Shown piece after piece: positions 1 through 64,000 of a stretch of 64,000 nucleotides of DNA. The DNA lies in the NCBI RefSeq assembly GCF_017301735.1, contig NZ_CP071090.1, positions 3,338,001 to 3,402,000 of the forward strand, read 5' to 3'. Below the pieces are notes generated by a model. The model was not told the DNA's origin. It did no database searches and saw only the letters and a program-made list of their open reading frames with translations. How positions within the stretch are numbered: the stretch's first letter is position 1; each line of letters starts with the position of its first letter. Made by a program: the position numbers and the translations under genes. The stretch comes from Pyxidicoccus parkwaysis (GTDB taxonomy: Bacteria > Myxococcota > Myxococcia > Myxococcales > Myxococcaceae).

Positions 1-433
1 CCGACGACGCGCCTCCCGCCGCGCCCAGCGCCCCCGCCGCGAGCGCCGGCCCCAGCGCGCCGCCCGACAGGAGCACCGCGAGCATCCCCACCGCCGCGCC
101 CACCGCGCCGCGCTTTTTCGCCTCGTGCACCGTCTCGCGCTCGTACTCGTGGAGGAACGCCCGGTAGCGGGTGCGGAGGTCGTCCTCCGGCGCGGAGGCG
201 TAGAGGCTTCCCACCAGCGCGCCCATGCTGTTGCCCACCACGCAGTCGATGGGCACGCCTCGCTCCACCAGGGCGTCCAGGGCTCCAAGGTGCGCGAGCC
301 CCCGCGCCGAGCCCACGGACAGCACCACACAGGTGCGCTCCGGCGCCTTCCGTAGCGCCGAGCCGCTCCGCCGGCACGAGGCCGTGGCCACCAGCAGGAC
401 GGCGAGCAGGGTGACGCGCGGGAGCCGCTTCAT
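1..433 (-). CDS. Patatin-like phospholipase lipoprotein (partial)
   Basis: The minus strand from 433 to the window edge reads open for 144 codons and has no stop inside the window, so only the N-terminal part is seen. It starts with a basic residue pair and a hydrophobic stretch ending at Cys20 (context ATASC), which looks like a lipoprotein signal. The sequence [15 protein letters not shown] (about residues 38-52) fits the patatin oxyanion region with its usual glycines partly replaced. GNSMG at 67-71 is the G-x-S-x-G nucleophile elbow, with Ser69 as the likely catalytic serine of the Ser-Asp dyad. A Gly/Ala-rich hydrophobic stretch follows at about 110-140. The Asp of the dyad would lie outside the window. 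A role as a surface lipid acyl hydrolase is inferred from the family. It is divergent from the next gene. Confidence 0.75.
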
Positions 434-621
434 GGAGTCCTCCGGGACGGGTGGGAGACTGTAGCCCAGGCCTGGAGTCCCTTCGCGCCGCCTCCCGGTG
501 CTCGGACCGCAGGCACACATCGGCCCCGGTGGGGAATCACCTCTGGAATGCAGGCCCGATATGTGGCCCGGGCTCGGGTGTTACCTTGAGTGCGGTTCGT
601 TCACACCCGGGAGGACACTCC

Positions 622-1395
622 ATGCGTCGTGCAGCCCTGGCTCTCCTGATGTTCCTCTCCGCCTGCGCCCATGGGCCCGCGCAGCGCTCCGGCCCTTCCG
701 TCGTCCTCGCTCCCTCGGAGCTGGCCCGGCAGTCGGGCCTGGAGCCCTGGGCCATCTCCATGCCCTTCGACAAGGGCCAGGACGGCACGGAGCTGGTGCT
801 GAAGTTCCTGGACCGGGCCGAGGCCTCCGGCGCGCACTTCGTCAGTGACGTGCAGGTGGTCTTTATGTCCGAGGAGGAAGGCCAGCCGCTGGAGTGCCGC
901 ACGCACCTGGTGCCCCCGGGCACTGCCCGGAACCTCCAGAAGGGCATCCACACCGCGAGGGCGGACACGCGGCCGGCGCTGACGCTGGTGCAGCGGCCCG
1001 TCTCCAGCGTCGAGTTCTCCTGCGGGGAGACCCGCGTGGCGCGCCTGCAGACGGAGGCCTACACGGACCCCGTCCCGACTCCGGCGACGCGCAGCTTCGC
1101 GAGGACGGGAGGCCACCCCTTCAACAACGTCACCCAGTGCGGCTACGTGCCGGTGACGCGGCTGCTCACGCGCTACGCCTTCGAGGACGCCGTCAACTAC
1201 GTGCCGCCCGAGCCGTCCCGCATCCAGCAGGTCCGCCCGGCGCTGCGCCTCGAGGAGACCGGAGCGGAGTGCCTGCCCCGGCTGCCTTCCACCCCGGCCG
1301 TCAATCGCATCGAGGCCATCGCCTACGGCGGCGCGGGCCCGAGGGCCGCGATGCAGGCCACTCCCGACGTCCTCCCGGTGCGCCTGGACCTCTGA
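622..1395 (+). CDS. Predicted lipoprotein of unknown function
   Basis: 257 aa. I place the start at the ATG at 622, not further upstream in the open frame, because GGGAGGACAC lies just before it and the protein then begins with a clean lipoprotein signal (MRRAALALLMFLSACAHG, lipobox Cys about residue 16). The rest is soluble with a few cysteines (for example near CRTH and SCGE) that could form disulfides in the periplasm. I recognise no catalytic motif or family. It stands alone: the gene before it is divergent and the gene after is convergent, with strong hairpins between the two 3' ends. Confidence 0.7.
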   Translation: MRRAALALLMFLSACAHGPAQRSGPSVVLAPSELARQSGLEPWAISMPFDKGQDGTELVLKFLDRAEASGAHFVSDVQVVFMSEEEGQPLECRTHLVPPGTARNLQKGIHTARADTRPALTLVQRPVSSVEFSCGETRVARLQTEAYTDPVPTPATRSFARTGGHPFNNVTQCGYVPVTRLLTRYAFEDAVNYVPPEPSRIQQVRPALRLEETGAECLPRLPSTPAVNRIEAIAYGGAGPRAAMQATPDVLPVRLDL

Positions 1396-1465
1396 TGTCC
1401 AGGGGGACGGGCGCCACTTCCCGCTGTCGCTGTCGCTGGCGGTGCAGGTCGCCCGCTTGCGTCAT

Positions 1466-1522
1466 GGGCGCTGGAGTCTTCAGCGCCCGAGCGCCCCGCC
1501 TCGCGTCTTCCGGTCGGGGCGC
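1466..1522. terminator. Two hairpins between convergent genes
   Basis: Two perfect inverted repeats stand side by side between the ends of the lipoprotein gene and the aldo/keto reductase gene. The first pairs GGGCGCTG (1466-1473) with CAGCGCCC (1481-1488) around a 7-base loop. The second pairs GCGCCCCG (1491-1498) with CGGGGCGC (1515-1522). Neither has a clear T-tract, so this is a likely bidirectional terminator by position and stem strength only. Confidence 0.5.
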
Positions 1523-1531
1523 CCTCTCGCA

Positions 1532-2512
1532 TCACATGCCGCGCACCTCGTGGGGCTTGTAGGGCGCTTCGAGCGCCTTCAGCTCCTCGGCAGTCAGCTT
1601 GAGGTCGACCGCGCGCACCGCATCCTCCAGATGCTCAGGCTTCGTAGCGCCGATGATGGGTGCCGTCACAGTGGGGCGTGACAGCAGCCACGCCAGCGCA
1701 ACCTGCGCGGGAGGTACGTTGCGCGCGGCGGCCACCTTCTTGGTCGCCTCCACCACCTCCCAGTCTCCGGGCTGGTCATAGAGCTGGCCGGCGAACGTGT
1801 CCGACTTCGCGCGGGCCGTCGTCTCGCGGTCCGTCAGCGACTTGCGCGAGCCCGCGAGCAGGCCGCGCGCCAGCGGAGACCAGGGGATGACGCCGATGCC
1901 CTCGGACTCGCACAGGGGCAGCATCTCCCGCTCCTCCTCGCGGTAGACGAGGTTGTAGTGGCCCTGCATGGACACGAAGCGCGACCAGCCGTTCAGGTCC
2001 GCCACGCCCAGCGCCCGCGCGAACTGCCAGGCGAATGCGGAGGACGCGCCCAGGTAGCGCACCTTCCCCTGGCGCACGAGCTGGTCCAGCGCGGACAGCG
2101 TCTCCTCCAGCGGCGTGTTCGGGTCCATGCGGTGAATCTGGTAGAGGTCGATGGCCTCCACGCCCAGCCGCTTCAGGCTCGCCTCGCAGCCCTGGACGAT
2201 GTGCTTGCGCGACAGGCCGCGCATGTTCTGCCCGTCACCCATGGGGAAGTAGACCTTGGTGGCGATGACCACCTCGTCCAGGCGCGCGTAGCGGCGCAGC
2301 GCTCGGCCGGTGACTTCCTCGCTGACGCCCACCGAGTACATGTCCGCGGTGTCGAAGAAGTTGATGCCCAGCTCCACCGCGCGGCGGAAGAACGGCTGCG
2401 CGGCCTCCTCGTCCAGCACCCAGGGGCGCCAGGTGGGCGTGCCGTAGCTCATGCAGCCCAGGCAGATGCGGGACACCCTCAAGCCGGTGCGGCCCAGGTT
2501 GGTGTACTTCAT
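1532..2512 (-). CDS. Aldo/keto reductase
   Basis: 326 aa, the usual length for the family. It should reduce aldehydes or ketones with NADPH as a soluble (alpha/beta)8-barrel enzyme. The catalytic tetrad is visible: Asp54 and Tyr59 in FFDTADMYS, Lys86 in VVIATKV, His127 in LYQIHRMD. The N-terminus (KYTNLGRTGLRVSRICLG) and the C-terminal cofactor region (TAPIIGATKPEHLEDAV) are typical of the YajO/general-stress AKR branch. A good ribosome site (GGAGGA, 8 nt before the ATG) supports the start. It is divergent from the NRPS genes across a 262-bp gap. I see nothing that ties it to the peptide pathway, though a shared promoter region makes that possible. Confidence 0.9.
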   Translation of the reverse strand: MKYTNLGRTGLRVSRICLGCMSYGTPTWRPWVLDEEAAQPFFRRAVELGINFFDTADMYSVGVSEEVTGRALRRYARLDEVVIATKVYFPMGDGQNMRGLSRKHIVQGCEASLKRLGVEAIDLYQIHRMDPNTPLEETLSALDQLVRQGKVRYLGASSAFAWQFARALGVADLNGWSRFVSMQGHYNLVYREEEREMLPLCESEGIGVIPWSPLARGLLAGSRKSLTDRETTARAKSDTFAGQLYDQPGDWEVVEATKKVAAARNVPPAQVALAWLLSRPTVTAPIIGATKPEHLEDAVRAVDLKLTAEELKALEAPYKPHEVRGM

Positions 2513-2774
2513 CGGTTCAATCCTCCGTCATTCTGGAAATCCCGGACGCTCGAACGCCCCGGTTCATGCAGCGGTCGCGTCATAACCCGTGTGGGTGGGT
2601 CTTTCATGAACGGGTGTCTTTTCTGATTGCACAGAATCCGCTAAAGCTACGGGGAATCCGAGGGGGACGCTGAACGGAGTCGCCGTGCGTGCGTTCCCGG
2701 ATTGCGGGTGACGTGCGCGTCGCGAACCGCCGTTTGCGGCGTCCTCCCGGCAAGGCCCCGCCGGGACACACGAC
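2513..2774. other. Divergent promoter region of the megasynthase operon
   Basis: This 262-bp gap separates the aldo/keto reductase (minus) from the first NRPS gene (plus) and must hold the promoter of the whole 35-kb operon unless transcription comes from elsewhere. It is more AT-rich around 2610-2660 than its surroundings. I could not find a convincing -35/-10 pair or sigma-54 site. A short inverted repeat (CCCGGC/GCCGGG) lies at about 2748-2766, just before the ATG, and could affect translation start. No regulator gene is adjacent. Confidence 0.35.
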
Positions 2775-5700
2775 ATGCACTTGTTGACGCGCGCCGACCC
2801 CGCCACCGAATTCGTTTGTCCCGAGGACCTCACCTTCGTGGACCTCTGCCGCACCCGGGCCATGGCTCAGGGCGCGCAGAATGTCTTCACCTTCCTGGAG
2901 GACGAAGGCGAGCGCACCGTCACCTACGCGGAACTGGACGCGGGGGCTCGGGCCGTTGCCGCGCTGCTCCAACGACATCTGGCTCCAGGTGAACGCGCGT
3001 TACTGTTGTATCCGCCGGGCCGCGAGTACGTGCTGGGCTTCCTGGGGTGTCTGTACGCGGGAGTGGTGGCGGTGCCCGCGTATCCACCGGACCCGATGCG
3101 GCTGGGGCGCACGCTGCCCCGGCTCCAGGCGCTGGTGGCGGACTGCGGGGCGCGCGTGGCGCTCACCACGTCCGGCATCGCGGAGATGGTGGAGTCGCTC
3201 ACGGCTGACGCGCCGGACCTGCGCGCGCTGCGCTGGCTGGCCACGGACGCCGTGCCTGAGACGGAAGCGGCGCAGTGGCGAGCGCCGAAGCTCACGGGCG
3301 ACGCGGTGGCGTTCCTCCAGTACACGTCGGGCTCCACGGGGACGCCGCGCGGCGTGGTGCTGCGGCACCGGCACCTGCTGCACAACTCGGGGTTGATTGC
3401 GCGCGGGTTCGACGCGAGTCCGAATCCGGTGGGCGTCATCTGGCTGCCGCCGTACCACGACATGGGGCTGATTGGCGGCATCCTCCAGCCGCTGTTCCGC
3501 GACGTGCCCACCGTGTTGCTGCCGCCGCTGTCCTTCCTGCAGCGCCCGCTGCGGTGGCTGGAGGCGGTGTCGCGCTTCGGCGGCACGGTGAGCGGCGGGC
3601 CCAACTTCGCGTTCGACCTGTGCGTGCGCAAGAGCACGCGGGAGGAGCGGGCCGCGCTCGACTTGAGCCGGTGGGAGGTGGCGTTCTGCGGCGCGGAGCC
3701 GGTGCGCGCGGAGACGCTGGAGCGCTTCGCGGAGGCCTTCGCGCCCTCGGGCTTCCGGCGCGAGGCGTTCTATCCCTGCTACGGGCTGGCGGAGGGGACG
3801 CTCATCGTCACCGGTGGGAAGCGCGCGGCGGCGGCGGTGGTGCGGCGCTTCGCGCGTGAGGGGCTGCGGCTCGGCGAAGCGCGAGCGCCGGTGGACGGTG
3901 AAGTGGAGGCGGTGCTCGTCGGGTGCGGTGAGTCGCTGGGCGGGCAGGAGCTGCGCGTGGTGGACCCGGAGACGGGCGTGCCGAGCGCGCCGGGGCGCGT
4001 GGGTGAAATCTGGGTGCGTGGGCCCAGTGTCGCGGATGGGTACTGGCAGCGGCCGGAGGAGACGGCTCGCACGTTCCAGGGGCGGCTGGCGGGCTCGGGT
4101 GAGGGGCCGTACCTGCGCACGGGAGACCTGGGCGTCATCGAGGGTGGCGAGGTGTTCGTCACCGGGCGACTGAAGGATGTGCTGGTGCTGCGCGGGCGGA
4201 ACCACTACCCGCAGGACCTGGAGTTGTCGGTGGAGCGGAGCCACCCGGGCCTGCGCCCCGGTTGTGGCGCGGCGTTCTCCGTGGAGGTGGATGGGGAGGA
4301 GCGGCTCGCGCTGGTGCAGGAGGTCTCCACGAAGGTGGCGGGAGACGTGGATGACGTGCTCGCGCGCATCCGTGCCGTGCTGGCCGAGGAGCATGGCGTG
4401 GCCGCGCATGCGGTGGTGCTCATCTCCGCGGGCGCGCTGCCCAAGACGTCCAGCGGAAAGGTTCAGCGGCGCGCGTGCCGCGAGGCATTCCTGGCCGACA
4501 CGCTGGAGGTGGTGCGGGAGTGGCGGGAGGGGACCACCGCGAGGGACGAGGCACAGGTGGGGCACGCGGCGGAGGGTTCGCCAGGTTCTGATGACGGAGC
4601 TTCGGCGGCGCGGTCCGACGCTGATGCAGGTGACGTGCGGGCGGGGCGCGCTGCGGCGAGCTCGAGAGGGGGCGATGCTGGAGCGTCGGCGGCGCGACCC
4701 GAGGGGCTCACGCCCGAGGCGGATGCACGCAGTGACTCCGAGAACAGAGAGGTCGCGCCGGGGCAGGGCGACGTGCTCGCGTGGCTCCGGCCCCGGGTGG
4801 CACGGCTGCTCGGTGTGGCCGCGCATGAATTGAACGTGGATGTACCGCTCACGCACTTCGGCCTCGACTCGCTCCGCGCGCTGGAGGTGCTGCATGCGGT
4901 GGAGGAGGGCTGGCGCGTCTCGCTTCCGCCCGCGTTGCTGCTCCAGGGCCCGAGTCTTCGCGAAGTCACGGCGTGGGTGGATCAGAAGCGCGGTGAGGCT
5001 TCGCGCACTGAGGCGTCCACTGGCGCCGAGGCTGCCACGACCTACGTGTCCGATGGACAGCGTGCACTGTGGTTCCTCCAGCGCATGGCGCCTGGAAGCA
5101 CCGCGTACCACGTGGCCCGCGCGGTGCGGTTCACCTCGTCCGTCGATGCCGCCGTGCTCGGACGTGTGTTCTCGGCGCTCGTCGCGCGCCACCCGGCCTT
5201 GGCCTCCGCGTTCCCCGAGGAGCGCGGCGAGCCCGTGCTGCGGCCCTCGGCCACCGTGCCCGCACTGGAACTGGAGGATGCTTCCTCGATGACGGCGGAG
5301 ACGCTGCGCGAGCGGCTCGACGCCGAGGCGCACCGGCCTTTCGACCTGGAGCGTGGACCCCTGGTGCGTGCGCGCCTGTTCGCCGGTGCGCCGGGCGGGC
5401 CCGTGTTGCTCTTCGTGCTGCACCACCTCATCACCGACTTCTGGTCGCTGGAGGTGCTGGCCGAGGAGCTCGGCGCGCTCTACACCGCCGAAGCGCAAGG
5501 CACCTCCGCCGCCCTGTTGCCGCCGCCACCGCCGGCTCCCGCCATCCTCCGAGCGCAAGAAGCCCGCTACACCGGAGCCGCCGGCGATGCGCTCCAGGCG
5601 TGGTGGCGTGAGCGACTGGGCGGCGAGCTGCCCGCGCTGGAGCTGCCCACTTCGCGGCCGCGTCCCCGGCTCCAGTCCTTCCGAGGGGCCACCGTGTCCT

Positions 5701-8285
5701 TCCTCGTGGAGCCTCGAACGGCCGCGCGTCTGAAGGCCCTGGCGCACGCGCATGGCGCCACGCCGTTCATGACGCTGCTCGCGGGATATCTCGCCTTCCT
5801 GCGCCGCTACAGCGGGCAGGAGGACATCATCGTGGGCACGCCCACCGCGGGCCGGACGCGCGCGGACCTGTCACGGCAGGTGGGCTACTTCGTCAACCCC
5901 GTCGCACTGCGTGCGCGCATGCCTCGCGCGCTGTCCTTCTCCGGGTTGCTCGCCCAGGTGCGTGGCACCGTGCTGGAAGCACTGGAGCACCAGGAGTTGC
6001 CCTTCGCGAGGCTCGTCGAGCGACTCCAGCCTCGAAGAGACCCATCCCGCGCGCCCGTCTTCCAGGCGATGTTCGCGTTGCAGTCCGGCCGGCCCGGACG
6101 TGAGGCGCTCGGCGCATTCGCGCTCGGAGAGGCCGGAGCGAAAGCGCGCCTGGGCACGCTGGAGGTGGAGTCCTTCCCCCTGGGCCACCGTGCTTCCGCC
6201 TTCGACCTCACGCTGATGATGGCGGAGGTGGACGGAGGCTTCGCCGCCAGCCTGGAGTACTGCGCGGACCTCTTCGACGCGGAGGCCGCCGCGCGCATGG
6301 CGCGCCACCTGGGCGCACTGCTGGAGTCGGCCTCGACGTCGCCTGATGTGCCGCTGGTGGAGCTGCCGTTGTTGGATGCGGGGGAGCGGCGGGCCCTGGT
6401 GGACCTGGGGAGGCGGACGGAGACCCAGAGCGCCATCTCCATCGCGGAAGTCCACCGCCTCTTCGAGGGTTGGGCCGCGCGCACGCCCGACGCCGTGGCG
6501 CTCGTCGCGGGGACCTCCCGCTGGACGTATCGCGAGCTGGATGCGTGGGCGGGACGGCTGGCGGCCCGGCTGCGGCGTCATGGCGTGGGGCCCGAGGTCC
6601 GCGTCGGCACGTTGCTGGAGCGAGGTGGGCCCGAGGCCGTGGTGGCCTTCCTCGCCGTGTTGAAGGCGGGCGGGACGGTGCTCCCGTTCGAGCCAACGAA
6701 CCCCCCCGAGCGTGTGGCGTGGATGCTCGCGGATGCGGGCGCGCGCGTGCTGCTGGCCCACGGGCGCCTCGCGCAGCGGCTCACGCTGCCCGAAGGCGTG
6801 GAGCTCCTGCGCTGGGAAGAGCACGGCGCACCGGGAATGGCCGCTGACGAGCCCGTTGTCTCCGGCACCTCCGTGCCCTCGTCGGACTGCGCCGCCTACG
6901 TCATCTACACCTCGGGCAGCACGGGCCGTCCCAAGGGCGTGGTGGTGACACACCGGGGCGCCGTGCACCTGGCCGAGTCCATCGCCACGGGGCTGTCCTG
7001 CGGGCCGGGGATGAGGGTGCTCCAGTTCTCCTCGCCGTCGTTCGATGTCTCGGTGTGGGACTACCTCCAGTCCCTCACCACGGGCGCCGCGCTGCACATT
7101 CCTCCGCCCGGGGAGCTGCTCGCGGGCGAGGCGCTGCACCGTGTCCTCGCGGAGCAGCGCATCACCTCGGTGTTGCTGCCCCCTTCTGTTGCAACGCTGT
7201 TGCCGGATGCGCCGCTGCCGGACCTGGCGCTGCTCCTGACGGGGGGCGAGGCCTGCCCCGCGGACCTCGTGACACGTTTTGCTTCGGGCCGGACGTTCTT
7301 CAACGCCTACGGCCCGACGGAAATCACCGTCTGCGCCACGTGGGAGCGATGCTCGCCGGGAGAGGCGGGGCCTCCGCCCATCGGCAGGCCGATGCCTCAC
7401 ATCGGCGCGTATGTGCTCGACGCGGAGATGCAGCCCGTGCCCGTAGGTGTCGCGGGCGAGTTGTACATCGGAGGGCCTGCCGTGGCGCGTGGCTACCACG
7501 GCCGGCCGGAGCTCACCGCCGAGCGCTTCGTGCCGGACCCGTACGGTGGCGAGCCCGGCGCGCGGCTGTACCGCACGGGCGACGTGGTGCGCTGGCGCGC
7601 GGACGGGCGGCTCGACTTCGTGAGCCGGGCAGATGCGCAGGTGAAGCTGCGCGGCTTCCGAATCGAGCCGGGCGAGGTGGAGGTGGCCCTGCGCGAGGTG
7701 GCCGGCATGAGGCAGGCCCATGTCACCGTGTGGCGGCCTCCAGCGGGAGGAGAGCCCCGGCTGGTGGCGTACGTGGTGCCCGCGTCCGGTGAGCCGCTCG
7801 CACCGGGCGAGGTGAAGGCCCTGCTGCGCGCGCGACTGCCCGAGCACCTGGTGCCCGCGGACATCCTCGCGCTGAGCGCGCTGCCGCTTCTGCCGAGCGG
7901 CAAGGTGGACTCGCGCGCACTGCCACCGCCCGCGAGGGCGACGGCGCCGGATGGTGCGCCGCGCACGCCGCTGGAGGAGTCCATCGCCCGAGCGTGGGCC
8001 GAGGCGCTGGGCCACCCGTCGGTCGGAGTGCATGCGCACTTCTTCGACGACCTGGGAGGCAGCTCGCTCGCGGCGGTGCGGGCGTGCGCGCGGCTGCGCG
8101 AGTCGCTCGGGAAGGACATCCCCATCACCCACTTCTTCGAACATCCCACCGTCCACGCGCTCGCCCGGAGGTTGTCCGCCGAGGCGCAGCCGGCAGCGGT
8201 GGAGGGCGCAAAGCACCAGGAGCGCGCGGAGGCCCGCAGGCAGGTCCTCCAGCGGCGCGGAAGGAACACCCGAGGCCATGAGTGA
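2775..8285 (+). CDS. Loading and first NRPS module: FAAL-T-C-A-T
   Basis: 1836 aa. Domains in order: fatty acyl-AMP ligase (1 to about 590; YTSGSTG at 183-189, GRNHYPQDLE typical of FAALs), a low-complexity Ala/Asp/Ser linker (about 590-665), an acyl carrier domain (Ser699 in FGLDSLR), a condensation domain (HHLITDFWS at 883-891, the D-F-W-S form common when the donor is an acyl chain), an adenylation domain (about 1226-1715) and a carrier domain (Ser1764 in GGSSL). It should activate a free fatty acid as acyl-AMP, load it on the first carrier and acylate the first amino acid. The A-domain pocket (GrsA positions 235-331) reads D-V-W-L-L-G-A-V-C, which I cannot assign firmly; the A-V-C end resembles aromatic or hydrophobic codes. 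The stop overlaps the next start by 8 nt, so translation is coupled. The absence of a loading AT and the FAAL make a lipopeptide product likely. Confidence 0.92.
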   Translation: MHLLTRADPATEFVCPEDLTFVDLCRTRAMAQGAQNVFTFLEDEGERTVTYAELDAGARAVAALLQRHLAPGERALLLYPPGREYVLGFLGCLYAGVVAVPAYPPDPMRLGRTLPRLQALVADCGARVALTTSGIAEMVESLTADAPDLRALRWLATDAVPETEAAQWRAPKLTGDAVAFLQYTSGSTGTPRGVVLRHRHLLHNSGLIARGFDASPNPVGVIWLPPYHDMGLIGGILQPLFRDVPTVLLPPLSFLQRPLRWLEAVSRFGGTVSGGPNFAFDLCVRKSTREERAALDLSRWEVAFCGAEPVRAETLERFAEAFAPSGFRREAFYPCYGLAEGTLIVTGGKRAAAAVVRRFAREGLRLGEARAPVDGEVEAVLVGCGESLGGQELRVVDPETGVPSAPGRVGEIWVRGPSVADGYWQRPEETARTFQGRLAGSGEGPYLRTGDLGVIEGGEVFVTGRLKDVLVLRGRNHYPQDLELSVERSHPGLRPGCGAAFSVEVDGEERLALVQEVSTKVAGDVDDVLARIRAVLAEEHGVAAHAVVLISAGALPKTSSGKVQRRACREAFLADTLEVVREWREGTTARDEAQVGHAAEGSPGSDDGASAARSDADAGDVRAGRAAASSRGGDAGASAARPEGLTPEADARSDSENREVAPGQGDVLAWLRPRVARLLGVAAHELNVDVPLTHFGLDSLRALEVLHAVEEGWRVSLPPALLLQGPSLREVTAWVDQKRGEASRTEASTGAEAATTYVSDGQRALWFLQRMAPGSTAYHVARAVRFTSSVDAAVLGRVFSALVARHPALASAFPEERGEPVLRPSATVPALELEDASSMTAETLRERLDAEAHRPFDLERGPLVRARLFAGAPGGPVLLFVLHHLITDFWSLEVLAEELGALYTAEAQGTSAALLPPPPPAPAILRAQEARYTGAAGDALQAWWRERLGGELPALELPTSRPRPRLQSFRGATVSFLVEPRTAARLKALAHAHGATPFMTLLAGYLAFLRRYSGQEDIIVGTPTAGRTRADLSRQVGYFVNPVALRARMPRALSFSGLLAQVRGTVLEALEHQELPFARLVERLQPRRDPSRAPVFQAMFALQSGRPGREALGAFALGEAGAKARLGTLEVESFPLGHRASAFDLTLMMAEVDGGFAASLEYCADLFDAEAAARMARHLGALLESASTSPDVPLVELPLLDAGERRALVDLGRRTETQSAISIAEVHRLFEGWAARTPDAVALVAGTSRWTYRELDAWAGRLAARLRRHGVGPEVRVGTLLERGGPEAVVAFLAVLKAGGTVLPFEPTNPPERVAWMLADAGARVLLAHGRLAQRLTLPEGVELLRWEEHGAPGMAADEPVVSGTSVPSSDCAAYVIYTSGSTGRPKGVVVTHRGAVHLAESIATGLSCGPGMRVLQFSSPSFDVSVWDYLQSLTTGAALHIPPPGELLAGEALHRVLAEQRITSVLLPPSVATLLPDAPLPDLALLLTGGEACPADLVTRFASGRTFFNAYGPTEITVCATWERCSPGEAGPPPIGRPMPHIGAYVLDAEMQPVPVGVAGELYIGGPAVARGYHGRPELTAERFVPDPYGGEPGARLYRTGDVVRWRADGRLDFVSRADAQVKLRGFRIEPGEVEVALREVAGMRQAHVTVWRPPAGGEPRLVAYVVPASGEPLAPGEVKALLRARLPEHLVPADILALSALPLLPSGKVDSRALPPPARATAPDGAPRTPLEESIARAWAEALGHPSVGVHAHFFDDLGGSSLAAVRACARLRESLGKDIPITHFFEHPTVHALARRLSAEAQPAAVEGAKHQERAEARRQVLQRRGRNTRGHE

Positions 8286-11200
8286 CCAGGACGTGACGAC
8301 GGGCGTGGGCGGCAACGACATCGCAATCATCGGCATGGCCGGGCGCTTTCCGGGCGCGGCGGATGTGCGCGCCTTCTGGCGCAACCTGTGCGCGGGCGTG
8401 GAGTCCATCTCCCGCCTGAAGCCCGGGGAGCTGGAGGCCTCTCCCGTCGTCCCCGAGTCGGTGCGCCAGCATCCGGACTTCGTGCCCGCGGCGTCGGTGC
8501 TGGACGAGGGCGAGTCCTTCGATGCCGGCTTCTTCGACGTGCCGCCACGCGAGGCGAAGTGGATGGACCCGCAGCAGCGCGTCTTCCTGGAGTGCGCGTG
8601 GTCCGCGCTCGAGGATGCGGCGTATGACCCGGAGCGCTACGCGGGGAAGATCTCCCTCTACGCGGGCGCGGGGCCGTCGTTCCACACGCTGGCGCTGATG
8701 GGGCAGGGGACGCTGGACCCGGCGTCGCTCTTCGAGCTGCTCGGCACCACGGGCGAGAACCTGGCGACGAAGGCGTCCTTCAAGCTGAAGCTGCGCGGTG
8801 AGAGCCTCGCCGTCTACACCGCGTGCTCCACGGGCCTCGTGGCCGTCCACATGGCGTGCCAGAGCCTGCTGCTGCGCCAGTCCGACATGGCCATCGCCGG
8901 AGCGGTGCGCCTGTCGCTGCCGCAGCGCACGGGCTACCTCTACCAGGACGGGATGATTCTCTCCCCGGACGGACACTGCCGCGCCTTCGACGCGAAGGCC
9001 GCGGGCACGGTGCCGGGCAACGGCGTGACGGCGGTGGTGCTCAAGCCGCTGGAGGACGCGCTGCGCGACGGGGACCACGTGTACGCGGTCATCCGCGGCT
9101 CGGCGCTGAACAACGACGGTGGCCAGAAGATTGGCTACACGGCGCCGAGCGTCGAGGGACAGGCGGACGTCATCGGCGAGGCGCTGGCGTACGCGGGGCT
9201 GGAGGCGGGAGACATCGGCTACGTGGAGGCGCACGGCACCGGCACGGCGCTGGGCGACCCGATTGAAGTCGCGGCCCTCACGCGCGCGTACCGGCGGCAG
9301 ACGGACCGGAAGGGCTACTGCGGCCTCGGCTCGGTGAAGACGAACATCGGCCACCTCGACACGGCGGCGGGCCTGGCCGGACTCATGAAGGCGGCGCTCG
9401 CGCTGCACCATGAGGAGCTGCCCCCCAGCCTGAACTTCGAGCAGCCCAACCCGGCCATCGACTTCGCGAACAGTCCCTTCTTCATCGTGGGCGCTCGCAA
9501 GCCCTGGCCTCGGGGAGACGTGCCCCGGCGCGCGGGTGTCAGCTCGTTCGGCATTGGCGGCACCAACGCGCATGCGGTGCTGGAGGAGGCGCCGCTGCCT
9601 CCGCCGCCCGCGCCGAGCGCCCGGCCCACTCAGGTGGTGACGCTGTCCGCGCGCACTGCGGGAGCGCTGGATGCGGCAGCGAAGCAGCTCGCGGACTGGC
9701 TGGAGTCCGCGCCCGCCGACGTGGCGCTGGCGGATGTGGCCTTCACGCGCAACGCGGGACGCCGTGCCTTCGAGCACCGTCGCACCGTGGTCGCGAAGGA
9801 CCGTGCGGAATTGTTGGAACGGCTGCGCGCTCCGGGCAGGGCGCAGGTGCTGGAGGACGTGGCTGCGGCGCGCGAGCGGCGCGTGGCCTTCCTGCTGCCG
9901 GGGCAGGGCGCGCAGTCGGTGGGAATGGGGCGTGAGCTGTACCCGGCGGAGCCCGCGTTCCGCGAGGCGCTGGATGCGTGCCTGACGGGGCTGGGGCCCT
10001 CGCTCGAAGCGGCGGTGCGCGGCGTGCTGATGCCCGCGCCTGGAGCGGAGGCGGCCGCGCGCGAGACGCTGGCGGACCCACGCTTCGCGTTGCCGGCGCT
10101 GTTCTCCGTGGAGTACGCGCTGGCTCGGCTCTGGGAGTCGTATGGCGTGAAGCCGCACGCGCTGCTGGGGCACAGCTTCGGTGAGTACACGGCGGCGTGC
10201 CTCGCGGGGGTGATGCCGCTGGAGGACGCGCTGGCGCTGGTGACTGCTCGCGGGCGGCTGATGGCGCGGATGCCCTCGGGGAGCATGACGGCGGTGGGCG
10301 CGGCGGAGGAGGTGGTGCGCCCGCTGCTGTCGGGTGGGCTCTCGCTGGCCGCGGTGAACGGGCCGGAGCGGTGCGTGGTGTCCGGGCCCTCGGCGGAGGT
10401 GGAGGCGCTGGAGCGCGAGCTGACCGCGCGCGGAGTCGGGGTGCTGCGGCTTCCGGCGGGGCACGCATTCCACTCGGCGGACGTGGAGCCGCTGATGGAC
10501 GAATTGAAGCGCGTGGTGTCCGGCCTGCGCCTCTCCGCACCCCAGATGCCTTACGTGTCGAGCGTCACCGGCACGTGGATTCGCGCGGAGGAGGCGACAG
10601 ACCCGGCGTACTGGGCCCGGCAGATGCGCGCACCGGTGCGCTTCGGTGACGGCTTGGAGGCCCTGAAGGCCGACGGCTGCACCGTGTTCCTGGAGGTGGG
10701 GCCGGACCAGGCGCTCACCGCGTTGGCGAGGCTGGGACTGCGTGGGGGCTCGGGACGCGCGGTGGCTTCGCTGCCGCGCGCGGGGGCGAAGGCGTCCGAG
10801 CATGCGGCGCTGAACGAGGCGCTGGGCGCGCTATGGGAGCAGGGCCTGGAGGTGCGCTGGACGGACGTCTACGCGCACGAGCAGCGGCGGCGACTCTCGC
10901 TGCCGGCCTATCCCTTCCAGCGCCAGTCCTTCGCGGTGGAGGTGCCCGCATCCATTCCCGTGTCCGCCGTTGCCACCGAGCAGGCCATGGCACCCGTGCG
11001 GGACGCCGTCGCCGTGCCGCCTGTGGAGCTTCCGGCGGACAAGGCCGCGCCGCGCACGGACGTGGAGCGCAAGGTGCTGGAGATCTGGCGCGAGCGGTTG
11101 GGTCGCTCGGACTTCGGCGTCCACGATGACTTCCTGGAGCTGGGGGGCAACTCGCTGATGGCGGCGCAGATGCTCACGCGCCTGCGCGAGGCCTTCCCCG

Positions 11201-14200
11201 TGCAGCTCCCGCTGAGTGATTTGTTCGAGGCGCCGACGGTGGCCGGCGTGGCTGCGCGCATCCAGGCCCGGCTGGGAACGGGAGCGGAGCGCGAGGAAGC
11301 GGCGCTGCCGCCCCTGGTGCGCGTGCCTCGTGACGGTGTGCTGCCGATGTCGGTGGTGCAGGAGCGCGTCGTCGCGCTGGAGCATGCGCTGCCAGGCAAC
11401 CCGGCGCTGAACATGTCCATGGTGCTGCGGCTGCGCGGCACGCTGGACGTGGCGGTTCTGGAACGCAGCCTGGAGGCGATGACGCGGCGTCACGAGTCAC
11501 TGCGGACGTCGTACCCCCGGGTGGACGGGCGCACGGTGCTCCGCATCGCCCCGGAGCTGAAGCTGCCGCTGACGGTGGAGCCCGTCGCGGGGAGCACGTC
11601 GGAGGCGCGCGAGGCGGAGGCAAGCCGGCGGATTCATGACGAGACGGCGCGGCCGCTCGACATCGAGCGTGGGCCCGTGGTGCGCGCGCTGCTGTTGCGG
11701 CTGGCGCAGGACGAGCACCTGCTCGCCGTGACGGTGCACCACGTCGTCTGCGACACGTGGTCGCTGGTGGTGTTCGGACGGGAGCTGGGGGCGCTCTACG
11801 GCGCCTTCCAGCAGGGACGGCCGTCGCCGCTTCCCGAGCTGCCCGTGCAGTACACGGACTACGCGGCGTGGCAGCGCAAGGCGCTGGAAGTGGGCGCGTT
11901 CTCCTCGCAGATGGCGGCGTGGCGTGAGCGATTGGTATCGCTGCCGGAGCCGCTGGACCTGCCGGTGGACCGTCCGCGTGGAAACGGGCCCGCGCTGAGC
12001 GGTGTCCGCCGCAACGTGGGGTTCTCCCTGGCGACGACGCGCGCGGTACAGGCGCTGGCGCAGCGAGAGGGCATCACGCCGTTCATGGTGCTGCTGGCAT
12101 CGTGGAACGCGTTGCTGACGCGCTGGACGGGGCGCGAGGACCTGGTGGTGGGTACGCCCATCGGCAACCGGAGCCGTCCGGAGCTGGAGCCCGTCATCGG
12201 CTACGTGGCGCACGCGGTGCCGCTGCGTACGGACCTGTCTGGCGACCCGACGTTCCGCGAACTGCTCGGACGCGTGCGGGATGTGACGCTGGAGGCGTAC
12301 GCCCACCCGGACGTTCCCTACGAGTACCTGGTGCGCGAAATCGAGCCCAAGAAAGACACGGGCCGCGAGCGCGTGTTCGACACGCTGTTCATCCTGCACA
12401 CCCGCTTCGAGCCTCACCTGGACCTGCCGGGCCTGCGGATGAGTCTGGTGGACGTGCAGGATGGGCCGGTGCAGTTCGGCGCGGTGCTGTCGTCCCTCTC
12501 CGTGTCCATGGGCGAGGGCGAGGACGGCTTCTCCGGCACGCTCGACTACGCGGTGGAGCGCTTCGAGTCCGAGACGGTGGACCGGCTGCTCGCGCATTGG
12601 GATGCGCTGCTCACCGCGGCGGTGGCGGACCCGGACGTGCGACTCTCGGCGCTGCCGCTGGAGACTGAGGAAGCTCGCGCCGCCGGCATGATGGCGCGGG
12701 ATGCGGAGCCCTCTCCGGTGCCAGTGGTGTCGCAGTTGGATGCGCGGGCCGCGAAGGACCCCGGAGCCGTTGCGCTCATCGTGGGCGAGCGTCGTGTCAA
12801 CTGGGGCGAGCTGCGCGAGAAGGCACAGCGGCTCGCGGAGGTGCTCACCGCACGAGGCGTGGGCCCCGAGGTGCTGGTGGCCGTGTGCCTGGAGCCGTCC
12901 GTGGAGCGCGTCGCGGCGCTATGGGCGGTGCTGGAGGCTGGCGGCGCGTACGTGCTGCTGTCCGTGCCGCAGCTTCGCGAGCTTGCTTCGCTCGCACCGG
13001 AGGGTGGACCGCCGCCGCTGCTGCTCACCCATGAGCGCGTGCGGACGAGCGTGGCACTGGATGTCTCGCGCGTGCTGCACGTGGACACCTTGCTCTCGGC
13101 AGGGAAGGGCACCGGCGCGCTCGGACTGTCCCGTGCGTCGCTCCTGCCCCGAGGGGAGGCCGCTGGTTCCTTGGAGACGCTCTCGGAGTCGATGCTCCGT
13201 GCCTCTCGCGCGGAGTCACTCACGCGCAGCCGTCCTGCGAATGTGTTGGCGGAGACGATGGTATGCCTGGAGCCGCGAGTCGGTTCCTCGGGAGACCGGC
13301 TCCGCGCCATCCACACGCACCGCTCGGTGGCGGATGTGTTTCACCGCCTGGATGCGGAGGGGAACGTCTCGGAAGGCGCCTGGCTCGCGGCGGAGGAAAC
13401 CCATTCGCCAGGCTCGGAGTTGGAGCTGTTGTGGGCCCTGACGCGGGGCCTGCGTGTGGTGCTTCCGGAGGAACGTGCCCGCTTCAATCTGCTCGAGGCG
13501 GGTCAGGGGGCCGCGCGCCGGGGAATGGACTTCAGCCTGTCCTTCTTCGCCAACGACGAGGACTCTCTCGGAGGGCGCAAGTACCGGCTGCTGCTGGAGG
13601 CTGCGAAGTTCGCGGACGCGAATGGCTTCTCCGCCGTGTGGACGCCGGAGCGGCACTTCCACGCCTTCGGTGGCCTCTACCCGAGACCGGCGGTCGTGGG
13701 CGCGGGCGTGGCCACGGTGACCGAGCGCGTGGGCATTCGCGCCGGTAGCGTGGTGCTCCCGCTGCATGACCCCGTCCTCGTGGCCGAGGAGTGGGCCGTC
13801 ATCGACAACCTCTCCGAGGGACGCGTGGGCGTGTCGTTCGCCTCGGGCTGGCACGCCAACGACTTCGTCTTCGCACCGGACCGCTACGCGCGCCGCAAGG
13901 AGGTCATGCTCCGAGGCATCGAGGAGGTCCGCGCGCTGTGGCGGGGCGGCACGGTGCGGCGCCGCAATGGCGCGGGCGACGAGGTGGAATTGTCCCTCCG
14001 CCCGCGTCCCGTCCAGAAGGAGCTGCCCGTCTGGCTCACCGCGGCGGGAAGTCCGGAGACGTTCCGCCTCGCGGGCGAGCTGGGCGCGTACGTGCTCACC
14101 AACCTGATGGGCCAGAAGCTCGATGAGCTGGCCGGAAAGGTGGCGCTGTACCGCGAGGCCTGGCGTCAGCATGGCCACGCGGGCCGTGGGCACGTGAGCC

Positions 14201-17200
14201 TCATGATGCACACGTACCTGGGCGCGGACCCCGCGACGGTGCGAGCGCGTGTGCATCAGCCGTTGCTCAACTACTTCCGCAGCTCGGTGGACATCACCGC
14301 GGGCTTCATCGCCAGCCTGGGGCTGCAGATAGACCCGCGCTCACTGACGCCCGCGGATGTGGACGCGATGCTGGCGCACGGGGTGGAGCGCTACCTGGAG
14401 GATGGCGGCCTCTTCGGCACACCGGACTCCTGCGGCCCCATGGTGGAGCGGGTGCGCGGGCTGGATGTGGATGAGCTGGCCTGCCTCGTGGACTTCGGCG
14501 TGGAAGTGGAAGCGACGCTCGAAGGACTGCGGCACCTGGATGTGCTGCGCGGTCGCTACTCGCCGGAGCCTGCGGCGGCGGTGCCAGCCACCCTGCTGCA
14601 CGAGGGCCCCGACGCGGCTGAGACGTTGCTGTCGCTAGTCCGCGACGCGGGCATCACCCACCTGCATTGCACGGTGGCACAGGCCCGCGCGCTGTCGGAA
14701 TCGCTCCGCGTGACGGCGGATAGGGCATCCTCACAAGCGCCGTCGCCCGGTCTGCATCCGCGAACGGCGATGGAGGGTGTCGCGCCGGGCGATGCATCTT
14801 CGCAAACCCGGTTGCTTCACCGCATGCTCCTGGAGGGCTCGACGGCGGATGAGGCGGCAGCGTTGTCGAGCGCGTTGGCCACACATGTCGAGTGCCGTGA
14901 CGCCGTGCTCGGCACGTGGTCCGTGCCCGGTGGCGCAATCGCCGGCTCCTGGGAGGTCGTGGACGCGCGCGGCCGGCCGGTGCCACGGAATGTGGTGGGC
15001 GAGCTCGCGATGACGGGCGCGGGAGTCCCGCGCGGCTTCTGGAACGCTTCGGGCTCCGCTTCGCTCCGCATCGTCCAGGACACGCAGTCCGGGACGCGCA
15101 CGCTGCTGACGGGTCGCCGCGCCCGCCGCCGCATCGACGGCTCGCTGGAGTTGATGGCCGCCGTGCCCGCGCCGGCGCGCCGGCCGAAGCCGCCGAAGGT
15201 CGCGATGACGCCGGGGGCCTCGTCGAAGAAGCCGGAGGGCCCGCCGCCCATTCCGCGCGTCTCGCGAGACAAGCCGCTGCCGCTGTCCTTCGCGCAGCAG
15301 CGCCTCTGGTACATGGACCACCTGGAGCCGGGAAACGTGGCCTACAACAACGCCGTCGCGCTCACGATGAGCGGCGCGTTGGATGTGGCCTCGCTGGAGC
15401 GCGCCCTCAACGAGGTGGTGCGCCGGCACGAAATCCTCCGGACCACCTTCGCCATGGCGGACTCCGGCTCGGTGCAGGTCATCTCGCCGGCGCTGGAGGT
15501 ACCCATCGTCCTCTCCGTCGAGGAAGGCGCGAGCGAGGACGAGGTCTCCGCCTGGGCGAGAGATGAAGCCCGCCGCCCGTTCGACCTGAAGAACGGCCCG
15601 CTCATCCGCGCGGCGCTGCTGCGCGTCGGCGGCACCGAGCACGTGCTCTTGCTCGCGCTGCACCACATCGTCTCGGACGGCTGGTCCGCGGGCGTGATGA
15701 TGCACGAGCTCGCGGCGCTCTACGCGTCCTTCCAGGCAGGCCAGCCGTCGCCGCTGCCCGCGCTGTCCGTGCAGTACGCGGACTACTCCGTCTGGCAGCA
15801 GGAGTGGATGCGCGGCCCCGAATTGAAGGCCGAGCAGGACTGGTGGCGCGACGTGCTGGCAGACGTGCCGGTGCTGCGCCTGCCCACGGACCGGCCGCGC
15901 CCTCCGGTGCAGACGTACCCCGGCGCGCGGCTGTCCTTCGGCGTGCCCCGGAAGCTCGCCGATGCGCTGAACGCGGTGGGCCGGCGCGAGGGCGCCACGC
16001 CCTTCATGGTGCTGATGGCGGCATGGCAGGCCCTGCTGCACGCGTACTCCGGACAGGAGGACTTCGCGGTGGGCACGCCGGTGGCGGGCCGCAACCGGCC
16101 CGAAATCGAGCCGCTCATCGGCTGCTTCATCAACTCCATCGCCCTGCGCGCGGACCTGTCCGAGGACCCGACGTTCATCGACCTGCTGGGCCGCGTGCGG
16201 CGCTCGTCGCTGGGAGCCTTCGCGCACCAGGAGGTGCCGTTCGAGAAGCTGGTCGACGCGCTCCACGTTGCGCGAGACCTGAGCCACACGCCCATCTTCC
16301 AGACGATGCTCGTGCTGCACAACACGCCCGCGCCGGAGGTGAAGCTGGCGGGTGTGCACATCCGCAACCGGTTCGTCCACACGGCCGCGACCAAGCTGGA
16401 CCTCACGCTGGAGTTGGCGGAGTCGAAGGAAGGACTGACGGGCGGCATCGAGTACAACACCGACCTGTTCGACGCGGACACCATCGCCCGCTTGTCGGGG
16501 CACCTGCTCCGCCTGCTGGAGGCGGTGGCCGCATCGCCCGAGCAGCGCCTGTCCCGCCTCTCGCTGCTGTCCGAGGCGGAGAAGCAGCGGCTGCTCGTGG
16601 AGTGGAATCCGCCCGAGGCCCCCGAGCTCACCCAGGCCGACACCGTGCCCGCGCGCTTCGCGGCGCAGGTGGCTCGCACGCCGGACGCGGTGGCGGTGGA
16701 GGACGGTGCTCGGCGGCTCACGTACCGCGAGCTGGACGCGCTGTCCGCGCGGCTGGCGCGGCATCTGCGCGGACTGGGGATGGGGACGGATGCGGTGGTG
16801 GCGCTCGCGCTGGTGCAGCCCGCGGACGTGGTGACGGGCCTGCTCGGTGTCATGCGCGCGGGCGCGGCGGCGGTGGTGCTCGACGTGGACCATCCGGCGG
16901 AGCGGCTCTCCGGCATCCTCGAAGACACGCGGGCGCGCGTGGTCGTCTCGTCCGTGGCGTATGCCTTGAAGGTCCCCATGCGAGAGGGCACGGCGGTGGT
17001 GTCGCTGGACTCGCTGCCCGACGCGGCCGGGGGAATGAAGTCGGTGGGACGCGCGGAGACAGAGCTCCCCGCGCCCGAGGCACACCATGCCGCATGCATC
17101 GTCTACACCTCCGGCTCCACGGGCCGTCCGAGGGGCGTGGTGCTGGAGCACCGGCAACTCGTCTCCGCGACGCGAGCCCGGCGCGACGTGTACGGTCAGC

Positions 17201-19826
17201 CCGGTGTCGTGCTGTCGCTGGCGCCCTTCACCTTCGACGCTTCGCTGGCGGGCATGCTCTGGTCCCTCTTCGAGGGCGGCACGCTGTGCTACCCGGACCT
17301 GGAGGGACGCGAGGACCCGCGAAGGCTCGCGGAGTTGCTGGCGCGTGCGGGCGTCACGCACCTCATCTCGGTGCCGGCGCTCTACGGCCAGGTGCTCGCG
17401 GCGGCGCCGCCGGGAGGACTGTCCGGCCTGCGCGCGGTGAGCGTGGGCGGTGAGGCGTGCCCGCTGGAGCTCTCCCGTGCGCACCACGAGGCGCTGCCCA
17501 CGGTGGCGCTGTTCAACGAGTACGGCCCCACCGAGGCCACCATCTGGAGCACCGCGCACCGCGTGCGTCGGGACGAGCAAGGCAGTGTGCCCATCGGCCG
17601 CGCAGTGCCCGGGGCTCGCGTGTACCTGTTGGACTCGCGGCGCCAGTTGGTGCCCCCCGGTGCGCCGGGCGAGCTGTACGTCGGCGGCGAGGGCGTGGCG
17701 CGCGGCTACCTGAACCAGCCGGTGCTCACCGCCGAGCGCTTCATGGCGGACGCCTTCGACAGGCGCCCCGGCGCGAGGATGTACCGCACGGGCGACGTGG
17801 CGCGCTGGCGGGCGGACGGGACGCTGGAGTTCCTCGGCCGAGCGGACACGCAGGTGAAGGTGCGCGGCTTCCGCATCGAGCCGGGCGAGGTCGAAGCCGC
17901 GCTGCTCGCGAACCCCGCGGTGAAGGAGGCCGCGGTGGTGGCGAGGGAGGACGGCAAGGGGCCCAAGCGCCTCGTCGCTTACGTCGTCGCGATAGAAGGG
18001 AAGGCCGAGGCACTGACCGCCATGGAGCTGAAGGCGTGGCTGCACTCGCGCCTGCCGCCGTACATGGTGCCCGCCGCCTACGTGGCACTGCCCGCGCTGC
18101 CGCGCACGCGCCACGGCAAGGTGGACACGCGCGCGCTCCCCGCGCCGGAGTCCGGAAGCGCGGAGGCCCGTCGCACCACGGCCGTGGCCCCGCGCAACGA
18201 GGTGGAGGAGAAGCTCGTGGCCCTCTGGCGCGAGGTGCTCCACGTCGAGCGCATCGGCATCCACGATGACTTCTTCGAGCTGGGCGGAGACTCCATCCTC
18301 GGCTTGCAGATCATCACCCGCGCTCGCGCGGCGGGCATCGAGCTGTCCCCGAAGCAGCTCTTCCAGAACCCCACGGTGGCGAGGCTCGCCACCGTCGCGG
18401 GGACGCGGCTCGCCGTGCAGGCCGAGCAGGGCCCCGTGGTCGGCCCGGTGGCCCTCACGCCGATTCAGCGCTGGTTCTTCGAGCTGGGCCTGGAGGCGCC
18501 GCACCACTGGAACATGTCGCTGCTGTTCGACGTGAAGATGGCGTTGGAGCCGGCACTGCTGGAGCGGGCGCTGGCGCACCTGGTGGAGCACCACGACGCG
18601 CTCCGCCTGCGCTTCGCTCGCGCGGAGGACGGCTGGCATCAGGCCTCCGTCGCTCCGCGCGAGCCCGTGACACTGGAGCGCGTGGCGTCGTCCATCGCGC
18701 CAGGGAGCGTCTGGGCGGAGTCGCTCCAGCAGTCGTTGCGCCTGGACGCTCCGCTCCTGAAGGCGGCGCTGCTGGAGCAGGGCGCGGGTCGGCCGGCGAA
18801 GCTGATGCTGGCGGTACACCACCTCGTGGTGGACGCGGTGTCGTGGCGCATCCTGTTGGAGGACCTGGCGGCGGTGTACGCGCAGCTCGCGAAGGGCGCG
18901 CCGGTGCAATTGCCGCCGAAGACCACGTCCTTCCAGGCGTGGGCGCGCGGGCTGGAGTCACTGGCGCGCTCGGAGAAGCTGGCGGCCGAGCGCACGTGGT
19001 GGTTGGAGCGGCCATGGGGCGAGGCCGCGCGGCTGCCTCGGGACTTCTCAGACGGCGTCAACACCGAGGCCACCGCGCGCACGGTGCGCGTGTCGCTGGA
19101 CGTGGAGGAGACGAAGGCCCTGCTGCACGAAGTGCCGAAGGCCTGGCACACGCAGCCGCAGGACCCGCTGCTCACCGCGCTGGCACAGGCGCTCGCGGTG
19201 TGGACGGGACGGAGCGCGGCGCTGGTGGACGTGGAGGGCCACGGCCGTGAGGAAGTGCTCCCGGGCGTGGACGTGTCTCGCACGGTGGGCTGGTTCACGC
19301 GCTTCTTCCCTGCACTGGTGGACCTGCGAGGCGCGCAGTCTCCGGGCGAGGCGCTGCGCGCGGTGAAGGAGGGCCTGCGCGCCGTGCCGTCGCAGGGCAT
19401 GGGGTGGGGTCTGCTGCGCTACGTGGCTCGGGACGCGGAGCTGTCCGCGCTTCCGGCGGCGGAGGTCGGCTTCAACCACCTGGGACAGGTGGATGGTGCC
19501 GTGGGGGCGGGCTCGCCTTTCGCGCTGGCTTCGGAAGGAGAGGCGCTGCGGCAGCGGGCTCCGAGCTCACGCCGTCCGTACGCGCTGGACGTGTTGAGCG
19601 TCGTGCGTGACGGACAGCTCGAGGTGACGTGGACGTACAGCGAGGCGCTGCACCGTCGTGAGACGGTGGTGGCCGTGGCGGAGGACTTCCTCGCGCGGCT
19701 GAAGGCGCTGGTGGTGGCGTCGCGGGCGCCGGAGGCGGGTGGGCACTCGCCGTCCGACTTCCCGTTGGCGAAGGTGAAACAAGCGCAGCTCGACAAGCTG
19801 TCGGCCCGCTTCGGGAAGAAGACGCG

Positions 19827-19830
<4 letters not shown>
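8278..19830 (+). CDS. Hybrid PKS-NRPS: KS-AT-T-C-pseudoA(LLM)-C-A-T-E
   Basis: 3850 aa from the ATG at 8278, which overlaps the previous stop. KS (about 12-440): Cys183 in TACSTG, His319 in EAHGTGT, His359 in NIGHLD. AT (about 538-830): Ser633 in GHSFGE and HAFH at 729-732, the malonyl-CoA type. Carrier Ser959. C domain with HHVVCDTWS (1154-1162). Then a degenerate A domain (about 1480-2300) interrupted at 1750-2095 by a luciferase-like monooxygenase (WTPERHFHAFGGLYPRP). Next C (HHIVSDGWS, 2462-2470), A (TSGSTG about 2944), T (Ser3339 in GGDSI) and E (HHLVVDAVSW from 3514). There is no ketoreductase, so the added C2 unit leaves as a beta-keto intermediate unless oxidised. The second A pocket reads D-A-A-I-S-G-E-I-W, not assignable; the E domain should make that residue D. 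No carrier follows the LLM region. Confidence 0.93.
13525..14562 (+). other. Luciferase-like FMN monooxygenase domain nested in a dead A domain
   Basis: Residues about 1750-2095 of the hybrid protein form a complete bacterial-luciferase-fold (LLM) domain: FSLSFFAND at the start, WTPERHFH and YPRP, RVGIRAGSVVLPLHDP, ASGWHANDF, and a C-terminal VDFGVE/HLDVL segment. Sequence on both sides is A-domain-like but decayed. Upstream, the A2-like LEAGGAYVLL is present, while the place of the A3 P-loop reads VGSSGDRLRAIHTHRS and the FDxS motif is gone. Downstream, VVDARGRPVP, VVGELAMTGAGVPRGF and LLTGRRARRRIDG match A6-A8 without the YRTGD aspartate; A10 and a carrier are missing. So the insertion sits about where A4-A5 would be. 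From memory, MtaG and MelG of the myxothiazol/melithiazol lines also carry a monooxygenase inside an A domain, but with an active A domain. Confidence 0.8.
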
Positions 19831-37967
<18,137 letters not shown>

Positions 37968-38091
37968 GGCGTGGAGTCGTTGCGAATGCCAGGCGTCGGT
38001 GTCGGAATGGTCCTCGCCAGCCCGAGGCGGACCGAGCCCCCCTCTCGCGCCGCCACGGGTCGGCCAGTATGAAGAAGTCGAGGAGGAGAGC

Positions 38092-39132
38092 ATGAACCGT
38101 CTGCACGAGCTCCTGGGCATCGAGCTCCCCATCATCCAGGCGCCCATGGCCGGAGTGCAGGGGAGTCCGCTGGCCATCGCGGTGTCCAACGCTGGGGGCC
38201 TGGGGTCGCTCCCGTGCGCGATGCTGGCCCCTGATGCCCTGCGCAAGGAGCTCGCAGCTCTCCGTGCGGGCACGTCGAAGCCGTTCAACGTCAACTTCTT
38301 CGCGCACACCGCGCCCGTGCCGGACGAGGCTGTCGAGCGCTCGTGGCGCGAGCGGCTCGGCCCCTACTACCGCGAGCTCGGAATCGACCCCTCCACCATC
38401 CCGTCGGGCCCGGGCCGCCTTCCCTTCGACGCCGTCGCAGCGGAGGTGCTGGAGGAGCTTCGTCCCGCCATCGTGAGCTTCCACTACGGCCTTCCCGCTC
38501 CCGAGCTGCTCGCGCGCGTGAAGCGCACGGGCGCGAAGGTTCTGTCCTCCGCCACCACCGTGGAGGAGGCCCGTTGGCTCGAGGCGCACGGCGCTGATGC
38601 CGTCATCGCGCAGGGACTGGAGGCCGGTGGTCATCGCGGGCACTTCCTGTCGCATGACCTGACGCTGCAGATGGGCACCTTCGCCCTGCTTCCGCAGGTC
38701 GTGCACGCGGTGAAGGTGCCGGTCATCGCGGCCGGGGGCATCGTGGATGCCAGGGGTGTCGCGGCGGCGCTGTCGCTGGGCGCTGTCGCGGCGCAGGTCG
38801 GCACCGCCTACATGCTCTGCCGCGAGGCGACGACGAGCTCGGTGCACCGTGCCGCACTGAAGAGCGCGTCCGCTCGGCACACCGCGCTGACCAACGTCTT
38901 CACCGGTCGGCCCGCACGCGGCATCGTCAACCGTGCCATCCGCGAGCTGGGGCCGCTCAACCCCGCGACACCTGCCTTCCCACTCGCGACGGCTTCCCTG
39001 CAGCCGCTGCGGACGAAGGCCGAAGCCGCCGGGAGCGGTGACTTCTCGCCGCTCTGGTGCGGCCAGAATCCCGAGGGGTGCAAGGAGGTCGGCGCCGCCG
39101 AGCTCACCCGAGAGCTGGCCTCGCTCGCATGA
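38092..39132 (+). CDS. Nitronate monooxygenase / FabK-like flavoprotein
   Basis: 346 aa. The start at 38092 is set by a near-perfect ribosome site (AGGAGGAGAG) directly before it; the open frame upstream of it overlaps the NRPS end and is not needed. The protein is an FMN TIM-barrel of the 2-nitropropane dioxygenase family: PIIQAPMAGVQGSPLA at the N-terminus, FNVNFFAHT, AQGLEAGGHRGHF with the His typical of class I nitronate monooxygenases, and IAAGGIVDARGVAAAL for phosphate binding. The same fold serves FabK-type enoyl reductases, which cannot be excluded. It lies 124 bp after the NRPS thioesterase, same strand, so it may be the last gene of the operon and act as a tailoring or detoxifying enzyme. 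It might also be an independent housekeeping gene. Confidence 0.85.
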   Translation: MNRLHELLGIELPIIQAPMAGVQGSPLAIAVSNAGGLGSLPCAMLAPDALRKELAALRAGTSKPFNVNFFAHTAPVPDEAVERSWRERLGPYYRELGIDPSTIPSGPGRLPFDAVAAEVLEELRPAIVSFHYGLPAPELLARVKRTGAKVLSSATTVEEARWLEAHGADAVIAQGLEAGGHRGHFLSHDLTLQMGTFALLPQVVHAVKVPVIAAGGIVDARGVAAALSLGAVAAQVGTAYMLCREATTSSVHRAALKSASARHTALTNVFTGRPARGIVNRAIRELGPLNPATPAFPLATASLQPLRTKAEAAGSGDFSPLWCGQNPEGCKEVGAAELTRELASLA

Positions 39133-39148
39133 GCTCCTGAATCGGGGC

Positions 39149-39167
39149 CGCTACGGAAGTCGTAGCG
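39149..39167. terminator. Hairpin between convergent genes
   Basis: A perfect 7-bp stem, CGCTACG (39149-39155) with CGTAGCG (39161-39167), loop GAAGT, lies in the 38 bp between the 3' ends of the flavoprotein gene and the amidase gene. There is no T-tract. Position suggests a shared terminator for the end of the biosynthetic operon and for the amidase. Confidence 0.45.
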
Positions 39168-39170
39168 CGT

Positions 39171-40052
39171 TCAGGGCCGGGCTGTCGCGCTGGGGCCTGG
39201 AGCCGGTGCCAGTGCGTCCACCAGTCCCTGGGCCACCGCGGCTGAGAACGCCTCCAGCGTGCGCTCCTCGCGCCAGCGCGCGGCCTCCTCGAAGTCGAGC
39301 GCGTGGTGCGTCTCGATGATGACGGACGGAATGGTCGGCCTGCGGAGCACGAAGATGCGCCGGTGCGTGGGCTCGCTCACCTTCGCGACGAAGACGCCAG
39401 CCTGCGCGGCATCGGCGGCATAGAGCCCCGTGTAGTCCGCGCCGTCGTAGGAGCGGAAGCCGGCGTGTCCCAGGCTGCGGGCGAGCGCATGCGCAAGCAG
39501 TTCCCGCCGGGCGCGAAGGGGCGCAGCGGCCTCCTCGGACCAGAGCACGCTGAAGCCCGGGGACGCGTCCTGCCGGTAGCACTGCTGTCCCGGCGTGGGC
39601 TCCCAGGGCTGGGCCGTGCCCCGCGCATCCGAGTGCAGGCTCAGCATCACCTGCGCATTCCACTTCCGCGCGGCGTTGATGCGCGAAGGGTAGGGGACGT
39701 GCTCGCCCGGCTTGCGGCTCAGGAGCACGCGGAAGTGGCCGGTGGCCTCCAGCCGCCGCGCCAGGTCCTCCGCCACGCGCAGGGTGAAGGTCTCCTCGTC
39801 CTCGCAGGTGACGGACTTGTTGCCCGTGTTCCCCTCCGCGCCATGTCCCGCGTCCAGGTAGATGCGGTGCTTCCCGAAGCCCTCGGGAAAGTGCACCTGG
39901 GCCACCGTGAGCGGCGCGCCCGGGGCGGGCCAGGCGGGTGGGGCCACCACCGTCGATGGAGTTTCGGAGGGCGTCGCCGCCGGATCCGCCGCGAGCACGG
40001 GGCCGGAGATCAGCGCAGCCCACAGTCCGAGCAGGGAGGTGGCTCTCGACAT
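39171..40052 (-). CDS. N-acetylmuramoyl-L-alanine amidase (Amidase_3 type), secreted
   Basis: 293 aa when started at the ATG at 40052, which gives a clear signal peptide (MSRATSLLGLWAALISGPVLA); the longer open frame has no such start. The mature part shows the zinc amidase signatures: YLDAGHGAEGNTG with the first zinc His, CEDEETF with a possible metal Glu, LSLHSDA with the second zinc His, and VIIETHHALDF near the end holding the catalytic Glu. It should cut the amide bond between MurNAc and L-Ala in peptidoglycan in the periplasm. The N-terminal 50 residues after the signal are Pro/Ala-rich and disordered. It ends convergently to the flavoprotein gene; lon lies upstream on the same strand behind its own terminator. 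Confidence 0.85.
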   Translation of the reverse strand: MSRATSLLGLWAALISGPVLAADPAATPSETPSTVVAPPAWPAPGAPLTVAQVHFPEGFGKHRIYLDAGHGAEGNTGNKSVTCEDEETFTLRVAEDLARRLEATGHFRVLLSRKPGEHVPYPSRINAARKWNAQVMLSLHSDARGTAQPWEPTPGQQCYRQDASPGFSVLWSEEAAAPLRARRELLAHALARSLGHAGFRSYDGADYTGLYAADAAQAGVFVAKVSEPTHRRIFVLRRPTIPSVIIETHHALDFEEAARWREERTLEAFSAAVAQGLVDALAPAPGPSATARP

Positions 40053-40132
40053 GGCGGGTGGGACGCCTGGGAGCGCGGCGTCGTTCCACAGTCTCTCCCG
40101 GAGCCCCGCCGGGTGAAAGGCCCGCAAAGACA

Positions 40133-40164
40133 ACGGGCAGGTCCCCGTGAGGGAACCTGCCCGT
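40133..40164 (-). terminator. Intrinsic terminator of lon
   Basis: Read on the minus strand, 22 bp after the lon stop codon, a perfect 10-bp stem ACGGGCAGGT/ACCTGCCCGT (arms 40155-40164 and 40133-40142) encloses a 12-base loop in which CCC and GGG can pair further. It is followed on the transcribed side by TGTCTTTG, a weak T-rich run. This fits Rho-independent termination of lon before the amidase gene. Confidence 0.65.
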
Positions 40165-40186
40165 GTCACTTCCATTCAGCCGTGCG

Positions 40187-42667
<2,481 letters not shown>

Positions 42668-42930
42668 GAAGTTCGGCCTCTTCTCTTGCTCTTGCTCAAG
42701 CCCGGTCAGCAAGCGACCGGACTGATGGACTTCTCTCGGTTTTCTGCGACGGATGAACCAACGTAACAACCAAAACGGACATGGCAAACGCGATGTGCGT
42801 TTTTCCACGCCCTCGTCGGATGCCCGACGATCCTCTGAAGTCTCGCGTCCTTGCGTGGGGTGGGGCATGCTTGCCCCCCCAGCCTGATGCGGCGCGCTGC
42901 CGGGCGTGCCGTCCCCCCTCGGAGGCACCC

Positions 42931-44151
42931 ATGAAGCTCCGCACCTGTGCAACCCTGTTGCTCCTTCCGGTCACCCTGTGGGGGGCGGCGTGCAAGTCCC
43001 CCGTCGACGAGCCGGGCTCCACCCTGCCAGGCAACTGCGTGGGCGAGTCCCCGGTCGTCGCCCCGCAGAGGACGGACCTGCTCTTCGTCATCGACAACTC
43101 GTCCTCCATGAAGGAGGAGCAGGAGGGCATCGCCCGGGAGTTGCCGGCCTTCGTGGAGGCCCTCAAGGAGGGCGGCGGCCTGGAGCAGGACTTCCGTGTG
43201 GGCGTCATCACTACGTCGGTGTACCGGCGGGTGTCCTTCCAGGGGCAGCCGGACCAGGTGCGCTACTACGAGCAGGAGTCCGGGAAGCTGCGGCCGGTGC
43301 CGGATGCCTCGGGCAAGGCGACGGACGAGCACTTCATCGAGGGGACGGATCCGTTCCTCGTGGAGAAGTTCCGCCGGCTGGTGGAGCAGGGCACGGAGGG
43401 TAGCGGGCAGGAGACCCCCTTCGAGGCCGTGCGCCTGGCGGTGACGGAGCCCCTGTCCACGACGAGCATCTCCGAGGGCGGCAACGCGGGCTTCCTGCGG
43501 GACGGGGCGCGGCTGCTGGTGGTGGTGGTGTCCGACGAGGAGGACTGCAGCTCCACCCAGCGCCCGCCCCCCGTGATTCTCACCGACGACACGTCGGTGG
43601 ATCACTGCACGGAGCAGGGGGACAAGCTGACCTCGGTGGACGAGTACTTCTCGCTCTTCCAGGGCCTGCATGATTCGACGGGTGCCTCCCGCGAGGTGCT
43701 CTGGGCCACGATTGGACCAGTGGCGCTGGCCGACAAGCGCGCCGGTCTGGTTCAGGACGTCACGAGCAACGGCACCTTCGTGCGCAACGTCGACTGCCCG
43801 ACGTCGAACGGGCCGGGCTACCGGCAGCGGGCCATGGCGGAGAAGTTCGACGAGGACCTCCAGAACCTCGACTCCATCTGCAAGGCAGGCTACCGGGACA
43901 CGCTCTTGAGCATCGCCGCGCTGGCCACGGTGGCGCAGAGCATCGAGGTGGTGAACCTGCCGGATCCGCGGCTGGCGCAGGTGGAGCTCACGCGCGCGGA
44001 CGGCACGGTGGAGCGCTGCTCGGTGGCGGCGGGGGACCTGCGCTACGAGCCCTCGGGCGAGGACCGCTCCGCGCGCCTGTACTTCCTGGGCTCGTGCCTA
44101 CGCCGCGCGGACGATACGAAGGTGGAAGTGAAGGTCCTCTGCGCCGGCTAG
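42931..44151 (+). CDS. von Willebrand factor A-domain lipoprotein
   Basis: 406 aa from the ATG at 42931, preceded by GGAGGCACCC. A signal peptide ends at a lipobox (LWGAAC, Cys21). The vWA domain starts at about 48 (RTDLLFVIDNSSSMK); D55-x-S-x-S is a complete MIDAS metal site, so divalent-metal-dependent ligand binding is possible. Several Cys pairs (EEDCSS, DHCTEQ, NVDCPT, SICKAG, ERCS, GSCLR, VLCAG) suggest a disulfide-stabilised outer-membrane protein. Myxobacteria carry many such lipoproteins; a role in surface adhesion is inference. The gene stands alone, divergent from lon. Confidence 0.85.
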   Translation: MKLRTCATLLLLPVTLWGAACKSPVDEPGSTLPGNCVGESPVVAPQRTDLLFVIDNSSSMKEEQEGIARELPAFVEALKEGGGLEQDFRVGVITTSVYRRVSFQGQPDQVRYYEQESGKLRPVPDASGKATDEHFIEGTDPFLVEKFRRLVEQGTEGSGQETPFEAVRLAVTEPLSTTSISEGGNAGFLRDGARLLVVVVSDEEDCSSTQRPPPVILTDDTSVDHCTEQGDKLTSVDEYFSLFQGLHDSTGASREVLWATIGPVALADKRAGLVQDVTSNGTFVRNVDCPTSNGPGYRQRAMAEKFDEDLQNLDSICKAGYRDTLLSIAALATVAQSIEVVNLPDPRLAQVELTRADGTVERCSVAAGDLRYEPSGEDRSARLYFLGSCLRRADDTKVEVKVLCAG

Positions 44152-44276
44152 AGGCTCGGGAGTCCCTCCAGACGCTGGAGATCTCTCACGTCGTCCGCGC
44201 GGACCCGTGCTGTCAGGTCTGATCCGCCGCCCCATCGCCATGCGTCCTGTGCGGCGCATGTCAGACCCACGAGCAT

Positions 44277-44293
44277 ACTGAACGAGCGTCCAG
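44277..44293. promoter_or_regulatory. LexA (SOS) box upstream of imuA
   Basis: The plus strand reads CTG-AACGAGCGTC-CAG, the CTG-N10-CAG form of an SOS box, and the opposite strand matches 15 of 17 positions of the Myxococcus LexA motif CTRHAMRYBYGTTCAGS as I remember it. It lies 40 bp before the imuA start, so LexA should repress imuA-imuB until DNA damage. A similar box stands before dnaE2 at the window end. Confidence 0.75.
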
Positions 44294-44333
44294 ACAGGCG
44301 TTCGGGCAGTCCGGGTTCTGGCGAGGAGGCGAG

Positions 44334-45224
44334 ATGCGCGCGGCGGTGGAGCAGCGGGTGGAGGTGGGGGCGGAGCGCTCGGCGGGCTCGTCCGGCTCCG
44401 TGGTGGAGCAGCTTCGGGAGCGGATCCGCCAGCTCCAGGCGGCGCCCCGGCGCTACCTGGCGGTGCTGCGCACGGGCATGGAGGCGGTGGATGCGCTGCT
44501 GCCCGCAGGCGGCTTCCCGCTGGGGCAGGCAGTGGAGTTGTGCGGCGAGGCGGCGTCGGGGCGCACCAGCCTGGCGCTGAGCGCGGTGGCGGCGGCGCAC
44601 AAGGAAGAGCGGCTGTGCGCGTGGGTGGATGGCCCGCGCGAGCTGTACCCGCCCGCGGCGGCGGCGCTGGGCGTGGATTTGGAACGGCTGCTCATCGTCC
44701 GGCCCCAGGCGCCCGAGCAGCGGGTGTGGGCGGCGGTGCAGCTCGCCCGCAGCGGGGCCTTCGCCTGCGTGGTGCTGGACCTGACGCGAGGGATTGGCTC
44801 GACGGGGAGGACTTCACGGGTTGCATTGGCGGAGGCGCGCAAGCTGGCGGACGCGGCGGAGCGCGGCGGCGGGCTGCTGTTGCTGCTCACGTCTCCGGAC
44901 GCGCCGGCGGACGGGATGACGCGGCTTCGCACCGAGGCTCAGGACGGGAAGGGCTGGTCCGTGGAGGTGGTGCGCAGCCGGCAGGGCGGCACGGGGACGC
45001 GGGCGGAGCTGCCGTGGAGCGTGCTGTACCCGGAGCTGGGGCTGGAGGACGGCGGACGGATGCTGGACGTGGCGGAGGGCGGCGTGGACGCCACGCCGGA
45101 CTTCCTGCGCGAGCAGTCCAGCGTGCTGCGCAACGGGTGCGGAATCCTCGGCCAGCGGCCCGGCCGTGACGCGCCCATGCCGTCCCTGCGCGAGGGCCTG
45201 GACGCGGCCGGCGCGGCGCACTGA
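44334..45224 (+). CDS. imuA: ImuA, RecA-like SOS mutagenesis protein
   Basis: 296 aa. ATG at 44334 follows GAGGAGGCGAG. The protein has the ImuA/SulA-like RecA fold: IRQLQ near the N-terminus, LPAGGFPLGQAVELCGEAASGRTSLAL with a degenerate P-loop (G-x4-S-G-R-T), and an ACVVLDL strand like Walker B. It should work with ImuB and DnaE2 in error-prone translesion synthesis after DNA damage, and members of the family bind RecA and ImuB. The predicted LexA box upstream and imuB 8 nt downstream (same strand) place it in an SOS operon. The weak P-loop makes real ATPase activity uncertain. Confidence 0.85.
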   Translation: MRAAVEQRVEVGAERSAGSSGSVVEQLRERIRQLQAAPRRYLAVLRTGMEAVDALLPAGGFPLGQAVELCGEAASGRTSLALSAVAAAHKEERLCAWVDGPRELYPPAAAALGVDLERLLIVRPQAPEQRVWAAVQLARSGAFACVVLDLTRGIGSTGRTSRVALAEARKLADAAERGGGLLLLLTSPDAPADGMTRLRTEAQDGKGWSVEVVRSRQGGTGTRAELPWSVLYPELGLEDGGRMLDVAEGGVDATPDFLREQSSVLRNGCGILGQRPGRDAPMPSLREGLDAAGAAH

Positions 45225-45232
45225 GGAGGGGC

Positions 45233-46747
45233 ATGCGCAGGGCGTATCTGCACTTCACGCGCTTCCCCGTGCAGCGCCGGGTGCTGGAGCTGCCGGAGTT
45301 GGCGGGCCGGCCCTTCGTGCTGGTGGAGGAGGTGCGCGGCCAGCGTCGCGTGGCCTTCGCGTCCACCACGGCGCTGAAGGCCGGGGTGCGCCCGGGCATG
45401 ACGCTGACGGCGGCGACGGCGCTGGAGCCGGTGCTGCGGCACTTCCCCTTCCGTCCGGAAGACGAGGCACGGGCGCTGACGGCGCTGGGCGAGGCGCTGA
45501 TGGCGCTGGCGCCGGGCTTCCAATTGGCTCCGCCGGAAGGCCTGTGGCTGGACGCGGGGGCGGCGCACCTGGTGGGCGGTGAGGCGCGACTGGCGGCCAT
45601 GGCCCTGGAGCGGTGCGCGGAGCTGGGCTACCGGGCGCACGCGGTGGTGGCCTCGGAGGCCTTCACGTCGCGGGCGCTGGCACGGTACGGGGCCCGCCGG
45701 GTGGAGGTGGTGCCGGAGGGTGAGTCGGCCCGGGCGCTGGCGCCGCTGCCGCTGGCGGCGCTGGAGGGCGGGGAGGGCGTGCCCTTCGCCTCGCTGGGAC
45801 TGACGACCCTGGGAGAGGTGGCGGCGCTGCCCGCGGCGTCGGTGGCGACGCGCGGCGGGGCGGCCGGGGCGCGGGCGCACGCGCGCTGCCGGGGGGAGGA
45901 CGACACGCCCTTCGTCGCGGAGGTGCTGGAGGAGGTGCTGGAGGAGCGGGTGGTGCTGGACTTCCCGGCGGAGTCCTTCGAGCCGCTGCGCTTCGCGCTG
46001 AAGACGCTGACGGACCGGCTGGGAGCGCGGCTGTCCGGGCGGCGGCTGGCGGCGGTGCGGCTCACCTTCTCGATGAAGCTGGACCCCCGGGGACAGGCCC
46101 GGGTGCCGCTGACGCTGGCGCGGCCCACGTCACAGGCGAAGCTGCTGATGGATCTGGCGCGGCACCGGCTGGAGGAGCTCAAGCTGGAGAACCCGGTGGC
46201 GGAGGTGTCCGCGCGGGTGGACGAGCACTCCGAGGACCGGGGGCAGCAGCTCGCGCTGGGGGATGCCCCGGAGGGGGACGCGGCGCTGGAGGTGGTGCTG
46301 TCCCGGCTGGTGACGACGCTGGGCGAGCAGTCGCTCTTCGCGGCGGGGCTGGAGGCCGTCCACCGGCCGGAGGTGGCGCACAAGGGGCGGGCCTTCCACC
46401 CGCCGGAGCGCAGGCGGGGGCTCGCGGCGGATGGGCTGGAGGCGGGCGCGCGGGTGGACGCGGCGCCGCCGGGCGTGGGGCGGGAGCGGCCGTCGCGGCT
46501 GTTGGCGTCGCCGGCGTGCCTGGACGCGGAGGTGGCGGAGTCGGGGCGGCTCGTGGCGGCGCGGCTCGGTGGGAAGCGGCACCGGGTGACGGCGGTGGCC
46601 GGCCCGGAGCGGCTGTCCGGGGAGTGGTGGTCCGACGCGCCCTACGAGCGGGACTACTACCGGGTGCACTTCGAGGGGCTGGGCCCGGCGTGGGTGTTCC
46701 GGGATGGACGGGACGGGCGCTTCTACCTGCAGGGACTGTTCGACTGA
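45233..46747 (+). CDS. imuB: ImuB, catalytically inactive Y-family polymerase-like protein
   Basis: 504 aa, start 8 nt after imuA with GAGGAGGGGC before it, so the two are cotranscribed. The fold is that of Y-family DNA polymerases (palm, fingers, little finger), but the N-terminal strand that normally carries the metal-binding Asp reads YLHFTRFPVQRR and the later acidic pair is missing, as is usual in ImuB. It acts as an adaptor that brings DnaE2 and ImuA to the sliding clamp. EQSLF (Gln366) looks like a clamp-binding motif. The C-terminus (YYRVHFEG, FYLQGLFD) is typical of ImuB. Confidence 0.87.
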   Translation: MRRAYLHFTRFPVQRRVLELPELAGRPFVLVEEVRGQRRVAFASTTALKAGVRPGMTLTAATALEPVLRHFPFRPEDEARALTALGEALMALAPGFQLAPPEGLWLDAGAAHLVGGEARLAAMALERCAELGYRAHAVVASEAFTSRALARYGARRVEVVPEGESARALAPLPLAALEGGEGVPFASLGLTTLGEVAALPAASVATRGGAAGARAHARCRGEDDTPFVAEVLEEVLEERVVLDFPAESFEPLRFALKTLTDRLGARLSGRRLAAVRLTFSMKLDPRGQARVPLTLARPTSQAKLLMDLARHRLEELKLENPVAEVSARVDEHSEDRGQQLALGDAPEGDAALEVVLSRLVTTLGEQSLFAAGLEAVHRPEVAHKGRAFHPPERRRGLAADGLEAGARVDAAPPGVGRERPSRLLASPACLDAEVAESGRLVAARLGGKRHRVTAVAGPERLSGEWWSDAPYERDYYRVHFEGLGPAWVFRDGRDGRFYLQGLFD

Positions 46748-46830
46748 CGCGCGGCCGGGCCCCGGGACGCGGGCGGCGTGCCTATCATCCGCCGCCGGTG
46801 CGTCACCTCCCAGCCTCCAGGTTCCCAATC

Positions 46831-47361
46831 ATGCGCGTCTTCCGTCCCTTCGCCGTCGCCCTGAGTCTCCTGCTCACCGCGTGTGCCGCGCCGCAGGTCC
46901 GTCCGCCCGGGGCCATCCGCAAGGTGGTGGTGGTGGTGGGCTCGCGCGTGGACACGCTGCCCACGTCCACGTATCGCGAGGACCTGATGGGAGAGGGCAA
47001 CCCGCGTACGGTGCTCGTGAGTCAGACGGAGGCGGTGCTGCGAGAGCGCGGCTTCGAGGTGGTGGGCTCGCGCATCTCCGCCGCCCCCGCGCCCTCCACG
47101 GACGAGGTGGTGCGGCTCATCGACGACAACAAGGCCGAGGCCGCGGTGGTGGTGGTGCTGGGCTGGATAGACGCGTCCGCCATCTACTCGCTGGGCCGGG
47201 CCGACGTGGTGCTGGACACGGGCGTGGTGTCCCCCACGGGAGACCTCAAGTGGCGCAATGAGACGCACACGGTGTCCCAGGTGAGCGTCTTCCAGGCGCA
47301 GGCGGACTGGAACTCGTACCTGCGCAAGGCGGTCATCGAGGCCGTGCGCGCGGTGCCCTGA
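46831..47361 (+). CDS. Small lipoprotein of unknown function
   Basis: 176 aa from the ATG at 46831; the first residues MRVFRPFAVALSLLLTACAAP form a lipoprotein signal with lipobox LTAC. The longer frame upstream overlaps imuB and gives no signal, so I reject it. The mature part has an alternating Val-rich strand (KVVVVVGSRVDTL), a helix pair and DDNKAEAAVVVVLGWID, reminiscent of the curli-assembly/LPP20-like alpha-beta lipoproteins (CsgG-like), which is only a fold guess. Its 3' end meets the FHA gene, and the two stop codons lie in the arms of one hairpin. Confidence 0.7.
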   Translation: MRVFRPFAVALSLLLTACAAPQVRPPGAIRKVVVVVGSRVDTLPTSTYREDLMGEGNPRTVLVSQTEAVLRERGFEVVGSRISAAPAPSTDEVVRLIDDNKAEAAVVVVLGWIDASAIYSLGRADVVLDTGVVSPTGDLKWRNETHTVSQVSVFQAQADWNSYLRKAVIEAVRAVP

Positions 47362-47389
47362 GGCCGGGGACTCCCGGGCCCCGTCAGGG
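47356..47389. terminator. Hairpin containing both convergent stop codons
   Basis: CCCTGA (47356-47361) pairs with TCAGGG (47384-47389), and CGGGG with CCCCG inside it. The TGA of the plus-strand lipoprotein gene and the stop of the minus-strand FHA gene are both within the outer arms. Likely bidirectional terminator; no T-tract. Confidence 0.45.
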
Positions 47390-47920
47390 CGCGGGCGGCT
47401 TGGGGCTGGCGCGGCGCAGGTGCTCGTGGACCGTCTCGGCGCGCAGGTAGAGGAACTGGGCGTCGCCGAAGGCCAGCGTGTCCCCGTCGTGGAGGGGCAC
47501 CTGGGCGCGGTAGGCCAGCGGCGCGCCGTTGAGGAAGGTGCCGTTCATGGACTCCGCGTCGCGCACGGTGAAGTCGCCGCGCTCGGCATTCCACCGCAGC
47601 GTGGCGTGGTGCTGGGACACGGATGGGTCCGGCACCACGAGGTCGCACGTGTCGGTGCGGCCCACGGTGAACTCCGCGCCGTCCACGGTGGGCTGGAGGA
47701 AGTGGATCTCCAGGCTGTCGAAGTCGCGGAGCATGGCGAGCAGCCGCTCCTCCATGCGCGCACGGTGGGCCATGGCGACGGTGCGCATGCTGGTATTGCC
47801 CAGCGCCGCGGCCTGTAGGAGCGCGGCGGGTGGCTGGATGAGGGCCACCGGGCCGGACGCGGCCATGAATGCGTCCAGCGAGGCCCTGGCGAAGGGGCGG
47901 AGCTGTTTCACGGACACCAT
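47384..47920 (-). CDS. FHA domain protein
   Basis: 178 aa from the ATG at 47920 (MVSVKQLRPFARAS); the frame upstream is GC-rich read-through. The C-terminal two thirds is a forkhead-associated domain: FTVGRTDTCDLVVPD (first strands and conserved GR), SVSQHHATLRW (Ser and His of the phosphothreonine site) and DAESMNGTFLNG (conserved N-G). FHA domains bind phosphothreonine peptides, so it probably reads the output of one of the many Ser/Thr kinases of myxobacteria. The N-terminal helix (about 1-70) may bind a partner. No kinase lies next to it. Confidence 0.88.
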   Translation of the reverse strand: MVSVKQLRPFARASLDAFMAASGPVALIQPPAALLQAAALGNTSMRTVAMAHRARMEERLLAMLRDFDSLEIHFLQPTVDGAEFTVGRTDTCDLVVPDPSVSQHHATLRWNAERGDFTVRDAESMNGTFLNGAPLAYRAQVPLHDGDTLAFGDAQFLYLRAETVHEHLRRASPKPPAP

Positions 47921-48079
47921 GGGCCTCCACCCTACGTGCAAGCGGTGGAGACGGGAAGCGCCATGGGCGCCGGGCTGTCTCGTGGAGGTGCCGACCGCTC
48001 CAGCGCTCCATGGAAGGACCCGGGGCCGATTCGATGAGGCGTGGCCCCCAGCGGCGCTCCGTGGGAGCGTGCGGGGCGC

Positions 48080-49048
48080 ATGCGGGTCCTCGTCACCGGA
48101 GCGGCGGGTTTCATCGGCCACCACGTCAGCGCGCGGCTGCTCGCTCGGGGGGACGCCGTCATCGGCGTGGACAACCTGGACCCGTCCGGCGACGTGCCTC
48201 TCAAGCAGGCCCGGCTCGCGCGCCTGCGGAGCTTGCCGGGCGCGGAGGGCTTCACCTTCCACGCGGTGGACGTGACGGACGGCGAGTCACTGCGTTCCCT
48301 CTTCGAGCGCGAGCGCCCGGAGCGCGTGGTGCACCTCGCCGCCCGCGTGGGTGTGCGGGCCAGGGGGCCGGCCGCGCGCGGCTACCTGGATACCAATGTC
48401 ACCGGGTTCCTCCACGTCCTGGAGGCCGCGCGGGGCGTGGAGCACCTGGTGTACGCGTCCTCCAGCTCCGTGTACGGCGTGGGCACGCCGGTGCCCTTCC
48501 GCGAGGACGCGGCGGCCGACCACCCGCTCAGTGTCTACGCGGCCACCAAGCGCATGGACGAGCTGCTGGCGCATACCGCCAGCCACCTGCACGGGCTGCC
48601 CACCACGGGCCTGCGCTTCTTCACGGTGTACGGGCCGTGGGGCCGGCCGGACATGGCACCCATGCTCTTCCTGCGGGCCCTGCGCGAGGGGCGCCCCATC
48701 GACCTCTATGGTGAGGGGCGCATGCGGCGCGACTTCACGCACGTGGACGACGTGGCGGAGGCCGTGGTGCGAGTGTTGGACAGGCCACCCTCCGTGACAC
48801 CACCGTACCGGCTCCTCAACGTCGGCCGGGGCGAGCCGGTGGCGATGCGCGACTTCCTGGCCCTGCTGGAGCGGCACGTCGGTACACGGGCGAAGGTGAA
48901 TCTCCTGCCGGCCCAGCCGGGAGAGCTGGACGCGACGTGGGCGGACACTTCCGCGCTGGAGCGCGAGACGGACTTCCGCGCCCGGGTACCGGTGGAAGAG
49001 GGTGTGGCGAGACTCGTGGCGTGGGACCTCGAACACTCCGGCCGCTGA
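48080..49048 (+). CDS. NAD-dependent nucleotide-sugar epimerase (UDP-glucuronate 4-epimerase-like)
   Basis: 322 aa, extended short-chain dehydrogenase fold. The ATG at 48080 puts the Rossmann motif at the very start (RVLVTGAAGFIGHH). Further signatures: VDNLDPSGD, VHLAARVGVR, the SSSSVYG strand and YAATK with catalytic Tyr and Lys, RFFTVYGPWGRPDMA and RDFTHVDDVAEAV. The last two and the length fit UDP-glucuronate 4-epimerases of capsule and lipopolysaccharide loci. It should interconvert UDP-sugars for surface polysaccharide. No glycosyltransferase is nearby, so the pathway is unknown. Confidence 0.88.
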   Translation: MRVLVTGAAGFIGHHVSARLLARGDAVIGVDNLDPSGDVPLKQARLARLRSLPGAEGFTFHAVDVTDGESLRSLFERERPERVVHLAARVGVRARGPAARGYLDTNVTGFLHVLEAARGVEHLVYASSSSVYGVGTPVPFREDAAADHPLSVYAATKRMDELLAHTASHLHGLPTTGLRFFTVYGPWGRPDMAPMLFLRALREGRPIDLYGEGRMRRDFTHVDDVAEAVVRVLDRPPSVTPPYRLLNVGRGEPVAMRDFLALLERHVGTRAKVNLLPAQPGELDATWADTSALERETDFRARVPVEEGVARLVAWDLEHSGR

Positions 49049-49171
49049 GCCGTCCGCGCAAGCCGGGTGTGTCTATAGTGCCGCTGTCGGGACGCGCGTC
49101 CCGGACACCCGGGCCGGCGGGTGTCGTGCTCCTCGAAACCTCCTTCTGGAACGCCCCGCCGGAGTGACGTC

Positions 49172-50584
49172 ATGGCCCGTCTTGCCCTCTCGCTCGCCGC
49201 CCTCATCCCGCTGCTCGGAGCCTGCTCGGACTCGACCGACGACGACTGTGCCCGCGACGCGCAGGCAGGCTTCGAGTCGCGGCAGCCCTTCGACGCGCGC
49301 GCCCGGGTGCGCCGCGTGGACTGCGGCTTCACCAGCGGCGTGCAGGGCCTGGGTGTGGCGGCGGACGGCTCCACGTGGCTGCGCCGGTCCGAGTTCAAGG
49401 ACCACGGCGAGGAGACCTTCTACTACCCGGCCGTCAAGGTGCTGACGCACGTGGGCGCCGGAGGCGAGTTCCTCGGCGAATTGACGTTGCCGGACTTCGT
49501 CCAGGACTTCGTCGTGCATCCCAGCGGAGAGCTCACCGTGTTCGGCTGGGAGAAGGCGGACGCGAAGACGGCGCTCCAGTTGCGCCGCCTGAGCCCGGAC
49601 GGCACCGTCATCGCCGAGCGCGTGCTGCGCAACGAGGTGCCGCCGGAGGAGCGCCTCGAATACGAGGCCACGGTGGACGGCCGGGTGACGAAGGTGGAGC
49701 TGCCGGAGTCCGAGCGCTACCTGTCGACCCTCGCCTCCCGGCCCGTGGGCGAGGACGCATACCTGCTGGCGGGAATGGATGGGCTGCGCCTGCTCCGGCT
49801 CGGCAGCCGCCTGGAGACGCAGTGGGTGAGCGTGGTGGAGCCGAACGTGGCGCTGAAGGCGGCGACCTGGGACGAGATGCACGCCATGGGCGCGCCCTTC
49901 ATCGGCTTCGCGCTCGACGTGGACGAGGCGGGCCGGGCCCATGTCGCCACGCCCCTGCTGGATGTCCAGCGGCGCGCGTACGCGGAGGCGCTCCGGCGGC
50001 TTCCGGACGGGCCGCAGGCGCGGGGCGTCCTCATGTCGAGCTTCGAGTCCACGGGCACGTGGCGGGGCGCGAGGCTGGTGCCGACAGAGAGCGCGGACGA
50101 AGTGGTTGGCCTCGTGGCGCGCGGCGGAGCCTTCGCTGTGGGGGCCAGCGCGAGCGCGCCGGTGGAGCGCGCGGACAAGGGCAGCGACTTCAACCTGTTC
50201 TTCGCCTCCGGCCGCTTGGACCGTCCGGCGGAGGAGTACGTCACCCGCGACTTCTCCCTGGACCAGGACGAGGCGCCCACGGCCCTGGTGCCGTGCGGGA
50301 CGGAGCGCTACTGCCTCGCGGGCCACACCGGCTACGTGCAGCTGGACAACGGGCGCACGCAGGACAACGGCAAGGGCTTCGTCCTGGCGCTGGACGCGAG
50401 CGGCGCGCAGCAGGACCTGCTCCTGCTCGAGGGCCAGCGCGACACGCAGGTCCTCCGCGCGACGGCGGGGCCGGGCGGCTCGGTGGTGTTCGCCTTCTCC
50501 ACCAACGAGGCCGCCAACACCGCCCGCGTAGCCGACCACCTCAAGAACAACGAGGTGTGGCTGGGCGTGTACGGCGGCCCTTGA
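49172..50584 (+). CDS. Large lipoprotein, possible beta-propeller
   Basis: 470 aa from the ATG at 49172; the signal (MARLALSLAALIPLLGACSDS) ends at Cys19 of a clear lipobox. The rest is made of repeated short strands of the form LxxLSPDGTVIAERVL, VFGWEKAD, YLLAGMDGLRLLRL and FVLALDASGAQQDLLLL, the kind seen in beta-propellers, though I cannot count blades. Cys pairs include DDDCAR/RVDCGF and VPCGTERYCLAG. I do not recognise a family. It is on the same strand as the epimerase but 123 bp away, and ends against a strong hairpin. Confidence 0.7.
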   Translation: MARLALSLAALIPLLGACSDSTDDDCARDAQAGFESRQPFDARARVRRVDCGFTSGVQGLGVAADGSTWLRRSEFKDHGEETFYYPAVKVLTHVGAGGEFLGELTLPDFVQDFVVHPSGELTVFGWEKADAKTALQLRRLSPDGTVIAERVLRNEVPPEERLEYEATVDGRVTKVELPESERYLSTLASRPVGEDAYLLAGMDGLRLLRLGSRLETQWVSVVEPNVALKAATWDEMHAMGAPFIGFALDVDEAGRAHVATPLLDVQRRAYAEALRRLPDGPQARGVLMSSFESTGTWRGARLVPTESADEVVGLVARGGAFAVGASASAPVERADKGSDFNLFFASGRLDRPAEEYVTRDFSLDQDEAPTALVPCGTERYCLAGHTGYVQLDNGRTQDNGKGFVLALDASGAQQDLLLLEGQRDTQVLRATAGPGGSVVFAFSTNEAANTARVADHLKNNEVWLGVYGGP

Positions 50585-50600
50585 CGTCGGAAGCGCGGAA

Positions 50601-50631
50601 CGCGGCGGCTCCCAGTCAGCGAGCCGCCGCG
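50601..50631. terminator. Strong hairpin between convergent genes
   Basis: CGCGGCGGCTC (50601-50611) pairs perfectly with GAGCCGCCGCG (50621-50631), 11 bp of nearly all G-C with a 9-base loop, in the 66-bp gap between the ends of the propeller-like lipoprotein gene and the metzincin gene. No T-tract. Likely bidirectional terminator. Confidence 0.6.
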
Positions 50632-50650
50632 CGGGACTCCGGGACTCACT

Positions 50651-51712
50651 TCACAGCAGCGGCACCCTCGTGGACACGGGCGCGATGACCTGCTCCGCGT
50701 AGTCCGCGGGCGTGAGCACCTTCACCGTGCCGGAGTACGAGTACGTCCGGCCGAGGAAGTCCGCGTGGGAGAACTGGAGCGAGTACGTGCCCGCGCCCAG
50801 CCACGTGGAGAGATTGCTGGAGGAGCTGTAGTTGATGCCGCCCAGCGACCACGCGAAGGACGAGGCGACGACGGAGAGCGTGGCACCGCGCGAGCCCCAC
50901 GAGGAGCTCAGGTTGAGCGGCTCGGTGGTGCGGATGACCGTGCGGCCCACCAACTCCGCGACGCGCACGGGCTCCGGGTAGAGGATGTGCAGCGCGAGCT
51001 GGTCCCACGCGGACAGGCCCGAGTGGCCGTAGTTGCCGTCGATGCCGCAGGCGAGGAACTGGTAGTGCATCACCGAGTACCTGTCATACGGCGTGAGGTG
51101 GCCGCTGCTCGCGCCGCCGCCGTAGCCGTCGGCGGTGCAGGTGGCGGTGTCCACGTCGTTGCGGACATGCTCGTGGGCGAGCCCCATCGCATGGCCGAAC
51201 TCGTGCAACGTGTGGTTCCTCCAGGGAACGCCGAAGGCGTCCGCGTCGTTGCCGAGCTTCAGGTTGTAGCGGCAGCCCCGGTTGGTGGTGAGCTCGTCCG
51301 GCGGGTTGGACCAGCTGCCCCAGCCGTTGTTGTCTCCGTTGTAGTTGCCATTCTCGTCCAGGAACATGGGGCAGCCGTTGCCGGGCACCATGCCGGTACC
51401 GGACACGCTGGTGCCGGGCAGCACGACGCGGATGTCGCCGCCAAACCAGTCATTGCCGTTGGGCTGGACGATGGAGGCCGGGCAGGTGCCCAGGTAGTTG
51501 AAGCGGATGTTGGCGGCGCGCTCGAAGTCGTGGATGTAGTCGAGCACCTGCTGCACGCGGTCCGGCCGCGAGGTGAGCGCGTCGCCCACGAAGCAGACGC
51601 TGGGCGTCGTGCTCCGGACACCGTGTTGCCAGTAGAGGGAGGCCTGGGCGGGGAGCGCTCCCAGCAGACAGGCCAGGAGGGACAGCCCGTACCAGACGCG
51701 TCGGGTTTCCAT
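50651..51712 (-). CDS. Secreted zinc metalloprotease of the metzincin clan
   Basis: 353 aa from the ATG at 51712, which has GGAGG-like sequence upstream and gives a signal peptide (METRRVWYGLSLLACLLGALPAQA). The zinc site HEFGHAMGLAHEH (His170, Glu171, His174, His180) and a downstream Met-turn (YSVMHYQ) make it a metzincin, closest by eye to the astacin type. Conserved cysteines (VCFVG, GTCPAS, NGCPM, RGCRY, ATCTAD, LACGID) probably form disulfides. The C-terminal 100 residues are strand-rich and may be a substrate-binding domain. It should digest extracellular protein. The small secreted protein gene lies 32 bp upstream on the same strand, so the two form an operon. Confidence 0.87.
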   Translation of the reverse strand: METRRVWYGLSLLACLLGALPAQASLYWQHGVRSTTPSVCFVGDALTSRPDRVQQVLDYIHDFERAANIRFNYLGTCPASIVQPNGNDWFGGDIRVVLPGTSVSGTGMVPGNGCPMFLDENGNYNGDNNGWGSWSNPPDELTTNRGCRYNLKLGNDADAFGVPWRNHTLHEFGHAMGLAHEHVRNDVDTATCTADGYGGGASSGHLTPYDRYSVMHYQFLACGIDGNYGHSGLSAWDQLALHILYPEPVRVAELVGRTVIRTTEPLNLSSSWGSRGATLSVVASSFAWSLGGINYSSSSNLSTWLGAGTYSLQFSHADFLGRTYSYSGTVKVLTPADYAEQVIAPVSTRVPLL

Positions 51713-51744
51713 GGGAGGCCTCTGGAATCCGTTGCGATTCACCG

Positions 51745-52083
51745 TCACCACATGGCGACCCAGTTGATGAGGCGGCAGTCATTGGACTGACAGCCGATGC
51801 TGGTGCCGGCGGTGGTGGACGGGTTGTAGTCGATGGACAGCGTGCGGCCACCGGCGAGCGCGGTGCTCAGCAGGCTGAGCATCCGGTTCGCATGCGCGGT
51901 GTCGGTGGTGGGCAGCGCGAAATACCAGATGCCGCCCGCGACGGACGCGGCGCACTTCACGTGGATGCGGCTGGAATACACCGCCACGTTGGAAGGCGTG
52001 CAGGAAGCACTGTCGGCGAGCGCGGGAAGGCTGGTGAGGGCAAGGCCGAGGGCGAGGGCAGGGGCAATGCGGGACGTCTTCAT
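51745..52083 (-). CDS. Small secreted protein upstream of the metzincin
   Basis: 112 aa from the ATG at 52083 (CTGGAGAACG before it), signal peptide MKTSRIAPALALGLALTSLPALA. The mature protein is about 90 residues with four cysteines (SASCTPS, VKCAAS, GCQSNDC), so two disulfides are likely. The sequence between is strand-like (IWYFALPT, LSIDYNPS). No family recognised. It shares an operon with the secreted protease, so a partner, inhibitor or substrate role is possible but not shown. Confidence 0.7.
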   Translation of the reverse strand: MKTSRIAPALALGLALTSLPALADSASCTPSNVAVYSSRIHVKCAASVAGGIWYFALPTTDTAHANRMLSLLSTALAGGRTLSIDYNPSTTAGTSIGCQSNDCRLINWVAMW

Positions 52084-52171
52084 CGTCGTTCTCCAGGGTG
52101 CGGACGCGGAATGCGTTGTTTGCACCGAGGAGAACGAGGCCCTCTTCAAATCTTCCCGGCCATTTCCGCTT

Positions 52172-53674
52172 TCATCCCGAGGTCACCTCCACCCGCCCGT
52201 GCTCCACCCGCCACGACTCGGACGTGCACGCACGGGCGAACGCCGCGTCATGGGTGACGAGCAGCAGCGCACCCGGGTACTCGCGAAGCGCCGCCTCCAG
52301 TCGCTCAATCGACGGCAGGTCCAGGTGATTGGTGGGCTCGTCCAGCACCAGGGCCCACGCGTGCTGTCCCAGGCCTCGCGCGATGAGCAGCTTGCGGACC
52401 TCCCCCGGGGACGGCTGCTCCGAGGCGAGCAGCCGCTCCGGGTCCACCCCGAGCGCGGCCACCAGTGACAGCACGCGTCCGCGCTCCTCGGGAGGCAACT
52501 CGCGCACGGCGTCCAGCGTGGCCCGCGCCTCGTCGGCGCTGACGTCCTGGGGCAGGTACAGCACCTTCTCCAGCGGCACCCGCGAGCGCTCCAGCAGCGC
52601 GCGCACCAGCGTGCTCTTCCCGGCGCCGTTGGGTCCCTCGATTCGCACGCGCGCCTCCCGGCCCACGGACAGATTCACGGGCCCGAGCAATTCCACGTCC
52701 CCCGCGCGCAGGGACGGCTCGTCGAGCGTGAAGAGCCACGGATTCGGCGAGCGCACGTAGCCCACGAACACCGAGCGGCCCACCGTCTTGTCCGCGACGA
52801 ACTCGCCCACGCCCTCGCTGACGCGCTCCAATTCGCGGCGCAGCACGCCCACGCGCTGGCCCGCGCGGTCCTCCGCCCAGCCCGCCACCACCTTCGCGCC
52901 CATGGAGCGCGCGTCGTTGTCGTTCTTGTCCTTCAGCCGCTTGCGCGTGTGGCGGTTGGCGCTGGCGGCCTGCTGCTCGCGGCGGGCCTGGTCCAACAGC
53001 TGCGCCGCGCGCCGCTGCTCCGCGCGGGCCCCCTGGTACGCGGCAATCTCCGACTCGCGCTCCGCCTCCCAGTGCACCTGCGCGGCGGAGTACGCCCCGG
53101 GCCACAGCCGCGCGCTGCCCCCATGCACGCGCAGCGTGGACGTGGTGAGCGACTCCAGCAGCGAGCGGTCATGCGACACGACGACGCCGATGCCACGGAA
53201 GCGCCGCAGCGCGGCCACGAGCCACGTGCGCGCCTCCGCGTCGAGGTGGTTGGTGGGCTCGTCCAGCAGCAGCACGTGGGGCTCCGCGGCGAGCGCCGCG
53301 CCCACCTGCCACCGCTTGCGCTCGCCCGGGGACAGCGTGGGCCAGCGCTCCAGCGCGGTGACGTCCAGCCCCAGCTGCCCGTGCAGCCGCCGCGCGAGCG
53401 AGTCCCACGACTCGGCGAACGCGGTGATGTCGGGCGTCAGCGCCTCCACCTCCTGCGGGCAGAGGCAGACGGTGGGCGAGGGCGGCTCGAATTGGAGGTG
53501 CCCCTCCGTGGGCGTCAATTCACCGGACAGCAGGCGGAGGAGGGTGGACTTGCCGGCGCCATTGGCACCGACGAGGCCCGTCCAGCCGGCGGACAGGTGG
53601 AAGTCGACTTCGGAGAGGACGGTGACGGCGTCAGAAAAGGCAAACGACACGCGATGCGCGCGAACGGATGACAT
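52172..53674 (-). CDS. ABC-F family ATPase
   Basis: 500 aa, two ABC domains and no membrane segment, the ABC-F layout. First domain: Walker A GANGAGKST, signature LSPGERKR, Walker B VLLLDEPTNHLD. Second domain: Walker A GPNGAGKST, signature PSPGEVRK, Walker B ALVLDEPTNHLD. Between them lies a charged linker (about 200-290, rich in Arg/Lys/Glu, with the helix around RTRKRLKDKNDNDAR) like the P-site tRNA interaction motif. ABC-F proteins act on the ribosome: some ease stalled translation, some protect from antibiotics. It is shorter than Uup/EttA, closer to the Msr/Vga size range, so a resistance role cannot be excluded. AGGAG lies 8 nt before the ATG. Confidence 0.88.
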   Translation of the reverse strand: MSSVRAHRVSFAFSDAVTVLSEVDFHLSAGWTGLVGANGAGKSTLLRLLSGELTPTEGHLQFEPPSPTVCLCPQEVEALTPDITAFAESWDSLARRLHGQLGLDVTALERWPTLSPGERKRWQVGAALAAEPHVLLLDEPTNHLDAEARTWLVAALRRFRGIGVVVSHDRSLLESLTTSTLRVHGGSARLWPGAYSAAQVHWEAERESEIAAYQGARAEQRRAAQLLDQARREQQAASANRHTRKRLKDKNDNDARSMGAKVVAGWAEDRAGQRVGVLRRELERVSEGVGEFVADKTVGRSVFVGYVRSPNPWLFTLDEPSLRAGDVELLGPVNLSVGREARVRIEGPNGAGKSTLVRALLERSRVPLEKVLYLPQDVSADEARATLDAVRELPPEERGRVLSLVAALGVDPERLLASEQPSPGEVRKLLIARGLGQHAWALVLDEPTNHLDLPSIERLEAALREYPGALLLVTHDAAFARACTSESWRVEHGRVEVTSG

Positions 53675-53839
53675 ACAGCGAGCTCCTGAATCCAGGGCGC
53701 GAGCCCGCCAGAAGGCGGCTCAGCGCGGGGTAGGCAAACGGGCCTGGGGATTCAGCGGCTCAGCCTCAAGGGTACGTCGACCTCGCGAAGGGAGGGGGTG
53801 TCAGGCCCTCCGGTGGAACGAGCGCAATCTATGGCCAAT

Positions 53840-53868
53840 GGCGAGCCGGATTGCAACCCCGGTTCGCC
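53840..53868 (-). terminator. Hairpin downstream of the small membrane protein gene
   Basis: GGCGAGCCGG (53840-53849) and CCGGTTCGCC (53859-53868) pair over 10 positions with one G-T wobble and a 9-base loop. It lies about 50 bp past the 3' end of the minus-strand membrane protein gene. The gap 53675-53920 holds no other structure that I see apart from the ABC-F promoter region. Confidence 0.4.
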
Positions 53869-53920
53869 AGATGGCTCGCCTGGACGGGGCGCGCGAGGGC
53901 GCCCTGACGTCCGGAATGCA

Positions 53921-54295
53921 TCAGCCCAGGGCTGCCCTGGCCGCCCGGGCACCGAGCGCCAGGCGCAGCGTGCCCACGGACGCCAGCAGGGTGCCGAGCG
54001 TGGCCAGAATCAGCGCGAGCGCCACGTTGTGCAGCGACTCTCCGAAGCCCGCCAGGAGGATGTTCGCCGGCACCTCGGAGGAGCCCGGCCCGACGGCGTA
54101 GCTCGTCATGGAGATGAGGCCGGACGCGAAGCCGAGCGTGCCGGCCATGAGGGTGAACAGGCCGAGCGACAGCATCAGCGGCACGAAGCGCGACTCGGGC
54201 CGGAACGCGTACAGGAGGCAGGTGAGGATGAGGGCGAGGCCTGCCACCAACGTCGGGTACATGCCCCAACCGCCTGCGAGAAACGCTTCCTTCAT
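53921..54295 (-). CDS. Small membrane protein, MotA/TolQ/ExbB-like N-terminus
   Basis: 124 aa with three hydrophobic helices (about 12-30, 38-60, 80-112). The opening MKEAFLAGGWGMYPTLVAG resembles the start of TolQ/ExbB/MotA-type proton-channel subunits (a GG-x-x-MYP turn followed by the first helix). The protein is far shorter than these and lacks their cytoplasmic loop, so I treat it as a membrane protein of unknown role. CACCCGGAGACACC before the ATG supports the start. No TolR/ExbD-like partner is adjacent. Confidence 0.65.
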   Translation of the reverse strand: MKEAFLAGGWGMYPTLVAGLALILTCLLYAFRPESRFVPLMLSLGLFTLMAGTLGFASGLISMTSYAVGPGSSEVPANILLAGFGESLHNVALALILATLGTLLASVGTLRLALGARAARAALG

Positions 54296-54361
54296 GGTGT
54301 CTCCGGGTGACTGCGGTGTCCGGCCTCAAGGACACCCCGGCGCGGAAACGGTTCCCGCGCC

Positions 54362-54553
54362 GGGCCGGAAGACATCGTCCCGGGGTCATCCTTCGCTCCG
54401 GAGCCTGGGCACCAATGGTGCCACGGGGCCGGAAGGCTGCGTCCCGGGGTCATCCTCCGTTCCGGAGGCCGGGCACCAGCGGCGCCACGGGGCCGGAAGG
54501 CTGCGTCCCGGGGTCAACCTCCGTTCCGGAGCCCGGGCGCAAGCGGCGCCCCG
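54362..54553. repeat. 64-bp tandem repeat, three copies
   Basis: Three head-to-tail units begin at 54362, 54426 and 54490, each starting GGGCCGGAA, with the period exactly 64 bp. Units two and three differ at few positions; unit one is more diverged. Each contains CCGGAA and, about 25 bp on, TTCCGG or a variant, so each can fold into its own hairpin. The array fills most of the 277-bp gap between the membrane protein gene and the SPFH gene and codes for nothing that I can support. Confidence 0.8.
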
Positions 54554-54572
54554 GCCCGGGAGACACCGAACG

Positions 54573-55697
54573 TCAGTCCTCCTGCGACTCGGAGGCCGGG
54601 CGCGTGCGGCGCACGGGGACGGCGGGCGTGCCGACCAGCGTGGTCGCCTCGGGGACGGCGGCGCGGGCCATGGCCTGCGCGCTCAGCGCGGCGGCGGAGG
54701 GAGCCTGGGCGCGGGGAGCCTGGGCGGCGGGCGCGCGCTGCTGCTGCTTCGTGGCCGTCTCGCCGAAGAGGTCCTTGATGGCGGAGACGGCGCCCAGCGC
54801 GGCGGTGGCCTCGTAGGGGATGAACATCTTGTTGTCGCCCTTGCCCAGCTCCTGGAGCGTCTCCATGTAGCGCAGCGCGAGCACCTCGGGGGTGGCGCGG
54901 CCCTGGTGGATGGCCTCGAAGAGCAGGCGGGTGGCCTCGGCCTTGCCCTCGGCCTCCAGCATGACGGCGCGCTTGTGGCCCTCGGCGCGGGCAATCTCCG
55001 CGTCGCGCTCGGCCTCGGCGCGGAGGATTCGCGAAATCTTCTCGCCCTCGGCCTGGAGGATGGCGGCGGCCTTGTCGCCCTCGGCCTTCGTCACCTCGGC
55101 GCGGCGCTCGCGCTCGGCGGTCATCTGCTTGGCCATGGCGGACTTGATGGCCTGGGGCGGCTCGATCTCGCGCAGCTCCACGCGCGTCACCTTGACGCCC
55201 CACTTCTCCGTCGCGTCGTCCAGCACCATGCGCAGCTTGGTGTTCACCGTCTCGCGGCTGGTGAGCGTCTGGTCCAGCGTCAGCCCGCCCATGATGTTGC
55301 GCAGGTTCGTCATGGTGAGCTGCTCAATCGCCAGCGCCAGGTTCTCCACCTGGTACAGCGCCTTCTGGGGGTCGACGACCTGGTAGTAGATGACCGAGCC
55401 GACCTCCATGTTCACGTTGTCGTGGGTGATGACCTGGACGGTCTCGAAGCCCATGACCTGCTCGCGCAGGTCCACCAGGTTGCTGCGCATGTAGCGGTTG
55501 CCCGCGCGCATCTCGAAGGCCCGGGGGCTGTCGAGGAACGGAATCAGGATGTTGAGCCCGCTGGTGGCCACGCTGTGGAACCGTCCCAGCCGCTCCACCA
55601 CCATGACCTTGGCCTGCGGAACGATGCGGATGCCGGTGATGAGGGCGATGCCCACCACCACGGCCGCGATGAGCAGCAATACGGTCAGGAAGTCCAC
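54573..55697 (-). CDS. qmcA: SPFH/Band 7 (stomatin, QmcA-like) membrane protein
   Basis: 374 aa. One N-terminal membrane helix (about 3-22), then the SPFH domain (VVPQAKVMVVERLGRF to about 180) and a long coiled coil rich in Ala/Glu/Arg (about 175-245). The C-terminal 70 residues are Ala/Gln/Pro-rich and variable. Proteins of this type oligomerise in the membrane as cages and pair with NfeD. The start is a GTG at 55697, placed directly after the TAA of the nfeD gene, with GAAGGAGAGGGG as ribosome site inside nfeD, so the two are translated from one message. Confidence 0.9.
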   Translation of the reverse strand: MDFLTVLLLIAAVVVGIALITGIRIVPQAKVMVVERLGRFHSVATSGLNILIPFLDSPRAFEMRAGNRYMRSNLVDLREQVMGFETVQVITHDNVNMEVGSVIYYQVVDPQKALYQVENLALAIEQLTMTNLRNIMGGLTLDQTLTSRETVNTKLRMVLDDATEKWGVKVTRVELREIEPPQAIKSAMAKQMTAERERRAEVTKAEGDKAAAILQAEGEKISRILRAEAERDAEIARAEGHKRAVMLEAEGKAEATRLLFEAIHQGRATPEVLALRYMETLQELGKGDNKMFIPYEATAALGAVSAIKDLFGETATKQQQRAPAAQAPRAQAPSAAALSAQAMARAAVPEATTLVGTPAVPVRRTRPASESQED

Positions 55698-56189
55698 TTA
55701 GCCCCTCTCCTTCTTCTTCTGTTCCACCACGGGAACCGACAGCGACGCCGAAGGGCGGCGCACCCAAAGCTTGAGTCCTTCCACCTGCTCCACCGTGACG
55801 CGCTCGCCCTCGGGCACGCCCCCCGACAGGGAGCGGGCCATCCACAGCTCGCCGTTGATGCGCACGGTGCCCCCATGGGGCTCGCCAATGGCCTCCACCA
55901 CCACCGCCTCCTGGCCCAGCATCGCCTCGATGCCTGTCTTCAAATGCGAGGCGGTGCGCATGAAAACGTTTTTGAAGATGGTGCGCGACGCCCCGAAGAG
56001 GACGGCGGACACGGCGGTGAACAGGAAGAGCTGGAAGTTGATGCCCAGGCCCAGCGAGGCGGCCAGCGACGACGCCAGCGCCCCCAGCGCGAACCAGAGC
56101 ATGACGAAGCCCGAGAGCTTGATTTCGAGCGCTCCGCAGACCAGCGCCGCGACCATCCAGAGCTGCCAGGCAGTGGGGGTGAGGTCCAT
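55698..56189 (-). CDS. NfeD-like membrane protein
   Basis: 163 aa from the ATG at 56189 (MDLTPTAWQLW). Two or three membrane helices lie in the first 85 residues (LWMVAALVCGALEIKLSG, FVMLWFALGALASSLAA, FLFTAVSAVLFG). The C-terminal part (about 90-155) is a small OB-like barrel: GQEAVVVEAI, GTVRINGELWMARS, GERVTVEQVEGLKLWV, the mark of short NfeD proteins. It is the standard partner of SPFH proteins, and here its stop codon abuts the SPFH start. Divergent from the hydrolase gene across 129 bp. Confidence 0.88.
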   Translation of the reverse strand: MDLTPTAWQLWMVAALVCGALEIKLSGFVMLWFALGALASSLAASLGLGINFQLFLFTAVSAVLFGASRTIFKNVFMRTASHLKTGIEAMLGQEAVVVEAIGEPHGGTVRINGELWMARSLSGGVPEGERVTVEQVEGLKLWVRRPSASLSVPVVEQKKKERG

Positions 56190-56318
56190 GGTCCCCTTGT
56201 TTGGCAGCCGCCTCGCCATCCTGTCAAACCCCGGGGGAGGGGCATGGGGTGGGGTGGGAAACAATCGCCCTGGAGCTGGAGGTTTCGGCTCCGGACCACC
56301 GCCGTATCCTGGATATCC

Positions 56319-57146
56319 ATGCCGTTCCTGTCCATTCGTGGCGCGAAGCTCTACTACGAGGACACTGGAGGTCCCGGCGAGCCGGTGCTCTTCAGCCACG
56401 GGCTCCTATGGGACTCCCACCTGTTCTCCCGGCAGGTGGAGGCGCTGAAGGGCCGCTACCGCTGCATCAGCTATGACCACCGCGGGCAGGGCCGAAGCGA
56501 GGCGCCGGAGGACGGCAAGCCCATCGACCTGCGCACCGTCTACGAGGACGCGGTGTCCGTCATCCAGGCCCTGCGGCTGGCGCCGTGCCACTTCGTGGGC
56601 CTGTCCATGGGCGGCTTCGTGGGGCTGCGCGTCGCGGCGCGTCACCCGGAGCTGTTGAGCTCGCTGGTGCTGCTGGACACGTCGGCGGGCGCCGAGCTTC
56701 CGAGCAACCTGCCGCGCTTCCGCCTGCTCTCCGCGGTGACGCACTGGATGGGGCTGGGCCCGGTGGTGGACCGCATCATGCGCATCTATTTCGGGCCCAC
56801 GTTCATGAATGACCCGGCGCGCCGGGCGGAGCGGGAAGCGCTGCGCCGGCAGCTCGCCAGCAACCCGCGCGCGGTGTGGCGGGCCATGGACGGCGTCATC
56901 AACCGGCGCAGCGTCGAGGATGAACTGCACCGCATCCTCACCCCCACGCTGATCCTCGTGGGCGAGGAGGACGCGGTGACGCTGCCGGAGATGGCGGACC
57001 GGCTGCACGAGCGCATCGTCGGCTCCCGGCTGCTCCGGCTGCCCCACGGCGGGCACATGAGCAACCTGGAGCAGCCCGAGGCGGTGAACGCCGCCATCTC
57101 CTCCTTCCTGGATGAGATCTGCGAGGACCAGCTCCAGGCGGTGTGA
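56319..57146 (+). CDS. Alpha/beta hydrolase
   Basis: 275 aa from the ATG at 56319; the frame is open far upstream but that stretch is a shadow of the SPFH and NfeD genes. Features: LFSHGLLWDS (oxyanion His-Gly), YDHRGQGRS, GLSMGG with nucleophile Ser96, TLILVGEEDAVTLP with the acid Asp, and LPHGGHMSNLEQP with the catalytic His. The pattern is that of esterases, 3-oxoadipate enol-lactonases and haloperoxidase-like hydrolases; the substrate cannot be told. Its stop codon lies inside a perfect hairpin shared with the convergent gene. Confidence 0.87.
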   Translation: MPFLSIRGAKLYYEDTGGPGEPVLFSHGLLWDSHLFSRQVEALKGRYRCISYDHRGQGRSEAPEDGKPIDLRTVYEDAVSVIQALRLAPCHFVGLSMGGFVGLRVAARHPELLSSLVLLDTSAGAELPSNLPRFRLLSAVTHWMGLGPVVDRIMRIYFGPTFMNDPARRAEREALRRQLASNPRAVWRAMDGVINRRSVEDELHRILTPTLILVGEEDAVTLPEMADRLHERIVGSRLLRLPHGGHMSNLEQPEAVNAAISSFLDEICEDQLQAV

Positions 57147-57166
57147 GGGATTGAGTAATCCCTCAC
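57143..57166. terminator. Perfect 10-bp hairpin overlapping the hydrolase stop
   Basis: GTGAGGGATT (57143-57152) pairs without mismatch with AATCCCTCAC (57157-57166) around the tetraloop GAGT. The hydrolase TGA (57144-57146) is in the left arm, and the convergent Cys-rich gene ends 28 bp past the right arm. No T-tract follows. A bidirectional terminator is likely. Confidence 0.6.
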
Positions 57167-57194
57167 ATCCTGTCTGGGATTGAACCGGGCGCGC

Positions 57195-57497
57195 TCAGCT
57201 CTCGGCGGAGGGCGCGGACTCGGCGGCCTGGGGCTCCTCGCACACGGGCGCGGCCTCGTCGGACGCCCGGGGCTCCTCGGCCACCGAGGCCTGCTGCTCG
57301 CTGGGGGCGGCGCATTGGCCGATGCAGATCCCGTCGAAGCCGCAGGTGACGACGGAGCCGCCGATGGTGCACAGCGTGTTACAGCTCGAAGTGCAACGGC
57401 ACACCTGGTCACAGGGATTGGGCAGCGCGGAGGCCGGCAGCGGCGCGAGGGCCAGGAACGAGGCGGTGGCGAGCAGCGACTTGAGCAGTGTGCGCAT
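57195..57497 (-). CDS. Small Cys-rich secreted protein
   Basis: 100 aa from the second ATG at 57497: AAAGGAG lies 6 nt upstream of it and directly abuts the earlier in-frame ATG. Signal peptide MRTLLKSLLATASFLALAPLPASA. Then a compact Cys cluster (NPCDQVCRCTSSCNTLCTIGG, then TCGFDGICIGQC: eight or more cysteines in about 45 residues) and an acidic, Ala/Glu-rich tail (about 65-100). This resembles small disulfide-knot domains, but I recognise no family. Confidence 0.65.
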   Translation of the reverse strand: MRTLLKSLLATASFLALAPLPASALPNPCDQVCRCTSSCNTLCTIGGSVVTCGFDGICIGQCAAPSEQQASVAEEPRASDEAAPVCEEPQAAESAPSAES

Positions 57498-57787
57498 GAG
57501 CATCTCCTTTGGGTGGACTGCTCGCCCAGCCTCAGTCCGTTGCGACTCCAAGTAAATACGGGTTTCCCCTCTGTCCGGGTGCGCAACGCGTCTGTGATTG
57601 GAATGGAGTGGGGGCGGTATTTTGTACTCCCAGGATTGAACAGTTGCCTGGTCTCCCCAGGATTGAATGTGGGAGACCCACCCCTCATTTTCTAGGCTGC
57701 ACCTTGTCTTCTTGTGTCCTTAGCTGGAGATCGTCCTTCTTGAGCACCGCCCGTCAGCCCGTCCAGCCCCCTGCAGAAGGAGTGGCC
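57498..57787. other. Repeat-bearing gap between Cys-rich protein and histidine kinase
   Basis: This 290-bp gap is more AT-rich than the rest of the window. It holds two copies of CCCAGGATTGAA (57629-57640 and 57656-57667) and a perfect 8-bp inverted repeat GGTCTCCC/GGGAGACC (57650-57657, 57671-57678) followed by a short T-run. It must contain the promoters of both divergent genes. I could not assign a -35/-10 pair with confidence. Confidence 0.5.
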
Positions 57788-59293
57788 GTGCAGCCGCCCC
57801 GCCAGAGCGAGGAGCGCTACCGGCTCGCCATCCAGAGCGTGAAGGACTACGCCATCTTCCTGCTGGACACGGAGGGTCGGGTCCAGACGTGGAACTCGGG
57901 CGCCGAGGCCATCAAGGGCTACTCGCCCGGGGAGATCATCGGCCACTCCATCACCCGGTTCTACACGCCCGAGGACGTGGCGGATGGAAGGCCCCAGCGG
58001 CTCTTGGGCCTCGCCGTGCGGGACGGGCGCGTGGAGGACGAGGGCTGGCGGGTGCGCAAGGACGGCTCGCGCTTCTGGGCGGACGTGGTGATTACGGCGC
58101 TCCGGGACGAGTCCGGGAAGTTGTGTGGCTTCAGCAAGGTGACGCGGGATTTGACGGCGCAGCGCGCGGCGGCGGAGGCGCTTCGCCAGAGTGAGCTGCG
58201 CTTCCGCCTGCTCATCCAGAGCGTGAAGGACCACGCCATCTTCATGCTGGACCCGACGGGCCACGTGGCCACCTGGAATACGGGCGCCGAGCGCATCAAC
58301 GGCTACACGCCCGAGGAGATCATCGGCCAGCACTTCTCCCGGTTCTACGTCCCCGAGGAGGCGGCGAGCGGCAAGTGCGAGCGGGAGCTCGAGACTGCCG
58401 TGACCGAGGGGAAGTTCGAGGAGGAGGGCTGGCGGGTGCGCAAGGACGGCTCGCGCTTCTGGGCGAACGTCGTCATCCAGCCGATGTGGGACACCGACGG
58501 GAAGCTGCTCGGCTTCGCGAAGGTGACGCGGGATTTGACGGAGCGGCGCAACGCGGAGGCGGAGCGCCTGCGGCTCGCGCAGGCGCAGGAGGCCATCCGC
58601 CTGCGTGACGAGTTCCTCTCCATCGCCTCGCACGAATTGAAGACGCCGCTGAGCGCCATCCAGTTGCAGCTCCAGAGCCTGCTGCATGGCGGAGGCGAAG
58701 GTCTGGAGTCCCGGCTGCGCCAGAAGGTGGGGCGCGCGCTGCGCAGCGGCGGGCGGCTGGCGGAGCTGGTGGAGACACTGCTGGACGTGTCGCGCATCGC
58801 CACGGGGCGGCTCGTGTTGAGCCCCCGCCCGTTCGACCTGTCGCGCGGCGTGGAGGAGGTCGTCGAGCGCTTCCGGGAGCACGCCGAGCTGCAGGGCTGT
58901 GACGTGCACCTCCAGTTGGAGGAGTCCGTCATCGGTGAGTGGGACCCGCTGCGCGTGGAGCAGGTGGTGACCAACCTCTTCTCCAACGCGCTCAAGTACG
59001 CGGCGGGGAGCCGGGTGGATTTGGCGGTGCGCGCCGAGGGGGACAAGGCCATCCTCACGGTGTCCGACCAGGGCCCGGGGGTGCCGGAGACCGAGCGGGA
59101 GCGCATCTTCGGCCGCTTCGAGCGCGCGGTCTCCATGCGTCACTTCGGCGGGATGGGGCTGGGGCTGTACGTGGCCCGGCAGATTGTCGAGGCGCACGGG
59201 GGCACCATCGCCATCGAAGGCGTGGAGCCCCACGGGGCCCGGTTCGTCGTCACCCTTCCTCGCGCGCCGAAGCCGGCGGCGGCTCCGGGCTAG
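57788..59293 (+). CDS. PAS-PAS sensor histidine kinase
   Basis: 501 aa if started at the GTG at 57788, which has AGAAGGAG 5 nt upstream and begins VQPPRQSEERYRL just before the first PAS domain; longer starts read through the AT-rich gap. Two tandem PAS domains (about 10-130 and 135-260), each with the pattern AIFxLDxxGxVxTWNxGAExIxGYxxxEIIG and ending in FxKVTRDLT, are nearly duplicates of each other. A short coiled coil leads to HisKA (SHELKTPL, phospho-acceptor His282) and HATPase (NLFSNALKY, DQGPGVP, GMGLGLYVARQIV). No membrane segment, so cytosolic ligand or redox sensing. No response regulator is adjacent. It ends in a CTAG shared with the convergent flavoprotein gene. Confidence 0.9.
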   Translation: MQPPRQSEERYRLAIQSVKDYAIFLLDTEGRVQTWNSGAEAIKGYSPGEIIGHSITRFYTPEDVADGRPQRLLGLAVRDGRVEDEGWRVRKDGSRFWADVVITALRDESGKLCGFSKVTRDLTAQRAAAEALRQSELRFRLLIQSVKDHAIFMLDPTGHVATWNTGAERINGYTPEEIIGQHFSRFYVPEEAASGKCERELETAVTEGKFEEEGWRVRKDGSRFWANVVIQPMWDTDGKLLGFAKVTRDLTERRNAEAERLRLAQAQEAIRLRDEFLSIASHELKTPLSAIQLQLQSLLHGGGEGLESRLRQKVGRALRSGGRLAELVETLLDVSRIATGRLVLSPRPFDLSRGVEEVVERFREHAELQGCDVHLQLEESVIGEWDPLRVEQVVTNLFSNALKYAAGSRVDLAVRAEGDKAILTVSDQGPGVPETERERIFGRFERAVSMRHFGGMGLGLYVARQIVEAHGGTIAIEGVEPHGARFVVTLPRAPKPAAAPG

Positions 59294-60723
59294 ACGCCGA
59301 GCGCGTCGACCTCCTCCCTGGCTCCGAGTCCCAGGGCGTGGGCGGCTCGCGCGGCGGCGAGACCGAGGATGCCCGCGTACGTCGGGAAGGAGAGCGGGAG
59401 GCGGGCCAGCTCGGACACCTTCATGTTCGAGGCGATGACGATGGCCGCGACCTGGCAGAGGTCCACGGCCCGCTCGCCGACGACGTGGCAGCCGAGGACC
59501 TCGCGGCGAGCGCGGTGGACGACGAGCTTGCAGAACCCGGCCGGACGGCCGTCGATGATGGGGCGGGTGGACGCGTCGAACCCGGCCACCGCCACCACCA
59601 CGTCATGTCCCGCCGCTCGGGCCTGGGCTTCGGTGAGCCCCACCTGCGCATACTCGGGGTCGGTGAAGCTGCCAATCGGTGACACCGGGTTGCCGAGCTC
59701 CTCGACATCGCCGCGCACGGCGTTGGTGGCGGCGACGAACCCCGCTTGCAGGGCCTGCGGGACGAGCATCATCTGGCCCGTGATGTCTCCCGCCGCGTAG
59801 ATGCCCGGCGCGGAGGTCCGGAGGTGGGAATCGACGCGCACGAAGCCACGCGCATCGAGCTCGACTCCCGCCGCGCCCGGGTTCAGCGCCGAAGTGTCGG
59901 CGACCCACCCGACGGCGATGACGGCCAGCGAAGCCTCCGCGCTCTGGCGGACTCCATCCTTCGAGTACGTCATCCGCACTCCGCCGGGAGTCTGCTCGAA
60001 GCGCTCGATGTTGCCGAAGCCCTCGTGCACGCCGATGCCCGAGGCCCGGAACGCGGCCGCTACGGCGGCGGACACGTCGGCGTCCTCGGTGGTCAGGATG
60101 CGGTCGGCCCTCTGGAACAGGTCCACCCGCGAGCCGAACGCGCCGAAGACGGACGCCACCTGGACCCCCGTCGCTCCCGCGCCGATGACCAGCATCGACT
60201 CCGGCACCGACGTGAGCGCCCACGCATCGCTGTGGGTCTCCGTCAGCTCGGAGCCGGGGACCGCGAGCTTCCGGCTGACCCCGCCTGTGCACAGGATGAT
60301 GCGGCCTGCCCGGAGCCGGTGGCCACGCTCCGTCTCCACGCTCTTCGCATCGACGAAGCGGGCCACACCGGCATGTTCGTGAATGACGACTCCCGCGGCC
60401 TCGAGCTGGCCGCGGAGCGCGGAGTGGCTCCTGACTTCCTGCACCACCTCACCGGCCCTCGCGAGGAGCCGGCGGTAGTCCAGCGTGGGCTCGCCCACCT
60501 CGATGCCGTACGCGCCCATCTGGCGGGCCTCCCGAAGCAGCCGTGCGGCATGCGCCAGCGTGCGGACCGGGACGGGGCCGTCGTTCGCAGCCATGCCGCC
60601 GAAGGCGCCACGCGTGACGAGGGCCGTCCGTGCTCCGAGGGCACCTGCGCGGAGGGCGGCGGAGACTCCCGCCGGTCCGGCTCCAATCACCAACACGTCC
60701 AGCGCTGTGCCGGTGGCTCTCAA
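59290..60723 (-). CDS. FAD/NAD(P)H oxidoreductase of the disulfide-reductase fold, without the redox cysteines
   Basis: 477 aa. FAD-binding GAGPAGVSAALRAG near the start, NAD(P)-binding VIGAGATGVQVASVFGAFG in the middle, GIYAAGDIT for FAD, then a C-terminal dimerisation domain. The redox motif GG-x-C-x4-C of the lipoamide dehydrogenase group is replaced (GGMAANDGPVPVRTLAH; both Cys lost), and the C-terminal His-Pro-Thr reads FPT. It therefore cannot be a disulfide reductase and probably moves electrons from NAD(P)H to another acceptor. I start it at the TTG at 60723, whose last two bases overlap the TGA of the DyP gene (TTGA); no ATG or GTG fits before the FAD motif. Last gene of the DyP unit. 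Confidence 0.82.
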   Translation of the reverse strand: MRATGTALDVLVIGAGPAGVSAALRAGALGARTALVTRGAFGGMAANDGPVPVRTLAHAARLLREARQMGAYGIEVGEPTLDYRRLLARAGEVVQEVRSHSALRGQLEAAGVVIHEHAGVARFVDAKSVETERGHRLRAGRIILCTGGVSRKLAVPGSELTETHSDAWALTSVPESMLVIGAGATGVQVASVFGAFGSRVDLFQRADRILTTEDADVSAAVAAAFRASGIGVHEGFGNIERFEQTPGGVRMTYSKDGVRQSAEASLAVIAVGWVADTSALNPGAAGVELDARGFVRVDSHLRTSAPGIYAAGDITGQMMLVPQALQAGFVAATNAVRGDVEELGNPVSPIGSFTDPEYAQVGLTEAQARAAGHDVVVAVAGFDASTRPIIDGRPAGFCKLVVHRARREVLGCHVVGERAVDLCQVAAIVIASNMKVSELARLPLSFPTYAGILGLAAARAAHALGLGAREEVDALGV

Positions 60724-62054
60724 GACTCGAGCTCGGCGAGCCAGCGCAGCGCGCGGAGCCCGGGCATGAAGCAATACTCGCCACCGCGCGTGACGACGAA
60801 CTGGGAGAGGCCACGAAGTCGCTTGGGAATGTGACGTCTGGGAATGGAGAACGAGCCCGTGCCCGCGTTGGGCCCGGTGACAGGGTCCTTGGTATCGCCC
60901 AGGCCCAATGACGTACCCGCGTTCACCCATTCCGACTGCACGAACTCGAACTGCCGTCCCAGGTGGGCGCCGATGAACGCGAACATCAATCCCCGGTCGA
61001 CACCGTCATCCTCCAGCACGCCCTCGGGAAGTACCGGGCCATACGCGGTGCCCCGGCGAATCATCCGGTGCAGCCTCACGACTCCGGCCACCGGGGTGTC
61101 GCGTGGATTCATGCGCCGGATGTGGCAGCCCGCGGGCGTCTTGTAGCCGGTGGGGTCGTCCGCGTACTGGAAGGCATTGTTCCTGTCACGGTCCGCGCCC
61201 AGCGCGGCGTCGTCCGCGGCGGGGCAGAGCGCGAGCGGGGCGCCGCTTCGCCAGCGGCCCATCAGCTTGGCCGCGAGCCACTCTTCTTCGGCGGAGGACT
61301 CCGCGTTCTCCCGCAGGTACCGCCGGAAGGCCGCGACGCGCTGGTGCAGCTTGCGGAAGACCGCATACGTGCCATTGCGTCCAAGGACTTCCGGCTGGGG
61401 AACGGGGCTGATGCCTCCCATCTCATCCGGATAGCCGAGCACGAACTCACCGGGCTTGAGCGGCGGCTCGTGCGGGTTGGTGCCCGGAATGCCGCTCCCC
61501 TCTATCGCGGGATGGTTGATGCCATCCCGGAAGCCGAAGGGCTCTGTCTCGGTGGGCAGCGCGTGGCAGTCCTGTCGCCAGATAGGCGTGACACCCGGCA
61601 GCGTCTCGAAGGCCTTCCGAGCCCTCGTCAGCTCGCCGTCGAGCATCTGTCGATTCGGGCCGAGCGCCACCACGATGATGTGGACGTCCGAGGTGCCCAG
61701 CGGATGCTCCCAGTGTTCGGGGCTGCTCTCGCCGGTGTCGCCCAGCGCGCTCGCTCGGGCGGACATTCCCTGCTGGAACTCCCAGGAGAAGCTCCGCAGC
61801 GACTCTGGAGGAAGGCCCAGGGACTGAAGCCCCCAGTACGTCAGCGCCACGGACACCCAGGCGCGGCCCGCGAGCCGGTCGGGATTGGCGGCCGACGCGA
61901 CGACTTCACTGAGCCGCCCGAGCGCCTCTCGCCCGGCGGCCCGCTCGTCGACGCGCAACAGGATGTAGCTCGCGGCATAGGGCGTAGGCCGGGGACGCAC
62001 CACTCCCGCCTGAATGTCTTCCAACTCCAGCAGGCCGTCTTTGCGTCCGGGCAT
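60720..62054 (-). CDS. DyP-type heme peroxidase
   Basis: 444 aa, within the range of the longer DyP classes. GFRDG at 174-178 is the family signature with the distal Asp177, and CHIRRMNPRD carries the likely proximal heme ligand His311. N- and C-halves have the twin ferredoxin-like fold pattern. It should oxidise phenols, dyes or other large substrates with H2O2. No Tat or encapsulin-targeting tail is visible, so it may be cytosolic or act on cargo of its neighbours. It lies 9 bp after the unknown 337-aa gene and overlaps the flavoprotein gene by 4 nt, so the three are cotranslated. Confidence 0.9.
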   Translation of the reverse strand: MPGRKDGLLELEDIQAGVVRPRPTPYAASYILLRVDERAAGREALGRLSEVVASAANPDRLAGRAWVSVALTYWGLQSLGLPPESLRSFSWEFQQGMSARASALGDTGESSPEHWEHPLGTSDVHIIVVALGPNRQMLDGELTRARKAFETLPGVTPIWRQDCHALPTETEPFGFRDGINHPAIEGSGIPGTNPHEPPLKPGEFVLGYPDEMGGISPVPQPEVLGRNGTYAVFRKLHQRVAAFRRYLRENAESSAEEEWLAAKLMGRWRSGAPLALCPAADDAALGADRDRNNAFQYADDPTGYKTPAGCHIRRMNPRDTPVAGVVRLHRMIRRGTAYGPVLPEGVLEDDGVDRGLMFAFIGAHLGRQFEFVQSEWVNAGTSLGLGDTKDPVTGPNAGTGSFSIPRRHIPKRLRGLSQFVVTRGGEYCFMPGLRALRWLAELES

Positions 62055-62063
62055 GGTGCGCGC

Positions 62064-63077
62064 TCACCGGGCCAGGCAGATGTTCTTCCAGAAGCGCTCG
62101 AGGCTCTCGTCGACGCCGAACAGCGTGGAGAAGACGGTGGAGTCCACGACGAGCACATCCCCCGCGCGCTCGCCCGCGGGCGGTACCCAGACGCAGGTGT
62201 TGAACTCGCGGTTGCCGGCCGCGGTGAACGGGTGGGGTGGCCGGGTGAGGTCGATGGGCTGCCGCGCCAGGACCCTGGCCGCCTTGCCCTTCGGGTCGAG
62301 CACCTCGTAGTGCGGCAGGTGGAAGTGGAGGTTGAACGACGTCACGCCCGTCAGGTAGCCCCGCGTGTCCAAATCGCGTTGGATGGTGAGCGGCGCGATT
62401 CGCTTGCCCGAGGTCGCGGGGCGAAGGCCGAAGCGGTTCTCGACGGGAATGCCCAGGCTCCTCAGGATGGAGCGGCAGAACAGGCCGAAGCGCTGCTGCC
62501 GGGGCACCAGGGCATCGCCATGGTGGGCATACTCCATGGCGCGCTCCTCCATGTTGGAGGACGCCCCCACGTCGTGATGCGGCCCGATGACGAGACACGT
62601 GCCCTCGCGCTTGAGGAAGGCCCGCATCGCCTCGAGCTCTCCGGCCGAGGCCTCCTGCTCCGTCGCCATGTGGTCCAGGCCGAAGAGGAGCAGCGTGTCC
62701 GTGTCGCCGAGCACCCGCTCGTCGAGCGGCAGGGAGAAGCCGGCCTGGTCGACGCGCTGGAAGACGGGCACGGTGTGTCCCGTGACTTCGCCGGCCACCT
62801 GCTGGAAGCGGGTCCAGGCCCAGAAGAAGAGCTCCAGCGAGCCCGCGATTCCCTGCTGGAACCGCCGCGGGTCCGCGAAGCGGGGGTCCTCGTACTCCGG
62901 CCAGAGCACCCGGCGCACTTCCGTCATGGTCGAGAAGCGGTTGTCCATGACGGTGACGTCCCGGTTCGCCTCGCCGGGGTACGTCCAGGAGACGTAGACG
63001 CTGACCCGCCGCCGCCCGCGCTCATACTTCCGTGGCACGTGGTTCTGGTTGTATGTCCGAGCGGGTTCGGTCTGCAT
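62064..63077 (-). CDS. Unknown protein in the DyP unit
   Basis: 337 aa. I choose the ATG at 63077 because CCGGAGGA is 6 nt before it; a GTG six bases earlier abuts the Shine-Dalgarno sequence. The protein is soluble. Recognisable stretches are DTDTLLLFGLDHMATEQEASAGELEAM, then LKREGTCLVIGPHHDVG (a Rossmann-like strand-turn, as in ThuA or GATase-like folds) and FNLHFHLPHYEVLD. Histidine-rich spots (GPHHDVG, YAHHGD, HFHLPHY) could bind metal. No family recognised. Placement between the ferredoxin-like protein and DyP, with tight spacing, suggests it supplies or uses the peroxidase reaction. Confidence 0.7.
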   Translation of the reverse strand: MQTEPARTYNQNHVPRKYERGRRRVSVYVSWTYPGEANRDVTVMDNRFSTMTEVRRVLWPEYEDPRFADPRRFQQGIAGSLELFFWAWTRFQQVAGEVTGHTVPVFQRVDQAGFSLPLDERVLGDTDTLLLFGLDHMATEQEASAGELEAMRAFLKREGTCLVIGPHHDVGASSNMEERAMEYAHHGDALVPRQQRFGLFCRSILRSLGIPVENRFGLRPATSGKRIAPLTIQRDLDTRGYLTGVTSFNLHFHLPHYEVLDPKGKAARVLARQPIDLTRPPHPFTAAGNREFNTCVWVPPAGERAGDVLVVDSTVFSTLFGVDESLERFWKNICLAR

Positions 63078-63119
63078 CTTCACTCCTCCGGCCAGGAGGG
63101 CATGGCGGGGAAGGACGGC

Positions 63120-63659
63120 TCACTGGAGCTGGTCGAGCATGTCCGAGAGTGACTCTTTGACTCTCAAGGCCTTCTTGATTTCGTCAGCGGTGACGTAGGG
63201 GTACTCGCCATACTCGAGGAAGCTCGGGCATTGGTGTTCCCGCACGAAGCGGACGAAGGCTTCCGGGTTGGTCTTCCAGTCGGAGGGGAAGCCCTCCAGG
63301 TTCTCGAAGACGGTATCGACGCCGACCTTCTTGAACAGCTCCACCGCGTCCTCGGTGTATTTGTCGAAGTCGGTGTCGAAGATGCCCTGATACATGAAAC
63401 GTGTATCGTTATCGAAGAGCACCCATCTCAGGTAATGGAGCTTGAGTGGCGCGAGGGCGGTCGGGTCGCTCTCGACGGTCTTCGCCAGTTTCTGGCCATA
63501 GCCTCGGATGGCGTCCGCCCGGCCGGGCTTGACCTTGGCGATGATGGTGAAGCCATGACAGGCAGGAGTCCGGGGCCAGATGGGGCCGTATTTTCCCTTC
63601 GGCAGGGAGTCGTCCTGCTTCGGAAGCGCCATTGCCGCGGGCTTGAGTTCGCGTTCCAT
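63120..63659 (-). CDS. Conserved small protein, possible dimeric alpha-beta barrel
   Basis: 179 aa from the ATG at 63659, preceded by GGGGGGAGCAAG. It has the strand-helix-strand rhythm of ferredoxin-like alpha-beta barrels: HGFTIIAKVKPGRADAIRGYGQKLA, then LHYLRWVLFDNDTRFMYQGIFDTDFDKYTEDAVELF. Heme- and quinone-handling monooxygenases of the ABM type share this fold, as do DyP half-domains, so a link to the peroxidase is plausible but unproven. First gene of the minus-strand unit, 42 bp before the unknown 337-aa gene. Confidence 0.65.
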   Translation of the reverse strand: MERELKPAAMALPKQDDSLPKGKYGPIWPRTPACHGFTIIAKVKPGRADAIRGYGQKLAKTVESDPTALAPLKLHYLRWVLFDNDTRFMYQGIFDTDFDKYTEDAVELFKKVGVDTVFENLEGFPSDWKTNPEAFVRFVREHQCPSFLEYGEYPYVTADEIKKALRVKESLSDMLDQLQ

Positions 63660-63954
63660 GTCTTGCTCCCCCCTGTGTTTCCGGCCCGGGTTCAAGGTGA
63701 AGACGCGACTGTTGAGCGTCAACCAGCACTCTCGTCGGTCGGGCGCACAGTGCGGCTTCGAGCGGTGGCTCCCTGCCGATGTCAGGCGCCCTGGCGGGGA
63801 AGGCATGTCCGAAGGGCTCAGCGCCCGGGAGCGACGCGGGTGGGACGACAGGTACCCGGATCGTCCTGACTGGCATCAACCCATGACGTCTCCTCGCTCG
63901 TCGAGTGCAGATCCAACCTAGCGCCTGAACGCACGGTCAGTATGTTGATCCGCT
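63660..63954. other. Divergent region with the dnaE2 control site
   Basis: This 295-bp gap lies between the DyP unit (minus) and dnaE2 (plus). The only element I can support is the LexA box at 63925-63940. The rest shows no repeat, RNA gene or credible open frame; it should hold the promoter of the DyP unit near 63670-63750. Confidence 0.4.
63925..63940. promoter_or_regulatory. LexA (SOS) box upstream of dnaE2
   Basis: CTG-AACGCACGGT-CAG on the plus strand, again CTG-N10-CAG. The reverse strand plus one flanking base matches 16 of 17 positions of the Myxococcus LexA motif as I remember it. The dnaE2 GTG begins only 14 nt later, so the transcript must have a very short leader or none. Confidence 0.75.
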
Positions 63955-64000
63955 GTGGACTACGCCGAGCTCGTCTGTCGCTCCAACTTCTCGTTCCTCC
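63955..64000 (+). CDS. dnaE2: Error-prone DNA polymerase DnaE2 (partial, 5' end only)
   Basis: Only 15 codons fit in the window: VDYAELVCRSNFSFL. This is the opening of the PHP domain of C-family polymerase alpha subunits, and the sequence around ARSNFSFL is typical of DnaE2/ImuC. The start is the GTG at 63955, because an in-frame TGA stands at 63946-63948 and no ribosome site favours another codon. With ImuA and ImuB it should form the SOS mutasome. It is about 17 kb from imuAB here. Confidence 0.75.
   Translation, partial: MDYAELVCRSNFSFL

Follow-up and report, generated by a model that had tools for sequence, protein, structure and literature searches.

The natural role and the substrates of DyP-type haem peroxidases (DyPs) are described as an open question in the excerpts of PMC10820274 used here. 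According to the same excerpts, the Deinococcus radiodurans enzyme DrDyP is inactive at physiological pH, and in its M190G variant at pH 8.5 a hydroxide and a water are still near the haem; on whether the enzyme needs a partner, this last result proves nothing and excludes nothing. DrDyP (DR_A0145; class C, or class V in the new scheme; structures 8re2 and 8re3) is the nearest solved relative of the DyP described below, with 47% identity. In the excerpted parts of PMC10820274 it was studied alone. Our DyP is encoded together with the genes of two partner proteins, P179 and P337. DyPs of encapsulin systems also have accessory genes, as ours does, but neither P179 nor P337 is among those named in the excerpts of PMC8346489 (DUF1345, DUF5709, cupin and others).

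The window, that is, the whole stretch of DNA analysed, comprises 64,000 nt of Pyxidicoccus parkwaysis (GCF_017301735.1, NZ_CP071090.1, positions 3,338,001-3,402,000, forward strand). An initial annotation had described four coupled genes at 59290-63659, and this layout holds: the four ORFs lie on the minus strand (Table 1), and the stated spacing is confirmed, with gaps of 42 bp between P179 and P337 and of 9 bp between P337 and the DyP gene, and the 4-nt overlap of the DyP and flavoprotein genes. We found no description of a P179-P337-DyP operon in the open-access literature (subscription papers lay largely outside the scope), in agreement with the annotation, which knew of no system of this make-up.

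Table 1. Genes of the module, in window positions
Gene	Length (aa)	Position	Strand	Description
P179	179	63120..63659	-	ORF; opens the module; predicted single ferredoxin-like (dimeric alpha+beta barrel type) domain
P337	337	62064..63077	-	ORF; His-rich; predicted class I amidotransferase/ThuA-like fold, without conserved Cys
DyP	444	60720..62054	-	DyP-type haem peroxidase; closest solved structure 8re3 (DrDyP type)
FAD	477	59290..60723	-	Flavoprotein, pyridine nucleotide-disulphide oxidoreductase fold; optional fourth gene

The conserved unit is three genes (P179, P337 and DyP), not four. Among 195 genomes of the phylum (Myxococcota), P337 and P179 (at least 50% identity) occur in an identical set of 29, and the DyP gene adjoins both in all 29 P337-bearing genomes (28 fetched loci plus the window); in one of these (G077) P179 and P337 are broken by stops, while the DyP gene reads through. 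Of the 80 best loci in a scan of 84,980 species, 79 hold the complete triad; since these are the best 80 of 362 relatives, they lean to close relatives, and their species overlap with the 195 phylum genomes. Three samples drawn evenly (386, 396 and 385 genomes) gave six further strong matches, all of them with the triad; this count leaves out the seed genomes G199, G202 and G196. Because the triad recurs in 29 of 29 P337-bearing phylum genomes and in 79 of the 80 loci of the wider scan, the arrangement is far beyond chance. Its hosts belong to Myxococcota, Actinomycetota, Pseudomonadota, Acidobacteriota, cyanobacteria and other phyla; judged by gene neighbourhood, P179, P337 and the DyP form a unit across phyla, and the operon is apparently mobile. 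The nearest relative (L069, the same genome as G113) is 89-94% identical across the three core genes.

The eightieth locus (L123) counts against a unit: there P179 lies on another contig of the same genome, away from P337 and the DyP gene. One further candidate, G1231, was dropped as a relative (34% identity over 104 residues, E 5.7e-4); in its locus, L171, no module neighbours were found. Several kinds of context were looked for around the triad and rejected. Viral contigs contained no relatives of P337 or P179, PADLOC gave no match that would point to anti-phage defence, and no regulator is fixed at the loci: among neighbours recurring in at least 5 of the 80 loci, from which candidates were picked by eye, a response-regulator-like ORF was present in five loci and a sigma-factor-like ORF in six, and for each the distance is under 4 kb in just two loci. 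Nor did inspection by eye reveal an encapsulin-like gene among the same recurring neighbours.

The flavoprotein is far less constant. A match of at least 45% identity was found in 20 of the 80 loci (full length in 18; weaker matches on the other strand in L134 and L140 were not counted), and the fetched flanks of the other 60 have none, although five of these end early at a contig end. It is present in 15 of the 29 triad-bearing myxobacterial genomes, and was not found in the nearest relative. Its placement also varies: it lies upstream of P179 in four of the 20 loci and apart from the triad in two, while the 4-nt overlap with the DyP gene is shared by the window and several relatives. However, when eight candidates per genome were scored, orthologues (E ≤ 1e-140) were found in 15 of the 195 phylum genomes, beside the triad in 15 of 15, so that the gene looks like a dedicated but optional add-on. 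Thus the four-gene unit proposed at first stands for P179, P337 and the DyP, which are jointly conserved, and not for the flavoprotein; its declared refutation, that the four genes are not conserved together, fails for three genes in this neighbourhood comparison and leaves the flavoprotein inconstant. The flavoprotein contains Pyr_redox_2 (PF07992, 173 bits) and Pyr_redox_dim (PF02852, 86 bits) domains. It had been called “Cys-less”, which is not literally so, since it has four cysteines (145, 398, 412 and 423), but a GGMAANDGPVPVRTL-type stretch replaces the CxxxxC stretch in all 19 full-length sequences, and without the redox-active pair it is not a usual disulphide reductase.

Neither partner protein of the DyP belongs to a catalogued family. 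P179 and P337 have no credible relative in Pfam, NCBIfam, PADLOC or the sequences of solved structures, which bears out their first description as unfamiliar; weak Pfam and NCBIfam rows (GH113, HelD, NUP210 and others), as well as an NDC80 chain match to P179 (E 0.006), were taken as chance. For P337, no Pfam family matched the window protein at E ≤ 1, and among 35 members none matched ThuA at E ≤ 0.1 (two single members matched other families); neither Pfam nor NCBIfam gave a model for this family. Paralogues at about 40% identity were treated as a separate group, and the P337 tree was built without L073, L075 and L080, all of which have intact matches in the locus scan.

Both proteins were modelled by AlphaFold2 as single chains, from small alignments (35 rows for P337 and 34 for P179). 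The P337 model (mean pLDDT 78, pTM 0.84) aligned best in VIA-align to the N-domain of IFT52 (5fms; Z 15.1, rmsd 3.0, 200 residues), and also to the ThuA-like protein 1t0b (Z 13.0, rmsd 3.5, 209 residues) and several GATase1 proteins (Z 10-12); Foldseek gave only two matches at E ≤ 0.001. The predicted fold is that of class I glutamine amidotransferase-like and ThuA-like proteins (1t0b, 4jqs, 3rht) and of the IFT52 domain, although no sequence relationship to any of them was found. Class I glutamine amidotransferases have a conserved cysteine nucleophile; P337 has no conserved cysteine among its invariant or near-invariant columns (alignments of 14 and 35 sequences), and instead keeps a set of histidines. 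The His-rich spots remarked on in the initial annotation are indeed conserved, with HH167-168, HH185-186, H251, H253 and H282 invariant or nearly so. The P179 model is weak (mean pLDDT 73), and its best alignment, to 7byu, stays below Z 8 (Z 7.9, rmsd 3.1, 100 residues); many of its structural matches are antibiotic-monooxygenase, NIPSNAP or mutarotase proteins, and none in Foldseek reaches E 0.001. The label “ferredoxin-like” refers, for P179, to a predicted fold and not to an iron-sulphur protein.

P179 has distant relatives beyond the triad, and these too accompany DyPs. In 41 of 50 plasmid records with P179-like matches, the match lies within 3 kb of a DyP match (within 300 bp in 35 of them); 8 of the 50 have P337-type triads, and nine have no listed DyP row, of which the one inspected (L154) carries a fused DyP segment. 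A single chain likewise combines P179-like and DyP segments in R. leguminosarum (976 aa) and in Sulfitobacter (1620 aa, with a cytochrome P450), the P179-like part coming first in both; unlike the window proteins, these are single polypeptides with hydrophobic stretches, and no P337 was recognised alongside. Such fusion is evidence of proximity only. A P179 profile gave 68.6 to 30.9 bits on 13 of the 18 proteins it was given, a very small database in which E-values are flattering; GranA (19.1) and L032 (8.5) are weak, GranB (5.0) is doubtful, and two L035 proteins were unmatched. The family motif, H-x2-R ... D ... Y ... P ... HQ, is well kept among 23 sequences (H75 and R78 in 22 each, D95 in 21, Y101 and P125 in all 23, H142 in 18 and Q143 in 20). 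By motif and profile similarity, P179 is a divergent member of a family adjoining DyPs or fused in front of them, and this family likewise has no Pfam or NCBIfam model.

A P179-like gene also stands directly upstream of the DrDyP gene, a single base away, and encodes a 243-aa protein (L149, 4821-5552), but the third gene of that locus encodes a catalase-family protein where the window has P337. We take DR_A0145 and DR_A0146 to be products of this D. radiodurans locus, DR_A0146 being presumably the catalase-family protein. The record of isolate DRR11 was taken to hold DR_A0145, as the published residue numbers fit its sequence. Similar operons, with the same DyP subfamily and a homologous small protein (about 24-31% identical to P179) but a catalase-like protein in place of P337, are found on plasmids of Rhodococcus, Paracoccus, Sphingomonas, Acinetobacter and Methylorubrum, and in Streptomyces (L147). 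Seven of the catalase-family proteins at P179-DyP loci fall in one family; the protein of L150 matches none of the seven.

The DyP matches 8re3 over residues 9-442 (phmmer, E 2.4e-124). It scores just short of the curated models TIGR01413 (97.0; cut-off 100.5) and PF21105 (27.0; cut-off 27.5), and PF04261 has no match anywhere in the genome, so that it is best regarded as a divergent DyP. Its distal GxxDG motif reads GFRDG (174-178), and D177, the axial H311 and R333 align with D189, H324 and R348 of DrDyP (numbering from the excerpts of PMC10820274). The catalytic D, H and R, shared with DrDyP, are conserved in 97 of 97 aligned DyPs. Since these residues are kept, peroxide use is plausible; of the peroxide-using pathway first proposed, this part stands, and the flavoprotein as a constituent does not. 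The last G of GxxDG is replaced in the seven DyPs of P179-DyP-P337 order and in four others. It is this residue, G178, that corresponds to M190 of DrDyP, and the block described for DrDyP may thus not apply to the window enzyme. A supposed loss of the haem-ligand histidine in the DyPs of P179-DyP-P337 order was rejected: H329 (LHRM) had first been taken as axial, whereas the published DrDyP numbering puts the axial histidine at H311. In those seven sequences it is the distal pocket that differs, with GYRDR as the motif and A or V in place of F358.

The reading we favour, though tentatively and at somewhat less than even confidence, is that the mobile three-gene operon encodes a partner-dependent DyP peroxidase and a second pathway enzyme. 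P179 would likely bind its DyP directly. Less surely, its docking might shape the haem pocket or bring the substrate, the DyP then gaining the ability to oxidise a small organic substrate with H2O2; the closest solved relative being blocked at neutral pH, P179 might relieve such a block. The His-rich P337 could conceivably be a metal-dependent enzyme on an amidotransferase/ThuA-like scaffold, acting on the product by hydrolysis or rearrangement. In operons that have it, the flavoprotein would use NAD(P)H to recycle a quinone or an oxidised product, and an SBF (bile-acid-type) transporter, encoded near many actinobacterial copies, would move an acid. Both the flavoprotein and the transporter are inconstant around the core.

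Among the alternatives, an oxylipin-like or lipid oxidation module is unlikely, yet fares best. P179 and the DyP would here form a peroxygenase or hydroperoxide-converting unit that acts on hydrophobic acids, fatty acids or others, and its product would in turn be converted by the third enzyme, either the catalase-like protein or P337. The catalase-family proteins at related P179-DyP loci are consistent with this, as are the neighbours of several such loci: a cytochrome P450, a ferredoxin and an FAD-dependent oxidoreductase in L152, a P450 within the P179-like/DyP chain of L154, a thioesterase and a patatin-like phospholipase in L156, and a 3-hydroxyacyl-CoA dehydrogenase in L149 and L158. SBF transporter genes lie near the P337-type triad in 32 or, by another count, 33 of the 80 loci, but SBF carriers also transport non-lipid acids, and among the closest NCBIfam models is one for a pantoate carrier, with a score far under the cut-off. 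No lipid gene is constant, and none was recognised beside the triad of the window.

General defence against H2O2 or organic hydroperoxides, with the DyP as scavenger, seems to us more unlikely still. DR_A0145 and DR_A0146 are raised after UVC/vacuum exposure, according to excerpts of PMC5731708. Against this, DrDyP's reported inactivity at physiological pH does not suit a scavenger, and DR_A0146 is without catalase activity in the excerpts of PMC7247583, in contrast with those of PMC7143949, where it ranks merely as less efficient than KatE1. P337 has no peroxidase-like features yet is as conserved as the DyP, and the patchy spread (29 of 195 genomes) is unlike that of a core stress defence.

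Alternatively, P179 and P337 may be the real enzyme, and the DyP an interchangeable helper (an electron source or a handler of haem or iron). Between the two gene-order types, P179 is about 66% and P337 about 68% identical, compared with 45% for the DyPs (median values, pairing 12 loci with 5; for P179, 11 with 5), and the two DyP groups do not form one clade (AU p 0.010; the tree holds 38 of the 97 DyPs, namely 18 of the first order, six of the seven of the second (P179-DyP-P337) and 14 others, and the DyP set lacks L099, whose matches are intact in the locus scan). By this tree, P179 and P337 accompany two separate DyP lineages. The stops in G077 suggest that P179 and P337 may decay together. 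However, the branch to the second group is long (0.89), which leaves room for faster evolution of that group, and the D, axial H and R kept in every aligned DyP argue that haem catalysis is in use; we consider the helper role improbable. Least probable of all is a peroxide-fuelled four-component pathway, in which H2O2, formed by the flavoprotein from NAD(P)H and O2, would be used by the DyP on a substrate that P179 and P337 prepare: the triad-only orthologues and the 4-nt overlap speak for it, but a gene without a match in 60 of 80 loci, and of varying placement, is not an obligatory H2O2 source.

The partner-dependent DyP can be taken one step further, though we hold this extension to be rather doubtful: the whole DyP branch would be two-component enzymes that need a P179-family subunit at neutral pH, and the P337 triad would be a horizontally spread, previously undescribed pathway built on that pair, with a His-rich metalloenzyme of a new family. 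DrDyP has a known crystal structure, yet its inactivity at neutral pH leaves its physiological trigger unexplained; if the extension is true, it would be inactive alone for want of a dedicated small subunit of the P179 family. As this family accompanies DyPs or is fused to them, it may help to explain the inactive, lone purified enzyme. With P179 and P337, the analysis delineates two protein families that share an operon, apparently mobile, in several phyla, and the P179 family is a specific, testable candidate partner for one branch of the DyPs, DrDyP included.

ORF reading placed the four adjacent genes of the initial annotation at 59290-63659, all on the minus strand and with the spacings it had given (42 bp, 9 bp and a 4-nt overlap), in a genome of 13.2 Mb on a single contig.

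Genes of the window, their surroundings and related fetched loci (L-numbers)
Feature	Sequence	Coordinates	Remark
P179 gene	window	63120-63659	minus strand
P337 gene	window	62064-63077	minus strand
DyP gene	window	60720-62054	minus strand
Flavoprotein gene	window	59290-60723	minus strand
Plus-strand gene, tail to tail with flavoprotein gene	window	57509-59293	PAS histidine kinase by eye; 4-nt overlap at 59290-59293
Divergent gene upstream of P179	window; L161	63955-64000 and onward; 6956-9985	resembles DNA polymerase III alpha (DnaE2-like, by eye)
Homology to P. caerfyrddinensis	window	~60712-63771	just three genes, 91% identical
Second, divergent DyP; neighbouring 324-aa ORF	L032 (window genome)	1468-3057; 2963-3937	ORF with weak P179-like segment
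Triad of genome G077	L068	5567-8323	stop codons in P179 and P337; adjacent DyP reads through
1620-aa fusion, Sulfitobacter	L154	2559-7421	N-terminal cytochrome P450, P179-like segment, DyP in one chain
Tandem small genes before DyP	L159; L160	4845-6128; 4770-6009	
Distant P337 paralogues (~40-46%)	L035; L067; L036; L038	8025-8978; 5983-7014; 5992-6978; 5995-6972	

Within Myxococcota, P337 is present in 29 of 195 genomes, and P179 at ≥50% identity occurs in the same 29; six further genomes have weak P179-like matches only (23-29%). DyP adjoins both genes in all 28 further triad loci fetched. In G077 the two partners, P179 and P337, may share a common decay. We then scanned 84,980 species for P337, and kept as loci the best 80 of 362 relatives. 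The expected conserved neighbourhood held in part: P179, P337 and DyP are together in 79 of the 80 loci, but a flavoprotein match is found in only 20 (14 directly downstream of DyP, four upstream of P179, two apart; 18 full length, L090 and L127 partial). The exception is Obscuribacter (L123), where P337 and DyP are together and P179 (65% identity) is on another contig. A less selected test took even samples of 386, 396 and 385 genomes; in these the triad accompanied six of six strong matches (seeds excluded, one weak match dropped); it is rare outside the phylum (3/386, 5/396 and 2/385 genomes, seeds and the weak match counted in). At the level of gene content, the three genes co-occur and the flavoprotein is optional: 60 of the 80 loci show no match to it in the fetched flanks (five of these end early at a contig end), and its place as a constituent of the unit is not supported. 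Among Myxococcota it was found at E ≤ 1e-140 in 15 genomes, beside the triad in every one (8 candidates per genome scored). The neighbour seen most often beside the triad is a transporter of the SBF (bile acid:sodium symporter) type, in 32 or 33 of 80 loci by two counts. Leaving the flavoprotein aside, no other family that looks genuine occurs within 4 kb in more than five loci; one of these families is a Phenol_MetA_deg protein in Caulobacterales.

Hosts of the triad include Myxococcota, Actinomycetota, Pseudomonadota, Acidobacteriota, Gemmatimonadota, Ignavibacteriota and others, and it is also present on Streptomyces and Nostoc plasmids. The nearest named P337 match (94% identity, among the best 80 of 362 relatives from 84,980 species) is in Pyxidicoccus caerfyrddinensis, also of the Myxococcaceae, and no matching flank >150 bp surrounds its triad within the fetched sequence. 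Its presence on plasmids and its scattered distribution would fit spread as a mobile cassette.

The gene order is P179-P337-DyP in 74 of the 80 loci and P179-DyP-P337 in five (L123 apart); the second order also occurs in two Nostoc plasmid loci and six even-sample loci. Median identity between the types is ~66% for P179, ~68% for P337 and 45% for DyP (from pairing 12 loci with 5, or 11 with 5 in the case of P179). Each type forms its own clade in a 38-sequence DyP tree, where the catalase-associated DyPs group with the first type and forcing both types into one group is rejected (p-AU 0.0103); in the P337 tree the second type is nested inside the whole. A DyP swap between the order types is the simplest reading of these comparisons; given the long branch (0.89) that leads to them, the second-type DyPs may instead have evolved faster. 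Seven second-type DyPs examined have GYRDR in place of GxxDG, and A or V in place of F358; their distal pocket is therefore different.

The description of P179 and P337 as unknown stands, since neither has a credible relative in Pfam, NCBIfam, PADLOC or PDB sequences (weak rows were taken as chance). P337 (AlphaFold2 pLDDT 78, pTM 0.84) has a predicted class I amidotransferase/ThuA-like fold, with structural matches up to Z 15.1 (5fms) and 13.0 (1t0b). No Cys is conserved in it, and even its ~40%-identity paralogues retain HH167-168, D169, HH185-186, D188, H251, H253 and H282, a pattern suggestive of a metal site. P337 belongs to a broader enzyme family that has no name yet. A PLP-dependent decarboxylase adjoins the paralogue in L035 and L067; that in L036 is flanked by DUF692 and DUF2063 proteins, with DoxX, a bufferin-like operon.

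P179 may have a ferredoxin-like fold; its model (pLDDT 73) reaches Z 7.9 at best against known structures. In a tblastn search against plasmids it matched 50 records, eight of them P337-type triads; 41 of the 50 have a DyP match no more than 3 kb away, and in 35 of these the distance is at most 300 bp. The P179 profile matches 13 of 18 proteins given (three others score weakly or doubtfully and two not at all), including small DyP-adjacent genes of Rhizobium, Rhodococcus, Methylorubrum, Paracoccus, Sphingomonas, Acinetobacter, Sinorhizobium, Bradyrhizobium, Streptomyces (L147) and D. radiodurans. The 13 also include two fusion proteins, of R. leguminosarum (976 aa) and Sulfitobacter, in both of which the P179-like segment precedes DyP in the chain. 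Judged by sequence, P179 belongs to a DyP-partner family, with H75, R78, D95, Y101, P125, H142 and Q143 in common. Both tandem small genes are P179-like in Bradyrhizobium, and in Granulicella one match is weak and one doubtful; a heterodimer is possible. The third gene encodes one catalase-like protein family in seven related loci (L147, L149, L151, L152, L153, L156 and L158), which P337 does not match; L155, L159 and L160 have neither at the locus. Neighbours of related P179-DyP loci include a P450 with ferredoxin and FAD-dependent oxidoreductase, thioesterase, patatin-like phospholipase and 3-hydroxyacyl-CoA dehydrogenase.

The window DyP is divergent, scoring slightly below curated model cut-offs, and aligns end to end with D. 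radiodurans DyP (DrDyP, DR_A0145; structure 8re3; E 2.4e-124). D177, H311 and R333 correspond to D189, axial H324 and R348 of DrDyP (numbering from PMC10820274) and are kept in 97 of 97 aligned DyPs; the catalytic residues are intact. The flavoprotein has both Pfam domains of pyridine nucleotide-disulphide oxidoreductases. Its earlier label of Cys-less was right for the redox Cys pair (missing in 19 of 19 full-length sequences), but four other Cys are present.

At physiological pH DrDyP is reported to be inactive and its haem low-spin; the authors of that work speculate about control of the enzyme by other proteins (PMC10820274). DR_A0146, taken to be its catalase-like neighbour, is reported to be without catalase activity (PMC7247583), whereas another paper only ranks it under KatE1 (PMC7143949). 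Both DR_A0145 and DR_A0146 are reported to be raised after UVC/vacuum (PMC5731708). A 243-aa P179-family gene lies one base from the DrDyP gene; a missing partner is therefore a direct hypothesis. Searches of open-access literature, outside which most subscription papers fall, showed no description of the triad module, in line with the initial annotation that knew of no described system. P179 likely contacts DyP; more speculatively, it could open or shape the haem pocket, P337 might next act on the product, and the flavoprotein, where present, might recycle a product using NAD(P)H.
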